From assembly GCA_022072125.1 (NCBI GenBank), contig JAJVIH010000020.1, positions 62,001 to 126,000 on the forward strand: a DNA stretch of 64,000 nt. Reading direction: 5' to 3'. The notes below the pieces were generated by a model. That model saw only the letters and a list, made by a program, of their open reading frames with translations. It ran no database searches and was not told where the DNA came from. The position numbers were made by a program, and so were the translations under genes. This document shows, piece after piece, positions 1 through 64,000 of this stretch (within the stretch, counting starts at the first letter, position 1; each line of letters starts with the position of its first letter). Source of the DNA: Myxococcota bacterium (lineage in GTDB: Bacteria > Myxococcota > JAJVIH01).

Positions 1-2
1 CG

Positions 3-650
3 GCGGAATGGGGATTTGTCGCGGTCACCCAGACCTATTCGCAGAGCGGCTTCACGATTGACCACGACGCCATCGCCGGTGAGTTCAAATTCATCATTGA
101 CTGGGCGGGCGCCAACGCCAGCGGCCTGAACGGCATCGTGGATTTGAACAAGGTCGCGGCGGCGGGTCATTCACTGGGCGGCAAACTCAGCATCCTCGCA
201 GCCATCAAGGATGCGCGCATCAAGGCGGTCGCGGGCTGGGATCCGGTGGACGCCAACCGCCCGTCGGTCACGCCCGAGCAGATGCCCAATTTCAAGGTCC
301 CGCTGATGGCGCTGGGAGAAACCCTCGACTCCGCCGGCAGTTTCCAGGCCTGCGCACCGGCCGCGGACAACTACACGCAGTATTACGACAAGGCCGGCTC
401 ACCCGCGTGGGAGATCACCATCAACGGCGCCGATCACATGGACTGGGTGGACAATCCATCGTGCCCGGTCTGCGGATTCTGCAAAAAGGGAACGCTGGAT
501 GACAAGGACGTGAAGTCCCTCAGCCGCCGCACCACCATCGCCTTCCTGCGCAAGACCTTGCTGGGAGACAACAGCATGGACGCCTATCTGACCGGCGATA
601 TCATCAAACAGGACGAGTCCAAAGGACTGGTCAAGCTCAGAAACAAATAA
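3..650 (+). CDS. alpha/beta hydrolase, C-terminal part (truncated by window edge)
   Basis: The frame is open from the first bases and ends with TAA, so the N-terminus lies outside the window. The visible 215 residues carry a serine-hydrolase nucleophile elbow (GHSLGG), preceded by a segment that looks like the strand and helix leading to it. A candidate acid/His region (NGADHMDW) lies near the end. A CxxCxxC-like cluster (SCPVCGFCKKG) follows that His region. The overall pattern resembles the chlorophyllase/PAF-acetylhydrolase-like dienelactone hydrolase group, which act on esters, but the substrate cannot be named. It converges on the mevalonate kinase gene 50 bp away. No terminator is visible between them. 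Confidence 0.75.
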   Translation, partial: AEWGFVAVTQTYSQSGFTIDHDAIAGEFKFIIDWAGANASGLNGIVDLNKVAAAGHSLGGKLSILAAIKDARIKAVAGWDPVDANRPSVTPEQMPNFKVPLMALGETLDSAGSFQACAPAADNYTQYYDKAGSPAWEITINGADHMDWVDNPSCPVCGFCKKGTLDDKDVKSLSRRTTIAFLRKTLLGDNSMDAYLTGDIIKQDESKGLVKLRNK

Positions 651-700
651 AGCTCCCGGTTCGCCCCGCAAGCTGGAGATCGCCTGGAATCACGGCGGTT

Positions 701-1624
701 TCACGCCGGTTGTGCGAAAGCCGCGCCTAGCCTGACTGAACGGACAAACGGCGCCTGTTTTTCCAGCGCTGAATGGATGGCGGGAATGCGTTCCTCGCTG
801 GCGACGGCGATGATGCATCCTCCGCCGCCGGCCCCGGTGAGTTTGGCGCCGGCCGCCCCCGCGGACAGCGCCCGCTCCGTCAGTTCATCGAGTTCCGGCG
901 TGGACACCTTCAGTTTTCGCAACAGGGCGTGGTTGGCCGTGAGCGTCAGTCCCAACTCATCCACAAGCCCCAGCCGGAAATATGCTTCGGCCCGCGGAAC
1001 CAGTTTGGCGATGGCGAGAAAAATCCGCTCGACCTCTTCAGGCGCCTGATCGCGGAACTGGCGCACCTGCTCCACCATGTCGCGGGTCAGCGAAGGTTTT
1101 TGTCCTGCAAGCACGGCGTGGATGGGCTTTTCCGGTTGGAAGGAAATCACCTCGACCCCGTCCGCGGTGCGGCGGAAACGCAATGGCGTGGCGCTGGCGG
1201 CCGTTCGCAAATCAATCCCCGAAGCGCGCCCGTGAAAAACCTGTTCCAGCCTGGCGGCCAGTTCCAGGGCCTGATTTTCCACGGCCTCCCCACCGCCCAG
1301 AAGCGCCCGGGAGGCCGCCAGCGAAAACGAAGCGGACCAGCCCAAACCAAATCCCGGCGGTGATTCCGATCCGGCGAGGAGTCGCCCGCCCACGCCCAGA
1401 TTCGCGGCCTCCGCCCGTAACAAACGGAAAGCCTCCGCCAAGGGGGAAGCGATCTCACCGGAGATTTCCGCCCCATCCACGTTCAACCGCAACGCGGAAC
1501 CGGAACGCTCAAATCCGGCCTTGACCCCAATTTCCAGCGGACAGGCGATGGCCGGGCATCCATACACCACCGCATGCTCGCCCGCGAGGATGATCTTGCC
1601 ATGCGCGCGGGCGCGGACGGTCAT
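701..1624 (-). CDS. mvk: mevalonate kinase (GHMP kinase family)
   Basis: Predicted to phosphorylate mevalonate with ATP in the cytoplasmic mevalonate pathway. The 307-residue length fits bacterial and archaeal enzymes. Visible motifs are the N-terminal substrate region (HGKIILAGEHAVVYG), the ATP-binding GHMP loop (PPGFGLGWSASFSLA), the catalytic-Asp region (GRASGIDLRTAAS) and GHMP motif 3 (KLTGAGGGGCIIA). The ATP loop is unusual: family members normally have GLGSSA, and here the first Ser is Trp while the second, the Mg-coordinating one in rat mevalonate kinase, is kept. The ATG start overlaps the stop of the upstream isomerase-reductase gene by 4 bp (ATGA), so the two are probably translationally coupled. 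It is the last gene of the operon. Phosphomevalonate kinase is not in the window. Confidence 0.9.
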   Translation of the reverse strand: MTVRARAHGKIILAGEHAVVYGCPAIACPLEIGVKAGFERSGSALRLNVDGAEISGEIASPLAEAFRLLRAEAANLGVGGRLLAGSESPPGFGLGWSASFSLAASRALLGGGEAVENQALELAARLEQVFHGRASGIDLRTAASATPLRFRRTADGVEVISFQPEKPIHAVLAGQKPSLTRDMVEQVRQFRDQAPEEVERIFLAIAKLVPRAEAYFRLGLVDELGLTLTANHALLRKLKVSTPELDELTERALSAGAAGAKLTGAGGGGCIIAVASEERIPAIHSALEKQAPFVRSVRLGAAFAQPA

Positions 1625-3891
1625 CGCGCATTGGCTCCGGAACGGGCCAGCCGCACGCGGCGCTGGTGCAGATTCATATGCCCGCGCTGGATGCCCTCGG
1701 TGACAAGCGCCTGCACGGCGGCGAGATTCTGGGCCAGGCCCGCGGCGGCCATCACGCAGGACAGGTCCGCCGCTTTTTCACAGCCCAGCAGGCGCGCGGC
1801 CAGCGCCACGTTGGGATGGGTATCGAAGAGCGGACCGACAGTCGTCACCGGCATGGGCACGCTGATTTCGCCGCGCAATCCAGCCGGGGTGCGGACGAAG
1901 CAGGTCAGCGGACGATATACTCCCGATCGTGCGGCCCAGGCGTGCGCCGCCGCCTCCAATGCGCGGAAATCCTGACCCATGGCGATGGCCACGGCGTCAA
2001 TGCCATTCATCACGCCTTTGTTGTGGGTGACCGCACGGTACGGATCGGCGTCGGCGGCGCGCCAGCCTTCTTCAATCAGCCGGCAGACTTCCTCGCCGCC
2101 CAGTCCGCCGAAGGCGAAGGCGAAGGCGGGCGCTTCAAACCACGCGCGCGCCACCCGCTCGTCGGCCAGGTTGGTGAGGATGCACATCAGGGTGCGGCCG
2201 CGGGTGAGTTCTTCCAGATGCGGCGCCATTCCCTCGGCGATGGTGTTGACCATGTTGGCGCCCATGGCGTCCACCACGTCCACATGAAAATGGACAATCA
2301 GGTATTCACCCGCGCCATCGGTGGATCGCGCCAGCCGCGCGCTGACCCGCCGGCATCCGCCTCCCCGCTCGATCAGGCGCGGACAGTATTCATTGGCCAG
2401 GGAAACCAGACGCGGGCCCTCATCCGTCACCCGCTTGAGCATGGCCTGTGGATGGGGAACTCCAGTCAGATGGACCTGTCCCACCGTGATGGAGGGCGGC
2501 GCTTCCGCGTGAAATCCCCCGCCTTCCCGCACAATCCGCGCCGCACGGGACACGGCGGCGACAATCGAGGGTTCTTCGATGGCCATGGGCAACAGGCGAT
2601 CCACGCCATTGACCCGCAGATTCAGCCCCACGGCGAAAGGCAGTGCGAAGCAGCCAATGACGTTTTCAGTCATCTTGTCCGCCGCCTCGATCCGCAGGGA
2701 AGACGCCCTGGCGCCGCTTTCAATTTCATCCAGCGGGACAAACGCCGCTTCCACCAGCGCACGCCGCCGTTCGGGAACGCCCAGTTTGTAAAAACCGGAT
2801 AACCGGGAAGTCACCGCGCCATCGCGTCCCCGTGAGATGGGCGCCGCCGGACGCTTCGCGGCGCGCAACTCATCGCTCCACTGGCGAATGCGTTCATCAA
2901 TCAGCATCATCCGTTGCGGCAGAGCAGATGGATGCGCGCTCGCCGTGGTCAACATCACGAATTGCAATTGTTCGCGGAAACTCCGGATCAACTCCCGCAC
3001 GCCCTCCACGCCGCCGCTGTTGGCCGCGCGCAAGGCCGGAAGCGCAATCCCGCCCACCCTCGCTCCCAGGGCCAGCACGCGGGCCAGATCAAGTCCGCTG
3101 CGCAACCCTCCTGAAGCAATCACGGGGATGGAGCAACCGTTCAACGCGCTGAGGCATACCGCGGTGGGTATGCCCCAGCCGTCGAACAGTTCGTTCCCCC
3201 CATGGGAGCGAAGCCTTTCCACGCGCGTCCATGACGATCCGCCGGAACCGGAAATATCCACCGCGGCCACTCCGCATTCCGCCAGCGTTTCCACGATGTC
3301 CGGGGCGAGGCCCGCCCCGGTTTCCTTGACGACAACCGGGCTGCCCAGCGAATCCACGGTGCGGCGGATCGCGTCCAGCACGCCCCGGAAATCGCGATCG
3401 CCGCCTGGCTGCAACATCTCCTGGGCCGGATTGAGGTGGACACACAGGGCGCCGGCGCCCGTGCTGGCCAGCAACCCGCGCACCGCATCCATGGTCATGT
3501 CGCGCAACTGCACCCCGCCGATATTGGCGAGCAGGAGGATATCCGGCGCCACATCCCGCACCTGATACGTATTGAGCAGGGTTGGATCCTTGAGCATGGC
3601 GCGCTGGCTGCCCAGCCCCATGGCCACGCCTTCGGCCTGGCAGGCGGCGGCGATGATGCGGTTGATATCACGGGCGCGCGGCGTACCGCCGGTCATGCCG
3701 GTGATCAGCAACGGCATGCGGAGCTTTTTCCCCAGGAACGGCGTTTCCAGCACAAGCTGGTCCACCGCCAGTTCGGGGGCCGAGCAATGGGCGAACGCGA
3801 CGCCATCGAGCAGGGTGCGCGAAGCCTCCACATCCTGATGGAGGCACAGGTCCAGGTGTTCATCCTTGCGGCGCTGGAGATCACTGCTCAT
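1621..3891 (-). CDS. fusion of type 2 isopentenyl-diphosphate isomerase and class II HMG-CoA reductase
   Basis: A 756-residue two-enzyme protein. Residues about 1-345 are an FMN-dependent type 2 IPP isomerase (Fni/IDI-2), with RKDEHL near the start, LLITGMTGG, the GLGSQRAM loop and the phosphate-binding SGGLRSGLDLA segment. Residues about 350-756 are a class II HMG-CoA reductase, with MTENVIGCFALP, DAMGANMVN, HNKGVMNGIDA and a C-terminal GHMNLH that supplies the catalytic His. All key residues I know for both families look present, so both domains are probably active. The reductase makes mevalonate from HMG-CoA; the isomerase interconverts IPP and DMAPP at the far end of the pathway. The start overlaps the GbsR-like gene by 4 bp (ATGA). 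There is no stop or frameshift between the domains. Confidence 0.92.
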   Translation of the reverse strand: MSSDLQRRKDEHLDLCLHQDVEASRTLLDGVAFAHCSAPELAVDQLVLETPFLGKKLRMPLLITGMTGGTPRARDINRIIAAACQAEGVAMGLGSQRAMLKDPTLLNTYQVRDVAPDILLLANIGGVQLRDMTMDAVRGLLASTGAGALCVHLNPAQEMLQPGGDRDFRGVLDAIRRTVDSLGSPVVVKETGAGLAPDIVETLAECGVAAVDISGSGGSSWTRVERLRSHGGNELFDGWGIPTAVCLSALNGCSIPVIASGGLRSGLDLARVLALGARVGGIALPALRAANSGGVEGVRELIRSFREQLQFVMLTTASAHPSALPQRMMLIDERIRQWSDELRAAKRPAAPISRGRDGAVTSRLSGFYKLGVPERRRALVEAAFVPLDEIESGARASSLRIEAADKMTENVIGCFALPFAVGLNLRVNGVDRLLPMAIEEPSIVAAVSRAARIVREGGGFHAEAPPSITVGQVHLTGVPHPQAMLKRVTDEGPRLVSLANEYCPRLIERGGGCRRVSARLARSTDGAGEYLIVHFHVDVVDAMGANMVNTIAEGMAPHLEELTRGRTLMCILTNLADERVARAWFEAPAFAFAFGGLGGEEVCRLIEEGWRAADADPYRAVTHNKGVMNGIDAVAIAMGQDFRALEAAAHAWAARSGVYRPLTCFVRTPAGLRGEISVPMPVTTVGPLFDTHPNVALAARLLGCEKAADLSCVMAAAGLAQNLAAVQALVTEGIQRGHMNLHQRRVRLARSGANAR

Positions 3892-4532
3892 GACGGACCG
3901 CCATTTTGCCGTGGACCGGAAAGCAGGCGCGAACGCACGCGCTTGCGGATTTCGTTGGCCCCGCGCTGGAGAGTCTCCCCGGAGTCCTTGAGGATTCCCG
4001 AAACCCCATCCAGATTGAGCTGGGAGGTTTTGAGAAACGCCCCAACGGCGCCCTCAATCAACTGGGCGAGGCGGCGCATGCGGGCGATGCGATCCACCAC
4101 CTCCGGCGGCGCATCGGGAGAGGACCGCGCCAGGCGCTCGGCTTCCGCCAAATCGGCTTTCACGCGGGCGACAAAGGACGCTTCGCGCTCCTGCACCACG
4201 CGGCCGATCATCCCCATGAAATCGGTCTCGGAGACAAACATCCAGCTTGAATTGTTGACTGGCCGCACCCGGTGGATGACGCCCCACTGCTCCAGTTCGC
4301 GGGTGATCATCGAAACCGCGCCCTTGCTCAGGCCAAGCTGGTCCTGGATTTCCTGCGCGCTCATGGGCGTGGCGCGGAGGTACAACAGCGCCCACACGCG
4401 CCCCTGGTTGCGCTTGAATCCCCAGAAGTCAATGACGTTTCCGACCGCGTCCACCACCAGCGCTTCCCACTGGGGCAGGCGCACCGGACCTTCCTGATCG
4501 CGATCAGCGGATACCAGATGTCCACGCAGCAT
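3888..4532 (-). CDS. GbsR/MarR-family winged-helix transcriptional regulator
   Basis: A 214-residue protein with a winged helix-turn-helix in the first 110 residues (NQGRVWALLYLR, MSAQEIQDQLGLSKGAVSMITRELEQWGVIHRV). This is the pattern of GbsR-type MarR-superfamily repressors. The C-terminal half is a long charged helical region that probably dimerises or senses a ligand. The gene sits inside the mevalonate operon: its 5' end overlaps the polyprenyl synthase by 29 bp, and its stop overlaps the isomerase-reductase start by 4 bp. That suggests local autoregulation, possibly through the palindrome at 5528-5545. The ligand, perhaps a pathway intermediate, is inference. Confidence 0.82.
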   Translation of the reverse strand: MLRGHLVSADRDQEGPVRLPQWEALVVDAVGNVIDFWGFKRNQGRVWALLYLRATPMSAQEIQDQLGLSKGAVSMITRELEQWGVIHRVRPVNNSSWMFVSETDFMGMIGRVVQEREASFVARVKADLAEAERLARSSPDAPPEVVDRIARMRRLAQLIEGAVGAFLKTSQLNLDGVSGILKDSGETLQRGANEIRKRVRSRLLSGPRQNGGPS

Positions 4533-5511
4533 GATTGTCCCGGGGAAGCTGGGCGATCATGGCGTCCGCCCAGACAGATAGTTGTTGCTGAAGATCGGAA
4601 AGCCCCTGTCCATCCAGTTCGGCGATGGCGGCGGCGATTTCCTGCTTCAGCGCGCGCCTGGTTTCCGCCGCGGCGCCCGAGGCGAGAATCTGCTCCCCGG
4701 TCTCGGCGGCGCGCGTTTCATTGGGTTCCGCCGAGGCCCACAGCACGTCCAGACTGCGGCGGATGACGTCGCTGCCGCGGGCGGCGGCCAGCACCGGCCA
4801 TGACGGGTTGCGGTTGAGGATATCACTGAAACGATCCTTTCCTGCGTCCCCCAGCAGATCAATCAGATCGTCGGCCATCTGGAATGCAGCGCCCAGCCGC
4901 AATCCACAACGAACAAAGGATTCGCCCTTCGGCTCTTCGCCCATGGACCGTGCGAGCGCCTGACCGCACCATCCAAAGAGCGCGCCGGTTTTGCCTTGCG
5001 CGATGGTCCTCCATTCAGATTCGGAAAGCTGAACGCGCCCCCGCGCCATCACCTCCAGCATGGAGGCGCGGGTCATGGCGGCGACGAGGCGCACCGCATC
5101 GTGGGTGACCTGCGGCGGCAAATGTTCAATCTGATGAAAGGCGCGGGTGAGCAGCCAGTCCCCCGCCAGCACGGCCACCAGGTTGCCCCATTGGGCGTTG
5201 ACGGTCGGCTTGCCGCGCCGGGTGGAGCCGTTGTCAATCACATCATCATGCAACAGGCTGGCGGCGTGGATCATCTCCGCCGCGGCGGCGACATCGGCGA
5301 TCGCCTCGCCGGGCGCGCCGAGGGCGCGCCCAAACAGCCAGGCCAGCTTGCAGCGCGCGCGTTTTCCGCCGGCAAATGTGAGGTGACGGGCGGCTTCGGC
5401 GAGCAGATCGGACGCGGCGCCATCTCCCGGCGCGGGCCGCAAGGCGGCCTCCAGCCGTTGTTCCGCCCCGGCCATGAAGAGGGCCAAATCATCGTTCTGA
5501 TCGTTCCTCAT
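4504..5511 (-). CDS. all-trans polyprenyl diphosphate synthase
   Basis: Condenses IPP onto allylic diphosphates to make a long prenyl chain, probably for quinone side chains. The 335-residue protein has the first Asp-rich motif (LLHDDVIDNGSTRRGKPT, Asp at about 89, 90 and 93) and the second (QMADDLIDLLGD). The pre-motif segment HAASLLHDD has small residues at the fourth and fifth positions before the first Asp, as in octaprenyl-type enzymes rather than short-chain GGPP synthases. It is the first gene of the isoprenoid operon. The -10 hexamer of the likely promoter lies only 10 nt before the ATG, so the leader would be almost absent. Confidence 0.9.
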   Translation of the reverse strand: MRNDQNDDLALFMAGAEQRLEAALRPAPGDGAASDLLAEAARHLTFAGGKRARCKLAWLFGRALGAPGEAIADVAAAAEMIHAASLLHDDVIDNGSTRRGKPTVNAQWGNLVAVLAGDWLLTRAFHQIEHLPPQVTHDAVRLVAAMTRASMLEVMARGRVQLSESEWRTIAQGKTGALFGWCGQALARSMGEEPKGESFVRCGLRLGAAFQMADDLIDLLGDAGKDRFSDILNRNPSWPVLAAARGSDVIRRSLDVLWASAEPNETRAAETGEQILASGAAAETRRALKQEIAAAIAELDGQGLSDLQQQLSVWADAMIAQLPRDNHAAWTSGIR

Positions 5512-5521
5512 CCTGCCAGTT

Positions 5522-5550
5522 TATATAGTTCAAACTGTCTTGAACCGCAA
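5522..5550 (-). promoter_or_regulatory. promoter of the mevalonate/polyprenyl operon with palindromic operator in its spacer
   Basis: Reading leftward there is TTGCGG (-35, 5545-5550), 17 bp, and TATATA (-10, 5522-5527). The spacer carries a perfect 6-6-6 inverted repeat, GTTCAA-N6-TTGAAC, at 5528-5545. A dimeric regulator bound there would sit between the two promoter elements and block RNA polymerase. The GbsR-like protein encoded in the same operon is the obvious candidate. The -10 is 10 nt from the ATG at 5511, predicting a leader of only a few bases. Confidence 0.6.
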
Positions 5551-5840
5551 GCACCACCCAAGGCGCCGCCTCTCCCCCGCTTTGGAACGAAAGAACGCCA
5601 TGGGGCCGGCATCGGCCTCTCCAGGGTGTCGAGGTGACGAGGGAGAACGGTGACAGGTCCGGATCAACTCCCGCCTGGGGGGTGAAAACCATATGGCGAG
5701 GGTGATTGCGGCGGCGGACAGCGGTCCCGTGCGTTGAGCGATTTTCATCCCGCCGTTGCGGCGCGGCATTCATTTCCAACGCCTGATGCAAACCTCTCCC
5801 GCGGGCATCCTCTCCATCGCGCATCATGAACATGTCCCGG

Positions 5841-5873
5841 CCCCTTTGCATCCCTTTGCGGGATGCAAAGGGG
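5841..5873. terminator. 14-bp perfect hairpin, terminator-like without a T-tract
   Basis: CCCCTTTGCATCCC (5841-5854) and its exact complement (5860-5873) flank a 5-base loop. It starts 29 bp beyond the stop of the leftward gene at 5902, where a terminator is expected, but no run of T follows on either strand. It could stabilise the mRNA 3' end or act as a pause/Rho-assisted terminator. The rest of the 5512-5901 gap shows only the operon promoter near 5522-5550; a 120-codon open frame there is not convincing. Confidence 0.5.
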
Positions 5874-5901
5874 CGCAGGACCGGAGTGAGGCAATCAACG
5901 T

Positions 5902-6783
5902 CTAATCTTCCTCTTCCGGCGGGCGTGCGGGTTTGATCTCCTCCACCCGGTAGTGAATTTTCGTCTGGGTCTGCCTGCCCAGTTCTTCCATGCGGCGTTT
6001 CAGATCGGCGACGCTGATCCGGTGCTTCTTCGCCACATACAGATTCAGTTTGTTCTCGTCGGTTACTCCCTTGCGGTTGGTGAATTTCTTGTGGACGTCA
6101 TACCAGGTGGAAGCGGCCTTCACGCTCTTGCGATCCAGGGTTTCCCCTGTCGCATCCACGATCCAGTTCTTCCCCTGCTCCTTGCCCGTCCAGCCCTTCC
6201 CATCGGGAGCGAAAACCGCCGTCGCCAGTTCAAATCCCTTGCCCGCCAGTTCGGGCGAAGGCTCCAGGGCGACCATCACGGCCTGGGCGTCGGTGTTTTT
6301 CTGCAGGTCGAGCGCCACCTTCATCACGGTATGGGCGCGCTCCTCGGCGGTCGCGGCCTCTGAAATGACGCGCCATTCGTAACGCGAGCGGCCGGCCACG
6401 CTGTGATCCCGGCTCTTCACCGGCTTATAAGGGAAGGCCAGGTGGGGTTCCGTGGGGATGGATGGCGTCGCGGGTCTGGGAGAGTCCGGGACTGTTTCAC
6501 CATCCAGCCTGACCAGCGGCGGCGGCGCTTCCGGGTTTTTCGCCGGAGGAACCGCCGCGGCTTCCTCACGCGGCGTCTGCGTTTCCGGTTCCGGCGCGGA
6601 CCTGGACGCACACAGCCCAATCCCCATGATCACCAGCAGCAGCGGAACCACCGCCATCAGCACAACCGCGTGTTTGAACAACAGGGCGGTGAATTTCCGC
6701 AGCGGGACTGGTCCGGGAGGATTGTGGCTGAAATATTCGAGATTTCTCCGGAACTCGTCGAATTTCTCCCGCCATTCAGACAT
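5902..6783 (-). CDS. membrane-anchored protein of unknown function
   Basis: Predicted 293 residues from the ATG at 6783, preferred over an upstream in-frame ATG at 6825 because a G-run (GGGGGTG) lies just before it. A short charged cytoplasmic N-terminus (MSEWREKFDEFRRN) is followed by one transmembrane helix (about residues 39-60, rich in V, L, M) and a Pro/Glu-rich linker of about 60 residues. An extracytoplasmic domain (about 120-280) contains RYEWRVISEAATAEERAHTV and a charged end (PARPPEEED). The globular part is reminiscent of the DUF4875 type of small domain; I cannot confirm this. It is a single-gene unit with the hairpin at 5841-5873 downstream. Confidence 0.6.
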   Translation of the reverse strand: MSEWREKFDEFRRNLEYFSHNPPGPVPLRKFTALLFKHAVVLMAVVPLLLVIMGIGLCASRSAPEPETQTPREEAAAVPPAKNPEAPPPLVRLDGETVPDSPRPATPSIPTEPHLAFPYKPVKSRDHSVAGRSRYEWRVISEAATAEERAHTVMKVALDLQKNTDAQAVMVALEPSPELAGKGFELATAVFAPDGKGWTGKEQGKNWIVDATGETLDRKSVKAASTWYDVHKKFTNRKGVTDENKLNLYVAKKHRISVADLKRRMEELGRQTQTKIHYRVEEIKPARPPEEED

Positions 6784-6889
6784 TAGACACCCCCAGCCCG
6801 CGAAAACACGGCCGTGCGCGGCCACGGTCTCACGGGACGGTATGCAGATTCAGGCGACGGCATCATATTCACAAAACAGAATGGAGCGG

Positions 6890-6917
6890 AGCATACATGG
6901 CGCCGTGCGGAGTTCAA
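6890..6917 (-). promoter_or_regulatory. candidate sigma-70-type promoter for the gene ending at 5902
   Basis: Leftward TTGAAC (6912-6917), 16 bp, TATGCT (6890-6895). It predicts a leader of about 100 nt before the ATG at 6783. It is the best match in the 6784-7007 gap, which otherwise shows nothing coding. Confidence 0.4.
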
Positions 6918-7007
6918 TCCGCCTGTGCCAAACCGGTACACCTTGCGAAGACCCAATATGTCCAGCGCGGCGGCGTCCCTGGAGAGACAGGCCGCGATGC
7001 CGCCGTC

Positions 7008-8036
7008 TCAGGGAGAGCGCGCGCGGTTGGTTTGCTGCATGACTTCCTTCAGCACGCCGGTGGCCCGGACCGCTCCGGACTCCTCGAAAATGGCCCCGCT
7101 GAAGGAAGGATTTTTTTCCAGCCAGCGCAGGGCTTCCGTGGGCCCCATGATGAACAGCGCGGTGGACCAGGCGTCGGTCAGCATGCCTGAAGGCCCCATC
7201 AGGATGACCTGGCGGACGCCCTGGGCCGGACTGCCGGTGCGCGGATCAATGATGTGGTGGTATCGCCTGCCATTGACGATGAAGAAACGTTCGATGTCGG
7301 AAGCGATGGACACTGCTCCCTTGCTGAGCGGAAAGCTCGCCAGGGCGTTGCCGCGTTTGCGCGGGTTGGGGATAGGCGCCATCCAGGGCTGGTTTCCGGG
7401 ACGGGGGCCGGCGGCGAAGCTGTCGGCCCCCGCCGTCACCAGGCAGGAAACCGCGCCGCCGCGTTCGAGCGCGCGCGCCGCTTCTTCCACGATATAACCC
7501 TTGGCGATGGCGCCCAGCCCGATCATCTGGCCTTTTTTCTTGAGCCTGACCGTCGAAGCGGCGGCGTCCAGCGTGATATCCCGGTAATTGACCAGGGGCA
7601 GCAGCTTCTTGATCTCATCGTCGCCTGGAACGGCTTCCGGTCCGTGGTTGCGGCCCTTCCACAACCAGGCGATGGACTTGAAGGTGATGTCGAAGCCGCC
7701 GCCGGATCCGGCGCTGATCTCCTGCGCCGCCCGGATAACCTTCGCCACCGGCTCCGACACCTTGACAGGACGCTCCCAGGCGAACCGGTTCACGTTGTCC
7801 ACATCGCTGCCGCGCCGCCATTCGCTCATGCGGTTTTCCAGGTCCTCCACCACCGCGATGGCGGATTTGACCGCAGGCTCGAAGACGTTCGCGGGAACAC
7901 CTTCGCACGTCAATTCGATGGAGCCGCCCATGGCGGGGAAGGCGCGTTTGATGACGCTGGTTTGCGCCGCCGCCGGCGCGGGTGCGGGAAACAGCAACGC
8001 GAAACCCAGGCAGGCGGCGTACAGCGGCTTCATCAT
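7008..8036 (-). CDS. apbE: ApbE-type FAD:protein FMN transferase
   Basis: Transfers FMN from FAD to Thr/Ser of target proteins outside the cytoplasm. The 342-residue protein starts with a signal peptide (MKPLYAACLGFALLFPAPAPAAAQ). It has the family signatures FPAMGGSIEL, GGFDITFKSIAWLW, IGLGAIAKGYIVE, the HHIIDPRTGSPA loop and the metal/FAD region TDAWSTALFIMG. It lies 11 bp after the M20 peptidase gene and ends the operon that begins at 10713. No flavoprotein substrate (Rnf, Nqr or an FMN-binding domain protein) is visible nearby, so the target is unknown. Two ATG codons (8036, 8033) compete as starts. Confidence 0.9.
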   Translation of the reverse strand: MMKPLYAACLGFALLFPAPAPAAAQTSVIKRAFPAMGGSIELTCEGVPANVFEPAVKSAIAVVEDLENRMSEWRRGSDVDNVNRFAWERPVKVSEPVAKVIRAAQEISAGSGGGFDITFKSIAWLWKGRNHGPEAVPGDDEIKKLLPLVNYRDITLDAAASTVRLKKKGQMIGLGAIAKGYIVEEAARALERGGAVSCLVTAGADSFAAGPRPGNQPWMAPIPNPRKRGNALASFPLSKGAVSIASDIERFFIVNGRRYHHIIDPRTGSPAQGVRQVILMGPSGMLTDAWSTALFIMGPTEALRWLEKNPSFSGAIFEESGAVRATGVLKEVMQQTNRARSP

Positions 8037-8047
8037 GCGGCAAAACT

Positions 8048-9400
8048 TCAGGCCGCGCAGAAATTGCGCAGCGTCAGGTAATAGTTGCGGACGCCCACCC
8101 GCAGGTTGTCCACGGCGACATGTTCGTCCACGTCGTGGGCGTCAAGTTCGTCGAGTTTCATCAGCAGAGGCTGAAAACCATAACAGGTGACGCCGCGCCG
8201 CCGGAAAAACCGCATGTCGGTGCTGGCCGGCAACAGCAGCGGAAACACCGCCCGGGCGCCGCATTCCTCCCGCAGTGTGGCGCTCAGGCTCTGGAACAGA
8301 CCGTTGTCCAGCGGAGAAACCGTGGGCTCGAAACGCAGGATTTCCTCTACTTCCACTTCCAGCCCGGATAGCGCCTGATGAAGCTGTTTCAGAAAATCCG
8401 CGGTGCTGCTGTTGGGGTGGACGCGGCAATCCAGCACGGCTGCGGCCTCCGGCGGAATGGCGTTTTCCTTGAAACCAGCGCGCAGGTTGGTGACCGAAAT
8501 GGTGTTGGTCAACAGCGCGGCCATGCGCGGGCTCTTCTTGACCGCCTTGCGCAGGAAGCGGCGCATCAGCCACGAACGCGGACGTTTCAGCAGGAAACTG
8601 TAGGGCCATTTGACATGTTCCGCGATACGGCCCAGGTGCGCGACCGTCTGGTCGCCGATGAAAATCTCCCCGGGGATGCCATAGACGCGGCCCAAAGCTT
8701 CGTGAAGCTTGTCCACCGCGGAGCCGCGGCGCGGCATGGAGCCATGGCCATCGGGTCCCCTGGTGCGCAGGCGCAGCCACAATGTGCCCTTCTCCGCGTA
8801 GGTCACCGAATACAGCGGAGCGCCGTTCGGAAGCAGGAAGCCAAAACCGCCTTCGCCCAAGGTAAATTCCCCCGCGACCTTGTCCCAATGCTCGGTGGTC
8901 AGCCATCCCGCCCCGAATTTCCCGCCATTTTCCTCGTCGGCGACGATATTCAGCACCACGTCGCGGGTGGTCTCCACGCCCTGCTCCTTGAGCAGAAGCA
9001 GGCTCATCAACTGCATGACCCCCAGGGATTTGCAGTCTATGGCGCCAGCACCATAGACCTTGCCATCCTGGATGATCCCACCGAAGGGATCCACCGACCA
9101 CTTGTCCTTCTCGTCCGTTCCCACCACGTCCGAATGGCTGTTGAGCACGATGGCGCCCTTGCTTCCCGGCTTGCGCGCGGGCAGCCGGGCCACCAGGTTG
9201 GCCCGTTCCTTCGCGGCCAGAAAAATCTCCGATTCGATTCCGTGTTCTTTCAGGATGCCGCGCATCCACTCCGCCGCGGCCTCCTCGCGTCCTGGTGGAT
9301 TGGTGGTGTCAATGCGCAGATAGTCCGCCAGCATGGCGGCGGCGGTTTGACCCACGCCTCCCCAGTCCAGACCGCCGGTGGGGATGTTGTACGTGGTCAC
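8048..9400 (-). CDS. M20/M28-type zinc aminoacylase/peptidase
   Basis: A cytoplasmic dinuclear zinc amidohydrolase of 450 residues. The metal ligands are visible in order: HSDVVG, YGAGAIDCKSLG, VADEENGG and LGEGGFG, with a late region (FFRRRGVTCYGF) that fits the family's final His area only loosely. A dimerisation domain (GPDGHGSMPRRGSAVDKL) occupies the middle, as in ArgE/DapE/carboxypeptidase relatives. Substrate cannot be named. The GTG start overlaps the stop of the upstream beta-helix gene by 4 bp (GTGA), implying coupling. Confidence 0.88.
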   Translation of the reverse strand: MTTYNIPTGGLDWGGVGQTAAAMLADYLRIDTTNPPGREEAAAEWMRGILKEHGIESEIFLAAKERANLVARLPARKPGSKGAIVLNSHSDVVGTDEKDKWSVDPFGGIIQDGKVYGAGAIDCKSLGVMQLMSLLLLKEQGVETTRDVVLNIVADEENGGKFGAGWLTTEHWDKVAGEFTLGEGGFGFLLPNGAPLYSVTYAEKGTLWLRLRTRGPDGHGSMPRRGSAVDKLHEALGRVYGIPGEIFIGDQTVAHLGRIAEHVKWPYSFLLKRPRSWLMRRFLRKAVKKSPRMAALLTNTISVTNLRAGFKENAIPPEAAAVLDCRVHPNSSTADFLKQLHQALSGLEVEVEEILRFEPTVSPLDNGLFQSLSATLREECGARAVFPLLLPASTDMRFFRRRGVTCYGFQPLLMKLDELDAHDVDEHVAVDNLRVGVRNYYLTLRNFCAA

Positions 9401-10713
9401 GCCGCGCCCCCGCTTTTGTATCTGGACAACGGAACCAGGGTTCCCTCGTGAACCACCAGCGGCTCATTGGTGGGAAGCCCGGCCGGGATGCGCTGCAATA
9501 CGTCCTCCGGCGGATTGATGATGGTCACGCCATTGGGAATTTCCCGGCCGCTCTGCACGGTGACGTGGGCGCCGATGGTCACATTGTGGCCCAGCACGCT
9601 GCCCAGGAAAGGGGTTCCCGTGCTTTGCAGCCTGCCCTCGTGCATGACCTGGATGGGACCGTTGAACTTGGCGTCAATCAAGGCCACGCTGGAGGTCAGG
9701 AAGGTGTTGCGCCCGAACAGACAGGTCTGCACCTTGTAATTGCCCAGCGTGCAGTTGGGCCAGGATACGCAACCGGACATGAAGGTGTCCCGCAGCACCA
9801 GCACGCCGTCGCCGATGACGCAGTTGGACAGCGTGGCGTTCTCCGCGATCTCCGCGCCATCGCCGATGATGCAGTTGCGCACCTGCGCCCCGGGCCCCAC
9901 AACCACATTGTCCCCCAGGATGGTGCTTTCCAGGCGCGCGGTGGGGTCCACCACGCAGTCCCGTCCCTCCACCACAATCTGGCGGAGGCGGTTCTGCACC
10001 AGCGCGACCTTGCCGCGTCTGCCCCGGAACAGCCCCCCCAGCAGCAGAAAGCGAAGCAGCCCCCACAGGCGCTGCCAGCGCGAACGTTTCATCAACTGGT
10101 CCACGAAGGCCACGCCAATGGCCGCCTGGTTGACCCACAGGATATGCACCCAATGATCAACATGGGCGGCGAAGCGGGCGGCGAGCGGCGCTTCCATGTA
10201 ATCTGGCGCGCCCTGCACGCGCGGCAGGCGCACCTTGAGCACGATCTCGTTCTTGATGGGAATGGTGATGTTTTTCGACTGCTTACCGAGTTCGGCCAGC
10301 CATTCCCGGACGGAATCCTTCGCCTGGGGCGGAGCCTGCCCCAACAGGAAAAAATCGTACTGAATGACCGGTCTTCCCGCATCGTCCACGGTTTCACGGC
10401 AGCTTTGCAACGGGCGGGCGTAACGGGTGGTGACCGACTGGGGCAGCGCGAGGGCGCCGGGTCCGCTGGACTGGCGGGCCGCTTCCACGAATTTGGCGAA
10501 GAGCAGATCGCTGACATACACATTGTCGGCGATCAACAGCGCCGGACGCTCGATGGCCTGTTTGGGCGAGTCAATGTCCTCCACGCCCAGGCCGTGGAGC
10601 AGGGCCAGACGGGTGATGCGCGCTCGCAGGCTTTCATTGGCGATCAGGGTGTCGCCAACCGGATCATTGAAAGGCGATATCCGCAGGCCGGTCGCAAGGC
10701 GGTATAGTTTCAT
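9397..10713 (-). CDS. left-handed beta-helix (hexapeptide-repeat) protein, nucleotidyltransferase-like
   Basis: 438 residues. The first half resembles a degenerate sugar-nucleotidyltransferase-like fold (ALLIADNVYVSDLLFAKF) but lacks the N-terminal GxGxR signature loop. The middle contains a basic, hydrophobic stretch (MKRSRWQRLWGLLRFLLLGG) that may touch the membrane. The second half is an LbH hexapeptide helix (STILGDNVVVGPGAQ, NCIIGDGAEIAENATL, SVLGHNVTIGAHVTV). Such proteins act as acyl- or nucleotidyl-transferases or scaffolds; this one looks more like a divergent, possibly non-catalytic member. It is first in an operon with the M20 enzyme and ApbE. A weak ribosome site (TAGGAACAGG) precedes the ATG. 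Confidence 0.75.
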   Translation of the reverse strand: MKLYRLATGLRISPFNDPVGDTLIANESLRARITRLALLHGLGVEDIDSPKQAIERPALLIADNVYVSDLLFAKFVEAARQSSGPGALALPQSVTTRYARPLQSCRETVDDAGRPVIQYDFFLLGQAPPQAKDSVREWLAELGKQSKNITIPIKNEIVLKVRLPRVQGAPDYMEAPLAARFAAHVDHWVHILWVNQAAIGVAFVDQLMKRSRWQRLWGLLRFLLLGGLFRGRRGKVALVQNRLRQIVVEGRDCVVDPTARLESTILGDNVVVGPGAQVRNCIIGDGAEIAENATLSNCVIGDGVLVLRDTFMSGCVSWPNCTLGNYKVQTCLFGRNTFLTSSVALIDAKFNGPIQVMHEGRLQSTGTPFLGSVLGHNVTIGAHVTVQSGREIPNGVTIINPPEDVLQRIPAGLPTNEPLVVHEGTLVPLSRYKSGGAA

Positions 10714-10861
10714 CGCGCCTGTTCCTACCAGACCCCGCCGGTCCGCGCCAGAGGGAATCGCCGGGAAAGCCCTGCAATCGTCTGGCGTATTTCCGGGGCG
10801 GCCGCCTCAAGGCCTTCAGTCCAAACCCACTCCCCGTTTGGGGCGGGGGCATGTCCAGCCT

Positions 10862-10891
10862 TTGCACCCGCGGTCCGCCGTGGTGTACAAA
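10862..10891 (+). promoter_or_regulatory. candidate promoter of the acyl-CoA synthetase gene
   Basis: TTGCAC (10862-10867), 18 bp, TACAAA (10886-10891), about 50 bp before the preferred start codon. The 10714-10942 gap separates divergent genes. No convincing promoter for the leftward operon was seen in it. Confidence 0.4.
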
Positions 10892-10942
10892 TAACATCCA
10901 ATCATCCGAATGGCCCGAACTTCTGAATCCGGGGAACTGAAC

Positions 10943-12721
10943 ATGGCCTTTGATTCCATTCCCGCACGTTTTTTGGAACACGCCCGCAAGCGCCCCGACG
11001 CGCCCGCCTTCCACGCCAAACGCAACGGAATCTGGGAGATGACGCCCTGGAAAACCTATGTGTCGCTGACCCGCTCCGCCGCCAAATCCATGATGGCGCT
11101 CGGGCTGCAACCAGGACAGGCGGTGTGCATTCTGGGATTCAACCGCCCGGAGTGGGTGATCTTCGATCTCGCCTGCATGATGGCCGCGGGAGCTCCCGCC
11201 GGTATTTACACCACCTGCTCGCCGCAGGAGGTGCAGTACATCATCCACCACACCGAAAGCCCGCTGGTGCTGGTGGAGAATGACCACCAGTGGCAGAAGG
11301 TCAGGCAGGAACGGGACAATCTTCCTCACCTCAAATATGTGATCATGATGGACGGGGCGCCCAAGCCGGACGATCCCATGGTGTTGTCGTGGAAGGAGTT
11401 CCTGGAAAAGGGCGCGGGCGTTCCTGACGCCGATCTGGACGGCCGCATCAACTCGCTGGATGCGAAGCAGCTTGCCACCTTCATTTACACCTCGGGAACG
11501 ACCGGCCCCCCCAAGGGCGTCATGTTGAGCCACGAAAACCTGTCGTGGACGGCCAATATCGCCCGTGACATCGTGAAGCTCAAACCGGATGACATCAGCC
11601 TGTCCTACCTGCCCCTGTCCCATATCGCCGAGCAGATGTTCACCATCCACGTGCCCTGCACCACCGGCAGTTCGGTGTACTTCGCCGAATCCATGGAAAA
11701 AGTGGCGGACAATTTCAAGGAAGTGCAGCCAACGGTGGTGTTTGGCGTGCCCCGCATCTGGGAAAAATTCCATGCGGGCGTCAACGCCAAACTGAGGGAG
11801 GCGACGGGCGTCAAGGCCAGCCTGATCAAATGGGCCACCGGCGTCGGGCGCGAGGTCACCGCGCTGCGGACCCGGGGGCAGGAGCCCTCCGGCCTGCTGG
11901 CGTTCCAGTATGGGCTTGCGAGCAAGCTCATCTTCTCGAAGCTCAAGCCCGCGCTGGGTTTGGGCCGCGCCCGTGCGCTGGTCTCCGGGGCCGCCCCCAT
12001 TGCGAAGGAAGTGCTGGAGTTCTTCGGCAGCCTCGATCTGATCATCATGGAGGTCTACGGGCAGTCGGAGGACAGCGGCCCCACCACGTTCAATGTGCCT
12101 GGGAAAATCCGCTTCGGCAGTGTCGGCGCGCCGATCCCCGGCGTCGAGGTGAAAATCGCCCCGGACGGGGAGATTCTCGTCAAGGGGCCCAACGTGTTTC
12201 TGGGGTATTACAAGGAGCCCGCCGCAACGGCGGAAACCCTGGTGGACGGCTGGCTGCATTCCGGCGACGTGGGCGAATTCGACAAGGAGGGTTTCCTCTG
12301 GATCACCGGCCGCAAGAAGGAAATCATCATCACCTCGGGCGGCAAGAATATCGCGCCCAAGAATATCGAAGAGGCGCTCAAGACCCACGAACTGATCGCC
12401 GAGGCGGTGGTCATTGGCGATCGCCGCAAGTTCCTTTCGGCCCTCGTCACGCTGGACATGGAGCGCGCGAAGAAATTCGCGGAGGAGCGTGGTCTCTCCA
12501 CGGGCGAACCGCACAAGTTGCCCGCCATTCAGGAGGCCGTGCAGGCCGCGGTGGACAACGTGAACGAACAGTTCGCGCGGGTCGAGCATATCCGCAAGTT
12601 CGCCATCCTGCCGCGTAATTTCTCCATCGAGGCGGGCGAACTGACCCCAACGCTGAAAATCAAGCGGAAAAAGGTCAACCAGAACTGGGAAAAAGAAATC
12701 GAGGCCATGTACGCCGAGTGA
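10943..12721 (+). CDS. long-chain fatty acyl-CoA synthetase (AMP-forming)
   Basis: Activates fatty acids to acyl-CoA through an acyl-adenylate. 592 residues. Adenylation motifs are FIYTSGTTGPPKGVMLSH (P-loop), VYGQSEDSGPTTFN, GWLHSGDVGEFDKEGF and ITGRKKEIIITSGGKN, ending with the catalytic-Lys neighbourhood ELTPTLKIKRKKVNQ. It matches the FadD15/bubblegum-like long-chain group in motif wording. The ATG at 10943 is preferred over one 11 codons upstream because GGGGAAC sits 7 nt before it. An aldo/keto reductase follows 7 bp later, so the two are probably co-transcribed. Confidence 0.92.
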   Translation: MAFDSIPARFLEHARKRPDAPAFHAKRNGIWEMTPWKTYVSLTRSAAKSMMALGLQPGQAVCILGFNRPEWVIFDLACMMAAGAPAGIYTTCSPQEVQYIIHHTESPLVLVENDHQWQKVRQERDNLPHLKYVIMMDGAPKPDDPMVLSWKEFLEKGAGVPDADLDGRINSLDAKQLATFIYTSGTTGPPKGVMLSHENLSWTANIARDIVKLKPDDISLSYLPLSHIAEQMFTIHVPCTTGSSVYFAESMEKVADNFKEVQPTVVFGVPRIWEKFHAGVNAKLREATGVKASLIKWATGVGREVTALRTRGQEPSGLLAFQYGLASKLIFSKLKPALGLGRARALVSGAAPIAKEVLEFFGSLDLIIMEVYGQSEDSGPTTFNVPGKIRFGSVGAPIPGVEVKIAPDGEILVKGPNVFLGYYKEPAATAETLVDGWLHSGDVGEFDKEGFLWITGRKKEIIITSGGKNIAPKNIEEALKTHELIAEAVVIGDRRKFLSALVTLDMERAKKFAEERGLSTGEPHKLPAIQEAVQAAVDNVNEQFARVEHIRKFAILPRNFSIEAGELTPTLKIKRKKVNQNWEKEIEAMYAE

Positions 12722-12728
12722 GGGAACC

Positions 12729-13661
12729 ATGCAGTATCGCCAGGCGGGAAACAGCGGATTGTGGGTCAGCACCATCTCCATTGGCGGGTGGTTGACCTAC
12801 GGCGGCAGCGTCGAGGATCGCACGACCATGGATATCTTCCGGAAGTCGGTGGATGCGGGCGTCAATTTCATTGATCTGGCCGACATCTACGCGCGCGGCG
12901 AGGCGGAGACCGTCATCGGCAAGGGCCTGCGCGATCTCCGCCGGCAGGACCTGGTGATTTCCTCCAAGGTCTACTGGCCGATGACCGACAACGTGAACGA
13001 CAAGGGCCTGAGCCGCAAGCACATCATGGAAAGCGTTCACGGCAGCCTGAAACGCCTGAACACCGATTATCTGGACCTCTACTTCTGCCACCGTTGGGAC
13101 GAACATACCCCGCTGGAGGAGACCGTTCGCGCCATGGATGACCTGATCCACCAGGGCAAGGTGTTGTACTGGGGCACCAGCATGTGGACCAGTCAGCAAC
13201 TGGAATCGGCTTATGGCGTGGCCAATCTGCGCAATCTCTACCCTCCCACGGTCGAACAGCCGCGCTACAACCTGCTGGATCGCTCCATCGAATCCAGCAT
13301 CATGCCCACCGCCATGCAGTTGGGCATGGGGCTGGTCGTGTGGAGTCCGCTCGCCCAGGGCGTGCTGACCGGAAAATACAATTCCGGCAAGCCCAAGGGC
13401 AGCCGCGGGGCCGAGACCAAATGGCTGGATCGGGACCTCTCCGAGGACAACCTCGCCAGGGTCCGGCAACTGACCGCCATGGCCGGAGACATGGGCTGCA
13501 CCACCGGCCAACTCGCCCTGGCGTGGTTGTTGACGCGGCCCGAAATCTCCAGCGTCATTACCGGCGCCACCTCGGTCAAGCAGCTTCAGGAAAATATCGC
13601 CGCCTCCGAGTTGAAGATTGATGAATCCACCGCCGCGGCCATTGACGCCCTGTTCCGGTGA
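12729..13661 (+). CDS. aldo/keto reductase (K+ channel beta-subunit-like group)
   Basis: NAD(P)H-dependent carbonyl reductase with a TIM-barrel fold, 310 residues. The catalytic tetrad can be read as Asp and Tyr in NFIDLADIYARGEAE, Lys in VISSKVYW and His in LDLYFCHRWDEHTP. The cofactor-binding end (VVWSPLAQGVLTGKY, SSVITGATSVKQLQENI) is typical of AKR6/YghZ-like proteins. It is 7 bp behind the acyl-CoA synthetase. The physiological substrate is not evident; detoxification of fatty-acid-derived aldehydes would suit the neighbour but is inference. Confidence 0.9.
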   Translation: MQYRQAGNSGLWVSTISIGGWLTYGGSVEDRTTMDIFRKSVDAGVNFIDLADIYARGEAETVIGKGLRDLRRQDLVISSKVYWPMTDNVNDKGLSRKHIMESVHGSLKRLNTDYLDLYFCHRWDEHTPLEETVRAMDDLIHQGKVLYWGTSMWTSQQLESAYGVANLRNLYPPTVEQPRYNLLDRSIESSIMPTAMQLGMGLVVWSPLAQGVLTGKYNSGKPKGSRGAETKWLDRDLSEDNLARVRQLTAMAGDMGCTTGQLALAWLLTRPEISSVITGATSVKQLQENIAASELKIDESTAAAIDALFR

Positions 13662-13724
13662 AAAACCGTCCGGCGGCATGCCGCCGCCGGCCCGGTGATT
13701 CGCCATTTTCTCCAGGAGAAGCCC

Positions 13725-14009
13725 ATGAAACTGTTTGTGATCTTCCTCAGCCTGTCCGCCATCGCCATCCTGTCCGCCTGTGGCGGGGGAATTGACTACA
13801 AATACGCCTGCGAGCAGCAGATCGCCTGTGCGAAAGCCAACGGAGACACCACCACCGCGGGAGTCAGTGTGGACGACTGCGTCAAGCTGAGCGAAGGATT
13901 GTCCGAGGCCCTGGGCACCGAAACCCAGAAAGCCGAGGCTGAAAAGAAGTTCGACACCTGCAAGAGCAAAACCGGGTGCGACTTTACCAAATGCACCAGC
14001 GGACAATAG
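13725..14009 (+). CDS. small cysteine-containing lipoprotein
   Basis: 94 residues with a strong lipoprotein signal (MKLFVIFLSLSAIAILSAC; lipobox LSAC). The mature part has six further Cys (YACEQQIACAK, DDCVKLSE, DTCKSKTGCDFTKC), likely disulfide-bonded in the periplasm or at the surface. The ATG at 13725 is favoured by AGGAG just upstream over an earlier in-frame ATG. Function is unknown. It ends in a strong intrinsic terminator. Confidence 0.8.
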   Translation: MKLFVIFLSLSAIAILSACGGGIDYKYACEQQIACAKANGDTTTAGVSVDDCVKLSEGLSEALGTETQKAEAEKKFDTCKSKTGCDFTKCTSGQ

Positions 14010-14070
14010 TTCATTGTCCGCGACGAACAGGGACTGCCCGGGAGAAATCCAGGCAGTCCTTTTGTTTTTT
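14001..14070 (+). terminator. intrinsic terminator, with a second small hairpin on the stop codon
   Basis: GGACTGCC (14031-14038) pairs with GGCAGTCC (14052-14059), followed by a T-rich run (14060-14070). A separate 7-bp inverted repeat, GGACAAT/ATTGTCC (14001-14007 and 14013-14019), spans the lipoprotein stop codon. It ends the rightward acyl-CoA synthetase transcript before the convergent aminotransferase gene. I see nothing else in 14071-14280. Confidence 0.88.
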
Positions 14071-14280
14071 CGCCGCCAGTTCATCATGAAATCGCGGGCA
14101 TGTGAACTCCGGTTTTCACAATCGTTCTGATGTTCCAATGCCGTTCTTCCGGCGGATACGGCGGAATCGCGGACCAGAACACTGCCGTTGAGGCCCCGCA
14201 AAACGAATGGGAGGGGAAGATGAAGGCCGGAGGACTCCGCCTGTGAACTTCTCACCTGGCGCATCACACGGGGGCCGTGC

Positions 14281-15120
14281 TTACCCTTCCGCCAGCGAGG
14301 CGAAGGACTGAAGCCATTGTTCGCGCAGCACCAGGGCCGTCTGACCGTGTGACGGGATGGCGGCGCCGTTGACTTCGCGCACGGGAATGAACCCGGTCAC
14401 GGAACCGGTGAGCCAAACCTCCCCGGCATGTTGCAATTCCTCCACGGTGATGGGCCGCTCAATCACCCCGCCCGCAAACCCGGAACATTCCATCACCCAG
14501 CGCCGCACCACCCCCGGCAGGATATCGCCCACAGGCGGCGTGACGATGACGCCATCGCGCAGCATCATCAGGTTGCCGGTCAGGCTGTCGCGGGCCTGGC
14601 CGCGTTCATCCACCCACAGGTAATGCTCGTCCGCCGGTGCGCGGAAACGCCCCAGCCGCCAGCGCTCCATCATGGCGATGGTTTTGGCGCGCCGTGCGCG
14701 CGGGCCGCGATCATCCGGAATGCTCACGAGACGCACGCCCCGCAGGCGGCGTTGTTCCTCCTCCCAATCCAGCGGGGTCAGATGCCCCTGATGAATGCAA
14801 GCCCCCTGATCATCCCTGGCCAACAGGTTCAGGCGCACCCGCCAGGCGGCTGCGGCGTCTCCGGTGGCGGCGAGGCTGCGGATGAGCGGTTCTGAGAAGA
14901 GCCGCGGCTGAAAATCCAGCCCCCATTCCGCCGCCGCACCCGCCAGGCGTTCCATATGCCAGGCAAACTGCGGCGCCCGCAGCCCGCGGATGGAAAAACT
15001 TTCGTAAAGCCCAACCCCAAACTGGATGGCGGGCGATCGGAATGGCATGCCAACGCCGCCGCCGTGCAGGATGCGGCCATCAACCAGAATCGGGGTGTCG
15101 TCCGGTTCCATCGCCATCAC
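14281..15120 (-). CDS. class IV (PLP) aminotransferase / aminodeoxychorismate lyase-like
   Basis: 279 residues of PLP fold type IV, as in branched-chain aminotransferase and PabC. The Schiff-base Lys is in ARRAKTIAMMERW. The cofactor phosphate region is DSLTGNLMMLRDG, where the usual Glu of ExxxxN is Asp, and VGDILPGVVR and WLTGSVTGFIPV follow. Its size and the LPGV.R pattern suit PabC or a D-amino-acid-type enzyme; I cannot decide. The GTG start overlaps the sensor kinase stop by 4 bp, making it the last gene of that operon. Confidence 0.82.
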   Translation of the reverse strand: MMAMEPDDTPILVDGRILHGGGVGMPFRSPAIQFGVGLYESFSIRGLRAPQFAWHMERLAGAAAEWGLDFQPRLFSEPLIRSLAATGDAAAAWRVRLNLLARDDQGACIHQGHLTPLDWEEEQRRLRGVRLVSIPDDRGPRARRAKTIAMMERWRLGRFRAPADEHYLWVDERGQARDSLTGNLMMLRDGVIVTPPVGDILPGVVRRWVMECSGFAGGVIERPITVEELQHAGEVWLTGSVTGFIPVREVNGAAIPSHGQTALVLREQWLQSFASLAEG

Positions 15121-16598
15121 GTCTCCCCGGCGGGGGGGCCGGGCAGCAGCGGCAGGGTGATCTCCATGGCCGCCCCGCCGCCAGGCTCCGGATTGACCAC
15201 GCGGATATCCCCATTCATCTCCAGAATGGTTTTGCGGGCCATGGGCAATCCCAGGCCGCTGCCATGCTCCTTGGTGGTGAAATAAGGCTCAAACACCCTG
15301 TCCCGCGCATCGGGGGGAATCCCCGGCCCGTTGTCGCTGATGCGCAACACGGCGTGGCGCCCGCGCCGGAAGATTTGCAGGCGGATGACAGCCCTGCCCT
15401 GACAGGCCTCGCAGGCGTTGTCCACCAGATTATTGAGGGCCTGGCGGAAGAGCCCCGCGTCCACCGCCACGGAGAGCGTCCCGCCCGTCGGAATGAAGCT
15501 GACCTCCGCCCGCGCCGCGAAGCGTCCATTGGTGTTGAGGTACTCCTCGATAAACTGGTTGAGTTCGACCGGCTCCGGAGCGGCGCTGGGCAGCCGCGCG
15601 AACTGGGAGAACTCGGTGACCAGCCTGGACAACGCGCCAATCTCTTCTTCCACGATTTCCATCGAGGAGGTGAGCGTGCGCCGGTAATGGGGATCATTCC
15701 CCGTGTAGGTGGCGTTGAGTTGCTGCAGCGCCAACCGGATAGGCGTCAATGGATTTTTGATCTCGTGCGCCATGCGGCGGGCGATCTCCTGCCAGGAACT
15801 GATGCGCTCCAGGTAAAGGATGCGGCCGCGGCTTTCATCCAGTTCACGAACCATGTCGTTGAACGAGATGGTGAGCTGAGCAATTTCATCCGAACCGCGG
15901 ACGGGCAACTGGCTGAAGCGCCCGCGCGCCAGATTTTCGACGCCGTCGGTGAGGGTGCGCACGCGCATGGTGATGCGCCGCGCCAGCATGAATCCGGCGA
16001 TGGTGGACACGCAGACGATCCCCCCAAACACCAGCAGGAACGCCAACTGGTATCCCGCAAGGACGCTTTCAAACTGGTTTTCCAGGTTGTCGAAAATGCT
16101 GGAGAAATGGGTGGAGTTTTCAAAGCGCTGGAAGGTGTCGAGCCCGAGACCTGCTTCCACCACCACTTCGCCGGCGCCGCGAGGCAGGGATTCCTCCAGC
16201 CGCAGCACACGCTGTTGTTCCGCCGGCGCCTGATTGGGACCCGGAATGCTCACCGCCTCTCCCTGGGCCGGACGCCATTCAACGCGCCGCAACCACGCGC
16301 GCCCATGGGCCCAGGTCTTCAGAAACTCCGCCGTTCGATCGGGAGGCAACTCCCAGGGCCCGCCCGCGGCAAGGGCCCGCGCTTCCGCCTTGAACAGGTC
16401 CCGGTGCAAACGGATGACATCGCGGTACAGGGCGGCGTTTTCGCGAATGGAATCGCGCACCCGGTCATTGACGCCCACGCGCAGGCTTTCGTGCGCCAGA
16501 TCCCCGGCCAGCCACAGTCCGGCGGCGAGGGCGATGGTGGCGGGCAGCGCCAGCGCCGCCGCGATGGTCACCTCGAATTTTCCGGGACGCCATGTCAT
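15117..16598 (-). CDS. NtrY-like membrane sensor histidine kinase
   Basis: 493 residues. The chosen ATG at 16598 overlaps the stop of the DUF4390 gene (ATGA); a longer open frame upstream is antisense-like and runs through that gene. Layout: TM1 at about 10-30, periplasmic sensor to about 185, TM2 (FLLVFGGIVCVSTIAGFML), HAMP, dimerisation helix with the phospho-acceptor His (MAHEIKNPLTPIRL), N box (LVDNACEAC), G1 (DNGPGIP) and G2 (GSGLGLPMARKTI). It most likely phosphorylates an NtrC/NtrX-type sigma-54 activator, but no response regulator is in the window. The DUF4390-NtrY pairing is familiar from proteobacteria. Confidence 0.92.
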   Translation of the reverse strand: MTWRPGKFEVTIAAALALPATIALAAGLWLAGDLAHESLRVGVNDRVRDSIRENAALYRDVIRLHRDLFKAEARALAAGGPWELPPDRTAEFLKTWAHGRAWLRRVEWRPAQGEAVSIPGPNQAPAEQQRVLRLEESLPRGAGEVVVEAGLGLDTFQRFENSTHFSSIFDNLENQFESVLAGYQLAFLLVFGGIVCVSTIAGFMLARRITMRVRTLTDGVENLARGRFSQLPVRGSDEIAQLTISFNDMVRELDESRGRILYLERISSWQEIARRMAHEIKNPLTPIRLALQQLNATYTGNDPHYRRTLTSSMEIVEEEIGALSRLVTEFSQFARLPSAAPEPVELNQFIEEYLNTNGRFAARAEVSFIPTGGTLSVAVDAGLFRQALNNLVDNACEACQGRAVIRLQIFRRGRHAVLRISDNGPGIPPDARDRVFEPYFTTKEHGSGLGLPMARKTILEMNGDIRVVNPEPGGGAAMEITLPLLPGPPAGET

Positions 16599-17272
16599 GG
16601 CTGGTTCACCGTGGTCCCGGTGGCGGAGTCCGGCGGCGGGGGCGGAGACACCCGGAAACGCGCGCCCTCCAGCCGGATGAAGAAGTCCCCATCGGCGCGG
16701 CCGCCGCCCAGAAACAGGCCCGCGAACGACCCGAAGAACGTCTGCCGTCCGGCGCTGTTGCGGTGGCCGGTGGGGTTGACCAGGTATTCCCGGGTCTTGC
16801 GCACCAGGTCCTCGTTGACCGGATTGAAGGAAACGATGACAACCGGATTGACCTCGCCGGCTTTGGCCAGTTCCCGCCGGAGACCGGCGGGAACACGCGG
16901 ATACCGGCTGACCCGCTGCAAAACCTGATCCAGACTGGGTTCGCGGAAGCTGGCGCGTTCCCCTTCCGACTGAATGGAGACCAGATATATCTCGTCCCAC
17001 AGATCGTAGGTGATCTCCATCAGCCATGATTTCTCGAAGAGGTTATAGTCGCGGCCCGAGGCGCGCAGCCCCAGCGAGATCAATAGCCGGTTGCGCAACC
17101 CGCTCTTCAGCCGGTTGCGCACCAGCGGCGTGGCGAGTTGTTGGGTCACGTCAAAAGACAAGATCAGGGACTCGCCTTCCTCGGCCTTGCGCCAGAGCAG
17201 GCCATCCGCCAGCGCGGGGGCGGACGCCCACGCGGCGAGACAGCACGAGAGGATGACGAGCGCCCGCTTCAT
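16595..17272 (-). CDS. DUF4390-type exported protein
   Basis: 225 residues with a cleavable signal peptide (MKRALVILSCCLAAWASAPALA). The mature part (LLWRKAEEGESLILSFDVTQQL, WLMEITYDLWDEIYLVS) matches the pattern of DUF4390 proteins that sit next to NtrY-like kinases. It ends in a Pro-rich tail (SPPPPPDSATG). It is linked by 1-bp and 4-bp overlaps to the barrel gene upstream and the kinase downstream. It may feed an envelope signal to the kinase, but this is inferred only from the conserved neighbourhood. Confidence 0.75.
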   Translation of the reverse strand: MKRALVILSCCLAAWASAPALADGLLWRKAEEGESLILSFDVTQQLATPLVRNRLKSGLRNRLLISLGLRASGRDYNLFEKSWLMEITYDLWDEIYLVSIQSEGERASFREPSLDQVLQRVSRYPRVPAGLRRELAKAGEVNPVVIVSFNPVNEDLVRKTREYLVNPTGHRNSAGRQTFFGSFAGLFLGGGRADGDFFIRLEGARFRVSPPPPPDSATGTTVNQP

Positions 17273-18678
17273 CAGTTGATGGCCAGATCGAGGAAATAAG
17301 AGATGGAGAGAATGAAGGCGCCCGCCTCGGTGTCGAGTTTGAGACCCGCGTCCATGGTGACGGGGACGTTGAACGCCAGATTGGGCGTCAGATTGGGCTG
17401 CGGCCCGCGCACCGAGCCCTCCCGCGAGTCGCTCCAGGCAAAATTGGCGCTGGCGTAGGCGTAGGCCCGGTATACGCCCCGGGAGCCGCTGTGAAACAAC
17501 CGGTGATAATCCACGCTCGTGCTGATCAGCACGTCGTCGTAGACCGAAATGTCGCTGGTGTTCAGTTCCATGACGCGCGGCAGGCTGGATTTGTTGAGGG
17601 TGAAATAGGAATAGTCGCCAATAAAAAACCGGTTGAAGAAGGGCGCATCTCCCTGCACATAACCGGCGTGCAACCGCCCGCCCAGGCTGTCGCGCGGAGT
17701 CAGGGACAGGTGAAAGGCGCCTTGCAGAAAATAGCGGGAGAAATTGTAGTCGCTGGCCAGCCTGCTGGTGGATAACTCCGTGGACAACGAGATCAGCGAG
17801 CCGCGGGTGGGAACAAAATCGTCGTCCCGCGAGTCCCGCATCATGGTGAACCCCAGCGAGGTGAGGTAGCTGCGCCCGGGCAGGATATAAGGCGGATTGA
17901 TAAACACCGGGCCGCGGAACGACGCCTCAATCCCCTCCACCCGCAAATCCATGAAGCCGCGGGTGAAGCGGCTGAACGCAAACCCCGTGCTTGCGATGGC
18001 TCCCGCGCGGCGGTACTCCAGCCGGGCGCGGGCGCCGTTCTCTTCCTGTCCCCATTCCTGGCCGCTGTTGTAAAGCAGGGTGACACCCAGGCTGGCCGCC
18101 GTGCCGAGCAGGCGTCCATCGTACCAGCGCAGCCGGTAACCCTGCACCTGCGCGCTCGCCAGCACCGCGCCCGACAGGGATATCCCCCTGCCAAACAGGT
18201 TGGATTCGCCAAATGATCCGCCAATCCAGAATGGAACCACGCCGGAAAACCCCAGGTACCATTCCTCCAGCAACAGCGTGGAGCGCTCGGTCACCTGCAC
18301 CTGTACGATGACCTGGCCGCGCCGCGCCCCCTTTTTCAGACTCAGTTCCACCGAACTGAAATAGCCGGTGTTGAGCAGGCGCAAGCGGGCCAAATCGAGG
18401 TCGTCATCGTTAATCAACGCCCCTGGATGCAGGTCCATGAGCGCGATGATCAGGCCGGAATTGGTGGACTGGTTGCCTGCGACTTCAATGCTTTCCACCG
18501 TCAACGCCCGCCGGTGCTCCAGGGAGAGCGGAACAGGCTGGGCAAAAGCCTCCAGACCCAAAATCTGAACCAGAATCAGTGTGGCCAGCACGCCACAGGT
18601 GCGTAGAAGTTGACGCACCCAACCCGGTCCGGATGGGGTCAAAACGCCTGTTTGGGGGCTGAAAAGGCCGTTAAACAT
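17272..18678 (-). CDS. BamA/TamA-like outer-membrane protein with a single POTRA domain
   Basis: 468 residues. A long signal sequence ends near AQP (about 48). One POTRA-like domain follows (LTVESIEVAGNQSTNSGLI to GQVIVQVQVTERSTLL). The rest is a 16-strand-type surface-antigen barrel with alternating aromatic strands, ending FILSISYFLDLAIN. A single POTRA is short for BamA (five) or TamA (three), so this is a small Omp85 relative, perhaps secreting or inserting a specific partner. It is first in the operon with DUF4390 and the sensor kinase, which suggests envelope-stress sensing. Confidence 0.82.
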   Translation of the reverse strand: MFNGLFSPQTGVLTPSGPGWVRQLLRTCGVLATLILVQILGLEAFAQPVPLSLEHRRALTVESIEVAGNQSTNSGLIIALMDLHPGALINDDDLDLARLRLLNTGYFSSVELSLKKGARRGQVIVQVQVTERSTLLLEEWYLGFSGVVPFWIGGSFGESNLFGRGISLSGAVLASAQVQGYRLRWYDGRLLGTAASLGVTLLYNSGQEWGQEENGARARLEYRRAGAIASTGFAFSRFTRGFMDLRVEGIEASFRGPVFINPPYILPGRSYLTSLGFTMMRDSRDDDFVPTRGSLISLSTELSTSRLASDYNFSRYFLQGAFHLSLTPRDSLGGRLHAGYVQGDAPFFNRFFIGDYSYFTLNKSSLPRVMELNTSDISVYDDVLISTSVDYHRLFHSGSRGVYRAYAYASANFAWSDSREGSVRGPQPNLTPNLAFNVPVTMDAGLKLDTEAGAFILSISYFLDLAIN

Positions 18679-18699
18679 ATCAGAACCGCCCTCCCGGGG

Positions 18700-18715
18700 T
18701 TGGCACGGTTGTTGA
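18700..18715 (+). promoter_or_regulatory. sigma-54-like promoter element
   Basis: TTGGCACG-N4-TTGA. The -24 box is a perfect match to the sigma-54 consensus, spacing is correct, and the -12 box departs only in TTGA for TTGC. Transcription would start near 18727, running rightward into the hairpin at 18742-18796 and then the SDR gene. Confidence 0.45.
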
Positions 18716-18741
18716 AATACCAGAGAGCGGAAGGACGCATC

Positions 18742-18796
18742 AAAGCGGAGTGCAAATCCCGGGCCTTAAACCCGGTTTGTACTCCGCTTTGTTTTT
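18742..18796 (+). terminator. strong terminator-like hairpin between divergent genes
   Basis: AAAGCGGAGTGCAAA (18742-18756) pairs with 18776-18790 over 15 bp including one G-U pair. A further 5-bp GC stem (18759-18763 with 18771-18775) and a 7-base loop close it. GTTTTTG follows on the right. It reads as a rightward intrinsic terminator, yet no rightward gene lies before it. It could be a leader attenuator for the SDR gene or the end of a short RNA of about 65 nt from the promoter at 18700. Confidence 0.65.
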
Positions 18797-18870
18797 GTGG
18801 TGTTCTGCCGCCATTGTTTCCGGCATGACTTCAAATGGCGGCCGGATTCGCCGGCCGCGGCGGAGGAATG

Positions 18871-19611
18871 ATGTCCCACCAGCCACGAACAGCGGTGATC
18901 ACCGGCGCTAGCGCAGGCATTGGCGAGGCCACGGCGCGCGCGCTGGCGCGTGAAGGATTCCATGTCGTGCTTGGCGCCCGCCGCGTGGATCGGATTGAGG
19001 CCCTTGCGGCGGAGTTGGGCGGCCAGGCGTTCTCCCTTGACGTCACATCCAAAGACAGCGTGGCCGCGCTGGCCGCCTGCATTCCGCAGGCTTCTGTCCT
19101 GGTCAACAACGCCGGTCTGGCCCTGGGTCTGGACCCGCTCGAAAGCGGGAGCGACAGCGACTGGGAAACCGTCATCGAAACCAACGTGCTGGGGCTGATG
19201 CGCGTCACCCGCGCGCTGCTGCCCGCGCTGCAACGGGCGCCGCACTCCCATATCGTCAACCTGGGATCGGTGGCGGGTTGGGAATCCTACAAGGGCGGAA
19301 GCGCCTACTGCGCCTCGAAACATGCCGTACGTTCCTTGTCGCGGACCCTGCGGCTGGAACTGCTGGGACGGCCCATCCGGGTGACCGAGGTGTCGCCGGG
19401 ACTGGTGAAGACGGAGTTCAGCCTGGTGCGTTTCCATGGCGACGCAGCCCGGGCTGAAACCCCCTACGCGGGATTGCAGCCGCTGACCGCGGACGACATC
19501 GCCGAATGCGTCCGGTGGGCGGTGATGTTGCCGCCCCACGTCAACATTGATGAGATAATCGTCAAGCCGGTGGCGCAGGCTTCCGCCACTGTCGTCCACC
19601 GGGCGGGGTGA
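18871..19611 (+). CDS. short-chain dehydrogenase/reductase (YdfG-like)
   Basis: NAD(P)-dependent oxidoreductase of 246 residues. Visible are the Rossmann glycine motif (VITGASAGIGEATA), NNAG (LVNNAGLALG), the catalytic Ser (IVNLGSVAGWESY) and the YxxxK pair (AYCASKHAV). An Arg after the second strand (LGARRVDRIEAL) favours NADP. The second of two adjacent ATG codons is preferred because GGAGGA lies 4-5 nt before it. The best-fitting subgroup is YdfG-like 3-hydroxy-acid dehydrogenase; the substrate is uncertain. Confidence 0.9.
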   Translation: MSHQPRTAVITGASAGIGEATARALAREGFHVVLGARRVDRIEALAAELGGQAFSLDVTSKDSVAALAACIPQASVLVNNAGLALGLDPLESGSDSDWETVIETNVLGLMRVTRALLPALQRAPHSHIVNLGSVAGWESYKGGSAYCASKHAVRSLSRTLRLELLGRPIRVTEVSPGLVKTEFSLVRFHGDAARAETPYAGLQPLTADDIAECVRWAVMLPPHVNIDEIIVKPVAQASATVVHRAG

Positions 19612-19657
19612 CGCCGCCGTCACGCGGGAGTGGAAAGCTGACGGACAGACGGAACGA

Positions 19658-22414
19658 TCAAACGCCGTCCACGTCGAAGTCGTTCTTCTTCTTTTTGCCG
19701 GGAAGCCATCCAAACAGCATGGCCATCAGTTTGGCGAAGAACCCCTGTTTGGCGGGCTCGACCGCCAGCGGCGCCGAAGCGCCGTTGGAAGGCGGCCGGC
19801 TCCCCAGCGACGAATCCACCTGAATGGAATCGCTGGGCCCGGCGGTCAGGGGAACGCTGTTCCATGCCTGCTGCTTTTTCTCGGAGACCAGCCAGTCGTT
19901 CAGGGAAACCCCGGCGATGGTGTGGTCGCGACGTGGGACATTCTGTCCCACATTATCCTCGCCCATGGAAATCGGGCTGTTGGCGGCGAGAAAATCTCCC
20001 GAACTGCGCGGCGCCGCCTGCCCGGGCGGATACCCCGGAGGTTGCCCATATTGCGGCGGCATCCCGGGCGGCATGCCCTGAACGGGCGGCATTCCGGGGG
20101 GATAACCCTGCGGAGGATAACCTGGGTGCATGCCCTGTGGAGGATATCCAGGCGGAAAACCCGGCTGCTGGGGGTAACCTTGAGGCGGAAAGCCCTGCGG
20201 CGGATATCCGGGAGGCGGCTGGCCAGGGAATCCTCCGGCCTGCATGGGGGGCTGTTGCGGCATCCCCTGCGGCATGCCCATGGGCGGAATCATTCCCGGC
20301 GGAAACGCCTGGGGAGGAGGCTGCCCCGGCATGGCAGGGGCGGGAGCAGGTGAAGGCGGAACCTGCTGGGCCGCTTGCGCCGCCGCCTGGGCGCCGCCCT
20401 TTTTCACCTCGTCCGGCACTTCCTTCATGTTCAGGATGGCCTTCATCTCGCGGCCGGAGATGCCATCCCGCGCAGTGACGGTCAGAATGCCTTCGTTGTT
20501 GATGGCGAAGCTGATCTGGATTTTGTTCTGGCCCTTGGGCGCGGCCGTCAGCCCGTTGAACTTCAGCGTGCCCATGTAATCGTTGGCGGCGAATTGCTCC
20601 GCCTCACCCTGCAGGATCACCAGTTTGAGTTCCTGCTGGTTATCGTGGGCCGTGCTGATGGTGAATTTGCGCTCGCAGGGCAAGGGCGTGTTGGCGGGGA
20701 TGATGCGCGCGTAGCCGCCGCCGGGCAACGCCAGGCCAATCGAGATGGGCAGCACGTCAATCAGCAACACGCCCGCGCTGGATCGTGTGATGGAGTGAGC
20801 AAGCAGCCCCGCTCCCAGCGCCACGACTTCGTCGGGATGGACGCTGTGGTTGGGCTTCTTCTGGAAATGCTCTTCGATTTTTCTCCAGACCAGGGGATAG
20901 CGGCTCTGACCGCCGACGAGGATGATCTCGTCGAGCTCGGTTTTCTTGATGTTCTTGGCGGCCAGCACCGCGTCGCAAACCGCGAGGGTTTTGTCCACCA
21001 AATCCTCGGTCAGTTCGTGCAGTTTGTCCCGGGTCAGGGTCAGCTTGAGATCCAGCGGCTTGCCTTCGTGCATGTGGATGAAAGGCACATGCACTTCCAC
21101 CTGCGGCTGCTCGGACAGGCTGATTTTGGCCGCCTCCGCCGCGAATTTGACGCGCTGCTGAACGATGGTGTCCGAAGGCAAATCAATGCCGTGCTGGCTG
21201 CGGAACACCATGTTGAAATAGTCCACGATGCGGATATCGAAGTCTATGCCGCCCAGGAAGTTGTTGCCGCCCGTGGACACCACTTCGTACACGTCGTTGG
21301 CGATATGCAGCACCGATGCGTCGAAGGTGCCGCCGCCGAGGTCGTATATCAGGACGCGCTGGTCCAGGCTGCGGCCAAAGCCATAGGCGAGAGCGGCGGC
21401 CGTCGGCTCGTTGACGATGCGCTCGACATGGAAGGCCGCCACGCGCCCCGCCAGACGGACCGCGTTGCGCTGGTTATCATTGTAATAGGCGGGAACGGTG
21501 ATGACGCAGCGGTTGATCTCCTGACCGTAGTACTCCTGGGCGATCTCCTTGATCTCCGACAGGATGAGGGAAGACACCTTGGGCAGGGACATCACCTGGG
21601 CGCCGATTTTGACCGCGACGCTGCCATCGTGGGCTTCCAGTATCTCGTAGGTGAAATAATTCTTCAGGCTCTGGACAATGGGCGAATTGTATTTGCGGCC
21701 TATCAGGCGCTTCGCCCCGTAGACCGTGTTCTTGGGATTGAGCAGGAACTGGCTTTTGGCCACGTGTCCCACCAGCAGCTTGCCACGATCATTGATCGCC
21801 ACCATCGAGGGAATGGTGTTGTAGCCACGCCGGGATGGAATGACGATCGGCTTGCCGTTCTCCACGACGGCCGCGCAGGAATTGGTGGTGCCCAGGTCAA
21901 TGCCAATGACCGGACCGGTCGGCGAGGTCAACTCGGGAAGCTCTTCACCCCCATCGGCGGACAGGCTGCCGCTGCTCACGTAGTCAGCGCTTGCCTTCGG
22001 GCGGGCCACCGGCTGTGCGGCCGGCGCGGGCGCCGGAACGGCCGGAACGGATGGTTGCGGAGCCATGGCGGGCATCGCCGCTTGCGAGGGCCGGGCCCCC
22101 GCCTGGGTCTTGTAATACAAGACCCGGTTCAGAATTTCCGTATTGGCCTGATCCAGGTTGACGAAACGGACCACGCATCCACTAACCGATTTGGGATTGG
22201 AAGGATCCGCGGTTTTGACTTCGACCACGGCGCCGGTTCCTTCAAAAACCGGCGCGCCGGAGGCCAAAAAACAGGAAAACTTAACCTCGGTGCCCACGGG
22301 AGGGGGCTGAGGCGTCCGGAAGAACATGCCCGCTTTCTGGATAAACGGGTGGTACTTCTGGATGAATTCATCCGCCGTGTTGTACGGCAATTTGACGCGG
22401 ACATGTGGCTGCAA
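19658..22414 (-). CDS. PilZ-like domain fused to an Hsp70 (DnaK-type) chaperone with a PGYPPQ-rich tail
   Basis: 918 residues. About 1-105 resembles the PilZ-type domain found in Myxococcota (VRVKLPYNTADEFI, PPPVGTEVKFSCFLASG). Its c-di-GMP motif looks degenerate: the DxSxxG position reads FIQKAG. A Pro/Ala linker leads to an Hsp70 ATPase domain from about 168 (VIGIDLGTTNSCAAVV, YDLGGGTFDASVL, VNEPTAAALAYGFG) and a beta substrate-binding domain to about 660. The alpha-helical lid is missing and is replaced by about 140 residues of Pro/Gly/Met/Gln with repeated GYPPQ units. A final segment (GFFAKLMAMLFGWLPGKKKK) could dock on membrane. The TTG start at 22414 is forced by an in-frame TAG four codons upstream, with GAGGG as ribosome site. 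Confidence 0.88.
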   Translation of the reverse strand: MQPHVRVKLPYNTADEFIQKYHPFIQKAGMFFRTPQPPPVGTEVKFSCFLASGAPVFEGTGAVVEVKTADPSNPKSVSGCVVRFVNLDQANTEILNRVLYYKTQAGARPSQAAMPAMAPQPSVPAVPAPAPAAQPVARPKASADYVSSGSLSADGGEELPELTSPTGPVIGIDLGTTNSCAAVVENGKPIVIPSRRGYNTIPSMVAINDRGKLLVGHVAKSQFLLNPKNTVYGAKRLIGRKYNSPIVQSLKNYFTYEILEAHDGSVAVKIGAQVMSLPKVSSLILSEIKEIAQEYYGQEINRCVITVPAYYNDNQRNAVRLAGRVAAFHVERIVNEPTAAALAYGFGRSLDQRVLIYDLGGGTFDASVLHIANDVYEVVSTGGNNFLGGIDFDIRIVDYFNMVFRSQHGIDLPSDTIVQQRVKFAAEAAKISLSEQPQVEVHVPFIHMHEGKPLDLKLTLTRDKLHELTEDLVDKTLAVCDAVLAAKNIKKTELDEIILVGGQSRYPLVWRKIEEHFQKKPNHSVHPDEVVALGAGLLAHSITRSSAGVLLIDVLPISIGLALPGGGYARIIPANTPLPCERKFTISTAHDNQQELKLVILQGEAEQFAANDYMGTLKFNGLTAAPKGQNKIQISFAINNEGILTVTARDGISGREMKAILNMKEVPDEVKKGGAQAAAQAAQQVPPSPAPAPAMPGQPPPQAFPPGMIPPMGMPQGMPQQPPMQAGGFPGQPPPGYPPQGFPPQGYPQQPGFPPGYPPQGMHPGYPPQGYPPGMPPVQGMPPGMPPQYGQPPGYPPGQAAPRSSGDFLAANSPISMGEDNVGQNVPRRDHTIAGVSLNDWLVSEKKQQAWNSVPLTAGPSDSIQVDSSLGSRPPSNGASAPLAVEPAKQGFFAKLMAMLFGWLPGKKKKNDFDVDGV
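20030..20330 (-). repeat. in-frame low-complexity repeat coding GYPPQ/GMPP units
   Basis: Purely coding repetition inside the Hsp70-fusion gene. Units such as GYPPQGFPPQGYPQQP are imperfect in both DNA and protein, so expansion by slippage is possible. Such Pro/Gly/Gln segments resemble disordered tails that drive self-association. Confidence 0.75.
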
Positions 22415-22482
22415 AGCCTACCCTCGCGTTGTGGCTAATCCCCCTCGCCGGCGGACGCACCAGGCAGAAGACCTCCAATTGA

Positions 22483-22522
22483 ACTGGGGCACACAATAGA
22501 CTCCCAACCCCAGTGAAGTCAA
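22483..22522 (-). promoter_or_regulatory. promoter of the PilZ-Hsp70 gene with flanking inverted repeat
   Basis: Leftward TTGACT (22517-22522), 18 bp, TATTGT (22493-22498). Start of transcription is expected near 22486, about 70 nt before the TTG start codon. A perfect 7-bp inverted repeat, ACTGGGG (22483-22489) and CCCCAGT (22508-22514), brackets the -10 region with arm centres 25 bp apart and could be an operator. The remainder of the 22415-22745 divergent gap holds no other clear signal, and no convincing promoter for the rightward SGNH gene. Confidence 0.55.
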
Positions 22523-22745
22523 ACGAACAGAATTTAGAAACCTGTTTAATTCCTTCCAGAAGGGTTGAAACCAGGCTTCTTCGCAGGTTCATGGAAATGT
22601 CATGGAATCCGGATTCTGTTTGTCCGGGCGAGGTTCAACCCCATTGCAATCATTTTCATCCGGACTCGCGGATTCGAGCACGGGTCCATCCCTTCCTGCC
22701 GGCCTTGCACCACGGAGCATTTGCCCGGAAAACATCCGCCGGTTA

Positions 22746-23858
22746 ATGAAGAGATCATTCCTGGTTCCGGTGATGAACGCACTCTCCTGGCGGCGGAAAA
22801 TAGGCTTTGCCTCTGCCCTGATTCTGGCCGGTCTCTGCGCCGCGCTGGCGGGGGCGGAACTGTTTTGCCGTCTGTTTGCATCACCCCAACATGCGGGAAT
22901 CGCCCAATGGCGGGCAGGCGGGGAAAGCCCGTATCTGGTGAATCCGGGGGGGAAGCCCATGCTCCGCTATAAAGCCAATGTGGTTGTCTCCGGACCAGGC
23001 GGAAGCACCATCCGGGCCACCAATTCGCTGGGGTTCCGCGACCGCGAGGCCGCCTGGGAAAAATCACCGGAGACCTGGCGGGTGTTGCTGCTGGGGGACT
23101 CGGTGACCGCGGCAGACCCGCCATTCGATCTGCCGGTGGAGCATACCTGGGAAAACCGGCTGGAGGACGCCGTCAACGCCCGCAATCCCGTGCGGCGCGT
23201 GGAGATTGTCAACCTGGCCGTGGGCAGCTACGACGCCGCCCTGGAGGCGCAATTGCTGGAAAGCGTGGCCGCCAGGCTGCGGCCGGACGCGGTCTGGATT
23301 GCGTTCGTGACCAATGATATCCATCAGCCTCCTCCGCGCATTTGGGTTTCTGGAGACCAGGTGATGGTTCTGGATGTTTTTCAGGATGACCCGGGCCGCC
23401 GCGAAGCCTCCTTCTGGCTGGACAATCTGCTGATGAACCATTCGCAACTCTACCGCCAGCTTCGCATTGGCGAGATCGCACGGGAAACGGCTGCTTCAAC
23501 CCCGGCGCGGGAACAAAAACTCCGCGACGCCGCCTGGAAGGCCTACCAGCGCATCCTTGAGTTGAGCCGCGGCGCGGGCGCCCAGGTGGGCGCCATTCTG
23601 CTGGCGGAACTGAACTCCCGGGCGTCCTATCGCCCAGGCGTCATCGAAAACGTCCACCAGGTCTTTCTGTCCTGGATGGCCCAACTCGGCGTCCCGGTGA
23701 TTGACACCACGGGCCTGCTGGATCACGCGCCGCCGGAATCCCTGCGTATCTTCCCGGACGATGTCTCCCATCTCAACGCGCGCGGACACCTGGAACTGGC
23801 GAAAGCGCTGGCGCCGCTGATGTGCGGGCCGCCATGGTCGCCGGAGACCTGCCCATGA
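22746..23858 (+). CDS. membrane-anchored SGNH/GDSL-type hydrolase
   Basis: About 370 residues from the ATG at 22746 (an ATG at 22773 is equally possible; neither has a good ribosome site). An N-terminal hydrophobic helix (IGFASALILAGLCAALAGAELF) anchors or exports it. SGNH blocks are visible: block I GDSVTAADPP with the nucleophile Ser, block II Gly in NLAVGSYD, block III FVTND, and block V DDVSHLNARGHLELA with Asp and His. Proteins of this kind add or remove O-acetyl groups on surface sugars. It overlaps the next gene by 4 bp (ATGA). Confidence 0.82.
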   Translation: MKRSFLVPVMNALSWRRKIGFASALILAGLCAALAGAELFCRLFASPQHAGIAQWRAGGESPYLVNPGGKPMLRYKANVVVSGPGGSTIRATNSLGFRDREAAWEKSPETWRVLLLGDSVTAADPPFDLPVEHTWENRLEDAVNARNPVRRVEIVNLAVGSYDAALEAQLLESVAARLRPDAVWIAFVTNDIHQPPPRIWVSGDQVMVLDVFQDDPGRREASFWLDNLLMNHSQLYRQLRIGEIARETAASTPAREQKLRDAAWKAYQRILELSRGAGAQVGAILLAELNSRASYRPGVIENVHQVFLSWMAQLGVPVIDTTGLLDHAPPESLRIFPDDVSHLNARGHLELAKALAPLMCGPPWSPETCP

Positions 23859-26041
23859 AAATCGTGTGGCTGGTGTTGGGGGGCTTCCGGCCGCCGGTTC
23901 CCTGGATAGCGATCTTCTGCGCCCTGTTCGCGGGGTGGCGCTTCTTCCTCGCTGCGACGCTGCCCAAATTTTTCCACAATTACGAAGAAGGGGTCATCAC
24001 CTCCGCCGCGTGGTTCATGACACGGGATCATCCCCTGCCCCTGCATGCGCTGCAGTTCAGCCCCTGGGAGCCGGGCAGCCTGCTGATGTCGGCCATGCTG
24101 GTCCCGCTGCATGCGATCTTTGGCGAGCACTGGCTGCAGCACAAGGCCCTGTCGCTGATGATGGCCGCCGTGGGGTTCGGATTTTTCCTGGCCTTTGTCC
24201 GCGAGGCCGTGTCTCCCGCCGCGTGGAGGGTGACGGCATGGTTGTGCATCCTCGCTCCGTTCCCCTGGATGTATCTGGATACGCTGCTATGGGGCAGCCA
24301 CGCCGAAAGCCGTGCGTTCCTGTGGATGTCCTTCTGGTTCCTGCAACGCTGGCGTCTCAACGCCAGCCGGACGGGGGAGATGACCCCCGCTGTTTTTGGG
24401 TGGCGAAGGTGGTTGCACAATCCCACCTTCGCCGCCGCGGGCGCGGGTTTGAGCCTGGGGTTCGGAACCGGCTTCGCCTACATCATGGGCGCGGCCGCCG
24501 CCACGCAGGCGCTGATCGTGTCGTGGTACGCGCCGCAACGGAATTTCCGCGCGCGCCTTCCTGTATGGGCGGCCGGCCTGCTGGCTGGATGGACGCCATG
24601 GCTGCTGGTGTTGGTCCAGGCGGTGAATGCGCGAAACCGGTCCATGGCGGATTTGGTTTCGGATGAAGCTCTGCGGAACAGCCTGCTGTCGGTCTACCAA
24701 TATCCCGCGGATGAAGTGCTCAGCCCCCAATCCGTTGAATCCATCACACACAGAATCCGGATAGCGTTCGGAATTTTGCGCGACGATCTGGAATACACCA
24801 ATGGAATTTTGGGGCTCTCCGCCATTGGCCAGTGGATGGTTCTCGCGGGAATCATTCCGGCCATCGCGGCGTTGGCGTGGCGCATCATCCGCAAACGGGG
24901 GTTCGCCTTCAATGCGCCGCTCGCCTGGACGGCTCTTTACTCGGTTATCATGTTGCTGGCGTTTGCATCCGCCCGGGGAGAATTCACATCCAACCGGTAC
25001 CTGGTGAGCCTGTATTTCCCGTTATTTCTCCTCACAGCCATGGGATGGGATGTTTTTGGCGGTGAAAAAAGGCGGTGGCTGCCGGGTTTCGCCGCTGTCC
25101 TGCTGTGGATGTCCGGACACCTGGCGGAAGTTCGCTATCTGTCATCCCAGGCGGCGAGAGTCTGGCCTGTCAAACAATTCGAGGCCAACAATAACCGGAT
25201 GTTCTTCACCACCATTGGCGCCAACCTCCAGTTCAACGGCGCCTTGAAAATTTCCAGCCCCAAACCTTCCTACATTCAGCCGGATGAACTGTCCTGGGTC
25301 CGGATAGGACAGGCGTTCGCCCGCGCGAATCAATGTGATCTGGACCTCAACTCCTCCGCCAAAATGTTTGAATGCCTGGGGGAAGAGCCATTCCCGGATT
25401 TTCCGGAACTGGGCGGCAGGGGAATCGCCCTCTACATCCTGCTGAAAATCAAACCACCCCTGTCAAACCGGCTCGACTTCGCGGAATCGGCGGCGCCCCG
25501 GTACCAGGCGGCGATTGTTCAGCGTCTTTCCGTCAGGGAAGTGGTTTCACACCGCATGGAACAGCGCGGACTCGATGTCAAACAACGCATGGACGAGGTG
25601 CTGAAACTCGACAGCGCCTATCATGAACAAATCGCCATCGGCGCCGGACGGGGCGTCGCCCAGATGGTGAGCAGGGTATGGTGGAGCGCCGACACCCTGG
25701 AAGAGGCCGCGCAACACCTGCGCAGGAAATACAAACACGTCAATCCGTGCCTGATTTATTTTGGGTATGGGGCGGAAATCTACCATCAGCACAAACAAGC
25801 CCCCGATATTGTCCGGTGGATGATGGTTCCATACGCCGCCCATGACGCCATGTGGGAAGGCATGGCGAAGGAAATCCTGCTGCACGATCCGGATCGGCTG
25901 GAACAAATCCTGGCTTTCTTCCGGAACCGGGCGCCCGATCTGCATCCCAAGCTGTTGGGCGGGCTGTACCGGCAGGTTCCCGCCAGCGGCTCGAAATTTG
26001 TCGGCAGGCCCGCCTGCATGGAGGCGCTCCGCCGCTACTGA
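23855..26041 (+). CDS. large polytopic membrane protein, GT-C glycosyltransferase-like
   Basis: 728 residues. The first about 450 hold 9-11 hydrophobic segments, starting right at the N-terminus (IVWLVLGGF, WIAIFCALFAGWRFFLAA). An early acidic loop (FHNYEEGV) sits where GT-C enzymes place their catalytic Asp/Glu. The last about 280 residues are soluble. The layout fits a lipid-linked-sugar-dependent glycosyltransferase, but no signature is decisive and it may instead be an uncharacterised membrane protein. It is coupled to the SGNH gene and overlaps the convergent flippase tail to tail by 7 bp. Confidence 0.6.
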   Translation: MKIVWLVLGGFRPPVPWIAIFCALFAGWRFFLAATLPKFFHNYEEGVITSAAWFMTRDHPLPLHALQFSPWEPGSLLMSAMLVPLHAIFGEHWLQHKALSLMMAAVGFGFFLAFVREAVSPAAWRVTAWLCILAPFPWMYLDTLLWGSHAESRAFLWMSFWFLQRWRLNASRTGEMTPAVFGWRRWLHNPTFAAAGAGLSLGFGTGFAYIMGAAAATQALIVSWYAPQRNFRARLPVWAAGLLAGWTPWLLVLVQAVNARNRSMADLVSDEALRNSLLSVYQYPADEVLSPQSVESITHRIRIAFGILRDDLEYTNGILGLSAIGQWMVLAGIIPAIAALAWRIIRKRGFAFNAPLAWTALYSVIMLLAFASARGEFTSNRYLVSLYFPLFLLTAMGWDVFGGEKRRWLPGFAAVLLWMSGHLAEVRYLSSQAARVWPVKQFEANNNRMFFTTIGANLQFNGALKISSPKPSYIQPDELSWVRIGQAFARANQCDLDLNSSAKMFECLGEEPFPDFPELGGRGIALYILLKIKPPLSNRLDFAESAAPRYQAAIVQRLSVREVVSHRMEQRGLDVKQRMDEVLKLDSAYHEQIAIGAGRGVAQMVSRVWWSADTLEEAAQHLRRKYKHVNPCLIYFGYGAEIYHQHKQAPDIVRWMMVPYAAHDAMWEGMAKEILLHDPDRLEQILAFFRNRAPDLHPKLLGGLYRQVPASGSKFVGRPACMEALRRY

Positions 26042-27528
26042 CGGCGCATCCGCGCCAGCACGGCGCGCAGCCGCCGGCGATCGCTTTCCGTCAGTTCGCC
26101 CAGCAGGACCGCCATTCCCAGCGCGGCCAGCGACACCATCGCCATGGCCGCCAGCGCGGCGAAACCTTTCAGCGGAATCAACATGCCCAGAACCCGGCAG
26201 GCGCCCAGGATCACCGCCGTGCGCATGATGCTGGCCCAGGGCAGCGGCGCCTGAAAAGTCCGCCTTACAAACAGCAACCCGGCCAGCGCCGCCAGGATCA
26301 TGGCGGCGAAGACCCCGGCGGCCGCGCCTTCAAAACCCTGGGAGGGGATCAGCAACCACACCGCCAGGGTTTCCAGCGCCAGCGCCAGCGCCGCCAACTC
26401 CACCGCGCGCCGCGGCATTCCCGCGCCAGAGGCCACGCTGGCGCACAGGTAGAAGACGGACATCGCGGCGTGAGCGGGAGCCAGCCATTGCAACGCCGCA
26501 CCCGCGCCCTGGTATCGCGCGCCGCTGATCAGCAACACGGCGGCTTCCGGAAAAGCGGTCAACGGCGCGGCGATGGGCAGCACCAGCAGCAGGCTGTAAC
26601 GGATGGCGTCGCGGATGGCCGCGCGAACCGTCTCCAGGTTTTTTTCGCTGGTCAGCCGCGAGATCACCGGAAACAACACCAGCGTCACGGCGATGGACCC
26701 CTGGTAGGGAATCCGCCCCAGGTTCATGGCCGCGCCGTACACCCCCGTGAACTGATCCGCGCTCTCCGGCGGCGACAGCCGCTTGAGCGCGAAAACATCC
26801 ACCTTGAGCATCAGGTTGAACACCACGGTGAACAGCACGATTCCCGAAGCGAAAGCAGCGAATTCACGGACGGCAGGCGCCTCGCCCGCGCCCTCCCCCG
26901 CTCCCACCCGCCAGGCCGCGATCAGCAGCATCGAGACCGCGGTCAAGCCGAACCCCGCCATGGCGCCGTTGACGCCAAAGCCCAGCCAGACCAGCGCGAG
27001 CATCAGCGCCATTTTGAGCGTGGTGAATCCCGAATCGAAAGCCGCCTGGGCGAAAAACCGCCGTTCGCCATTCAACCGGCCGATGAACACGCCGTAGATC
27101 GGATACGACAGCAGAACCAGCACGGCGATCCACGCGGGGGGTCGCAGCGCCGGGTCGCGGAAAAATCCGCCCGTGATCACGGGCGTCAAAAGCACCCAAG
27201 CAGATCCAATGATCAGGGACGCCGCCGCCATGCGCCGCAACATCGAGCGCACCACCGGTCCGGGCGCCGCAGCCGCGCTGACGAATTTCGATGTGGTCTC
27301 CCGGGCGCCGGCGATGAGCATCATCCCCAACAGGGTGACCATCTCGTTGACGACGGTGTATTTGCCGTAAAGTTCCGGCCCGAGCAGCCGCTGAAGGCCC
27401 ACCACCAGGGCGAAGCCCGCGAACAGGAAATAGATCTTGGATGCGGCGATGAACAGCGCGCCCCGCCCCAACTGGCGCGCCTGCTCGCCCTGCGTCACCG
27501 GTTCCGGATTGCCCACGGCGTGCGACAA
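26035..27528 (-). CDS. polysaccharide flippase (Wzx/MviN/MATE-like)
   Basis: 497 residues with 12-14 predicted transmembrane helices, beginning GRGALFIAASKIYFLFAGFALVVGLQRLLGP, the typical opening of lipopolysaccharide O-unit flippases (LGxxxYG appears as LGPELYGKYTVV). It would move lipid-linked oligosaccharides across the inner membrane. The neighbouring SGNH hydrolase and GT-C-like protein fit a surface-glycan theme. The last bases overlap those of the convergent gene, so no terminator can separate them. Confidence 0.85.
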   Translation of the reverse strand: MSHAVGNPEPVTQGEQARQLGRGALFIAASKIYFLFAGFALVVGLQRLLGPELYGKYTVVNEMVTLLGMMLIAGARETTSKFVSAAAAPGPVVRSMLRRMAAASLIIGSAWVLLTPVITGGFFRDPALRPPAWIAVLVLLSYPIYGVFIGRLNGERRFFAQAAFDSGFTTLKMALMLALVWLGFGVNGAMAGFGLTAVSMLLIAAWRVGAGEGAGEAPAVREFAAFASGIVLFTVVFNLMLKVDVFALKRLSPPESADQFTGVYGAAMNLGRIPYQGSIAVTLVLFPVISRLTSEKNLETVRAAIRDAIRYSLLLVLPIAAPLTAFPEAAVLLISGARYQGAGAALQWLAPAHAAMSVFYLCASVASGAGMPRRAVELAALALALETLAVWLLIPSQGFEGAAAGVFAAMILAALAGLLFVRRTFQAPLPWASIMRTAVILGACRVLGMLIPLKGFAALAAMAMVSLAALGMAVLLGELTESDRRRLRAVLARMRRQ

Positions 27529-27623
27529 TAGGGACGGCCCGCCGCCGGAGCAAGAAAATCATGGCGCCCGCCCTCACCCGGGCGCCTATTCATACGAAGG
27601 CCCGGCCTGTCCGGCCATATGAT

Positions 27624-28529
27624 CTACTCTGTCGGCTCGTCTTCCACTTTCCCATAGGATTCGGGGTCCACCTCGTATTCATGCTCCGGCGGTTCTCCCC
27701 TGGAAATACGCGGCGGCGGCGCGGACTCTTCCGGAGGGGAATCGCCGCCATGGCGCAGGGACATTTTCTGACGGTGCAGGCGGCGCGCGGCGGTGGTGAT
27801 CTCCGGGTGGAGGTTGTTGTCTTTTGCAATCTGGGCGAGCAGGGGCGCCGTGAATTCGCCCAGGAGTTTGAGACCCAGCCCCACCGGAAAATAGGAATTG
27901 CGCACCAGCGCCTCACGGATGGCCACGCGGTAACGCCAGCGCTCGCTGCGGAATATCTCCTCCAGCACCACGGCGGCGACCGGACGCCGTGTGGCCATCA
28001 CCAGCACGTCCGGCTCGCGGATACGCGGATTGTTGAGCAGGTTGCGGATCACGATGGAATCGTGATCCAGAATCAGGCGCTCCAGCATTTCGCGGCGGAT
28101 TCCCTTGGCGTGGGCGCGGCGCTCACCCAGGGTCAGCCGGGCCAGGTCCTTGTTGAGCCGGAGTTCCTCCTCTGAAATTTCGTATCTTCCCGGCGGGTTG
28201 AGCATCCAGCGGGCGATGTCGTCCTGCCCGAGGGACCGCGCGGCGGCGTAGATGCGCTGCTTCAGTTCATATGTTTCCTCGCCGAGGGCGTCGCCCAGCC
28301 CCAGCAGGTCCTGAAGCGCCAGCATGGCCTCGCGGTAACGGTGGATTTTCGCCTTCTGGCCCGCGTCAAATACCTGAATCACCGCGACAATCCGCTCGCC
28401 CGGCCACTCCTGAAAGGCTTCCAGCAGAACCGTGCGGCGGGCTGCGCTGCCGTCAAAAAAACAGATGCGCGACGCCAGTCCCTGGGCCAGGGCCATTTCT
28501 TCCGGGGTGACGGGGACATCCGGATTCAT
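27624..28529 (-). CDS. helical (HEAT-like) repeat protein of unknown function
   Basis: 301 residues from the ATG at 28529. It is all-helical in appearance, with repeats of the kind LLNNPRIREPDVLVMATRRP and ALVRNSYFPVGLGLKLLGEF, similar to HEAT-like proteins common in deltaproteobacterial-type genomes. The C-terminus is acidic and disordered (VDPESYGKVEDEPTE). The start is supported by a promoter whose -10 ends 6 nt before this ATG. An in-frame ATG at 28595 lacks a ribosome site. It follows the two ArsA-like ATPases. Confidence 0.65.
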   Translation of the reverse strand: MNPDVPVTPEEMALAQGLASRICFFDGSAARRTVLLEAFQEWPGERIVAVIQVFDAGQKAKIHRYREAMLALQDLLGLGDALGEETYELKQRIYAAARSLGQDDIARWMLNPPGRYEISEEELRLNKDLARLTLGERRAHAKGIRREMLERLILDHDSIVIRNLLNNPRIREPDVLVMATRRPVAAVVLEEIFRSERWRYRVAIREALVRNSYFPVGLGLKLLGEFTAPLLAQIAKDNNLHPEITTAARRLHRQKMSLRHGGDSPPEESAPPPRISRGEPPEHEYEVDPESYGKVEDEPTE

Positions 28530-28535
28530 GACCAG

Positions 28536-28563
28536 ATTGTAACGCGCGCCCCCGCCCGCGCAA
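28536..28563 (-). promoter_or_regulatory. candidate leaderless promoter of the helical-repeat gene
   Basis: Leftward TTGCGC (28558-28563), 16 bp, TACAAT (28536-28541). The ATG at 28529 begins exactly 7 nt after the -10, where transcription normally starts, so the mRNA would have no leader. No Shine-Dalgarno sequence precedes the ATG, consistent with this. Confidence 0.5.
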
Positions 28564-28631
28564 AGGGCCAGAACGGCCTCACCCCTGTGCGGCATGCCGG
28601 AGGAACCTCTCTGGCGAGCGCCAACGGAGCT

Positions 28632-29747
28632 TCACTTTTCCAGATTCATCAGCGCCTGGGAGATCATCAGCAGGCCGCGCATGTCGTCCACCCCTTCGGG
28701 CAGGCTGGGCAGGGCCAGCGTGGCGGCGTTTCCGCCCGCCTCCTTGCGCAGTTTCTCCACCAGCCCCTGGTGCAGACGGACTTCTTCCAGTTCACGTTCC
28801 GCCAGCGGCTGTAATTTGCGCCAGGCGGAAACCAGTTCCGGCGGCGCCCCCGGAGGCAGCAGATCGTCCGTGGGCATGCGCCGCTCGCCAACCACTGCCT
28901 GGCTGCGGTTGAGAATGAACCCGCGGAACGGCAGGTTCATTTCACGGGTCTTGGCGTGGAAAAACTCCGCCTCGGCGAGAGCCGCCTGGGCGGGAGAAGT
29001 CACCAGCAGGAATGCGCACTCCGGTTTCGACAGGAACTCGCGCATTTTGGTCACGTCCATGTTCAGCGACTGCATGATCTGGGAAAACATGCCCAGCGTG
29101 CCTTGCAATTCCGACGCCAGTTGATCGCCGAAAACCATGCCGAAAATGGAATTGATGAAACGCGAAGGCACGCCCCACCCGCTCTGCTCGCTGACGGCGA
29201 ACAACTTGAAAACACGGCCGTCAATGAAACCCGCCAGCTTCGCGGGGGCTTCCAGAAAGGCCAGGGCGTTCCGCGACGGCGGCGTATCGAGCACCACCAG
29301 GTCGTAGGAGTTGTCCTGAATGAAGTTGTACAGGGCTTCCATCGCCGTATATTCCTGCATGCCCGCGATCATGTTGCTGATCTGGCGATAGATGCGGTTC
29401 TCCATGAACTTGCGGGCATCCTCCTCGGAATTGGTCAGGCGGCGCACCGAGGCGTCGGAAACAATCTGCGGATCGAGCATCCAGGCGTCGAGCAGGCCGG
29501 GCGCGGCGATCCCGGCTTCCGCCAGGCGATCTTCCGGCAACGGGGCGGGCTGGGGGGTGTTGCGCGACACCCCCAGGGTCTCCGCCAGGCGGCGGGAGGG
29601 ATCAATCGTCACCACCAGCACGCGCCGCCCCAGGCGCGCCGCCGCGACCGCCAGGGCCGCCGAGGTGGTGGTCTTGCCCACGCCGCCCGCGCCGCAGCAC
29701 ACGATCACCCGCTGGTTGCGGATGAGGGATTCAATCAACCCGCTCAT
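28632..29747 (-). CDS. ArsA/GET3-like ATPase (canonical P-loop)
   Basis: 371 residues. The deviant Walker A loop is near the N-terminus (VIVCCGAGGVGKTTTSAALA); the switch I region is VVTIDPSRRLAETLGV and switch II is DLVVLDTPPSRNALAFL. ArsA-type ATPases move arsenite or, as Get3/TRC40, tail-anchored proteins. No arsenite pump or ArsR is nearby, so a targeting or envelope role is likelier. It overlaps the sister ATPase by 4 bp (ATGA); the two may form a heterodimer like the two halves of ArsA. Confidence 0.88.
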   Translation of the reverse strand: MSGLIESLIRNQRVIVCCGAGGVGKTTTSAALAVAAARLGRRVLVVTIDPSRRLAETLGVSRNTPQPAPLPEDRLAEAGIAAPGLLDAWMLDPQIVSDASVRRLTNSEEDARKFMENRIYRQISNMIAGMQEYTAMEALYNFIQDNSYDLVVLDTPPSRNALAFLEAPAKLAGFIDGRVFKLFAVSEQSGWGVPSRFINSIFGMVFGDQLASELQGTLGMFSQIMQSLNMDVTKMREFLSKPECAFLLVTSPAQAALAEAEFFHAKTREMNLPFRGFILNRSQAVVGERRMPTDDLLPPGAPPELVSAWRKLQPLAERELEEVRLHQGLVEKLRKEAGGNAATLALPSLPEGVDDMRGLLMISQALMNLEK

Positions 29748-30661
29748 GCGCTCTCCCGCGTCAGGTTACCCGCGATGGCGTTGAGCAGTTCCAGCCCATG
29801 AAACCGGAATTCGGGCGTGGTGTACAATGGCGCGGACAGGTTCGCCCGCAGGCGCTGGATGGATTTGCGGCTGGCGTCAATCTGCTTCAGGCCTCCCGCG
29901 CCATACAGGGGGTATTGCTGGATCATGGGGACCAGCGCTTCCCGCTCCCGGGGGGTGAAGGGATCAATGGGAAAGCGGTTGAGCACCACCGCCCCCACAT
30001 GCACGCGGGTTTCCTTGAGTCCCTCGATCAACTCCAGACATTCGGTCACGGGCAGAGTCTCCGGCAGGGTGACCACGCAGGCGCAGGATCGCGCCGGATC
30101 GTTCATATAACTCTGTCCCTCGCGCAGGTTGCGGGCCATGGGACCGCTGGTGATGAGTTTGAGCAATATCTCCGGCAGGCCGGTGAGCCCCAGGGTGTGC
30201 CCGGTGGCCGGCATGTCCACGAAGATCAACTCATGCTGCGGAGAGCCGTCCCTGCGGGTCTTCTTGATGAGTTTGAGCAGGTGCTGAAACACGCCCATCT
30301 CCGCGAAGGACGGTGCGGCGTCGAGGAAACGCCGGAGCGCGCGCGAGCGGATGGCCGCCTTGGCCAGCAGTTCCGAGGGCAGCACCGAAGCGAGGAAATC
30401 CTCGTGACCCGCACGCATGTAGAGGTAGCAGCCGTGGATACCCGGCGCGAGCGGCTCCGGTTCCTCCGTCCAGTTTTCCCGGCCAAACCAGCGCCCCACC
30501 GCCGAATACCCTTTTCCGGGTTCGCCGATTTCGGTGAGCAGCACGCGCTTGCCCGCCTTCGCGGCGGCGAGGGCGAGCGCTCCGGTGACGCTGCTGCGGC
30601 CCACGCCGCCCTTTCCGGTCACCAGCACAATGCGGCGATCAAACAGCGGGTTGCCGCTCAT
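29744..30661 (-). CDS. ArsA/GET3-like ATPase with Arg in place of the P-loop Lys
   Basis: 305 residues, same fold as its neighbour. The signature loop reads VLVTGKGGVGRSSVTGALAL: the first, signature Lys is kept but the phosphate-binding Lys of GK[ST] is Arg. Switch II is ELIFVDMPATGHTLGLTGLP, the characteristic ArsA DTAPTGHTLR-like motif. Reduced or regulatory ATPase activity is expected unless Arg substitutes. It overlaps both neighbours by 4 bp and is probably the second gene of the operon. Confidence 0.86.
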   Translation of the reverse strand: MSGNPLFDRRIVLVTGKGGVGRSSVTGALALAAAKAGKRVLLTEIGEPGKGYSAVGRWFGRENWTEEPEPLAPGIHGCYLYMRAGHEDFLASVLPSELLAKAAIRSRALRRFLDAAPSFAEMGVFQHLLKLIKKTRRDGSPQHELIFVDMPATGHTLGLTGLPEILLKLITSGPMARNLREGQSYMNDPARSCACVVTLPETLPVTECLELIEGLKETRVHVGAVVLNRFPIDPFTPREREALVPMIQQYPLYGAGGLKQIDASRKSIQRLRANLSAPLYTTPEFRFHGLELLNAIAGNLTRESA

Positions 30662-31359
30662 GGTTTTTCGTTTCGCTTCAGCCGGTTGATCAGGCCCAGA
30701 TCCTCTGAACCCAGAAAGTGAAAGGTAATGTACAGGTGGGTATTGAGATGCCAGCCGCCGCCTTCCACCGGACGGGCGAATTTCCCATCCTCGTAGTTGA
30801 TGAAATAACGGCCGAACAGGGGCTTGACCACATTGAACGCGGTCCCGAAGGACAGCCAGTGCAGCAGATACCAGTCGGTTCCCAGCCCAAGGGCGATGGC
30901 CGGGCCATCCATGCCGCGGATGCGCTCGCCCGCGTACTCGCCTGTCTTCATCAGCGAGTCATTGCGCGGCTGCCAACCGATGATGTGGTAACCCGCCCCC
31001 AGATAAACGTAAGGGTCGAGACAGGTATCCACTTTTGTAAAGGCCAGCGGATGCAGTTTGGCCACCCCGAGAATATGTCCCCCGCCCTGCCGTTCATTGC
31101 GGTCAAACAGCGAGGCTCCAAAACCGGTGAGTTGCGCCTCCAGCGAGGCGTAGTCGAAGAAGTTGAAACCCAGGCGGAATGCAGGCGAAAACTGGATGCT
31201 GGAACGATCCCCCGCCTGCAGCGCCGGGTCGGATGAGGTGTATCCACCGAAGCCAAACCCCAGGCCGGTGTATAATCCATGACGCGCCTGGGCGCTTTCC
31301 GGCAACGCCGCCAAGGCCAACAAGGCAATCAGGAAACCGGTCACACGTATGCGCCGCAT
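30658..31359 (-). CDS. small outer-membrane beta-barrel protein
   Basis: 233 residues from the ATG at 31359 with signal peptide MRRIRVTGFLIALLALAALPESAQA. The mature part alternates glycine/aromatic strands (GLYTGLGFGFGGY, PYVYLGAGYHIIG, IALGLGTDWYLLHWLSFG, NTHLYITFHFL), as in OmpA/OmpW-size barrels of 8 strands. It heads the ArsA operon (ATGA overlap), linking those ATPases to the envelope. Function unknown. A run of alternating GC lies about 50 bp upstream. Confidence 0.72.
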   Translation of the reverse strand: MRRIRVTGFLIALLALAALPESAQARHGLYTGLGFGFGGYTSSDPALQAGDRSSIQFSPAFRLGFNFFDYASLEAQLTGFGASLFDRNERQGGGHILGVAKLHPLAFTKVDTCLDPYVYLGAGYHIIGWQPRNDSLMKTGEYAGERIRGMDGPAIALGLGTDWYLLHWLSFGTAFNVVKPLFGRYFINYEDGKFARPVEGGGWHLNTHLYITFHFLGSEDLGLINRLKRNEKP

Positions 31360-31464
31360 GTCAGAACCCGTCCATCTGGCTGGAAACACAGGGCTTGCTT
31401 AACAGCATCCAGCGCGCGCGCGCAAGCACAAACCGCCGCCGCGGGGTCCGGGAGCGACAAAGTC

Positions 31465-32868
31465 TCAGGGGAGATCAATCCGGGCGTCGCATGAGCCGCT
31501 GCGGGGAGCGCAAACTTCCCAGCGGTAGGTGACTTTTTTCGGGTCCTGGCGGTTCACGCAGATGCGATAGCTGGAGGGCTCGTTCACAAACTGGACGTTC
31601 TTGCAGACGCTGCCGTCCGGGCAATCGAAATCATCGAAGCAGTTCCAGACCACGCCGCTGCAGTAAAACCCCGACGGGCATTCTCCGTCGTTCTTGCAGG
31701 AAAAGCCGCAGAACCCCCTCGCCGACCCTTTTTCGGTGATGCCCTGCAAACAGCCAATCTCCTCGCATTCAGAGGCGAAGTCGCAGGCCTTGCAGGTGCG
31801 CGCCGGGTTGGTGAAGCAGCGCCTGGTCCGCTGATCGCAATATTGCCCGAACGGGCAATCCGCCGCGCTTTCACAGATTCCGGTCTGACAACGCCCCTGT
31901 GCGCAGACCTGGCCCAATGGGCATCCCGAGGAATCGCCGCAGCCGGCCTTGCAGGTCTTCGACGGCGAATCGCAAATTTGTCCCATGGGGCAATGGATAT
32001 CCTTCAGGCATTGAACGGCTTTGATGCAGGAGCCGCCCACGGTGTCGCACATGGCCCCCGCCGGGCAATCCAGGTTGGAAAAACAGGGCTCGGCGGGCTG
32101 GCACAGCCGCTCGGCGTTGCAGCGCTCCCACGAGGCGCAGTCGGAGTCGGTGGAGCAAAGGCATTGCCGGGTCGCGCGATCACATTTCAGCTTGCCGGGA
32201 CACACATTGTCGTTGTCGCAGGCGCATTGCCGGCGGGCGTCATCCCAGACAAAACCTTCCGGGCAACAGGAAGGACCGGCGCACATGCAGGCGTCCTGAT
32301 CCGGATTGTAGCGGTGCAGCGGAGGGCAACAGGCGTCGTCGCCGCAAACACAGCTCTGCGACCCCTGCACCACGGCGGTTTGCCGCAGGTGGTAACCATC
32401 CGGACAACAGGAGTCCGCCACGCACAGGCATTTCCTTTCGTTTTCGTTCCAGCGGAAACCCTCCGGGCAGCAGGAAGCGCCCGTACACAGGCAGCGCTGT
32501 TCCTTCTCATCCCAAACGTGATCCCGCGGACAACATTCGCTGGCCCTGCAAACACAGGCTTCGGCGTCCTTGTCCCACGTCAGGTTGCGCGGACAACATT
32601 CATCCCCGCGGCAGACACAGGCGCCGTCCCGGTATTCATATCCAGTTCCGCAACAGGTTTCGCCCGAACAGGCGCAACCCCCCTCCTTGCATTCAAAACC
32701 TCGCGGACACACCTGGCTGGACTGGCAAACGCAACGGCCTTCCTGCTCCGCGAAACCCGGCGGACACAGGTCCACAATGCCCGTGCGGGCGCACCCCGCC
32801 GCCAGAAGCGCGGCGATCCACCATACCGCGCGGAACCAGCGCCGCAATCCGGAGGTCCACGGCGTCAC
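31465..32868 (-). CDS. cysteine-rich repeat lipoprotein
   Basis: 467 residues with a signal ending in lipobox LAAGC (MTPWTSGLRRWFRAVWWIAALLAAGC). The mature protein has two repeat types. About 35-240 holds seven or eight units like CVCRGDECCPRNLTWD or CLCTGASCCPEGFRWN. About 240-400 holds units like DCPAGAMCDTVGGSC, resembling Dickkopf/EGF-type disulfide modules. The Cys count is very high and must need oxidative folding, so it is exported and probably surface-exposed. Its GTG start overlaps the vWA lipoprotein stop by 4 bp, suggesting a functional pair. Confidence 0.82.
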   Translation of the reverse strand: MTPWTSGLRRWFRAVWWIAALLAAGCARTGIVDLCPPGFAEQEGRCVCQSSQVCPRGFECKEGGCACSGETCCGTGYEYRDGACVCRGDECCPRNLTWDKDAEACVCRASECCPRDHVWDEKEQRCLCTGASCCPEGFRWNENERKCLCVADSCCPDGYHLRQTAVVQGSQSCVCGDDACCPPLHRYNPDQDACMCAGPSCCPEGFVWDDARRQCACDNDNVCPGKLKCDRATRQCLCSTDSDCASWERCNAERLCQPAEPCFSNLDCPAGAMCDTVGGSCIKAVQCLKDIHCPMGQICDSPSKTCKAGCGDSSGCPLGQVCAQGRCQTGICESAADCPFGQYCDQRTRRCFTNPARTCKACDFASECEEIGCLQGITEKGSARGFCGFSCKNDGECPSGFYCSGVVWNCFDDFDCPDGSVCKNVQFVNEPSSYRICVNRQDPKKVTYRWEVCAPRSGSCDARIDLP

Positions 32869-33956
32869 CGCTGCACCTCGTAGGAGATGCGGATGCGCGA
32901 CTTCACCGGAGGGGTATAGTCGCCGTCGAAACGGATCAGCCGGTTCACCGCATCGAAGGCATAGCCTTTCAACGGGTCGAGGCTGATATTCACACCATCC
33001 ACGGTCACCGCCAGCGTATTGGGAATGGGCGGCGCGCGCAGCGGAAACACCCGGCGGGGAGGACGCACCCGGGAGGCCAGCCGCGTCAGCAGCCCGTTGT
33101 AATCCGGGTTGCAGATGGATTCGACCAGTCCGCCCGTGCTTTCGGCGGCTTCGATATAACGCAGCCCGGGCTCCGCCTCGGCGCCATACAGACCTTCATC
33201 GCCGGGAGGGGTGCATCCCTCCGGGGGCAGCCCGGCAATCACATTGATGGATATCCGGTTTTCGTTCCCCGCTCCCATCAACAACTTGAACTGGCGGATG
33301 TAGTAGCCGGTTTTCCCGCGGGACTGATCATCCTCGTCGCTGATGATGATGACAAACAGGTCGGCTTCCGGACGCAGAAACCCCTTGTTTTCATTGTCCG
33401 TGCGCGGAGGAGTAAGCGCCAGCAGCAGGGAGGCCAGACCTTCCTCCTGCACCACGGCGGTATTGGCGAGGCGCAACGATTCCCGGAAGCTTTTCGCCGG
33501 ATCGCTGCTCTGAGCGGTCAGAAATGGCGGCGTTCCCATCAGCCTGCCGCCTCGCGCGCCGGAATTGGCGGTGCTGATCACGCCCAGGTGAAAATCAATA
33601 CGCGAATCATAGAGCGACCCGAGGAAGCGGTCGAAGGCCGCCACCAGGCGCTCCCGTTCGTTGGCCATGCTGCCCGAGGTGTCAATCACCCACAGGATAT
33701 CCACGCTGCCGGCCGACTGGATGAACTCGTCAATCTGCCGGAGGTTGTTCAGACCCGCGGGCGTGACCGCGGGCGGCTGTACGGGCGGAACCCTCACCGC
33801 CGCCGTATCCGCATCGGCCTGCTTGACCTCCGGCGGCTGGTAATCCGGCATTTCAATGGGGTATCCGACATGCTCGCGGCTGATCACGCCGCCATCGCAC
33901 GCCGCGCACAGGGCGCAGGCGATGATCAGAACCGGCAGGAGCGAAGGGCGTCGCAT
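32865..33956 (-). CDS. vWA-domain lipoprotein
   Basis: 363 residues from the ATG at 33956 (MRRPSLLPVLIIACALCAAC; lipobox LCAAC). A Pro-rich linker leads to a von Willebrand A domain with an intact MIDAS (ILWVIDTSGSMANERE), so it can bind a metal ion and a protein ligand. The C-terminal about 80 residues form a beta-rich module (IPNTLAVTVDGVNISLDP, KSRIRISYEVQR). An in-frame ATG at 34007 is possible but lies before a weaker signal. It is coupled to the Cys-rich lipoprotein and lies 86 bp after nadD. Confidence 0.85.
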   Translation of the reverse strand: MRRPSLLPVLIIACALCAACDGGVISREHVGYPIEMPDYQPPEVKQADADTAAVRVPPVQPPAVTPAGLNNLRQIDEFIQSAGSVDILWVIDTSGSMANERERLVAAFDRFLGSLYDSRIDFHLGVISTANSGARGGRLMGTPPFLTAQSSDPAKSFRESLRLANTAVVQEEGLASLLLALTPPRTDNENKGFLRPEADLFVIIISDEDDQSRGKTGYYIRQFKLLMGAGNENRISINVIAGLPPEGCTPPGDEGLYGAEAEPGLRYIEAAESTGGLVESICNPDYNGLLTRLASRVRPPRRVFPLRAPPIPNTLAVTVDGVNISLDPLKGYAFDAVNRLIRFDGDYTPPVKSRIRISYEVQR

Positions 33957-34042
33957 CGGAGGCGGATTGTATCCTTCCGTGGCGAAGGGCTCAACCAGTA
34001 TTTTCAAGATTCAACCGGATGATGGATATCCGGCCGGCAGCC

Positions 34043-34630
34043 TCAGCCATTTTCGCCAGACGATTGATAGAGTCCGCGTTCGCGGATGCGCTCCGCCACC
34101 ATCCGCGGAACCAGCGTGGAGAATTCGCCGCCGCTCCGGATGCGTTCGCGGATATCCTGGCTGGAGATTTCCGGAAAGATCACCGTTTCCTGGGATCCCG
34201 CGCCGATGCCGCCCCTGGAAAGCACCACCACCTTCGCCAGGGATTCGACGACCTCCGGCTCTTTCCAGCGGCGGCGATCCGTCAGGTAATCCGCGCCGGC
34301 GATCCAGTGAAATTCCTGCCCGGGATGACGCCCGCACAAGGCCCGCAGGGTGTCCACGGTCCATGACACGCCGCCCAGTTCCTGCTCGATGCGGCTGATG
34401 CGCGCGCCCAGGGGGATCAGCGGCGACAACGCCAGTTCCAGCAAACCAGCGCGTTCCTCGTAATCCAGCATGGATTTGCCGAAGGCGTGCCGCCAGGCGG
34501 GAATGACCCAGACTTCCCTGTAGCCGGCGACATGCAGCAGGTAGAAGACCACGCTGCAATGCCCAAAATGGGGAGGATCAAACGCCCCCCCGTACAGGGC
34601 GATGGGAGCGGATGCGGGCGGAGGAGCCAA
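34043..34630 (-). CDS. nadD: nicotinate-nucleotide adenylyltransferase
   Basis: Adenylates nicotinate mononucleotide in NAD synthesis. 195 residues, normal length. Motifs: ALYGGAFDPPHFGHCSV (nucleotide-binding GxFxPxHxGH), VIPAWRHAFGK, WIAGADYLTDRRRWKEP and SSQDIRERIRSG (the usual ISSTxIR). NAD synthetase is also in this window at 58877-60520. It begins 76 bp past the end of the giant gene, with that gene's terminator between. Confidence 0.92.
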   Translation of the reverse strand: MAPPPASAPIALYGGAFDPPHFGHCSVVFYLLHVAGYREVWVIPAWRHAFGKSMLDYEERAGLLELALSPLIPLGARISRIEQELGGVSWTVDTLRALCGRHPGQEFHWIAGADYLTDRRRWKEPEVVESLAKVVVLSRGGIGAGSQETVIFPEISSQDIRERIRSGGEFSTLVPRMVAERIRERGLYQSSGENG

Positions 34631-34644
34631 GACAAATCCTTCCC

Positions 34645-34686
34645 AAAAAGCGGCGGGCGAAGGCGGATATCACCTTCGCCCGCCGC
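34645..34686 (-). terminator. intrinsic terminator of the giant lipoprotein gene
   Basis: A perfect 14-bp GC-rich stem (34650-34663 with 34673-34686) with a 9-base loop is followed leftward by TTTTT (34645-34649). It is 20 bp after the stop codon at 34706. Confidence 0.9.
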
Positions 34687-34705
34687 AGCCATTCAGAACA
34701 GCCAA

Positions 34706-37700
34706 TCAGGGTGAGCGATCGCCGGTGGCCGCGAAGTTGCCCATGCGGTACAGGCCGTCGTCGGTGGCGATCCACACCTCGCGGCGGCCGGTGGCCGGAT
34801 CATGCCACACCGCCACGTCGTTGATTTTGGTCACGCTGGAGCCAATGCCGAAAATGCTGGCGCGGTAGTTGAAGAAGCCCGCGTTCTCGTTCTCCCAGAC
34901 GATTTGATCGTATGGGGCCTTGAAGCGTCCCAGGCTGTTGTCGGCCGTGAACCAGACATCCTTCTTCGTGGAATCAACCGGATTGTTGTTGGGCGTGGTG
35001 GATGGATCCACGTACATCGCCGTCAACATCGGGTGGCGCGGGCCGGTGGTCAGACCGTCCGTTCCGCTGGAAGAATAGATGGTTCTCTTCGCGGAACTGC
35101 TGGCGTCGCTCGAGGAAGTGAACGTCGTGAAGTCATTGATCTTCACCACGCCTTGGTTCTGGGCGGTCAACCAGAGGTTGTTGCTGGCGCCGCGGCCCAC
35201 CTCGATCACGTTGTCGTTTCCACCAAAGAAATCGAACGCCACGGTCGAGGTGTCGCAGTTGGTGCGGTTGTTGTAGTTGGGCACGCGGCGCAGACCGTTG
35301 GCGTCGTTGCCGAGAGCCGCCCACATCACGCCGCCCGCAAACTCAAACCCGTTGAGGGTGGGATCGTCTGCGGTTCCGTCGGTTCCCTCCAGGCATTTGA
35401 AGGATGGCGAGGTGATCGCCAGGCTGGTCAGGTTGGCCTGGGTGTAGCCGTCGCGCGTGCCCACGTACAGGTTGGAGCCATCCGAGCCGAAGGCGGTGAT
35501 GTCGTCGGCGACACTGCTCAGGGCCGCTTCGACGCCATTCTCGCCCTGCACCGCCGCATTCGACGGATTCAGGCTGAACAGCAGCGCCGCCGGTCCCGTG
35601 GGTGCGTCCTCGCCGAAATACACCAGGCCGCTGGTGGCGAACACCTTGCCCAGACCGCCATTGGCCAGCGGCGGATTGGTGGACGTGGTGATCAGGTTGT
35701 CGTTGGTGTTCCAGTGGTACCAGTACATGTCCTTGCAGGTGTTGTCGGCGCCGCTGCAGCCGTCCTTGACCATGAACACATCGGCGGCGTTGGTTCCGCT
35801 GGTCGAGGGAACCACATCCACCGACCGGATATTCCCCGGTGCGCTCGCGATCTTCGAGAACCCGTTGATGGTGACGGTGATGTTCTGGGCAGGGCTGGTC
35901 AGAGGCGGACTGGTGGTCTTGGCCTGCAGGCGGACGGTCAGGTTTTCGGTGGCGCCGCAGTCTTTCGTCTGCTGGCAGGCGACGAAGATCGCCTCTCCGG
36001 TAGCGCCGGTCACCTGCAGGGTGGTTCCGCGGCTGGCGTAGGTCTTGGGATCAATGAATTCCTGCGCCTTGCCCGAAGTGACCGTCCATTCCAGGTTGGG
36101 AACGGTGGCGGTGCAGCCGGGGCCGTAGGAGTCCTTGCCAATCACCTTCACCGTATCGCCGATCATCACCGTCTGGCTGGAGGGCGAAGCCACCGCCACC
36201 AGGGCGTTGTTCGGTCCGACAAAGAAGTTGCCCGTGACCACGCTGGCCGTGCAGGAGTCATTGCCCTGGCCATGGAATTTGACCTGCTGGGCGCCCGTCG
36301 GCTGACCAGAGGCGACCCGCACGGTGAAGTTGGCGTTGCCGCTGGAGTTGACCGTGACCTGACGGCGCGCGCCGCCGCCCGTGAACAGGCCGGAGGTGGT
36401 GCAACCATCCACTTGATAGCCGCTGTTGGGGGCCAGCGTACCGTCAACCGGGTTGTCGAATTGGTCGCGCGCCTGCACGGTGACGCTCAGGCTTTCGGTG
36501 TTGTCATTCAGCAGGCATTCGACGCCGGAGCGGGTGCTGGGCGCGTCCAGCGTGGTGATCTGGAATTTGCTGGTGTCGGCGGCGGCCGGGCGCACTTCGA
36601 TGACATTGCTGTCCACCGTGCTGTTGGGAATCGAAGGCGTGATGGTCGCGCGCAGGTACATGCGGCCCTTCGGCGAGGTGTTCTGCACCACCTGACGCTC
36701 CGAGATGGTGAAGTCCACGAAGGAGCCGCCGGCGGTGCCGCCGCTGGTGGTTCCATCAAGCACGCCCGTGCCGGTCATCGCCGCATCGGTGCCGGCGTTG
36801 AAGGCCTGAATGCTGATATTCGAACTGGCCATGTTCTTCGGATTGCCGAATTGATCCTGCACCTCGATGCGAACCGGGTTGCCGCCCATCTTCAGATTGG
36901 CGGAAGCCACCGCGCTGGCGATGACGGGCGTATCCACCGTGGTGGTCGCGCCGCGCTTGAAGACAATCTTGTTGGCGGCGGCGGCGTTGACCACGATATT
37001 GGTTTTACTGCCCGTGATGGAGCCGGTCACCGAATCCGTCGCGGACAACGTGCAGTTGGGCGGTGAAGCCACCTTGGGCGTGAACCTTCCGGAGAAGGAC
37101 TTGATGCCCAGATCGCCAGACGCGATGCTGCCGCTGCCTGGCGTGTCTCCGGTCAGTTTGCAGGTCCAGTCGAAATTGACCGTGCCGGTATAACCAGTGG
37201 CGCGGTTGCCATTCTGATCCAGGGCCTCGACGACAATGTCGTAGGAGGTTCCCGCCGTCAGCGCGCCCGCCTGGGTGTCCACCGACAGGCTGACCGCGGC
37301 GCCCGGAGTGATGTTGATGGAGTGATCGCTGGTGGAAGTCAGCGTCGGGCTGCCGGTGTTTTCCTCGCCGCGGATCTGGATGGTCTCCACCTTCGTGTGC
37401 TGGAAGGCGTTGCCGGTCTTGGTGAAGGTCGCCCGGCCGTTGACCGTATTCGCGCTCTGGGAGGTGAAGGTGAAATTGCCCGCCGTGCCGCTGCGCAATA
37501 CGATTTTGATCGAACGTCCATTGTCGTTGGACACCCAGCGATCGCTGGAGTCGCGCACTTCCACCACGAAGTCATTCCACTTGTCGGTGGAAGGAACCGA
37601 GGTGGGCGGGAGGGTCGAGAACGCCAGCTTGGCGGCGGCGCCGAATCCGACATTCAGGTTGGTGTTGGCCTTCACCGCCGGAGCGTTTTCAGAAGCCACG

Positions 37701-40700
37701 TTGACCTGCACTGTCTCCTGCACCGTGCCGGCGGTCACCGTGTAGCTGAAATCGCCATTGGTCAGCGGAGCCTGACGGTTGGCGAGCCCGGGGTTGGAAT
37801 CCGCCGGCGCGGTGATCCGTGTTCCGTTGGCCTGGCTCAACTCATCCGTGCCATTGGCGTTGAGGCCAACGGTGACATTCGACAAATAATCGGCGGAGTT
37901 GGTGACCTTGTTGTTGTACAGGTCGAAGGCCGAACCCGAAATCGTCGAAGTCGAGGTGTTGTCCGCTGGGATGGACTGCAGGTTCGCCTGAATGGTGTAC
38001 GAAGACGGCTCCGCGGGCTTGAGAGTGATGTTGGAGGTTGAACTGATCGCCGTGGAGGTGATCGTTCCGGTCAGCACATAGTCATGGGTGGCGTCCGTCA
38101 GGTTTTTGCGTTGCGAAACCCTGGCGAAGGTCGCCTTGCCGCCCACCGACACATCGCCATTGACCGTCGCGGTCGCCACGGAAGAAGCAGAGGAGACGCC
38201 GGCCAGGAAGAATTTGTTGTCGTCCCCGGCGGAAGTCAGGGTGACGCTGTCGCCATGAATCAGGCGGGGCGCGCCCTGGGCGTCGGTCGGGGTGACCACC
38301 ACATCCACTTCCTCGCCCGCTTTCCAGGTGGTTTTCGCTGGCGTCACCGTGACACCGGCGACCGCGCCGGCTTCCACCGTCACCGTAGCGCTGTTTCCAG
38401 AGGAAGAGGAAGCGGGCTGGGCCTGCACGGCGGTCACGCTGATGCGTCCCGTGCCCTGGTTCTGGCCATTGGCGCGCACATTGAAGCTGAGCATGCCCCC
38501 GTTCACCGCCACCTGATGGCCCGCGGTTCCCGCGTCGGCGTCGGCTTCCACCACGTCCATATTGTTCAATGGACCAAAGGTATCCGTGATGAATCCGATG
38601 GTGAACAAGGTTCCGTTGGCGAGGGTGTTGCCGAAGCGGTCCTTCAGCGTATCGGTGGTGACGGAAGTGGTGCGGGCGGCGGTGTTGCCCGTCCAGCCGC
38701 CGGAATTGGGCCGCAGGGTGGCCGTGCCGCGGGTCACCGTGATGGTCTGGTTGCCGGGCTTGGAGGGCGTTACCGTGATGGTCTGGGTCTTGTTGATGGA
38801 ACCCGAAACCGCGCGCAGGGTGAAGTTCTCCGCGATGATGTAGTAGCGGCCCGCGAAAGTGACGGAACCCGCGGGTTGCGCTGAAGTTCCGCTGAAGGGC
38901 GTTCCCGCGGTTCCCGGCTCCGGTCCGGTGCGCAGGGTGCTGGTGCCGCCGGTGGCGTCAAGGTCAACCGGGTCGGCTTCCAGTTCGCGCGGGGCGTCAT
39001 ACTGATCGCGGGCGACCACTTTGACATCAATATTTTCTCCCGCTTCCCAGGTGGTTTTGTTGGGCGTGAACTGGAAGGCCAGGTTGTTCAGGCCGTAGGC
39101 GCCCACCTTCACCGCGCTGGCCGCCTGGACACGGGTTCCGTCATTCAACGGATTGCCGCTTCCATCCACGGACTCGGTATTGATGTACTGGCAGCCCTGG
39201 GTGGCCCCACCCTGCAACTTGATGGTGATCTTGCCATCCACATCGGTGGTTTTGGTGGTGACCTTGTCGTTTTCCGGATCGTCATCGGAATGGATGCGGG
39301 AATTGGAGGAGCGCAGCGTGGTGAAGTTGTCGCATACGGTATGACCGTTCACGATCTTGGTGTAACTCGCCGACAGCGGATTATCCGCCAGGGTCACCAG
39401 CACGCGGGTGCCGGTGGCGGCGATATTCTCGAAGCGGTCGCGCAGCGCCGTGGAGGTGAAGGTCTTGATATGCTCATTGGCGGTGGTGGCCGCGCCAAAA
39501 TCGTTGTGGATGATCATGGCAGGAGCGCCGCCGCCGCCGGGGTTGTCCGTGGTGTTGAACTTCACATCGTGAGTATCGGACGGCGCCGCCGGATCCACGG
39601 TTATCAGGGCGGTCTGAGAGTTCACCGCTCCCACCGTGGAGCGCAGGTTGAATGTACCGCGCTTCCGGTAGTTGATATTGTTGAAGGTTGCGTCGCCGGT
39701 TCCCAGGGTGGGATTTCCCGTGATGGTGGATGGCGTCGAGCCGGTCCCCTGCCACAATCCCTGCTGGAAGGTGGTGGTCTTGACCAGGGTGGGGTTGGCG
39801 GCGTCCAAGGTAATGGTGTCGGTGTCCATCAACCGCTTGAGACCATACTGATCACGGGGGGTCACGGTGATGGTGAAAAGCTGGCCCGCCGTCCAGGTGG
39901 TGGTGTTGGGGTTGAGACCGATATCGAAGCTGACAATCGGACCTCCCGATACCTTGAAATTCTGGCCCAGCCTGCTGGACAGATTGGGATCCTTCCATTC
40001 GAGTTGGCGCTCGCAATCGTTGTCGCGGGTGGAATCGTTGACCGCCAAATCCGGCAGTTCCACCGCGCTCACGAAGAAGCGGCCAAAGCCCTGGGTCGCG
40101 CCGGATTTCAGCACGAACGAAACCTGGCTGTTGGCGTCGGTCTTGAGTTGGACGCCGCTGATCGTGCTATCCGCATCCGTCACTCCTTCAAAATCGGAGC
40201 CGGTCGCCGGGAAGGGCTGGCGGACCGCATCCAGCGTGTCGGTGGAGGAATAACTGACCGTCACCAGCACGTTGGCGCCAACCAGGTTGCCCTTGATGTC
40301 CTTCAATTGCGATGAAGTGAGGGTAAAACGTTTTTCCGCATTGGTGGGACCCGCCACATCCGGATGGGCGCGCACATCCACGCCCGCCACGCTGGTGCGC
40401 AGCGGTTGGGTATTGGCCGTGCAGTTGGATGGCGTGCTGAAGGTTCCCGCGGCGGGCGGCCCGGGGTTCACGGTGGTGATGGCGATGGTGGTCGCGGGCA
40501 GGCTCCCGCCCGAGATCGAAAATTCCAGCGGCTTGGTGCGTTCCAGATAACGGAAGCCGGTCCAGGTGGCCTGTCCGGAAGAGACGGTTTTGGTGGACGG
40601 CAGGGTCAGTTCCGGCGGCCCTGGCAGGAAATCGCCGTTGGCGCCCTTGCCCGCCGAGAAGGACAATTGGAGTTGGGTGCTGTTGTTGGTGGTGACGATA

Positions 40701-43700
40701 TTGCCAAAGGAATCCTTCAATTGCGCCGTGACATTGAACCGCTGACCCACCCGGATGGTCTGGTTGGCGACCAGGACGACGCTGGCGGCGGCCCCCGGCA
40801 GCACGGTGATCACCTTGGAACCCGTGCCCACCCCTCCCGGACCAGTGACATTGATGGTCAGGCTGCCCGCCTGCTGGCCCACGTCAATTTCAAAACTGAT
40901 CGATCCGTTCGCCGGGGTGACCTGATGGCCCCCCGCCGCGGCGTCCGCGTCCGAGGAGACAAAGGTTCCCGCTGTCAACGTCGCGGTGAGATTGGGCTTG
41001 GCGTTCACCGGGTTGCCCTGCGCATCCTTGATGTCGGTGCAGGTGATGGTGACGCGCGTGTTGACCGTCGGCGTATCGCTGGAGGAGGTGCAGTTGAAGG
41101 TTCCGGCCGGGTTGCCCGGGATGAGGGTGATGCCCACCGATCCCGTGGCGGTGGAGCCCTCGCGGCGGCCGCGCAGGGTGACGGTCGCGTTGCCAGGGGT
41201 CTTGGAGGATTTGTAGGTCACGCAGATTTTCTGCGCGCTGGCCTTGACCTCCACCACGCCAGTGGTGGCGGGATCGTCATCCGGCGATGACAGGGTTCCG
41301 CCGCCCGTCAGGGAGGCCTCGAATACCTCTCCGTTGGGAACCAGGTTGCCCTGGGCGTCCTTGAGATTTTCGGAACAGACCTGCGAGGTGCTGACCTCGT
41401 CGGCGACAATTTCGCTTGGCGTCGCGGTGACCGTGAGCGTACCAGCCGGCGGACCGGAGATGAGATCAAAATTGAGCGATCCGGTCGCCGTCCCCGGGGC
41501 CGCGGCGGCAGCCGTGAAGTTGGCTGTTCCGGTTTGGTTGGGCGCCCGCACTTCCACCGTAACCACGCCGTTGTTGACGGCGACCTGAACGCCGGGTTCG
41601 GGTCCCACGTCCACGGCGTTGATATTCAGGCTTCCCGTGGAGGTCAGGGTGATCAGGGTTCCATCGCGCACAAGCTGGTTGGCGGAGTCGCGCACCGGCC
41701 CGATGTCCACGGTGGTGGAATCCACGCCATTGGCTACCAGGGTTGTCTTCCCCGCTTTCAGCGGAATCGAACCCACGGCGGGCCCAAGGGTGATCACATC
41801 GCGGCAGACTTCCTCGGAACTGTTGGCGCCGTCGTAAACCGTCAGGCAGAAGCTGAGTTGTCCGCCTTCATTGGGAGCGATGAACTGGGCGTGCGCCGAA
41901 TTGACGCCCTGCAGGTTCACGTTGCCGGTGCGCACGCGCCAGACATAGGTGATCTGCCCGCCCTGCGGCTGGAAGCTGCCAGATCCATCCAGTTCCACCA
42001 CGTCGCCAAAGCTGGGGGTGGCGCCGGGGCGCGAACGGTTGTTGACCGCGTTGATAATGGCCACCGGCGGCGTGGCGGGAAACGGCGATCCGACTTCGAC
42101 GGAGACCAGCGCGGGGGCGCTGTTGGCCTTGCCATCGTTCACCACCAGCGAAAACACCATGCGGTCTGAACTGCCCGGGGCCGTGAATCGCGGCGTGGCC
42201 GAACGCGGATCCGTCAGGGGGGCGAAAATGCCCTGGACCTGCACCCAGCGGTAATTGATGTTGTCGCCATCCGGGTCGCGGGAACCCGTGCCGTTCAGGG
42301 TCACCACCTGGTTGACGCCAATCTTGATGGGATCTCCCGCGTTGGCCACTGGCGGCCGGTTGGTGACCTCGTTGGCGACGATGATCTTCACCTTGGATTC
42401 GGAGGAAGACAGGATGCCATCGTTGACGATCAGGCCGAACTCCATGGTTTGCGGTTTGTCCGGAGCGACGAAAATCGGGTTGACGGTGCGCGGTCCGCTG
42501 ATCTTGACGACATCACCGCTGATCTGACGCCAGTTGTAGAAAAGGGTGTCCCCATCATTGTCAAAAGAACCCGCGCCATAGAGGGTGACCTGGGCGCCCG
42601 GCGCCACTGTCTGCTGAACCCCCGAGTTGGCCTCGGGCGGAAGATTGCCGCGCTTGACGCGCACGGAAACGAAATCGGGCGAACTGTTGCTCTTTCCATC
42701 GCTGACGATGAGCGCGAACTCATAAAACCCATCCGTGTTGAACGATGGCGTCGTAATGGAGACGGATTCGCGGTTCTCCAGAACAATCACTTCGGGCCCT
42801 GCAACCTGGCTCCAAGTGTAGGTCAGCCTGTCCCGATCGGGATCAAAGCTCCGCGAGCCGCTCAGGGTGACGCTCTGCCCGACGTTGATGACGCGGTCTT
42901 CGCCGGCGCTGGCTACCGGAGAACGGTTGGTTTCATCGGGCCGGGCGTTGACGGTCACCGTGGCGGGGTTGCTGGAATCCAGGCCATCGGAAACGGTCAC
43001 GGCGAACTGGTATTCGCCGGAAGAGGCCGCCCTGAACCAGGGGAAGGCGCTGTTCTGGTTGTTCAGGGACACCGTGGTTCCACTCACCTGCTTCCACGTG
43101 TGGAAGATGCGATCATTTTCCGGGTCGGTGGACGCGGAAGAATTCATGATCACGATGGTTCCCGTACGCACGGACATGGGAGTCATCACCTTGGCCAGGG
43201 GGGGGCGATTTTCCTTCTTCACAATGGTGATGCGAACAATGTCTTCCTTGCTCGACACTTCACCGTCAAACACCGTCAGGGAGAAATCCACCGAAGTGTC
43301 GCGGGGCACGTCGGGCGCGGTGAACGTGGGATTGGCCGCCGTGTTGGAGTTGAGCCGGATGCTTTCCGGTCCCGACATTTTCACCCAGCGGTAGGTCAAC
43401 GGCTTTCCTTCCGGGTCGAACGAAGCGGCGCCATCCAACTGAACAAGCTGATTGGGCTTCACGCGCTGATCGGGACCGGCGTTGGCGACCGGCGGCAGGT
43501 TCTTGAATTCGCGGACCACAAAAATGGTCACCCGGTCCGGCTTGGAAGGAATGCCATCCGAATTGGTGACAACCAGATCGAAATTCAGCGTCACTTCACG
43601 CTCGGGAGCGGTGAACCGCGCCACCGCCTCGGCCCGTCCGGTGATGGTCACACCCACCGGATCCGAAGGATCCTGACGCCAGTCATAACGCAATTGCAGG

Positions 43701-44542
43701 TTATTGGGATCACTGGACTGGGAGCCGTCGAGGATCACCACCTGCGAGAACCCCACTGTCTGGTCCGGACCCGCATTGGCGACGCCAGGGACCCTCGCCC
43801 GCTGAACCAGGAACTGGTAGGTTTCGGAGGCCCGCCCGCCGCGTCCATCCTCGACCACCAATTCAATTTCCATCCGGGTTTCCGTGGCGGGAGCGGTGAA
43901 CACCAGGATGGGCGCCCGTGAATCCTCAATTGTCGCCTTGGGACCGCCATCCTTCTGAACCCACTGATACGTCAGTTGGTCGCCGTCGGGGTCCGTGGCC
44001 TGGGGATCCAGTTCAACCCGTTGCTGGAAATTGACCACCCGGGAGCTGTTCTTGGTTGCAATGACAGGATTGTTGTTGGGCGGCCCAACATCGGGAGTCA
44101 CATCCGGAGTATCGGCGTCCGTCCCGGTAGCGGCGTCGGCGTCCACGCCTCCGTCGCTGGGAGGCGGACGTTCGGCGTCCAGGACCCGGATTTCAACAAT
44201 ATCCGGATTGGAGTCGCTGACGCCGTTGTTCACCACCAGGGCGACCAGGTGAACGCCCGGCTGGGAAGGAATAAAACTGGTCGAGGCTTTGGATTCCGGA
44301 TTGGGCAGGGCGGAATTCTGGGGCTGGCGGATAAAGGACCATGTATAGGTCAACTGGCGGTTCTTCGAGTCGCTGCTGCCGCTGCCATCCAGGGTGACAG
44401 GATCGCCTACTCTGCCAATTTTGTTCTCACCCGCAATCGCGATGGGGAGTTCTTCCGCATCTATGGTAGGCGGAACACAACCAGCCCCCCACATGGAAAG
44501 AACAAGAATACCCGTTACGGCAAGAGAAAGACGCTTGCTCAT
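34706..44542 (-). CDS. giant multi-domain surface lipoprotein (PKD and bacterial Ig-like repeats)
   Basis: 3,278 residues from the ATG at 44542, with signal MSKRLSLAVTGILVLSMWGAGC (lipobox GAGC). Residues about 30-915 hold nine PKD-like modules, each starting like PPVANAGPDQ and containing YxW; a Asp/Ala/Thr/Pro linker (VDADAATGTDADTPDVTPDV) splits the first two. About 916-2890 is a long array of Big_1/invasin-like Ig modules with spacers such as DQYG/DQFGNP. The last about 390 residues (from GNIRSVDVVPS) look like a beta-propeller ending VWIATDDGLYRMGN. It is presumably displayed at the surface as an adhesin or recognition rod. A hairpin terminator precedes the ATG and another follows the stop. 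Confidence 0.88.
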   Translation of the reverse strand: MSKRLSLAVTGILVLSMWGAGCVPPTIDAEELPIAIAGENKIGRVGDPVTLDGSGSSDSKNRQLTYTWSFIRQPQNSALPNPESKASTSFIPSQPGVHLVALVVNNGVSDSNPDIVEIRVLDAERPPPSDGGVDADAATGTDADTPDVTPDVGPPNNNPVIATKNSSRVVNFQQRVELDPQATDPDGDQLTYQWVQKDGGPKATIEDSRAPILVFTAPATETRMEIELVVEDGRGGRASETYQFLVQRARVPGVANAGPDQTVGFSQVVILDGSQSSDPNNLQLRYDWRQDPSDPVGVTITGRAEAVARFTAPEREVTLNFDLVVTNSDGIPSKPDRVTIFVVREFKNLPPVANAGPDQRVKPNQLVQLDGAASFDPEGKPLTYRWVKMSGPESIRLNSNTAANPTFTAPDVPRDTSVDFSLTVFDGEVSSKEDIVRITIVKKENRPPLAKVMTPMSVRTGTIVIMNSSASTDPENDRIFHTWKQVSGTTVSLNNQNSAFPWFRAASSGEYQFAVTVSDGLDSSNPATVTVNARPDETNRSPVASAGEDRVINVGQSVTLSGSRSFDPDRDRLTYTWSQVAGPEVIVLENRESVSITTPSFNTDGFYEFALIVSDGKSNSSPDFVSVRVKRGNLPPEANSGVQQTVAPGAQVTLYGAGSFDNDGDTLFYNWRQISGDVVKISGPRTVNPIFVAPDKPQTMEFGLIVNDGILSSSESKVKIIVANEVTNRPPVANAGDPIKIGVNQVVTLNGTGSRDPDGDNINYRWVQVQGIFAPLTDPRSATPRFTAPGSSDRMVFSLVVNDGKANSAPALVSVEVGSPFPATPPVAIINAVNNRSRPGATPSFGDVVELDGSGSFQPQGGQITYVWRVRTGNVNLQGVNSAHAQFIAPNEGGQLSFCLTVYDGANSSEEVCRDVITLGPAVGSIPLKAGKTTLVANGVDSTTVDIGPVRDSANQLVRDGTLITLTSTGSLNINAVDVGPEPGVQVAVNNGVVTVEVRAPNQTGTANFTAAAAAPGTATGSLNFDLISGPPAGTLTVTATPSEIVADEVSTSQVCSENLKDAQGNLVPNGEVFEASLTGGGTLSSPDDDPATTGVVEVKASAQKICVTYKSSKTPGNATVTLRGRREGSTATGSVGITLIPGNPAGTFNCTSSSDTPTVNTRVTITCTDIKDAQGNPVNAKPNLTATLTAGTFVSSDADAAAGGHQVTPANGSISFEIDVGQQAGSLTINVTGPGGVGTGSKVITVLPGAAASVVLVANQTIRVGQRFNVTAQLKDSFGNIVTTNNSTQLQLSFSAGKGANGDFLPGPPELTLPSTKTVSSGQATWTGFRYLERTKPLEFSISGGSLPATTIAITTVNPGPPAAGTFSTPSNCTANTQPLRTSVAGVDVRAHPDVAGPTNAEKRFTLTSSQLKDIKGNLVGANVLVTVSYSSTDTLDAVRQPFPATGSDFEGVTDADSTISGVQLKTDANSQVSFVLKSGATQGFGRFFVSAVELPDLAVNDSTRDNDCERQLEWKDPNLSSRLGQNFKVSGGPIVSFDIGLNPNTTTWTAGQLFTITVTPRDQYGLKRLMDTDTITLDAANPTLVKTTTFQQGLWQGTGSTPSTITGNPTLGTGDATFNNINYRKRGTFNLRSTVGAVNSQTALITVDPAAPSDTHDVKFNTTDNPGGGGAPAMIIHNDFGAATTANEHIKTFTSTALRDRFENIAATGTRVLVTLADNPLSASYTKIVNGHTVCDNFTTLRSSNSRIHSDDDPENDKVTTKTTDVDGKITIKLQGGATQGCQYINTESVDGSGNPLNDGTRVQAASAVKVGAYGLNNLAFQFTPNKTTWEAGENIDVKVVARDQYDAPRELEADPVDLDATGGTSTLRTGPEPGTAGTPFSGTSAQPAGSVTFAGRYYIIAENFTLRAVSGSINKTQTITVTPSKPGNQTITVTRGTATLRPNSGGWTGNTAARTTSVTTDTLKDRFGNTLANGTLFTIGFITDTFGPLNNMDVVEADADAGTAGHQVAVNGGMLSFNVRANGQNQGTGRISVTAVQAQPASSSSGNSATVTVEAGAVAGVTVTPAKTTWKAGEEVDVVVTPTDAQGAPRLIHGDSVTLTSAGDDNKFFLAGVSSASSVATATVNGDVSVGGKATFARVSQRKNLTDATHDYVLTGTITSTAISSTSNITLKPAEPSSYTIQANLQSIPADNTSTSTISGSAFDLYNNKVTNSADYLSNVTVGLNANGTDELSQANGTRITAPADSNPGLANRQAPLTNGDFSYTVTAGTVQETVQVNVASENAPAVKANTNLNVGFGAAAKLAFSTLPPTSVPSTDKWNDFVVEVRDSSDRWVSNDNGRSIKIVLRSGTAGNFTFTSQSANTVNGRATFTKTGNAFQHTKVETIQIRGEENTGSPTLTSTSDHSINITPGAAVSLSVDTQAGALTAGTSYDIVVEALDQNGNRATGYTGTVNFDWTCKLTGDTPGSGSIASGDLGIKSFSGRFTPKVASPPNCTLSATDSVTGSITGSKTNIVVNAAAANKIVFKRGATTTVDTPVIASAVASANLKMGGNPVRIEVQDQFGNPKNMASSNISIQAFNAGTDAAMTGTGVLDGTTSGGTAGGSFVDFTISERQVVQNTSPKGRMYLRATITPSIPNSTVDSNVIEVRPAAADTSKFQITTLDAPSTRSGVECLLNDNTESLSVTVQARDQFDNPVDGTLAPNSGYQVDGCTTSGLFTGGGARRQVTVNSSGNANFTVRVASGQPTGAQQVKFHGQGNDSCTASVVTGNFFVGPNNALVAVASPSSQTVMIGDTVKVIGKDSYGPGCTATVPNLEWTVTSGKAQEFIDPKTYASRGTTLQVTGATGEAIFVACQQTKDCGATENLTVRLQAKTTSPPLTSPAQNITVTINGFSKIASAPGNIRSVDVVPSTSGTNAADVFMVKDGCSGADNTCKDMYWYHWNTNDNLITTSTNPPLANGGLGKVFATSGLVYFGEDAPTGPAALLFSLNPSNAAVQGENGVEAALSSVADDITAFGSDGSNLYVGTRDGYTQANLTSLAITSPSFKCLEGTDGTADDPTLNGFEFAGGVMWAALGNDANGLRRVPNYNNRTNCDTSTVAFDFFGGNDNVIEVGRGASNNLWLTAQNQGVVKINDFTTFTSSSDASSSAKRTIYSSSGTDGLTTGPRHPMLTAMYVDPSTTPNNNPVDSTKKDVWFTADNSLGRFKAPYDQIVWENENAGFFNYRASIFGIGSSVTKINDVAVWHDPATGRREVWIATDDGLYRMGNFAATGDRSP

Positions 44543-44556
44543 TGGATCACCCGGTG

Positions 44557-44594
44557 AAAAACCTCCCTTCCCTCCATTAGGAGGAAAGAGAGGT
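44557..44594 (-). promoter_or_regulatory. terminator-like hairpin in the leader of the giant gene (candidate attenuator)
   Basis: Leftward, ACCTCTCTTTCCTCC (44594-44580) pairs with GGAGGGAAGGGAGGT (44575-44561) over 15 bp with two G-U pairs, and T-rich sequence follows (44561-44557). This is an intrinsic terminator ending 14 nt before the ATG. A -10-like TACAAT (44612-44617) would start transcription just ahead of it; no good -35 is seen. A GGAGG also lies within the stem. The rest of the 44543-44832 divergent gap shows no other feature. Confidence 0.65.
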
Positions 44595-44832
44595 CCCGCT
44601 TCTGCTTCCAAATTGTACACCCAATGCAATCCTACCGGTGGCTCCATGGCCGGTCAAATTAAGGCGGCCAGATTGGGCGCGTATCCGGATGCTTTATCCC
44701 GGGATTCCATGTTTCGTCCGCCCCTTTCCCTGGCCCCGCCGGGGAATACGGATGCATGACCCGTCCTTGACACCCTTCATGCAGGGGCGATACTTGACCG
44801 GATACTGGCCCAGACTGACGCATGGGGCGCTG

Positions 44833-46020
44833 ATGATGCTCGTACATTCAAAATTCTCCTGCCTCGCCATTGCAATCGCAGCCCTGATTCCGGTCCAGGC
44901 CGGAGCCGCCGAACCACAGGTGGGGAAAGTGGCCGCCATTCGCGGTCCGGCGACCATCACCCGCGCCGACGGGGTGACCGTGGACGCCAAACCCGCCATG
45001 CCGGTGTACCGCAAGGACCGGATTTCCACTGGCAAGGCAGGGCGCATCAAGATCATGATGAACGACGACACCATCCTAAATTTGGCGCCATTCAGCATCA
45101 TGGCGGTGTCAGCTCATGATCACGACAGCCAGAATCGCAAACGGCAGTCGTCCATGGAACTGGTCCGGGGCCGCCTGTCCACGCTGGTCACCAAGGCGTT
45201 CACCTCGGATTCCGAGTTCAAGATTCGCACCCCCACCGCCGTCGCCGGCGTTCGCGGCACCTGGTTCGTGGTGACGGTTTCCGCCACGCCCAATGGATAT
45301 GATGAACAGATGGCCGCCTTGCCGCCCATCGAAGGCGACATGAATTTCACCGAACTGCTGACCATAGAAGGAACGGTGGAAGTGCAGAGCACCACCGTCC
45401 CCAACGGGCCGGTGGTGCAGGTCCCGGCGGGAACCTTCAGCAATATCAACAAGGGGGCCAATCCCACGCCGCCCGAAAAGGCCGCCAAGGACAAGGTCGA
45501 GGGTGTTTTGCAAAAAGCGAAGATGGGACGCAGCCAGGGTGAATCCCCCACCGATGATTTTGGTCCCGGCAACCTGCAGGACAGCGAATTCACCCAGGCC
45601 GAACAGAACGCCCAGTTACCCGACAGTGAAACCGGCACTGGCCGCTCGGCCATGTCCAGCGGCGGTTCCTCCGGACAAGGCGGAAGCTCGGGTCAGGGTG
45701 GTGGTTCTAGCGGCGGCGAAGGTGGCTCCACCGGGGGCGGGGCGACTGGCGGTTCCACTGGCGATGGCCTGGCTTCCGGCGGCGGACCTGGCGGCGGCGA
45801 AGGAGGAGGAGGGCTGGGCGGCGATACCGGCGGGGGGCTTGCCAATCAGGTGGACAATATCAACAACCCTTCTCCGGACTCGCTGGCGGGCAACGTCAAC
45901 AACGGCCCCCCCGCCAACCAGGCGGCCACCGACGTGGGCGGAAGGACGGAGACCTCCACTGGCGCGGCCGTGACCGTGGATATCGTATTTCCCCAACCCC
46001 CCGCTCCTCCCGCGCGCTGA
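44833..46020 (+). CDS. exported FecR-domain protein with Gly/Ser-rich tail
   Basis: About 395 residues from ATG at 44833 or 44836 (GGGGC upstream), with signal peptide ending VQAGAAEP. A FecR-type beta domain follows (VGKVAAIRGPATITRADG, ISTGKAGRIKIMMNDDTILNLAP, FKIRTPTAVAGVRGTWFVV). The last 130 residues are Gly/Ser-rich and disordered. FecR domains of this periplasmic type occur beside adhesins and OM export genes and do not imply iron signalling here. It is divergent from the giant lipoprotein gene and 8 bp ahead of the TPR-barrel gene, so an operon of two. Confidence 0.82.
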   Translation: MMLVHSKFSCLAIAIAALIPVQAGAAEPQVGKVAAIRGPATITRADGVTVDAKPAMPVYRKDRISTGKAGRIKIMMNDDTILNLAPFSIMAVSAHDHDSQNRKRQSSMELVRGRLSTLVTKAFTSDSEFKIRTPTAVAGVRGTWFVVTVSATPNGYDEQMAALPPIEGDMNFTELLTIEGTVEVQSTTVPNGPVVQVPAGTFSNINKGANPTPPEKAAKDKVEGVLQKAKMGRSQGESPTDDFGPGNLQDSEFTQAEQNAQLPDSETGTGRSAMSSGGSSGQGGSSGQGGGSSGGEGGSTGGGATGGSTGDGLASGGGPGGGEGGGGLGGDTGGGLANQVDNINNPSPDSLAGNVNNGPPANQAATDVGGRTETSTGAAVTVDIVFPQPPAPPAR

Positions 46021-46028
46021 AAGGCCGG

Positions 46029-47624
46029 ATGACCATGTCCAAATTTGGCTTGTTTGTATTGGCTGCCGTGCTTTTCGTGTGCGCGGGCCATGAATCCGCC
46101 CTCGCGTCCTCTCCGGGCGAGGACGCGGAGTTCCACACCACCCGCGGTTTCCTGCGCCGCCAGGAAGGCGACCATGCCGGCGCCGTCGAAGACCTGACCT
46201 TCGCCCTGAAGAACGACCCGGCCAATCACGAGGTCAAGGAAGCGCTGGGACTGAGCAAAATCCAGATCAAACAATACCGGGAAGGAGCGGACCTGCTCCA
46301 TCAGGCGCTCGCGGCCAACGCGGAGCGCAAGAACCTGCTGTTTCCCATCGGATATGCTCAATTTCAGACAAAGGATTACGCCGCCGCAGAGGCCACGCTG
46401 ACCAAGAGCATCGAGGCGGAACCAGACAATGCGCAGGCCCACCTGTATCGCGGCGCGGCGCTCTATCATTTGAAGAAAGATGCGGACGCCCTCGCCGCCC
46501 TCGACAGGGCCGGCTCCATGAGCCCAGGGCTTGAAGGAACCGCCAGCTACTACAAGGGCCTGATCCTCGCACGCATGGGCAAGAAAGACGAGGCCCGTGA
46601 CAACCTGCGCCGGACCGCTGAATCCATGCCCGGAACACCGGCCGCGGCGTCGGCCAACCGCGTATTGTCCGGATTGGGTGTGGAGCAGAAGGCGCCGCCG
46701 GAGCAAAAAGGCGAAAAGGCCTTGCCGCTGGCCGCCGCCGCGGTGGTATCCTACCAATACGACAGCAACGTCATCCTGCAATCCAACGACGAATCCCTGG
46801 CGCCCCTGTATCAGAACATCGCCAACAAGGGCGGCAGCAAGACCATCGTCAATCTGTTGCTGGACGCCACGCCCATCCGCACCGCGCGCGCCACTGTTGG
46901 AGCGGTGCTCAGCGGGTACATGAACTTCCATTTCGACACGGATCTGGACAACTTCAATTTCACAACCTTTTCGGCGGGCCCTTACGGAACCTGGAAAATT
47001 TCTGACAAGTTCAACCTTCGCCTGCCCTACATGTTCAGCTATTCGCTGATTGGAACCGGATTCAACGGGTTCGGATTCAATCACGCCGTCAATCCATCCC
47101 TGACCTGGACGGCCGCCTCCTGGACTGTTGGGCGGCTGCAGATCGGCAACCGTTACGATGGCTTTTTCGCTCCGCCAGCCACCCGCATTCCGCCGCCCCA
47201 GCGCCGCGACGCCTACAACCTGTCCCCCGGCTGGACCCAGTACTTCGGATTCAAGCAGGGCCGCTACATCTTGTCGGTGGGTTATGTATTCGAATTCAAC
47301 GCCGCCGATGGAGATGACTGGGATTATCTGGGCCACCAGGGACAGGTGGGCGGAATCATCAAAATCATCGAGCCGTTGCGTCTGCGGGCCAACGCCGGCG
47401 TCATCTACCGCAACTTCGGCAATCCGCAGAGCGGACTGGTGGGCGGCGCGAACGAAACCCGCAACGACACCATCATCCAGGCTGGCGCTTCACTGGCCTG
47501 GCATGCGTGGAACGACAATCTGATCGTGACAGCGGGCTACGCCTTCAACAAGGGCGACAGCAGCCTGGCGCTCTTCAAATTCGATCGCCATCTGATTACG
47601 GCGGGCGTCACCCTGGCGTATTGA
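46029..47624 (+). CDS. periplasmic TPR plus outer-membrane beta-barrel protein (Slam-like architecture)
   Basis: 531 residues from the ATG at 46029 (ATG at 46035 also possible). Signal peptide (FGLFVLAAVLFVCAGHESALA), then about five TPRs to about residue 220 (EGDHAGAVEDLTFALKNDPANHEVKEALGL style), then a beta-barrel from about 234 (SYQYDSNVILQSND) to the end, which closes with FDRHLITAGVTLAY. TPR followed by barrel and this length are the layout of Slam/DUF560 proteins that translocate surface lipoproteins. The adjacent giant lipoprotein is the natural client. Domain identity with Slam is inferred, not proven. Confidence 0.75.
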   Translation: MTMSKFGLFVLAAVLFVCAGHESALASSPGEDAEFHTTRGFLRRQEGDHAGAVEDLTFALKNDPANHEVKEALGLSKIQIKQYREGADLLHQALAANAERKNLLFPIGYAQFQTKDYAAAEATLTKSIEAEPDNAQAHLYRGAALYHLKKDADALAALDRAGSMSPGLEGTASYYKGLILARMGKKDEARDNLRRTAESMPGTPAAASANRVLSGLGVEQKAPPEQKGEKALPLAAAAVVSYQYDSNVILQSNDESLAPLYQNIANKGGSKTIVNLLLDATPIRTARATVGAVLSGYMNFHFDTDLDNFNFTTFSAGPYGTWKISDKFNLRLPYMFSYSLIGTGFNGFGFNHAVNPSLTWTAASWTVGRLQIGNRYDGFFAPPATRIPPPQRRDAYNLSPGWTQYFGFKQGRYILSVGYVFEFNAADGDDWDYLGHQGQVGGIIKIIEPLRLRANAGVIYRNFGNPQSGLVGGANETRNDTIIQAGASLAWHAWNDNLIVTAGYAFNKGDSSLALFKFDRHLITAGVTLAY

Positions 47625-47778
47625 CCGGCGAAGGATGATTCCCGGAGATGCGATTGACCCTGGACTGGTTTTCCGGATTGCACAATCGCCCGGCGCTGTT
47701 CCTCATCACCAATCATCTTCACGGGATTGATGGCTGACTTGCGCCCTCCGCGGCCGGCCTGAATGCCGTCCGGAAAGT

Positions 47779-48771
47779 CTACGCCACGTGCCGGCGCAGG
47801 AAATCGAACTGATCGCGCCAGCACTGGCGGGCGGACTTTTTCCAGACAAGCGCATGGAATGCGTGATGTTCGCCGCGATAGACCGGGGCCGCCACTGGAA
47901 CACCCAGCTTGCGGAGCGCCCGTTCCAGGCGAAGGGAATCATCAAGAAGGGGATCGCGATCTCCACAAGGCGCCACGAAGGCGGGCAAGGGCCGGTGCGG
48001 ACGCTCACCCCGCTCCAGAACCAGAAGCGGATCAGCCAGCGCCAAGGCTTCCCCGTCCCTCATCATCGCCTCGCCCAGATAACCTTCCATGACCTCGTTC
48101 AGGCGATCCGCGATGAACGGCGACACCTTGTTGGGATGAATCAGGCGATCAATCCCGGAGACCTGCAGCAGTCCACACGCCGGAGCAGCCGCCTGTGGAA
48201 CCACGCCGGTTTCCCAAACGCGACGGGCCCACTCTTCCGGGCGCCGGTAGCAGGCGCTGACCGCCAGCGAGGTCACCAGGTTGCCGCCCGCGGATTCTCC
48301 CGCCAGCACCATGCGGCTGACATCGCCGCCAAATTCAGCCGCATGGCGGATGATCCATTCGTAGGCGATGCAGGCGTCTTCAATCGCCGCTGGATAACGG
48401 TGCCGCGGGGCCAGGCGGTAGTTGATGTTGAACACCACATAACCGCGCCGCGCGAATATCAGGGCCATCAGCCAGTGGGTGTCCTTGGAGAGGATATGAA
48501 ACCCGCCGCCATGGATATACATCACCGCGGGAGCGGGTCCGGTCAGGTCGCGAGGACGGTAAATGTCCAGGGTATGCGCGGCCAGCCCCGAACCAGCGTA
48601 GGAAATATCCGGGATGATTTCAACGTTGTGGCGATCCGGATCCGCCCACGGCGTACGGCGGCCCAATTCAGAAAGTCCGCGGAAATAACCTTCGACCAGT
48701 TTTCCGCCCGCGGCCTTTTTCCAATCGCCCGCCGATTGAACCCAGTTGTTTTGCATGACATCGCCAAACAT
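47779..48771 (-). CDS. alpha/beta hydrolase (hormone-sensitive lipase family esterase)
   Basis: 330 residues from the ATG at 48771 (GGCAGG upstream; MFGDVMQNNWVQS). The oxyanion loop HGGGFH, nucleophile GESAGGN, acid region CGDRDPLLDDS and His GEHHAFHALVW identify the HSL/bacterial carboxylesterase group. It probably hydrolyses short to medium acyl esters. It is a single gene with a strong promoter and a palindromic operator in its leader, so inducible expression is likely. It converges on the TPR-barrel gene, with about 150 bp between them showing no terminator. Confidence 0.88.
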   Translation of the reverse strand: MFGDVMQNNWVQSAGDWKKAAGGKLVEGYFRGLSELGRRTPWADPDRHNVEIIPDISYAGSGLAAHTLDIYRPRDLTGPAPAVMYIHGGGFHILSKDTHWLMALIFARRGYVVFNINYRLAPRHRYPAAIEDACIAYEWIIRHAAEFGGDVSRMVLAGESAGGNLVTSLAVSACYRRPEEWARRVWETGVVPQAAAPACGLLQVSGIDRLIHPNKVSPFIADRLNEVMEGYLGEAMMRDGEALALADPLLVLERGERPHRPLPAFVAPCGDRDPLLDDSLRLERALRKLGVPVAAPVYRGEHHAFHALVWKKSARQCWRDQFDFLRRHVA

Positions 48772-48822
48772 GAATCGCCTGCCCGCACCCGGCCGCTTTG
48801 AGCATCCTCTTCGGTCCCGGCC

Positions 48823-48842
48823 TTGTAACGTCGACGTCACAA
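48823..48842. promoter_or_regulatory. 20-bp palindrome, TetR-type operator candidate
   Basis: TTGTAACGTC/GACGTCACAA, perfect but for one pair of positions. It lies at about +12 to +31 of the transcript predicted from the promoter at 48861-48888, the usual place for a TetR-family repressor site. No regulator gene adjoins, so the repressor is elsewhere. Confidence 0.6.
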
Positions 48843-48860
48843 AACAGCGGCCAAAAAGCC

Positions 48861-48888
48861 ATTATAGAAATCTGCTCCCGGGACGCAA
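48861..48888 (-). promoter_or_regulatory. promoter of the esterase gene
   Basis: Leftward TTGCGT (48883-48888), 16 bp, and a perfect TATAAT (48861-48866). Transcription starts near 48854 with a leader of about 80 nt holding the palindrome. The 48772-49088 gap contains this promoter, the operator and the tRNA promoter; nothing else is seen. Confidence 0.65.
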
Positions 48889-49029
48889 ATGAAATGAGGC
48901 CGTGATGGAAGATTTTTTCGCTGGATGGCGGGCGCATGCCCCGCTCCGGGATCCGTTGAACGGAAATCCCTCACCCATGGGGTCGCCAGGCCGGCCGGAA
49001 ATTCGTGGAGGTTCTCTTCATCAAACCTC

Positions 49030-49058
49030 TTGACTCGACCGGGGGCGAGGGCTATACA
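49030..49058 (+). promoter_or_regulatory. promoter of the initiator tRNA gene
   Basis: TTGACT (49030-49035), exactly 17 bp, TATACA (49053-49058). It predicts a start near 49065, about 24 nt before the tRNA. The spacer is G-rich (GGGGGCGAGGG), like a stringent-type discriminator. Confidence 0.75.
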
Positions 49059-49088
49059 CGCACTCCCCCGGAAACGCCGGGATGTTGT

Positions 49089-49165
<77 letters not shown>

Positions 49166-49170
49166 ATGAA

Positions 49171-49203
49171 AACCTCCATCAACTGATGGAGGTTTTTTCT
49201 TTC
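49171..49203 (+). terminator. intrinsic terminator after tRNA-fMet
   Basis: AACCTCCATC (49171-49180) pairs with GATGGAGGTT (49185-49194), loop AACT, then TTTTCTTT. It starts 6 bp after the CCA end, so the tRNA is transcribed alone. Confidence 0.93.
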
Positions 49204-49301
49204 CAAAACTTGTCATTCACCCAGCTTCCGCGGCTCTGCCGCTCCCCGCCGCCGTCCGGTTCCAGGGGGTGGGAGAACGCCCAAACCGGGACATCCGCTC
49301 C

Positions 49302-50138
49302 CTAGCCGCGCCAGCGGCGGACCGCCGTGCGGATGGCCCCGGTATGTCCCGCCGTCAACACCAGCCTGCGCATGGCGATCCCCTGCGCGAGCGCAACCGC
49401 CGGAACCCTCGCAGCCCGCGCCTGACGCAAAAATTCCAGTGTGGTGAAGGCTCCCAATCCGGGCCGCCATCCGGCGGATTCGATGGCGGGGTTGAGCCAT
49501 GCGGCCACGGCGGAAGGCGTCAGCACGGGCGGCGGCCCGCCGGTAAAATGCAGGTGAGAGGTGATCAGCGCAATCCGCCCTTCCCGCTTGCCCAGCACCA
49601 ATGCGGCTTCCACGCGATCATGTCCCAACACCATCAGGGTGACCGTGCTGTTGTCAGGCCAGACGCGGCGGAACCAGCGCTCGAATCCCTGTCCGGCGAA
49701 GAGCCAGCGCAGATTTTCCGGCAGCGGGTGGATGACCACGCCCATCGCCTCGCCTTCGTCAATCAGACAGCGCAACACCAGCATGGCGAAGTCCCATATG
49801 TCTCCGTCCCCGGGAAAACGCTCCTGCACCCGATCCATCAGGCGATTGAAGCCCTCCACATGGGCCAGAATCACCAGTGATGCATTCCGCTCGCGGCGCA
49901 GTCGCTCCAGATCTTGCGGGATGGCGGCTCCAGCGCCGCCCGCCACTGGCGCGCGGTGTTGCAACATGCGCACCACGCAACGGCCATCGTGCAGCACCAG
50001 CAAGGGAGCGGGTTTGCGGCCATGGCGGCGCGGCGTTTGCCCGCTCCGCGGGCGGGTCAGCCGTTCCAAGTCCAGCAACCGGTACCACGCCAGTTGATCC
50101 AGATCGCCAAAAAATAGATGGGGATCAAACAGGCTCAT
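49302..50138 (-). CDS. conserved-looking hypothetical protein
   Basis: 278 residues, not recognised. It has hydrophobic and charged segments without signal peptide or membrane helix (MSLFDPHLFFGDLDQLAWYRLLDLERL; LVLHDGRCVVRMLQ; RIALITSHLHFTGGPPP; VARMRRLVLTAGHTGAIRT-like end). His-containing stretches (ITSHLHF, VVIHPLPENLRW) could bind metal or act catalytically. It overlaps the GH35-like gene by 4 bp and is the last gene of the pyrE operon, so it may work on the same carbohydrate substrate. Confidence 0.6.
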   Translation of the reverse strand: MSLFDPHLFFGDLDQLAWYRLLDLERLTRPRSGQTPRRHGRKPAPLLVLHDGRCVVRMLQHRAPVAGGAGAAIPQDLERLRRERNASLVILAHVEGFNRLMDRVQERFPGDGDIWDFAMLVLRCLIDEGEAMGVVIHPLPENLRWLFAGQGFERWFRRVWPDNSTVTLMVLGHDRVEAALVLGKREGRIALITSHLHFTGGPPPVLTPSAVAAWLNPAIESAGWRPGLGAFTTLEFLRQARAARVPAVALAQGIAMRRLVLTAGHTGAIRTAVRRWRG

Positions 50139-52183
50139 GGCGCGCTCCCCATGAGGAAGGCCAGCACGGTTTGCGGCGGCAGGGTCAACAACACATGGCC
50201 CGGACGGGCCGCCGCGATGGCGGAACCGCCCTCCAGGGGCGTGAGCGAGGTCAGCCCGTCCGCGCGAATTTCAACCATCTGCTCATCACCGGTGGGATTG
50301 GCGGCGAAGAGAAAACGCCGCTCCCCCGAACCGCGGATGGCCACGTCCACCAGGCGGTTGTCCCATTTGCAGGGAGGTTTTTCGCCATGGTCGGCCAGCC
50401 ACTGCGCAAGAAATTCCGGCCTGGCGAGTTCCGCCGCGCCGGGCGCGATGCGGAATCCGCCCGCCCCCGCTGGGTGATAGCGGCCATCGGCATGCAATTC
50501 GCCTGCTTCCATCCACGGCGCCGCGATGGCGCGGCCCTTGAGATCATGCCGGGGAGCCGGAGGAGCCATCCAGACGATGCCGCCGCGTTCCATGAACGCC
50601 CGCAACTGATCAGCGGTCTGCTGCTCCATGGAAGCGCAGGCTGGAACGATCAGGATGCGCAAATCCTGGCTGGGCCCGCCGGGCAAGGCGGGGTGCATCC
50701 ACGCCATGGGGATGCAGGCGTCGAGCAGGGCCTTTTCAATCGCCCGCTCCGCCGCCGGAACCTCCCAATGATCCCGTGGAGCAGCGGTGGAAAGCGATTC
50801 ACACCCGAAATTCCGCTCGCCGTACCCCATGGCCTTGAGCACAAAATTGGGAATGGGCTCCATCAGCGACGCCGCCGCGGCCAGTTGATGGGGTTCGCGC
50901 TGCTGCAGCACGCCCGCCAGCGGACGGGTTTCCGCGGCATGAACCTGGTGTTCCACCCACGCGCGGACCAGCGCCCGGAGGCGGCTGAACCAGGGCTCGC
51001 GTTTTTCGCCGGTACGGGAGACCGGACTGCCGGTCCAGCGATCCCGCTCGGCGAACATGTAGAAATTGAGTCCGCGCGCGCCGTGCATGAAACAGGCCTG
51101 GGCGGAGAACAACCATTCCTGGGGCTGGACCGGCTGCCAGAAAGTCCATACCCCGCAAGCGTGCTCTGGAATATGCGGAAAGCGGCTTTGTCCCACCAGC
51201 GCCCGCACGCCGCGCCGGATGACCGGATAATCCCGGGTGGGGAAGTACAAATCAATCCCGAGAGCATGCACCGCGTCGCGTTCCCAACCGGGAATATCGA
51301 ATGGATGGACAAATTCCGTCGAAGGGATGTTGTGATACCACGGAAAGCCGGTGAAGCCGGACTCCTCGTACAGCCGCCGGATTTCCCGCACCGAGCGCAC
51401 CAGGTAATGCTCGCGGAAACGGCCCCAATGCAGCGCCAGGCGCACCGACGCCGGATCATCCGGGTTGAGCCGGGCGGGCGGCGACACATCCTCGAAACCA
51501 CCGGCGGCCACACCCAAATCCCGCGCCAGCAGGGCCGGATCCTCCTGAAATTGCTGCTTCAGATAGCTGGTCCACCACTGCCGGGCGCCCGGCGAATAAT
51601 CCAGATCGAAGAAGCCCGCCCGGAAGACAAAACAGCATTCATTGTCGCTTTGCATGGCCAGAATGGGACCGTCAGGCCCGGCCAGATCGCCCAACTCCCG
51701 CCGGAGCGCGGCGAACCAGCCCCGGGTTTCATCGAGAAACTTGGTCTGCGCGTACGACGGAACGGGAAACGGATGCGGAAAGGCGGGCAAAATCACCGGT
51801 TTGCCGCGCGGATTCCGGCCCTGGCATTCGGGATCAAACACAATCCTGCGGGGAAAGCCGAACCACGTCATCTCCGCGTTGATATGCGGTCCCGGACGCA
51901 ACAGGACGTGCAGGTCCCGTTCGGCGCAGAGCCGCAGAAACCGGGACAGGTCGAGGTTCGGGGAGCGTCCGAAATCGAATGTTCCGGGCGCAAGTTCATG
52001 GGCGCTCCATGGCGCATAGGTTTCAATGACCGGGAACCCCGCTTCGAGGGCCAAATCCAGCAGACGCGGCCAGTGAGCGGGATCATGCCGCCAGTACTGG
52101 ATGGACGCGGAAATCAGCGGGACCAGCCGTCCGCCGATCTCAATCCCATGATCCGTCCAGCGCCTTTCGCGGGGAGATCTCAT
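50135..52183 (-). CDS. glycoside hydrolase family 35-like beta-galactosidase
   Basis: 682 residues from the ATG at 52183; a TTG at 52246 just after pyrE is the alternative start. The TIM-barrel start is visible (ISASIQYWRHDPAHWPRLLDLA, APWSAHELAPGTFDF, LLRPGPHINAEMTWFGFPRR). The acid/base Glu is likely in MQSDNECC and the nucleophile in PEHACGVWTFW. The FPR and PWS positions follow GH35 rather than GH42. No signal peptide is seen, so the enzyme is cytoplasmic. Its specificity is not predictable. It sits between pyrE and an unknown gene, an unusual partnership. Confidence 0.75.
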   Translation of the reverse strand: MRSPRERRWTDHGIEIGGRLVPLISASIQYWRHDPAHWPRLLDLALEAGFPVIETYAPWSAHELAPGTFDFGRSPNLDLSRFLRLCAERDLHVLLRPGPHINAEMTWFGFPRRIVFDPECQGRNPRGKPVILPAFPHPFPVPSYAQTKFLDETRGWFAALRRELGDLAGPDGPILAMQSDNECCFVFRAGFFDLDYSPGARQWWTSYLKQQFQEDPALLARDLGVAAGGFEDVSPPARLNPDDPASVRLALHWGRFREHYLVRSVREIRRLYEESGFTGFPWYHNIPSTEFVHPFDIPGWERDAVHALGIDLYFPTRDYPVIRRGVRALVGQSRFPHIPEHACGVWTFWQPVQPQEWLFSAQACFMHGARGLNFYMFAERDRWTGSPVSRTGEKREPWFSRLRALVRAWVEHQVHAAETRPLAGVLQQREPHQLAAAASLMEPIPNFVLKAMGYGERNFGCESLSTAAPRDHWEVPAAERAIEKALLDACIPMAWMHPALPGGPSQDLRILIVPACASMEQQTADQLRAFMERGGIVWMAPPAPRHDLKGRAIAAPWMEAGELHADGRYHPAGAGGFRIAPGAAELARPEFLAQWLADHGEKPPCKWDNRLVDVAIRGSGERRFLFAANPTGDEQMVEIRADGLTSLTPLEGGSAIAAARPGHVLLTLPPQTVLAFLMGSAP

Positions 52184-52247
52184 GCGGGCGTTGATCCTGT
52201 CCGGCGTGCTGTCTGGAAAGAGGTCATGACCGATCCCTTGCTCCAAA

Positions 52248-52805
52248 TCAGAAGAAATCGCCGCGTTTGAAGAGGCTGAAAACGGTCAGGCCCGCCGCTT
52301 CGATGGCCTCGCGGCCGCCTTCGTCGCGGTCCACCACCGCCAGCACCTTCGCCACTTCAAAGCCATGCTCGCGGGATCGCTTGACCGCCTCCAGCGCCGA
52401 AGCCCCGGTGGTGATGACATCCTCCAGGATCACCACCCGGGAACCCGCCGGGATATGCTTGACGCCTTCAAGGTAGGCCTGCGTGCCATGCCCCTTGGGC
52501 TGTTTGCGGACGATGAACGAGGCCACGGGGGCCGCTTCCAGATAACTGGTATAGGCGACCGCGGTGACCAGCGGATCGGCGCCGAGAGTCAGTCCGCCAA
52601 CAGCGGCGATATCATCCATTTGTTCAATTTCGTGGAAGAGAAGCTGACCAATCAGGTAAGCCCCTTCGGCGGTCAGGGTCACCTGCTTGCAGTCAATATA
52701 GAAATTGCTCTTTTTGCCCGAGGACAGGGTGACCTCGCGCGCTTCAAACGCATACGTTTTCAGCAGGTGGGACAAACGGTCCCTCATTTCGGTTCTGGTT
52801 TGCAT
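52248..52805 (-). CDS. pyrE: orotate phosphoribosyltransferase
   Basis: Makes OMP from orotate and PRPP in pyrimidine synthesis. 185 residues from the ATG at 52805, supported by GAGG about 7 nt upstream; upstream in-frame codons run through the hairpin leader and are not translated. The PRPP motif VVILEDVITTGASALEA and the substrate regions (SSGKKSNFYIDCKQ, FIVRKQPKGHGTQAYLEG) are clear. It is followed immediately by the GH35-like gene. It has a structured leader (52828-52918). Confidence 0.93.
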   Translation of the reverse strand: MQTRTEMRDRLSHLLKTYAFEAREVTLSSGKKSNFYIDCKQVTLTAEGAYLIGQLLFHEIEQMDDIAAVGGLTLGADPLVTAVAYTSYLEAAPVASFIVRKQPKGHGTQAYLEGVKHIPAGSRVVILEDVITTGASALEAVKRSREHGFEVAKVLAVVDRDEGGREAIEAAGLTVFSLFKRGDFF

Positions 52806-52827
52806 GACAGACCTCATATCACCACGC

Positions 52828-52918
52828 GAAAGCCCCCGGCTAAACCGCCAGGCTGCAGAACCAAGGGGGCTTCCGGACGTCACATAACAACAGCGCAGGC
52901 GGGCGCAAGCCCACCTGC
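52828..52918 (-). promoter_or_regulatory. structured leader of pyrE, two hairpins (possible attenuator)
   Basis: Leftward the leader holds GCAGGTGGGC-TTGC-GCCCGCCTGC (52918-52895), which pairs better on this strand (a G-U) than on the other (a C-A mismatch). A second stem, AAGCCCCC/GGGGGCTT (around 52873-52830), lies just before the start region. It has no long T-tract, so either termination or ribosome-site control is possible. Confidence 0.45.
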
Positions 52919-52938
52919 TTGCCAAGGATTCAAGCGCT

Positions 52939-52967
52939 GTTTTATTAACCATCGAATCCTGAAGCAA
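52939..52967 (-). promoter_or_regulatory. candidate promoter of pyrE
   Basis: Leftward TTGCTT (52962-52967), 17 bp, TAAAAC (52939-52944), giving a leader of about 126 nt that contains both hairpins. No clear rightward promoter for the AsmA-like gene was found in 52806-53041. Confidence 0.4.
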
Positions 52968-53041
52968 ATCGGGAGCATGGCGCGAGGACGGGCGTCCGGG
53001 GATTTCCGGTTCCGCCACGGCGCCGGCTGGCGGTGGACACC

Positions 53042-56000
53042 ATGAAAAAATTTCTCAAATGGGCGGCCTATTCATTCCTGGGATTCACGGGGCTCATCCT
53101 CATCGCGGCCGTGATAGCCTATCGCTCGCTGGATCTGAAGGGGCTCATCAACGACCATGTGATCCCGGTGGCGAAGCAGGAACTGGGACGCGAAGTCAGC
53201 CTGGACAATATCGAAACCACCTTCTTCCCCAATGTCACGCTGGATTTGCGCGGCTTCAAAATCCACGGCGACCCGGACGACAAGGCGAATCCCCAGCCGC
53301 TCCTGCAGGTGGGCAAGGTGTTTTTCGAGGTCAATTTCTGGGACGCCGTCAAAACCATGGGGCGCGCCACCACCATCCCCATGGTGTCGTTCAGCGAAGT
53401 CAAGGTGAATATCAGCCGCGACAAGGATGGGCGCTTCAGCTTCCAGGACATCCTCGACCTGCAGGCCAAAAAGGCCAAGGAGCCGCCCAAACCCATGGAC
53501 CCGCAGACGCGGGAGCGCATCCGCAACGTGCTGATCGAGAAGACGCGCATTCTCAGTTCGCGGCTGGAGTTCACCGACGCTTTTCAGACGGAAACTCCCC
53601 GCAAGACAGTCATCAACGATTTCAATGTGGTTTTCGACAACCTGAAGCTGGGCAACAAGGTGGACCTGCGCGTGACCGCGGCGCTGTTGGCGGAAACGAA
53701 GAATTTTGAATTCGCGCTGAAGGGCATCCAGTTGCCTTCCGACGTGGATATCGCCGCGTTGCCCCCCGAGGAAGCCGCGGCCATGTACCGTATTGGCGGC
53801 GTGGACCTGAAATTCAACGATTTTCCCGTGTCGGCGGCCCTGACCCTGGCCCCGCCCATGGAAGGCGAATACGACGTGGACACCGGCGAGTATTCGCTGA
53901 TCCCGGCGGGAGAGGCGCTCAAGCAGAAAGGTCTGGACCTTGAAAAGGCGCTGGTCTCTCTCGATATCGAATTGCCGTCCCTCAACTTCGCGCCGCTTCT
54001 TCAGCCCGGCCAAAAAAGTACAGAAGCGAAACTGGCCGAGTTCTGGCTCGCCAACGCCGGTCCGCTAAATTTCAAACAGGGATTCAGCCTCAAGAATATC
54101 GTGTTGCTTTCCCCCAGCGGCCAGGGAGGCAAACCATTCACCTTCAGGGAAGACCTGGATATTTCCATCACTCCCGCCATTCCGGCGCCGCAAATTGAAC
54201 TGCGCAAACTCGATATCGCGCTGGATGACGTGGTCATCAAACTGGCGGCGAAATTGAAGGCCGATCTCCAGAACGTGGACGCCACGAAGGGCGTCCAACC
54301 CGAGCAGATCCTGCAAAAAACAGTCATCGAAAGCTTCTCCATCGCCAGCGATTCGGTGAATTTGTCCGCGCTGGAGGCCATGGCGCCAATGATGAAAGGA
54401 TCATTGCCGCCCAATATCGAAATGGCGGGACCGCTGTCCTTCCGCGTCGCCACCGCGGGGCGCGTCATGGGCAAACAGACCCCCTCCATCGAACTGGACT
54501 TGACCCGCACGGCTCTCAAGGTCAAAGGCATGCTCGACAAGCCCGCCGGCACGGCGCTGAAATACAGCTTCACCGGCGAGGTGGACACCTCCCGGCCCGA
54601 CGCCATTTCCATCAAGGAAATGAAACTGGTGCTCGGCGCGCTGGCCGCCTCCGTGGCGGGACATGTCTCCGGACTGAGCGGCAGAAATCCCTCGGCGGAT
54701 ATCAAACTGCAAACCAACGAATTTGGCTTCGACGATATCGTGCGGGTATTGCCTGCCGCCGCCAGCAGCATTCCCGCCGGAGTCAAGGCGGGCGGCAATG
54801 GCAAACTCACCGCTTCCGTGAACAAACAGCAGGACTCGGCCAAATTCGACGTGGATTTCCACCTCACCAATATGGACCTGGCGGTTCCCCAATCGGGTCT
54901 GACCCTGCGCGGCAGCGTGGACCTGACCACCAGGGGAACGGCCTATCTGACCCCAACCAATTACCTGCGCTCGCTGGATTACGATCTGAACACCAAACTG
55001 TCGGGCATGACCATCCGCCTGCCCGCTTCGGGGGTGTCGCTGGAAGGTTCGGGAAGCATCACGGCGAAGGGAGAATCCACGCCTGGAGCGGTGTCTTCCG
55101 ACGCGAAAATTGATTTCGACAACATGAACGTGGAGGTCAAGGACACCTTTTCCAAACCCCGGGGCGCTCCCATGAATTTTGTTCTCGCGGTCAAACAGAA
55201 GGGAGACATGTTCGATATCGGCCGGGCGGATATCCGCGTCAACGAACTGAACCTGACCGGCAGCGGAAAGGCCAATCCCAATACTGGCGCGCTGGATGTC
55301 AAAATCAAAACCAACCAGAAGATTCTGCTGGACCAGTTGGGCAAAACCATGCCGGCGCTGGCCAACCTCCCCGTCAAGGGCGGCACCTTGAATATCGCCC
55401 TCGCGGCGTCGGGCAATTACCTGCGAATGGAACAACTCAATGCCGGCATCGAACGCTTTGAGTTTCAAGTAGGGCGCAACTCGCTGAACGGCTCCCTGCG
55501 CGTGCGCAACCCGCTCAAACCCGCTCTGGAGTTTGATATCCGCTCGCCCTATTTCAACGTGGACGATCTCTTCCCGCCGGACAAGAGCGGCAAATCCGAT
55601 GGCGGCTCCAAAGCCGCCGCCCAGGACAACCCCGCGCTGGAAGCGATTAAGGCCAGCGGCAGTCTGCGCATTGATCGGGGCGTGGTGTCGGAATTTCCCT
55701 TCACCGGACTGGTGATGGATGTGGACCTGCGCGACGGATGGGCGACCCTGCGCACCTTCACGTTCAACGCTTATGGCGGCAGCTTCTCCGGCAGCAACAC
55801 CCGTGCGCAGATTTCCAAGGGCCGGATGCCCTACTCCGCCGACGTGCGGCTCTCCAACGTGGACATCAACGCGCTGCTCAGCGAGCAGACCACTCTCAAG
55901 GATGTCCTGTACGGCCGCGCCGACGCGACGGTGAAGGTCAGCGGCACGGGCGCGGATTTCGAGGATATCAAACGCAATGTCACCGGAAATATCGGCGGCG

Positions 56001-56608
56001 CCATCCGCAACGGACGCTGGAACCAGGGCAATATCAGCCGTGAGATCGTGGGCCCGTTCTATGATAAAATGCGGAACCTTCCCCTGCCCTTCATGAAGAA
56101 TATCCGTCTGCCCCAGGGCGACGCGGCGTTCAAGGATCTGGCGGGTCTGTTCACCCTCCGCGATGGGCGAATGAACCTGGACAAGCCGATTGTCCTCAAC
56201 ACCAACGAGGGCGAGTTGAACCTCACCGGCTCCATGGGGCTGGACAAGAGCCTGCAACTGCGCGGCACGTTCAACATGAACCCGGCGCCGATCAACCAGG
56301 CCATTGGCCAGTACTGCTCCATCAACCGGCCCCTGCCCATTCCCGTGAATATCACCGGCTTCATCAACGCGCCGCGATTCGGCGGAATTGATTTCGGCCC
56401 GCCGCTGAACGCCATCCGCGATGACTGCGTCCGCCAGCAGGCCGACCGGGCGAAAAAGGAACTGGAGGACAGGGCCCGCGCCGAACTGGAAAAGGCCAAG
56501 GAGCGCGCTCGCGAAGAGGCGGAGAAGGCCCGCAAGAAAGCCGAGGACGAAGCCAAGAAACGCGGCAAGGACCTCATCAACAAGGGCAAGGGTTTCTTCG
56601 GGCGATAA
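53042..56608 (+). CDS. AsmA-like membrane protein
   Basis: 1,188 residues from the ATG at 53042 (ribosome site GGTGG; a GTG three codons earlier is possible). One N-terminal transmembrane helix (YSFLGFTGLILIAAVIAYR) is followed by the AsmA beta-helical-groove pattern (GREVSLDNIETTFFPNVTLDLRGFKI) and a long extracytoplasmic repeat-rich body (LRIDRGVVSEFPFTGLVMDV, LKDVLYGRADATVKVSGTG). The C-terminal about 60 residues are a highly charged Glu/Lys/Arg coiled coil. AsmA-family bridges are thought to carry phospholipids between the membranes. It is apparently monocistronic. Confidence 0.88.
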   Translation: MKKFLKWAAYSFLGFTGLILIAAVIAYRSLDLKGLINDHVIPVAKQELGREVSLDNIETTFFPNVTLDLRGFKIHGDPDDKANPQPLLQVGKVFFEVNFWDAVKTMGRATTIPMVSFSEVKVNISRDKDGRFSFQDILDLQAKKAKEPPKPMDPQTRERIRNVLIEKTRILSSRLEFTDAFQTETPRKTVINDFNVVFDNLKLGNKVDLRVTAALLAETKNFEFALKGIQLPSDVDIAALPPEEAAAMYRIGGVDLKFNDFPVSAALTLAPPMEGEYDVDTGEYSLIPAGEALKQKGLDLEKALVSLDIELPSLNFAPLLQPGQKSTEAKLAEFWLANAGPLNFKQGFSLKNIVLLSPSGQGGKPFTFREDLDISITPAIPAPQIELRKLDIALDDVVIKLAAKLKADLQNVDATKGVQPEQILQKTVIESFSIASDSVNLSALEAMAPMMKGSLPPNIEMAGPLSFRVATAGRVMGKQTPSIELDLTRTALKVKGMLDKPAGTALKYSFTGEVDTSRPDAISIKEMKLVLGALAASVAGHVSGLSGRNPSADIKLQTNEFGFDDIVRVLPAAASSIPAGVKAGGNGKLTASVNKQQDSAKFDVDFHLTNMDLAVPQSGLTLRGSVDLTTRGTAYLTPTNYLRSLDYDLNTKLSGMTIRLPASGVSLEGSGSITAKGESTPGAVSSDAKIDFDNMNVEVKDTFSKPRGAPMNFVLAVKQKGDMFDIGRADIRVNELNLTGSGKANPNTGALDVKIKTNQKILLDQLGKTMPALANLPVKGGTLNIALAASGNYLRMEQLNAGIERFEFQVGRNSLNGSLRVRNPLKPALEFDIRSPYFNVDDLFPPDKSGKSDGGSKAAAQDNPALEAIKASGSLRIDRGVVSEFPFTGLVMDVDLRDGWATLRTFTFNAYGGSFSGSNTRAQISKGRMPYSADVRLSNVDINALLSEQTTLKDVLYGRADATVKVSGTGADFEDIKRNVTGNIGGAIRNGRWNQGNISREIVGPFYDKMRNLPLPFMKNIRLPQGDAAFKDLAGLFTLRDGRMNLDKPIVLNTNEGELNLTGSMGLDKSLQLRGTFNMNPAPINQAIGQYCSINRPLPIPVNITGFINAPRFGGIDFGPPLNAIRDDCVRQQADRAKKELEDRARAELEKAKERAREEAEKARKKAEDEAKKRGKDLINKGKGFFGR

Positions 56609-56612
56609 GACG

Positions 56613-56623
56613 CCCCCCCCCCC
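56613..56623. repeat. poly-C tract (11 C)
   Basis: An uninterrupted run of 11 C starts 5 bp past the AsmA-like stop codon, in the gap before the ABC-F gene. It is long enough for slipped-strand mispairing. The rest of 56609-56802 holds nothing recognisable. Confidence 0.7.
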
Positions 56624-56802
56624 GCTGGCGCCAGGTCCCGATCCGCGCGGTTTTCATCGCGTCCGCCGGACGGAGATCACCGCCTGCTTTCGCCCCGCGC
56701 CAATCCGCCCATGTGAACCGGTGAAAATGGCGGTGAAGTTCGCATTCACCCCGCCCGCAATGGTATCAGACCTCCCGCGATGAAATTCCGCTTGCACAAG
56801 CC

Positions 56803-58776
56803 ATGTCACTGGTGATTGTTGACAATCTGCATTTCAGCTACGGGGCGGAGGAACTGCTGACCGGCGTCACGCTGTCCATTGGCGAACGGGCGCGGCTGGG
56901 CGTCGTGGGCCCCAACGGCACTGGCAAAAGCACCCTGTTGCGGCTGATCCTGGGTGAATTACAACCGGACTCCGGCGCGATCATCCGGCGGCGCGGCATG
57001 ACCTTGGGCTATCTGCCCCAGGACCCCCTGCGTATCTTTGACGGAACGGTATTCGAGGCCGCGCGCGCGCCATTTGATCACCTGCTGGAGGACCAGACCC
57101 GCATGGCCCAGGTGCAGAAGCTGCTGGAAACCCGTCCCGACGATGATCTCCTGCTGCGTGAACTTCACCAGTTGCAGACCCGTTTTGAAGTCGCGCAGGG
57201 CTATTCGGTGGATGCGCGCGTGCGCGAAACCCTGCAACGCATGGGTTTTGACGCCGCCAGCCTCGATAAACCGGTCAACGTGCTGTCGGGCGGCGAACTG
57301 TCCCGCCTGGCGCTGTGCCGCATCATGCTGGAGCGTCCCGATCTGCTGATGCTGGACGAGCCGACCAACCATCTGGATATCCAGGCGGCCGAGGAACTGG
57401 AGTCGTTTCTCTCCTCCTACCCCGGCGCGGTGGCGGCCATCAGCCACGATCGCCGCTTCCTGACCGCCGCTGTGAATGAAATCGTGGAGATTCGCGGCAA
57501 CCAGGTGGAGCATTACGCCGGCAATTACGAATTCTACCTGCGCGAACGCAAACTCCGGCATGAGTTGAACCGCTCGGCCTGGCGGCGCCAGCAAGAAGAA
57601 ATCTCCCGACAGGAGGAGTTCATCCGCCGGAATATCGCGGGGCAGAAGACCAAACAGGCCAAAAGCCGCCGCAAGATGCTGGAACGGCTGGAACGCATCG
57701 AACTCCGTCAGGATGATCCCGAGCCGCCCAAATTCAATTTCGGCGAGCCGCCGCCGGGCAACAAGGAAGTGATCGCCCTCGCCCAGTACGAACAGCGGGC
57801 AGGCGATCGCGTCTTGTTCTCCGGCGCCAGCGCGACCCTTTACCGCGGAGACAAGCTGGGCCTGGTGGGCGCCAACGGCAGCGGCAAATCCACACTGCTG
57901 CGCGCCATCATGGGGGAAAACCGGAGCAGCACGGGCGAGTTGCGCGTGGGCAACCGCATGCGCATCGGCTATCTCGATCAAAAGCTGGAAGGTCTCGATG
58001 ACAGCATGACGATCATCGCCACCCTGCGCGAGGCGGCCCACGAACGGCAAAAGGCCCTGCGCGAACTGATTCCAGCAGGCGAGGAGACGGGATTCGCGGC
58101 GCGCAAGAACATCACCGATGGCGAGTTGCGGTCATACGCCGCACGGTTCCTGTTCTTCGAGGAGGACATGGATCAGCCCATCAACACGCTTTCCGGCGGC
58201 GAACGGGCGCGCCTGCTTCTGGCCAAACTGCTGCTGCTGCCCAACAACCTGCTGATTCTCGACGAACCAACCAATCACTTGGACATCGCCGCGCGCGAGG
58301 CGCTTGAACTCGCCCTGCGGGATTACAGCGGCACATTGTTGATGGTGAGCCATGATCGCTTCTTCATGGACCGGGTGGTCAGCCGCATCTGGTTTCTGCA
58401 TGATCAGAAGATTGACGACCTGCCGGGCGATTACTCCAGCGCCATGAAGCTGTGGAAACAGGGACGGGAGGAAGAATCGGCGCGGGACGGCGGCGCGGGC
58501 GCCGGAGCGGCTTCTGATCGTTTCCGGCAGGACAAGGCGGCCAAACGCGCGCGGGAGAAACGGGAACGCCGGATTTTTGAACTGGAAAACCTCATCGAAG
58601 AGACCGAGGCCATGGTCAATTCCCTGCTCGCGGAATTGCAGGATCCCGGCGTTTCGCGGGACTGGTCCAGACTCAAGGAATTGCAGGATGAGAAGGACGC
58701 CGCCGAAACCCGCCTGCTTGAATACATGACCGAGTGGGAGACCCTTTCCACTGGCGATCCAGCGGAAACGGGATAA
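56803..58776 (+). CDS. ABC-F ATPase (Uup/YdiF-like)
   Basis: 657 residues, two ABC cassettes with no membrane part, as in soluble ABC-F ribosome factors. First cassette: Walker A GPNGTGKST, signature LSGGELSR, Walker B LLMLDEPTNHLD. Second: GANGSGKST, LSGGERARL, LLILDEPTNHLD. The inter-domain linker is basic (RKLRHELNRSAWRRQQEE). A C-terminal coiled coil (LENLIEETEAMVNSLLAEL) matches Uup-like members. Role in translation quality or stalled ribosomes is the family expectation. The ribosome site is weak. Confidence 0.93.
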   Translation: MSLVIVDNLHFSYGAEELLTGVTLSIGERARLGVVGPNGTGKSTLLRLILGELQPDSGAIIRRRGMTLGYLPQDPLRIFDGTVFEAARAPFDHLLEDQTRMAQVQKLLETRPDDDLLLRELHQLQTRFEVAQGYSVDARVRETLQRMGFDAASLDKPVNVLSGGELSRLALCRIMLERPDLLMLDEPTNHLDIQAAEELESFLSSYPGAVAAISHDRRFLTAAVNEIVEIRGNQVEHYAGNYEFYLRERKLRHELNRSAWRRQQEEISRQEEFIRRNIAGQKTKQAKSRRKMLERLERIELRQDDPEPPKFNFGEPPPGNKEVIALAQYEQRAGDRVLFSGASATLYRGDKLGLVGANGSGKSTLLRAIMGENRSSTGELRVGNRMRIGYLDQKLEGLDDSMTIIATLREAAHERQKALRELIPAGEETGFAARKNITDGELRSYAARFLFFEEDMDQPINTLSGGERARLLLAKLLLLPNNLLILDEPTNHLDIAAREALELALRDYSGTLLMVSHDRFFMDRVVSRIWFLHDQKIDDLPGDYSSAMKLWKQGREEESARDGGAGAGAASDRFRQDKAAKRAREKRERRIFELENLIEETEAMVNSLLAELQDPGVSRDWSRLKELQDEKDAAETRLLEYMTEWETLSTGDPAETG

Positions 58777-58876
58777 GATCTCCCATCCTCTCTCCCCGCC
58801 GGACGAAGCGTTGCCGCCAGCGGCGGCGGCATGTATATCAGCACGGTCTCCGGCGGCCCCGGGAGGCGGATTTCTC

Positions 58877-60520
58877 ATGCGCATCGCACTCGCCCAAATC
58901 AACACCACCGTGGGAGACGTGGCCGGCAACCTCCGGCGCATTCTCGAGGATTACGAACGGGCGCGCGGCATGGACGCGGACCTGGTGGTGTTTCCGGAAT
59001 GTTGTCTTTCCGGCTATCCGCCGCTGGACTTGGTGGATGATCCCGGATTTCTGGATGCGCTGGAGACGGCCCTGCTCGAACTCACGGCGGCGGCGGACAA
59101 CGGCCCCGCGATGATTGTGGGCTGTCCAACCCGCAACACGGATCCCGCAGGCAAACCCCTGCGCAACAGCGTCATGTTGCTCGACGGCGGACGGGAGATC
59201 GCGCGCCGCCACAAAAGCCTGCTGCCCACCTACGATGTGTTTGACGAATACCGCTGGTTCGAGAGCGCCGCGGAGAACCAGCCTATCGAATGGCGCGGGC
59301 GGCGGCTGGGCCTGGCCATCTGCGAGGATTACTGGAACGAGCAGGGGTTCTGGGACAAGCGCCTGTACCGCCGCGATCCGGTGTCCGATTTGGCCGCCGC
59401 CGGGGCGGACCTGCTGATCAGCGTGGGCGCATCGCCGTTCTGGCTCAACAAGCAGCGGCTGCGCGAACGCATGTTCGGGCATATCGCGCGCGTCCACGGG
59501 CTGCCGCTCGTGGCGGTCAATCCCACCGGCGCCAACGACGGATTGATCTTCGATGGGCGCTCCGCCGCATTCAATGCATCAGGCGACGTGGTCCTGCGAT
59601 CTCCCGCCTGGAGCGAGGATCTGCTGCTGTTCGACCCCGATGGCGGTCATCCACCGCTGTCTCCTCCCCCGGATGAAGGCCCGGCGGAATTGTTCGCCGC
59701 GCTGGTTCTGGGGGTGCGGGATTACGTCCACAAATGCGGATTCCGGCAGGTTCTGCTTGGGCTCTCCGGCGGCGTGGATTCCGCGCTGACCGCCGTGATC
59801 GCCGCCGGGGCGCTGGGTCCGGAAAACGTCACCGGCGTGCTCCTGCCCTCGCGTTTCAACGCCCCCGAAAGTTCCGCCGATGCGGAGGCACTGGCCGCGA
59901 ACGTGGGGATACGCACCCTGACCCTGCCCATAGAACCGGCGTTTGAAGCGATGCTGAACACGCTGGCTGTCCCATTTCGCGGCCTGCCTCCCGGCGTCGC
60001 GGAGGAAAACCTGCAATCGCGCATCCGCGGAACCCTGCTGATGGCGCTGTCCAACAAATTCAGTTCGCTGCTGCTGACAACCGGCAACAAATCGGAAATC
60101 GCCACAGGTTACTGCACCCTCTATGGCGACATGTGCGGCGCGCTGGCGGTGATTGGCGACCTGTACAAAACCCAGGCGTACGATCTCGCCCGCTGGATCA
60201 ACCGCGAATGCGAAGTGATTCCCTGGAACACCATCACGCGGGCGCCCAGCGCGGAGTTGCGCTTCAACCAAACCGACCAGGACACCCTGCCCGATTATCC
60301 CCTGCTGGATGGGTTGCTGCGCTGCTACCTGGAGGGCGGCCAGTCCGCGCGGCAAATCATCGCCCAGGGATACGACGCCGCGCTGGTCCACCGCGTGCTG
60401 CGCATGGTGGATATCAATGAGTACAAGCGCCGTCAGGGCGCGCCGGTTTTGAAGGTGAGCACGAAGGCGTTCGGGCCGGGCCGCGTCCGGCCCATCGCCC
60501 AGGGCTGGCGCCATACCTGA
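58877..60520 (+). CDS. nadE: glutamine-dependent NAD(+) synthetase
   Basis: Amidates nicotinic acid adenine dinucleotide using ammonia from glutamine. 547 residues from the ATG at 58877 (GGGAGGCGG upstream; an earlier in-frame ATG lacks one). Nitrilase-type amidase domain to about 270 with Glu in VVFPECC, Lys in RRHKSLLPTYDVFDE and Cys in LAICEDYW. The synthetase domain begins with the P-loop GLSGGVDSAL and includes TTGNKSEIATGYCTLYGD. Complete and canonical. It converges with the FmdE-domain lipoprotein. Confidence 0.95.
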   Translation: MRIALAQINTTVGDVAGNLRRILEDYERARGMDADLVVFPECCLSGYPPLDLVDDPGFLDALETALLELTAAADNGPAMIVGCPTRNTDPAGKPLRNSVMLLDGGREIARRHKSLLPTYDVFDEYRWFESAAENQPIEWRGRRLGLAICEDYWNEQGFWDKRLYRRDPVSDLAAAGADLLISVGASPFWLNKQRLRERMFGHIARVHGLPLVAVNPTGANDGLIFDGRSAAFNASGDVVLRSPAWSEDLLLFDPDGGHPPLSPPPDEGPAELFAALVLGVRDYVHKCGFRQVLLGLSGGVDSALTAVIAAGALGPENVTGVLLPSRFNAPESSADAEALAANVGIRTLTLPIEPAFEAMLNTLAVPFRGLPPGVAEENLQSRIRGTLLMALSNKFSSLLLTTGNKSEIATGYCTLYGDMCGALAVIGDLYKTQAYDLARWINRECEVIPWNTITRAPSAELRFNQTDQDTLPDYPLLDGLLRCYLEGGQSARQIIAQGYDAALVHRVLRMVDINEYKRRQGAPVLKVSTKAFGPGRVRPIAQGWRHT

Positions 60521-60533
60521 CGAGGCGCTTCGG

Positions 60534-60554
60534 GGCGCTTCATCCAGAAGCGCC
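60534..60554. terminator. short hairpin between convergent genes
   Basis: GGCGCTTC (60534-60541) and GAAGCGCC (60547-60554) with a 5-base loop. There is no T-tract on either strand, so it is at most a weak bidirectional terminator for nadE and the convergent lipoprotein gene. Confidence 0.4.
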
Positions 60555-60585
60555 AGTCATTGCGGCGGGCGGGAGCGTGCGCCGT

Positions 60586-61128
60586 TCAATTGGCGGGAAG
60601 TTCCTCGAAAATCTCGTTATCGGAGAGCGCAAGCACTTCCGCCCCGAGTTTGCGGGCGTCTTCCTTTTTCATCACGCCGTAGCGCCGGCGGAACGCATCC
60701 GTGGGCCGCAACACAATGGTTTTGCCGCCGGATTTGAGGTGGAAACGGGTGGCCAGGTCTTCCGCCTTGCCCTCGCTCAGGAAAAAATTCAGCTTGCCTG
60801 GACTGGCTCCGGTGGCCGCCGCCGCGCCGTCGCCGATGCAGGAATATTTCACCTCGCGCGGCGATATATGGGTGACCTCCACATCCATATCCAGGCGGCG
60901 GGCGCCCAGCTTTTGCAGGGCGTATTCGCCCATGCGGTAACCCGCCACGGCCCATGGTCCGGCCTCGCCATGAACCGAGGCCACCCGGTCCAGTTTCTGA
61001 TCGGGGGTCAGCACGGACGGCTCATGTGAGGCGCCATGTCCGCCTGGCATCGCTCCGCCGTGATGGCCGTGGGACGAGGCGCAACCGGCCGCCGCCACGA
61101 TCACCATCAATAAAAAACGGATATTCAT
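60586..61128 (-). CDS. His-rich lipoprotein with FmdE-like domain
   Basis: 180 residues from the ATG at 61128 (ribosome site GGAGACGAG). Signal MNIRFLLMVIVAAAGC with lipobox AAGC. The mature start is His/Gly-rich (SSHGHHGGAMPGGHGASHE), suggesting metal binding. The main domain (VHGEAGPWAVAGYRMGEYALQKLG, ASPGKLNFFLSEG) follows the FmdE pattern, with HGxxxPxxxxGYRMG and Gly-Lys-Leu near the end. The FmdE Cys are not obvious apart from the single SCIG. It is divergent from a lipoprotein/TonB-receptor cluster. Confidence 0.72.
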   Translation of the reverse strand: MNIRFLLMVIVAAAGCASSHGHHGGAMPGGHGASHEPSVLTPDQKLDRVASVHGEAGPWAVAGYRMGEYALQKLGARRLDMDVEVTHISPREVKYSCIGDGAAAATGASPGKLNFFLSEGKAEDLATRFHLKSGGKTIVLRPTDAFRRRYGVMKKEDARKLGAEVLALSDNEIFEELPAN

Positions 61129-61141
61129 CTCGTCTCCAAAG

Positions 61142-61191
61142 TTGCAAGGAAAACCGGCCAAGTATATTTTCACGTCCACGAAAACAGTCAA
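61142..61191. promoter_or_regulatory. overlapping divergent promoters of the FmdE and lipoprotein genes
   Basis: Rightward: TTGCAA (61142-61147), 15 bp, TATATT (61163-61168). Leftward: TTGACT (61186-61191) with TATACT (61161-61166) 19 bp away. The elements share the same 50 bp, so one regulator could control both directions. Spacings are not ideal. Confidence 0.4.
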
Positions 61192-61228
61192 ACAGATCGC
61201 GACGCAACGTCACCAACGGGAGAAAAAC

Positions 61229-61726
61229 ATGAGGAAGATCCATGCCAGGATTCTAATGACAATCGCCTTGTTGGCCGTTGGTTGCGGGGATTCGGGTTCT
61301 TCCAGCGACGGCGGAACCGGAGATGGCGCCGCCAATGCGACCGCCAGGGCGGCCATCAAAAACAGCTTCCAGAATGCTCCCTTCACCCTGATCAAGGTGG
61401 TGTACAAGGGAGTCACCTTCAACGGTCCCATTGCCAAGGGCGGTGAGAGCAGCGCGCAGGCTGTCACTCCAGGCGCGGATCGCGCCTACGCCACGGCGGC
61501 TTTCAATTACGATCCCGCCGGCGGCCCCCCCAAGGAAGTACTGGTCATGCGCACCAAGGAACCAGTGGAAGCGGCGGAAGGCAAAACCATTTCCGTTGTC
61601 TTCTCGGAACCTTCCCATTTCGGCAAATGCGGCGGCATGACCAAGGACGAATACGAGAAGATTGCAAAGGATTACTTCCCGGGCGATCCGGTGCAGGCCT
61701 ACGACTCCATCAAATGCGCGCCTTGA
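61229..61726 (+). CDS. lipoprotein of unknown function
   Basis: 165 residues from the ATG at 61229 (GGGAG about 7 nt upstream). Signal MRKIHARILMTIALLAVGC (lipobox AVGC) followed by a Ser/Gly linker (GDSGSSSDGGTGDGAAN). The mature domain is compact (FTLIKVVYKGVTFNGPI, KTISVVFSEPSHFGKCGG) with two Cys near the C-terminus. No family recognised. First gene of a rightward cluster with a second lipoprotein and a TonB receptor. Confidence 0.75.
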   Translation: MRKIHARILMTIALLAVGCGDSGSSSDGGTGDGAANATARAAIKNSFQNAPFTLIKVVYKGVTFNGPIAKGGESSAQAVTPGADRAYATAAFNYDPAGGPPKEVLVMRTKEPVEAAEGKTISVVFSEPSHFGKCGGMTKDEYEKIAKDYFPGDPVQAYDSIKCAP

Positions 61727-61731
61727 TCAGG

Positions 61732-62151
61732 ATGTGCAAGGCCATCGCCGCAAGGGGGAAGTTTTTCCCCCTTGTTTTTTTGCCGGGATGGATAGGCTGG
61801 GCGCAGGTCCTGGGCGCGGTGGCGCTCTTCGCCGCCTGCGGCTGGGAATATCCGGAGATCATCGTTGAAAACCAGATCGGACCAACGGTGATGGTACGGA
61901 ATGTCCGTTACTCCGGATGCGTATGGCCGAAGGTGCTGGCCCCCGGCGAAAAAACCACTCCCCGGGACTGCATGCCGGGGGATCGCCGCGTCTTCTTCGA
62001 AATGACGGACGCATCCATTCCCAACGAACCCTGGCTGGGCTTCCAGACCCAGGTCAAAGTGGACGCCTCATCCCCATCCCCCATCACCGTGGTGCTGCGC
62101 GCGGACGCCATTGAGCGCGATCTCGCCGCGCCCAACCGCTTCGGACACTGA
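61732..62151 (+). CDS. lipoprotein whose signal-peptide region contains a terminator
   Basis: 139 residues from the ATG at 61732, or 145 from an ATG at 61714 that overlaps the previous gene by 13 bp. Positive N-region (MCKAIAARGK), hydrophobic core and lipobox LFAAC are a credible lipoprotein signal. The mature domain (YPEIIVENQIGPTVMVRNVRY, QTQVKVDASSPSPITVVLRA) is beta-rich and unrecognised. Codons for ARGKFFPLVFL fall inside the hairpin/T-tract at 61751-61781, so expression needs read-through or anti-termination. The TonB receptor starts 1 bp after its stop. Confidence 0.68.
   Translation: MCKAIAARGKFFPLVFLPGWIGWAQVLGAVALFAACGWEYPEIIVENQIGPTVMVRNVRYSGCVWPKVLAPGEKTTPRDCMPGDRRVFFEMTDASIPNEPWLGFQTQVKVDASSPSPITVVLRADAIERDLAAPNRFGH
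61751..61781 (+). terminator. intrinsic terminator located inside a coding region
   Basis: CAAGGGGGAA (61751-61760) pairs perfectly with TTCCCCCTTG (61765-61774), loop GTTT, then seven T. It is 24 bp past the stop of the first lipoprotein, the normal position for a terminator, but lies within the next gene's signal-peptide codons. Confidence 0.88.
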
Positions 62152-62152
62152 A

Positions 62153-64000
62153 GTGGGAAACCCAGCCGCGCATAAGTCAACGGAATGGACAGGGAATCTG
62201 GAAATCCCCATTCCCCGTTCATGGGCCACGCCTTGGTTGTTGCTGTGGATGGTAATCCTCCCATCCGCCGCCTGGGCCCATGAACCGGATGAGGCGGACG
62301 CCGGAGACCCCTCCGCCACCTCCAGCGAGAGAACCGCGCCCATCCGCGTGCGCGTGCGAAAGAACGAACCCTCGCACCCTCCCGCCGCTCCAGACCGCTG
62401 GATCAACGGCGAAGTGCTTGAACACAGCCCGCGCGGGACCTTGCTGGAAGCGGTGGCGCAGGAAACTCCCGGCTTGTATGTCAACGCCCGCGGCCCTATT
62501 CACGGGCTCGCGTTCGGGGCGTCGGGCGGCATGCGGTTGCGCGGTCTGGGCGGGAGTCCCAACACGCAGATGGTGGTGCTGGAAGATGGGGTTCCCGACA
62601 TGATGGGATTGTTCGGCCACCCCATTCCGGATGCCTACCTTCCCGCCTATCTGGACGGCGTGCAGGTGATTCCCGGCGGCGACTCGGTCAGTTATGGCAA
62701 TGGCGCGCTGGCGGGTGTGGTGGATATCCGCACCCGTTGGGTTCATCAGCCCGAGGTCCGCCTCAACAGCCAGTACGGGGCGTTCAACACCATCAGTCTG
62801 CAACCCGGATACGCCGGTTCATGCGGGCGCCTGGACTGGGTATTGACCGGGCGCTTCCTGTCTTCCGATGGACACCGGGACTTCGCCGGCGGAAACAATC
62901 TCAACCTGTTTGGCAAGGCGCGCATGCGGCTGGGCGATCATTGGTCGTTGCGGTTGCGCCAACGCACATTTTCTCTGCGTGCGTTTGATCCAGGAACGGT
63001 TCAGCGCCCGTTCCACAACCATGAAATCACCGCGTTACGCTTCAACCAGTCAGTGGGGCTGGATCACACGCAGGGCCGCTGGTCCGGGCGGCACACCCTG
63101 TGGTTCAACACCGGCCATCACCAGATTCATGATGGCTTCCGCAGCCGCGACGAATCCGGCGGATTGTGGTTATCGGAAACCTTTCAGGCCGCTCCCTGGG
63201 CCGATCTTAGCTTCGGGATGGATGCGCGCCTGAGCGGCGGCCTGGCGCGGAATATCGTCACCGGCGCGTCCTGGCCCGCCTGGCATGATATGCTCGTAGA
63301 CCCCTATCAGGAATTGCTGTTCAAACCGGCGGCGTGGCTACGGATCAATGGCGGGCTGCGCCAGCATTTCACCACCCGGGGGAACTTCAACCTGTTCGGC
63401 AAGGCGGGAGCGGAGGCGGATCTTCCCGCGGGTTTCCGGGTGGCGGCGCGTATGTCGCAGGGCTACCGCGAACCCACCATTGTCGAGCAGCGCCTGCCGT
63501 TGCCCGCCGCGAACCCCGATCTGCGCCCCGAGCGCAGCACGGTCGTCGAAGGCGTGCTGGGCTTCGCCGCGGGAAAAACCCTGATGTTGGAGGCGGTGGT
63601 CTATCACATGGCGGCGGCCGATTATATTCGTATCACGGGAGCGTTTCCTGCCTTTGAACGGGTGAACCTGCGCGATCTGTCGCTTAACGGCGTCGAAGGG
63701 CGCGGACGCTGGCGCATCCACGGTCCCTTGTCGGCATCGGTCACGGGCGCGTGGAATGAAACCGGCATTTACACCGCGCAAACACCGGGACAGAGCATCA
63801 CCGGCTCACTGAACTGGGAAAGTCCGGTTTGGCGCGCCACGATCTCCGGTTTCTGGTACGGGGCCCTCTACCAGCGGGATTATTCCGAAGACCCCATTCC
63901 CTCCCCCTGGTCGCTGGATGCGCGCGCGGACTGGATGCCTTTTGGCGGTCAGATCAACCTGTTTCTCATCGCCCGCAACCTGTTCAACCGCCAGTACGCC
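62153..64000 (+). CDS. TonB-dependent outer-membrane receptor, N-terminal part (runs off the window)
   Basis: The frame opens at a GTG (62153), 1 bp after the previous stop, and continues without stops to the window end (616 residues seen). Signal peptide ends PSAAWA before HEPDEADAG. A plug domain follows (TLLEAVAQETPGLYVNARG, MRLRGLGGSPNTQMVVLEDG, IPGGDSVSYGNGALAGVVDI), then barrel strands, reaching the family's near-C-terminal motif (LFLIARNLFNRQYA). Only the final strand is missing. The mature start PSHPPAAPDRW is Pro-rich. Substrate is unknown; linkage to a His-rich FmdE-like lipoprotein hints at a metal or cofactor. Confidence 0.93.
   Translation, partial: MGNPAAHKSTEWTGNLEIPIPRSWATPWLLLWMVILPSAAWAHEPDEADAGDPSATSSERTAPIRVRVRKNEPSHPPAAPDRWINGEVLEHSPRGTLLEAVAQETPGLYVNARGPIHGLAFGASGGMRLRGLGGSPNTQMVVLEDGVPDMMGLFGHPIPDAYLPAYLDGVQVIPGGDSVSYGNGALAGVVDIRTRWVHQPEVRLNSQYGAFNTISLQPGYAGSCGRLDWVLTGRFLSSDGHRDFAGGNNLNLFGKARMRLGDHWSLRLRQRTFSLRAFDPGTVQRPFHNHEITALRFNQSVGLDHTQGRWSGRHTLWFNTGHHQIHDGFRSRDESGGLWLSETFQAAPWADLSFGMDARLSGGLARNIVTGASWPAWHDMLVDPYQELLFKPAAWLRINGGLRQHFTTRGNFNLFGKAGAEADLPAGFRVAARMSQGYREPTIVEQRLPLPAANPDLRPERSTVVEGVLGFAAGKTLMLEAVVYHMAAADYIRITGAFPAFERVNLRDLSLNGVEGRGRWRIHGPLSASVTGAWNETGIYTAQTPGQSITGSLNWESPVWRATISGFWYGALYQRDYSEDPIPSPWSLDARADWMPFGGQINLFLIARNLFNRQYA

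Follow-up and report, generated by a model that had tools for sequence, protein, structure and literature searches.

Positions 18700-18797 of a 64,000-nucleotide stretch of Myxococcota DNA (the whole stretch is called the window here) most likely form a small sigma-54-dependent transcription unit yielding an RNA of ∼70 nt, which would probably act in trans as a small regulatory RNA (sRNA). We give this reading a probability of about 0.5. The segment carries promoter-like and terminator-like elements of its own with no coding frame between them, as expected for a small RNA gene. The sequence gives good support for a sigma-54-type promoter leading into a terminator that no gene precedes, whereas the RNA itself, its start and end, its action in trans and any targets are predictions. 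An sRNA appears to be the likeliest reading of the segment, and a terminated leader of the downstream gene a less likely one.

A divergent gap with promoter-like and terminator-like elements

The segment occupies part of a 189-base gap between an Omp85-like gene read leftward and a short-chain dehydrogenase/reductase (SDR) gene read rightward (Table 1). No coding frame was called in this gap, and nothing ends ahead of the hairpin, in agreement with the original prediction that no gene precedes it. The sigma-54-like element ends 22 nt from the Omp85 start. On the other side, the SDR gene lies on the same strand as the hairpin and T-run and starts 71 nt past the latter; its best model, YdfG-like, scored below cut-off. 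The sensor kinase of the leftward gene string has AtoS and LIC_11548 as its best models, both likewise below cut-off.

Searches with Rfam at gathering scores across the window gave no match in the gap. At E values up to 1 in the stretch around the locus (L001) the gap was again without a match, and the one weak match in that stretch lies inside the Omp85 gene. A repeat or mobile element was considered and rejected: a 190-nt query covering the gap is single copy in the genome, and its only other match below E 0.01 is its own inverted repeat. Elsewhere in the window, a minus-strand gene at 19658-22414 encodes an HSP70 with an N-terminal TIGR02266 domain, the match to TIGR02266 being below cut-off.

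Table 1. Coordinates of genes and predicted elements at the locus (window numbering)
Feature	Position	Strand	Remarks
HAMP-HisKA-HATPase sensor kinase	15117-16598	-	third in leftward string; "NtrY-like" in the original prediction
225-aa gene	16595-17272	-	second in leftward string; no Pfam or NCBIfam match
Omp85/BamA-like gene	17272-18678	-	divergent; first in leftward gene string
Sigma-54-type -24/-12 element	18700-18716	+	TTGGCACG-GTTG-TTGAA; from sequence and genome-wide spacing controls
Predicted transcription start	18727	+	24 nt beyond second G of the -24 GG (18703); placed from element position
Predicted short transcript	18727-18797	+	∼71 nt
5′ tail of transcript	18727-18738	+	would pair with 18800-18811 in read-through RNA
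Terminator-type hairpin	18741-18791	+	16-bp outer stem (one G.U), inner 5-bp stem, 7-nt loop
Hairpin arms	18741-18756 / 18776-18791	+	16 nt each
Inner stem	18759-18763 / 18771-18775	+	CCGGG/CCCGG
T-run after hairpin	18792-18796	+	TTTTT
Partner of 5′ tail	18800-18811	+	beyond T-run
SDR gene	18868-19611	+	downstream; ATGATG start behind GGAGG

The -24/-12 element belongs to an enriched motif class

The -24 part of the element is perfect and the -12 box is TTGAA rather than TTGCA/T, much as the original prediction described them. The -24 GG and the -12 box stand at the fixed spacing (N4) of sigma-54 promoters, but the conserved GC of the -12 box is replaced by GA, and we therefore call the element sigma-54-like and not a proven sigma-54 promoter. 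The absence of the usual C from this box is evidence against the proposed unit.

From the window alone the site is not significant, and it becomes convincing only with genome-wide spacing controls. Nine sites in the 64 kb fall within two mismatches of the sigma-54 consensus versus 13.7 expected, which is no excess, and the element is the sole site with at most one mismatch. Across the genome, the pattern TTGGCAYG-N4-TTG has 21 matches versus one for the reversed pattern, or 18 once four copies of one contig-end repeat are counted as one. Allowing spacers of 0 to 9 nt yielded 37 rows, namely 20 at spacer 4, 16 at other spacers, and the site at 18700, which was printed with its shorter match and is hence counted apart from the 20. 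The nine other spacers thus hold ∼1.8 matches each (two of the 16 overlap N4 sites), and about nine in ten sites of the N4 class in the genome are in excess of this chance expectation. The motif class is real in this genome.

The variant -12 box shows the same preference for spacing. Six genome matches to TGGCAYG-N{0,9}-TTGAA were found, four at spacer 4 versus two across the nine other spacers. Besides the site at 18700, the N4 matches are C1:214384 and C1:215380, each before a prepilin gene (L060), and C1:104235, before a Fis-like gene; these gene names were assigned by eye. At least 10 of the 18 N4 sites of the wider class precede a start codon with a ribosome site, and the genes concerned include, by eye, several lipoprotein-like genes and one prepilin. 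Sigma-54 dependence is common among prepilin promoters. Four contig ends (C77, C20, C9 and C25; L090, L091, L092 and L093) carry a repeat containing TTGGCACGGGGATTGCT, which probably breaks the assembly.

The proteins needed for such promoters are encoded in the genome, which has a complete RpoN frame of 495 aa and enhancer-binding proteins, with 16 matches to Sigma54_activat at E 2.5e-18 or better and three more weak ones. Contig C4, on which the locus lies, has no strong Sigma54_activat match. The original prediction had also pointed to the NtrY-like kinase of the leftward operon, as a type that usually acts through sigma-54 activators. The kinase is indeed there, as the third gene of the string, although with no enhancer-binding-protein gene on the contig this link is indirect. 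Moreover, relatives keep the order Omp85, 225-aa protein, NtrY-like kinase, which is present in 18 of 19 loci from across the phylum (L029-L047; in the remaining one, L034, the contig ends before the kinase), yet their upstream regions carry no such element.

An unusually long terminator-type hairpin

Downstream of the element, a stable stem is followed by a T-run, the arrangement of an intrinsic terminator. The original prediction of a 15-bp stem with a T-run ∼15 bp past the start was borne out in slightly altered form, as a 16-bp stem beginning 14 nt past 18727 and followed by TTTTT. Because of the G.U pair and the position of the T-run, the terminator is assigned to the plus strand; on the minus strand the G.U turns into an A.C mismatch and the T-run is absent.

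The hairpin with its T-run exceeds chance. In ten 64-kb Markov sequences, stems of at least 9 bp with a T-run peaked at 9-12 bp in each, versus 16 consecutive pairs here (the script printed 18 bp by pairing on into the loop). The stem is also the longest with a T-run across 15 stretches totalling 205,741 bases, a non-random sample made up of the window and stretches around sigma-54 sites. A simple terminator scan of the region from 14 to 23 kb of the window returned six sites versus 8.9 expected, again no excess.

The same sample of 205,741 bases holds 11 intergenic hairpin-T elements with stems of at least 11 bp. Seven of them have the 3′ end of a same-strand protein gene no more than 50 nt away, one follows a tRNA at 49089-49162, and one (L089:18816) is ambiguous. 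That leaves two without a preceding gene, the present hairpin at 18741-18791 (+) and another at 44561-44594 (-). When such an element lacks a preceding gene, it suggests that a transcript is missing from the annotation. The minus-strand example is a 15-bp hairpin followed by TTTTC, 18 nt before a 3278-aa frame (34706-44542) and also in a divergent gap. A looser terminator rule did not discriminate, with terminator-like structures in 15 of 21 divergent gaps.

A predicted RNA with a short 5′ tail and a stable hairpin

Folding of the predicted 71-nt RNA gives -38.6 kcal/mol (z -6.7), a value equalled by none of 200 shuffled sequences. A 90-nt stretch, 18723-18812, reaches -49.1 (z -7.7), a gain that arises because the 5′ tail also pairs with its partner past the T-run. 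In the model that we favor, sigma-54 polymerase activated by an enhancer-binding protein would bind at 18700-18716, and transcription would begin at about 18727 and stop at the intrinsic terminator at 18741-18796. The product would be an RNA of ∼70 nt consisting of a 14-nt 5′ tail (GCGGAAGGACGCAT) and a very stable hairpin. This tail would be the main accessible pairing region, and regulation in trans through it is the most likely role of the small RNA. Expression of the SDR gene at 18868 would then require read-through or a separate promoter.

Should the RNA prove to be made, a sigma-54-controlled sRNA would be added in a lineage that has no close relatives in the comparison set, and the variant TTGAA would be shown to work as a -12 box in that lineage. 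This would also mean that an sRNA gene can be flagged by an orphan terminator behind a sigma-54 motif in a genome for which there are no close relatives to compare.

Other sigma-54 sites that run into terminators

Terminator-like structures are not a clear mark of sigma-54 leaders as a group. In the 260 nt downstream of 26 distinct strong sigma-54 sites they were found on the sense strand in 13 cases versus 10 on the reverse strand. Two further sites nevertheless run into terminators without an intervening gene, both chosen after the fact, on reading. At C4:31318(-) (L107, ∼11238-11332), a perfect sigma-54 site leads into a hairpin spanning +3 to +67, after which comes ACTTTTTTTG (z -5.5). It sits between ftsZ and a receiver-like gene (names by eye), and since ftsZ lies upstream on the same strand, the hairpin could be the terminator of the ftsZ operon. 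At C16:34631(-) (L096), a stretch of ∼214 nt that holds no convincing frame closes with an 11-bp stem and T-run at +187 to +214 (z -3.8); a radical-SAM-like gene follows this terminator, and another sigma-54 site diverges at C16:35036.

Together with 18700-18797, these two sites raise the idea that this uncultured, deep-branching lineage carries several unrelated sRNA genes that are driven by sigma-54 and ended by terminators. We hold this wider proposal to be doubtful; if it were true, sigma-54 would control a set of regulatory RNAs beside pili and lipoproteins. A possible sRNA family on contigs C44 and C11 (L064, L069 and L070) was dropped because its T-runs, judged by eye, may belong to leftward promoters, being A-tracts beside TTGACA on the other strand. 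At C7:11728 (L113), a sigma-54 site stands before a frame of ∼40 codons starting ATGAATGGC, possibly a small protein gene.

Comparison with relatives

At an E cut-off of 0.001, the DNA of the gap matched nothing in the other 194 of the 195 phylum genomes. None of the 195 is a close relative, and for that reason conservation decides nothing here. Across 48 regions upstream of relatives of the neighboring genes (19 Omp85, 29 SDR), the pattern used picked out no sigma-54 site, and a stem of at least 10 bp with a T-rich tail was seen in two. One of these (L120) is a 10-bp stem on the opposite strand. The other (L119), found upstream of an SDR gene, was rejected as a sign of conservation: a same-strand stop codon lies ∼25 nt ahead of it, and it is simply the 3′ terminator of the gene that ends there.

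Omp85 relatives (58 genomes), SDR relatives (195 genomes) and the gap itself (58 and 195) yielded no locus that shares the element. Protein searches of the genome contigs with Omp85 and SDR, which for 80 loci covered the protein matches themselves, were also negative, as was a search of viral contigs with the 225-aa protein. Looser sigma-54 patterns gave three poor matches (L037, L042 and L118), none of them with a hairpin and T-run, and three weak DNA matches to the gap proved on reading to be unrelated. In two loci (L147 and L148) the SDR gene lies behind the NtrY-like kinase in the same orientation, which links it to the operon; its divergent position in the window differs.

Alternative explanations

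The sigma-54 promoter might instead drive the SDR gene, with the hairpin keeping most transcripts short unless some protein or condition permits read-through, and the short RNA would then be a by-product. The strand and proximity of the SDR gene fit such a leader, as does the pairing that the 5′ tail could form with 18800-18811 in a read-through RNA. There are also partial parallels in the genome: at C42:13505 a hairpin with TTTTTC stands between a sigma-54 site and a lipoprotein-like gene downstream, and a receiver-like gene follows the terminator at C4:31318. Even so, we judge this explanation unlikely. Just 14 nt precede the terminator and the fold contains no competing antiterminator; sigma-54 leaders show no clear surplus of terminators over their reverse strands; and none of the 29 SDR relatives has an upstream sigma-54 site by the pattern used. 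The original prediction had offered a small RNA or an attenuated leader. The former is the likelier outcome by sequence, while classical attenuation is unlikely because 14 nt are too few to hold a sensor or leader peptide and the fold shows no competing structure.

The two elements could also be unconnected. The hairpin may be an orphan or relic terminator that formerly ended, or at present blocks, another transcript, either of a lost upstream gene or of an antisense RNA from the Omp85 side. In the related SDR locus L119, the 15-bp hairpin with its T-rich tail ends an upstream gene on the same strand, and the gene order has changed, the SDR gene following the NtrY-like gene in L147 and L148 and diverging from that string in the window. 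However, the hairpins of L119 and the window share no sequence by eye, and the window hairpin has a same-strand sigma-54-type element immediately ahead of it whose predicted start falls 14 nt before the stem, so that we rate a relic as quite unlikely. Conversely, the -24/-12 match may be due to chance and the sequence simply the 5′ untranslated region of Omp85 on the minus strand, in which the inverted repeat would serve as a leader hairpin or binding site. The closeness of the element to the Omp85 start, the lack of excess sigma-54-like sites in the window alone, and a weak -35/-10-like pair seen by eye on the minus strand of the gap (TTGATG, 18 nt, TATTTC) favor this view. Against it stand the genome-wide excess of the motif class, the enrichment of TTGAA at the right spacing, the mismatch and missing T-run of the minus-strand hairpin, and a promoter scan that gave no sigma-70-type site in the gap; such a coincidence seems very improbable. 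A small sigma-54-dependent RNA gene remains the reading that we prefer.

Relation to known systems

A hairpin and T-run between a promoter and a gene recall the intrinsic terminator or attenuator of an operon leader, from which the locus differs in having neither leader peptide nor antiterminator and only 14 nt before the stem. Among sRNAs, excerpts of one source report that transcription of glmY in enterobacteria is sigma-54 dependent (PMC3162934). The genome context of our candidate differs from that of GlmY/GlmZ, and the sequences were compared through Rfam, which has no match in the gap. The Qrr1-5 sRNA genes of Vibrio need sigma-54 and the enhancer-binding protein LuxO, as stated in a portion of PMC2680268. 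Control by sigma-54 and an enhancer-binding protein is likewise predicted for the candidate, but the Qrr RNAs form a conserved family and regulate known mRNAs together with Hfq.

Pxr of Myxococcus xanthus and other myxobacteria is an intergenic sRNA whose transcription appears to depend on a sigma-54 promoter; in the excerpts of PMC5568312 and PMC5684412 that describe it, its gene is 108 nt long, forms three stem-loops, sits beside nla19/pxrR, the gene of a sigma-54 response regulator, and shows conservation among myxobacteria. Compared by description, the candidate differs in forming one large hairpin in ∼70 nt, with no enhancer-binding-protein gene on its contig, no such regulator nearby and no conservation found. 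It resembles Pxr in being intergenic, in having a sigma-54-type promoter and in coming from what is probably the same phylum. Sigma-54-driven sRNAs are thus already known as a kind, and the candidate at 18727-18797 would be one more, new member.

Follow-up and report, generated by a model that had tools for sequence, protein, structure and literature searches.

The stretch of DNA analysed here, referred to as the window, comprises 64,000 nucleotides of a Myxococcota bacterium (GCA_022072125.1, contig JAJVIH010000020.1, positions 62,001 to 126,000). On its reverse strand, at 22414-19658, it encodes a 918-aa protein in which a PilZ-type domain is followed by a lidless Hsp70 ATPase and beta-sandwich domain, a P/G/Q/Y tail and a basic amphipathic C-terminus. 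Translation is read from a TTG codon; an in-frame TAG lies immediately before it, so the start is not farther upstream. A Shine-Dalgarno-like GAGGG (22421..22425, minus strand) sits 6 bases 5′ of the TTG. A consensus scan upstream of the gene returned one sigma70-like candidate promoter (TTGACT-18-TATTGT; 22493..22522, minus strand) against 0.1 expected, a match that is no evidence of function. The gene is solitary: both neighbours lie in the opposite orientation, a short-chain dehydrogenase gene converging on its 3′ side (18835-19611, plus strand) and a GDSL-hydrolase gene diverging from its 5′ side (22602-23858, plus strand). An antisense ORF of 687 aa (20375-22438, plus strand) overlaps most of the Hsp70 gene and most likely reflects nothing more than the codon pattern of high-GC DNA. 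Elsewhere in the window, a 3313-aa ORF containing numerous PKD and bacterial Ig-like domains (34706-44647, minus strand) probably encodes a surface protein.

The N-terminal domain (aa 4-99; 22118..22405, minus strand) matches the NCBIfam model TIGR02266, a PilZ-related domain, with E=1.2e-13 and 51 bits, under the curated cut-off of 68.7; the Pfam PilZ model gave no match in the protein. For an AlphaFold2 model of aa 1-111 (pLDDT 70), the top structural matches are PilZ structures (7lkm, 3dsg and 4fou; E 2-6e-4), and the closest folds include the XC1028-type PilZ, described as having trivial c-di-GMP-binding activity. PilZ proteins that bind c-di-GMP carry RxxxR and [DN]xSxxG. In an alignment with 41 other PilZ-Hsp70 fusions, neither half of this motif survives in the window protein: RxxxR is gone, with VRVKL... 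in its place, and [DN]xSxxG is degraded to FIQKAG (FxQxxG). The preliminary description had proposed a PilZ-like domain that has lost its c-di-GMP contact residues, and both points are borne out by these matches and this alignment. An A/P-rich linker follows (aa 100-166; 21917..22117, minus strand), disordered by its composition and by a pLDDT below 50 for aa 101-156.

The Hsp70 core begins with a nucleotide-binding domain (aa 167-548; 20771..21916, minus strand), assigned by PF00012 and by alignment with E. coli DnaK, in which the ATPase motifs are intact. The interdomain linker VLLIDVLP (aa 549-556; 20747..20770, minus strand) aligns with DnaK VLLLDVTP and leads into the substrate-binding beta domain (aa 557-663; 20426..20746, minus strand), after which the alpha-helical lid of a canonical DnaK is absent. 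The PF00012 match (aa 169-663, E=1e-156) covers model positions 1-498 of 599 only, the alignment with E. coli DnaK ends near residue 521, where the lid begins, and the full AlphaFold2 model contains a confident Hsp70 core, no lid, one short helix at 668-683 and disorder from 685 to 891. The protein also falls under both curated cut-offs of the DnaK equivalog models (559.5 bits vs 648; 544.3 vs 822.55). The suggestion that both the lid and an EEVD-type end had been replaced therefore stands for the lid. The missing EEVD is uninformative, because EEVD is the mark of eukaryotic cytosolic Hsp70. A literature search for a natural lidless or membrane-helix DnaK was without result.

Beyond the core lies a P/G/Q/Y/M-rich low-complexity tail of PGYPPQ type (about aa 685-806; 19997..20362, minus strand), recognised by its composition and disordered in the model. 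The 142-residue tail holds 48 P, 23 G, 19 Q, 11 M and 7 Y, and is degenerate, with no tandem DNA repeat. The protein ends in an amphipathic basic helix, QGFFAKLMAMLFGWLPGKKKK (aa 890-910; 19685..19747, minus strand), a candidate for MinD-like membrane targeting. Over aa 891-910 the C-terminus reads GFFAKLMAMLFGW-LPGKKKK, a motif that can be written GFFAKLMAMLFGWLPGKKKK, and AlphaFold2 places a weak helix at aa 892-901 (pLDDT about 54).

Relatives were sought in 58 genomes of the same phylum with the N-terminal domain as query, and the loci were then read. The same domain order, for which a search in Myxococcota had been suggested, is present in at least 24 of the 58 sampled genomes, and the Hsp70 of these PilZ fusions is always cut off after the beta domain. 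Two unusual PilZ-DnaK chaperones of Myxococcus xanthus, CsdK1 (MXAN_3778) and CsdK2 (MXAN_6605), have been studied genetically (Seidel et al. 2023, PMC10313047). When CdbA is depleted or the temperature is 37 C, they act redundantly to increase the amount of the PilZ protein CdbS; they stabilise CdbS during heat stress, and through this action contribute to chromosome disorganisation and cell death (PMC10313047). Contact with CdbS is made by the DnaK part of CsdK2 and does not need the PilZ domain; neither the lid nor a C-terminal helix is discussed in that paper (PMC10313047). The window protein shares with this family the N-terminal PilZ domain, the Hsp70 ATPase, linker and substrate-binding domains, and the descent of its Hsp70 core. 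It is a member of the described Myxococcota PilZ-DnaK (CsdK) family, and the locus is real and correctly located. The idea that the architecture is special to this locus is not supported; because the fusion is widespread and the genetics of CsdK1 and CsdK2 are published, the architecture had largely been described already.

The fusions fall into several classes. One, of ~780 aa, was recovered throughout Myxococcaceae and Archangiaceae, M. xanthus included (named scan). Its M. xanthus gene is followed by an NRPS gene, and we equate it with the CsdK1 class because this neighbour matches the surroundings of MXAN_3778, the CsdK1 gene, which is followed by an NRPS gene (PMC7910581). A ~1150-aa class fits CsdK2, whose constructs extend to residue 1146 (PMC10313047); relatives of this type retain the full c-di-GMP motif in the alignment. 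A third class, in Myxococcaceae (L026, L034, L024, L025, L042 and L192), comprises proteins of 797-2056 aa with a divergent Hsp70, joined to the PilZ domain by a disordered A/P/S/E-rich linker of 170-1376 aa. M. xanthus (AM003) has at least the Hsp70 half of such a protein, its contig breaking within the linker. No published account of this class was found, and these very long PilZ-Hsp70s are apparently undescribed. The window genome has no close relatives among the sampled genomes; it contains five clear Hsp70s, three TIGR02266 domains, and eight GGDEF and eight J-domain matches.

Several other observations were made in these genomes. Two CsdK2-class proteins (L041 and L044) carry a repeat array of GREPxSSxGRPxAPGL type in the linker between PilZ and Hsp70. 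Two Myxococcus proteins (L151 and L152) are lidless Hsp70s of about 556 aa that have no PilZ domain, are 58% identical to the window ATPase domain, and end in a helix of the same kind as the PilZ-Hsp70s, RGLFSSIKSIFRRG. The window genome encodes a further Hsp70 of 556 aa (L076; G000:C1:149066-150961) in which the lid is nearly absent; it ends in DLPAAT, adjoins a small J-domain ORF and has Myxococcus relatives with similar ends (L132-L134). Finally, an assembly deposited under the name Comamonas sp. KCTC 72670 holds a CsdK1-class gene (L082) 81% identical to the Myxococcus query and is probably mislabelled or contaminated.

Trees of the Hsp70 core and of the PilZ domain bear on how these proteins arose. 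A first core tree, from which the third class was left out, set all tested PilZ fusions and their lidless kin apart from other Hsp70s (100/99) and joined the tested fusions to one lidless non-PilZ group (98/93). A single clade of fusions was not rejected with the third class left out (p=0.48) or included (p=0.52). The window protein is a deep branch in the first core tree, neither core tree settles its exact position, and the third class as sister of its core was not rejected in the tree that includes that class (p=0.45). In the PilZ tree, its PilZ domain falls together with the third class (97/96). Direct orthology with CsdK1 was considered and rejected: the window core resembles that of CsdK1 most in sequence, but placement with the CsdK1 class is rejected by the PilZ tree (p=0.024). 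The simplest reading is that PilZ and Hsp70 fused once and the fusions then diverged, the window protein lying on the branch in which c-di-GMP binding was lost; PilZ domains may also have been swapped later.

In most PilZ-Hsp70 classes the terminus is a short basic motif of amphipathic character: the CsdK1 class has GFMGWLKGLFGRA, the CsdK2 class FWGFVKKALGRK, the third class GLLSGLKKLFGRR and family f4 GLLGKLFGRKK. The membrane tag of E. coli MinD is KGFLKRLFGG (PMC5471200), with which relatives' ends such as KKGFLGWLKGLFGG or GLFAFFKRLFGG can be compared. C-termini were scored by hydrophobic moment and charge in preference to a gapless profile of the CsdK1-class motif; the profile found the third-class motif, under-scored CsdK2-type and GLLGKLFGRKK ends, and was out of register on the window protein. 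Background C-termini were drawn from sampled genome stretches of about 780 kb in total plus the window, with a simple GC3-based gene caller. By this score 31 of 42 fusions pass, against 8-11% of background C-termini, and the window protein reaches 2.18, a value attained by 0.8% of the background; it has the short basic amphipathic C-terminal helix of a MinD-type anchor. The score is conservative but imperfect, since it rejects the textbook MinD tag (low mean hydrophobicity), and alone it is not specific, since some other Hsp70s with alpha-helical C-termini, some of them lidded, also pass (L131, L147-L149). Several fusions have no obvious C-terminal helix (L028, L036, L039, L053, L060 and L068).

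Selection on the last codons is stronger evidence for the helix than the amphipathicity test. Among 18 CsdK1-class proteins, identity is 76% over the last 12 residues and 33-15% in the blocks before them. In 11 close CsdK1-class genes, which do not include the window gene, pN/pS is 0.23 for the last 13 codons and 0.67 for the tail just before them, compared with 0.22 for the ATPase domain and 0.24 for the beta substrate domain. The special C-terminal end noticed at the outset is conserved across the PilZ-Hsp70 family and fits a chaperone kept at one place. This conserved helix end seems not to have been described before, and nothing on the localisation of CsdK1, CsdK2 or other family members was found in the literature.

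On balance, we favour a reading, drawn from sequence, in which a tether holds the window protein, a lidless Hsp70, at the inner membrane and its PilZ domain serves as a protein adaptor. The Hsp70 engine of ATPase, linker and substrate beta domain is intact and would be expected to go through the usual ATP cycle with J-proteins and GrpE. Judging from known lidless DnaK, the loss of the lid should make client binding and release quick, so that the protein may act as a stabiliser more than as a refolding machine. A disordered tether would stand in the lid's place, its short basic amphipathic MinD-type helix docking the chaperone on the inner membrane, as sequence, conservation and selection suggest. 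The PilZ domain, which has kept its fold without the c-di-GMP motif, may select a partner or location through protein-protein contacts. By analogy with CsdK1 and CsdK2, the protein might raise the levels of selected client proteins under stress.

The main rival to membrane docking is that the C-terminal motif acts as a tethered pseudo-substrate, folding into the protein's own open groove or a neighbour's and gating access by clients. DnaK-binding motifs consist of a hydrophobic core with flanking Lys/Arg, which is what these ends offer; the motif sits on a flexible tether in lidless Hsp70s, and it also occurs in the lidless Hsp70s that have no PilZ domain (L151/L152). However, its location at the very C-terminus, its amphipathic spacing, the Gly at its start and ends such as GFLGWLKGLFGG resemble MinD, and it is wholly missing in other lidless Hsp70s (L132-L134, L138-L140), so that we regard self-binding as unlikely. 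Attention might instead be placed on the tail as the main functional novelty, phase-separating or joining a condensate and concentrating the chaperone there. Its top 100-aa stretch is 91% P/G/Q/Y/M, far above other sampled proteins of the genome (the runner-up among 329 predicted proteins has 51%), and long disordered segments are frequent in the PilZ-Hsp70 family, but at a different position. A PGYPPQ tail after the Hsp70 was found in no sampled relative, however, and the tail has only seven Tyr and few charges. In CsdK1-class relatives, pN/pS indicates nearly unconstrained evolution of the region before the C-terminal helix, which makes a spacer role the default for the tail and a condensate role improbable.

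A PilZ domain that senses c-di-GMP and switches the chaperone is the least credible of these alternatives. The genome has its eight GGDEF matches and the motif is complete in CsdK2-type relatives (PMC10313047), but the R38A motif mutation in CsdK2 left client interaction unaffected (PMC10313047). For the window protein itself such regulation was rejected, both halves of the motif being missing.

Extended from membrane docking of the window protein to the whole PilZ-DnaK family, this reading becomes tentative, at somewhat less than an even chance: the family would consist of natural lidless Hsp70s that exchanged the lid for a tethered MinD-like anchor and work as chaperones at the membrane surface, with the window protein and the third class as a separate, c-di-GMP-blind branch with an adaptor PilZ. 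To the known CsdK family the analysis adds a lidless core found family-wide, a MinD-like end under selection, and the third class. In textbooks Hsp70s are soluble chaperones whose lid looks essential, and a natural phylum-wide lidless family would offer a ready system for asking what the lid is for. A conserved membrane-anchor-like end would, in addition, give a location to the CsdK/CdbS pathway of regulated cell death.

The window protein has the ATPase motifs, the linker and the beta substrate domain in common with canonical DnaK, both that of E. coli and that of the same genome (L074), but lacks the alpha-helical lid and has gained a PilZ domain and a C-terminal tether. With E. coli MinD (PMC5471200), PilZ-Hsp70s share a C-terminal helix that is short, basic and amphipathic and contains Gly and Phe-Leu/Leu-Phe; MinD is a cell-division ATPase, whereas the PilZ-Hsp70s are chaperones whose membrane binding is predicted. 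The Xanthomonas PilZ/XC1028 adaptors provide the nearest solved folds to the window PilZ domain and likewise have no functional c-di-GMP motif, but they are stand-alone pilus-assembly proteins with no Hsp70 fusion. The third class resembles the window protein in its PilZ domain, the lack of RxxxR and a C-terminal helix; it differs in its very long linker and in its Hsp70 ATPase domain, where identity is only about 35%. Closest are CsdK1 and CsdK2 (PMC10313047), which have the same N-terminal PilZ-type domain, disordered linker, lidless Hsp70 ATPase and beta domain and short amphipathic basic C-terminal helix, with ATPase domains 59% (CsdK1 class) and about 51% (CsdK2 class) identical to that of the window protein. 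CsdK1 has lost only the first half of the c-di-GMP motif and CsdK2 neither, whereas the window protein has lost both; it further departs from them in its P/G/Q/Y tail, its longer C-terminal helix with KKKK, and a PilZ domain that groups with the third class.

Follow-up and report, generated by a model that had tools for sequence, protein, structure and literature searches.

In the 64,000-nucleotide window of the Myxococcota contig JAJVIH010000020.1 analysed here, open reading frame calls place a giant lipoprotein gene on the minus strand (34706..44542) head to head with a plus-strand pair encoding a FecR-domain protein (44833..46020) and a TPR-barrel outer-membrane protein (46029..47624), which bears out all three genes, and their head-to-head arrangement, as proposed in an earlier note on this DNA. 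The divergent starts are separated by a 290-bp gap that holds one sigma70-like promoter site per direction, at 44629..44657 (minus strand) toward the giant gene and at 44767..44794 (plus strand) toward the pair; these two sites, against 0.1 expected, are consensus matches only. The TPR-barrel gene begins 8 bp past the FecR stop codon. These reading frames are not chance products: members of the barrel and FecR families turn up again in related genomes, and genome G013 encodes a relative that resembles the giant from end to end.

The reading frame of the giant spans 34706-44647 (minus strand, 3,313 codons), and a signal peptide and lipobox (MSKRLSLAVTGILVLSMWGAGC) begin at 44542, giving a protein of 3,278 aa with the lipobox cysteine at residue 22. 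Nine K319L-like PKD domains (Pfam, E 9e-101), about a dozen Ig-like repeats (residues ~920-2,900) and a C-terminal head of ~430 aa (34709..35995, minus strand) make up the rest of the chain. The head showed weak matches to Gmad1, Vgb_lyase and Reg_prop (E 0.06-0.2) and regularly spaced WIATDDGL/YVGT-type motifs, and on these grounds is probably a beta-propeller; an AlphaFold model of it made without an alignment was unusable. The G013 relative (L088, 3355-12795) is 3,128 aa long and similar from end to end at 23-31% identity. It is divergent from a gene for a Ser/Thr kinase with PEGA-like repeats on its 5' side, where no FecR–barrel pair is visible, and its contig ends just past its own stop codon.

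The second gene of the plus-strand pair encodes a 531-aa protein with a predicted periplasmic TPR solenoid at residues 32-215 (46122..46673) and a predicted outer-membrane barrel at residues 234-531 (46728..47621). The repeats match TPR_2 (Pfam, E 2e-12), and AlphaFold run without relatives gave a confident TPR solenoid over residues 101-210 (block pLDDT 78-96) and failed on the barrel part. We assigned 14 amphipathic strands to the family consensus by eye; an automatic scan, a cruder method, counted 17 segments. Mean loop length alternates between 11.5 and 3.2 residues, each odd loop's mean exceeding each even loop's; because the odd loops are the longer ones, both ends of the predicted barrel are placed in the periplasm. 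The best profiles for the family consensus were the weak, generic barrels OMP_b-brl, DUF2490, DUF481 and BBP2_2, and a sequence search of the PDB returned generic TPRs or chance barrels only.

A barrel-only profile, with E below 1e-15 counted as strong, recovered 19 loci in 12 genomes and five families from a genome collection in which all relatives of the window genome belong to its own phylum. A search for named relatives gave only a TPR match in a Thermoplasmata contig, and a plasmid search gave no match. The FecR gene adjoins the strong barrel, or lies one lipoprotein gene away, at all 19 loci, and a same-strand predicted lipoprotein of ~220 to 2,050 aa stands beside the FecR–barrel pair at 16 of the 18 that are resolvable, a set that leaves out G013:C414, cut by its contig end. 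These 16 comprise 7/7 loci in family f4 and 6/6 in f7 (two by eye in each), together with two G013 loci and a single G005 locus. Both exceptions lie in the window genome: the window locus, with its divergent giant, and a paralogous FecR and 747-aa TPR-barrel pair (G000:C19; L031, 7474-10741) with no lipoprotein nearby. The lipoprotein calls relied on a lipobox pattern and in part on inspection by eye, without SignalP, and this pattern marks 13% of background genes; an automated neighbour test within two genes was weak (12/17, P about 0.02), and the loci amount to about eight independent units, most coming from two families (seven f4, six f7). The trees of the FecR and barrel families were poorly resolved, with support of 72/93 for the placement of the window barrel. 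The recurrent barrel–FecR–lipoprotein module is well supported. A limited literature search found no prior description of a FecR–TPR-barrel module or of the FecR tail described below, and these two are the new content of this work.

The earlier note had staked its reading in part on giant lipoproteins being found as neighbours in other genomes, and this is what we observed, within the wider pattern of lipoprotein neighbours: a 2,050-aa protein of the IPT/TIG type (G013:C379), a 1,079-aa protein of the beta-helix type (G005) and, two genes from the barrel, a 1,807-aa protein (G013:C2). The last (L032, 11789-17212, minus strand), which lies upstream of its TPR-barrel gene, combines a propeller of the teneurin NHL-like kind with Ig-like domains and also shows weak metallo-beta-lactamase-like similarity (E 0.007). 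The heads of the window giant and the 2,050-aa lipoprotein had no sequence link, and a comparison of small and giant lipoproteins for a common N-terminal domain gave no significant link save a weak similarity between f7 and f4.

The FecR-domain protein, 395 aa from the ATG at 44833, has a signal peptide, a FecR domain (PF04773, E 1e-14), a Gly/Ser-rich linker and a terminal strand. FecR domains occur in 143 of 193 genomes of the phylum. As read from the sequence, the window protein does not have the layout of a FecR anti-sigma factor: a cleavable-type signal peptide leads directly to the FecR domain, with no cytoplasmic anti-sigma part or inner-membrane helix before it. The terminal strand, VTVDIVF in the window (45970..45990, plus strand), was scored in the family as at least four alternating hydrophobic residues at the end of the protein. 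Such an amphipathic beta-strand ends the FecR partner at 15 of 18 strong loci versus 0 of 20 barrel-free FecR controls, with a P value of 1e-6 that is optimistic because the rule was set after viewing the alignment; elsewhere in the partner FecR proteins, 12 of 395 stretches show the same pattern. This signature suggests that the terminal strand may pair with the barrel, the TPRs or a client. Alternatively, the FecR protein could use this tail as a signal for its own export.

Several further genes follow the giant on its strand. One of them encodes a MIDAS-type VWA lipoprotein (32865..34007, minus strand) that matches the NF052240 MIDAS adhesin (E 5e-15) and CglD (E 3e-7); it belongs to the same-strand run downstream of the giant and is at most a possible associate of the module. 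A second VWA protein of the MIDAS kind is encoded elsewhere in the genome (L083, G000:C5). The MIDAS gene overlaps by 4 bases with a gene for a Cys-rich lipoprotein (31465..32868, minus strand) that has Cys-rich repeats of the myxobacterial type and weakly resembles the exchange receptor TraA. Beyond this lies a small outer-membrane barrel gene (30658..31389, minus strand), of which 31 of the phylum's 193 genomes each have one copy. Its relative in G013 adjoins a FecR–lipoprotein–barrel operon and has, by eye, an extra ankyrin-like C-terminus. Overlapping the small barrel gene is a further minus-strand gene (29744-30661) with the P-loop TGKGGVGRSS, by eye an ATPase of the ArsA/anion-transporter type.

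The G013 operon just mentioned, G013:C379, runs in the order FecR, 2,050-aa lipoprotein, barrel, and is probably the orthologue of the window locus, because, over the full length, the window barrel matches its barrel best and its FecR gene is flanked by the G013 copy of the single-copy small barrel gene. This probable correspondence bears on whether the giant is the client of the adjacent barrel. In favour are its position, the divergent promoter-like pair and the very large lipoprotein enclosed in G013:C379, in which no homology to the giant was detected; against it is that the giant's own G013 relative has the kinase, and not a FecR–barrel pair, on its 5' side. We regard the giant as client as plausible but unproven, and hold it with some doubt.

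The back-to-back locus and the recurrent lipoprotein neighbour suggest an undescribed aid for lipoproteins reaching or staying on the surface. Our best explanation, tentative and leaning slightly toward doubt, is a three-part envelope module that would act in a Slam/T11SS-like way without sequence kinship, with the giant probably its lipoprotein partner in the window. The gene content, the module's recurrence, the FecR tail signature and, as read from sequence, the barrel topology are observations; that the parts touch, that translocation takes place and that the giant is a client are inferences in the mechanism that follows. The window FecR and TPR-barrel genes are probably one copy of a module in which a 14-strand TPR-barrel is accompanied by a periplasmic FecR-domain protein, whose linker is flexible and whose C-terminus is a beta-strand, and in most cases by a lipoprotein. 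Within the periplasm the lipoprotein would be held by the TPRs together with the FecR protein; the terminal strand of the latter would pair with barrel or client, and the barrel would pass the lipoprotein to the surface or anchor it there. Compared with Slam, the FecR protein would add an adaptor in the periplasm. The part of the lipoprotein would in the window probably fall to the divergently transcribed giant, in which a long stalk of PKD and Ig domains bears a distal head and which is plausibly an adhesin. Points against this explanation are the missing SlipAM homology set out below, the absence of a recognised translocation signal and the paralogue G000:C19 without a lipoprotein. The bolder claim, that TPR 14-strand barrel, FecR adaptor and lipoproteins of 220 to over 3,000 aa, the giant included, form an undescribed display system that is not a T11SS by sequence, we consider rather doubtful.

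The module may be real and yet serve only the small lipoprotein of each locus, which in the window genome would have been lost or would be encoded elsewhere, leaving the giant as a mere divergent neighbour with its own export route. The giant's G013 relative, unpaired with FecR and barrel on its visible side, fits this account, as do the lipoprotein-free paralogue and the fact that the giant begins directly with PKD domains and lacks the post-lipobox pattern of the small lipoproteins. Weighing on the other side, a search of the window genome made without a positive control found no small lipoprotein of the f4 type, and the lipoprotein held by the probable orthologous operon in G013 is itself 2,050 aa long, so we judge this account unlikely. 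A different substrate altogether is conceivable: the TPR-barrel would be a channel or exporter for a non-protein compound, with the FecR protein and lipoprotein as assembly or gating subunits. The same TPR-barrel layout is found in the polysaccharide exporters PgaA and BcsC. A DUF560 cluster also includes PgaA homologues (PMC8406197), and the barrel profiles nearest to our family are porin-like. We consider such an exporter improbable, since the flanking genes inspected in the module loci, annotated in part, showed no evident polysaccharide-synthase operon, the identified ones including coaD, an aminotransferase and gyrB/dnaN/dnaA, and since lipoprotein partners with lengths between 220 and 2,050 aa, mostly unrelated in sequence, fit clients better than subunits.

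The earlier note had likened the second protein of the pair to Slam, and here its layout and its ancestry part ways. The layout probably stands, in that periplasmic TPRs followed by 14 strands, as read by eye, agree with the published Slam arrangement; kinship in sequence does not, since SlipAM was not found. SlipAM/DUF560 (PF04575) gave nothing over cut-off in the window protein, in 10 family members or in the consensus, and its best scores, E 0.042 in one of the ten relatives and E 0.05 in one more distant member, were surpassed by BBP2_2 and generic barrel profiles. Across 193 genomes of the phylum SlipAM had no match, though control genomes were silent too, so that absence is not proven. 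TPR_Slam matched nine of ten family members, generic TPR models doing better, and reached only E 0.24 in the window protein. Cargo tells the same way: neither the window giant nor the large lipoproteins beside other barrels gave a Pfam match to TbpBBD or lipoprotein_C, and no TbpB-type C-terminal barrel was seen in the lipoproteins checked. The apparently shared TPR and 14-strand layout, the TPR_Slam matches and the borderline SlipAM scores in single members would speak for a genuine T11SS/Slam homologue that has diverged strongly; we consider this very improbable given the silent consensus and genomes and the lack of TbpB-type cargo. As judged from these profiles, membership of the Slam family by sequence fails; that the module works like Slam is moderately probable.

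Routes by which lipoproteins pass across the outer membrane are known from only a few proteobacterial systems. Our searches detected no Slam in this phylum, yet its genomes appear rich in predicted lipoproteins, and the recurrent barrel–FecR–lipoprotein module is a testable candidate for lipoprotein display. The FecR terminal strand, in our comparison confined to proteins encoded beside the barrel, hints at an interface that mutation could probe, and a lipoprotein of 3,278 aa would be an extreme client if the assignment is true.

Among known systems, the FecR protein resembles the Leptospira proteins Lsa33 (annotated as a surface adhesin) and LipL45 (annotated as a lipoprotein) in carrying a FecR domain in an exported protein that is not an anti-sigma factor (NCBIfam, E 2e-14 and 3e-11). 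It differs from them in lacking a lipobox and in having a Gly-rich linker and terminal strand, and its scores are far below the family cut-offs. The MIDAS lipoprotein in the giant's same-strand run recalls the predatory-type surface lipoproteins represented by Bdellovibrio MIDAS adhesins (PMC11003981) and myxobacterial CglB and CglD, whereas the giant itself has no VWA domain. With PgaA and BcsC the barrel protein shares a TPR solenoid fused to an outer-membrane barrel, but it is shorter, has 14 strands by our own reading and has no synthase genes seen nearby. In the T11SS, Slam is described as having a predicted barrel of 14 strands together with two TPRs (PMC7857515), and cargo of known structure has a C-terminal eight-strand barrel (PMC8406197). 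Our family shares with Slam a signal peptide, periplasmic TPRs and a gene that adjoins secreted lipoproteins, and its predicted barrel, by our reading, also has 14 strands; it lacks the SlipAM match and the TbpBBD/lipoprotein_C cargo, and a limited literature search for DUF560 together with FecR found none. What sets it apart from Slam is a constant FecR partner, more TPRs and very large lipoproteins. The marine DUF560 cluster 3 has DUF1194/vWA-like proteins as neighbours (PMC12282271), a likeness echoed by the MIDAS lipoprotein near the window locus.
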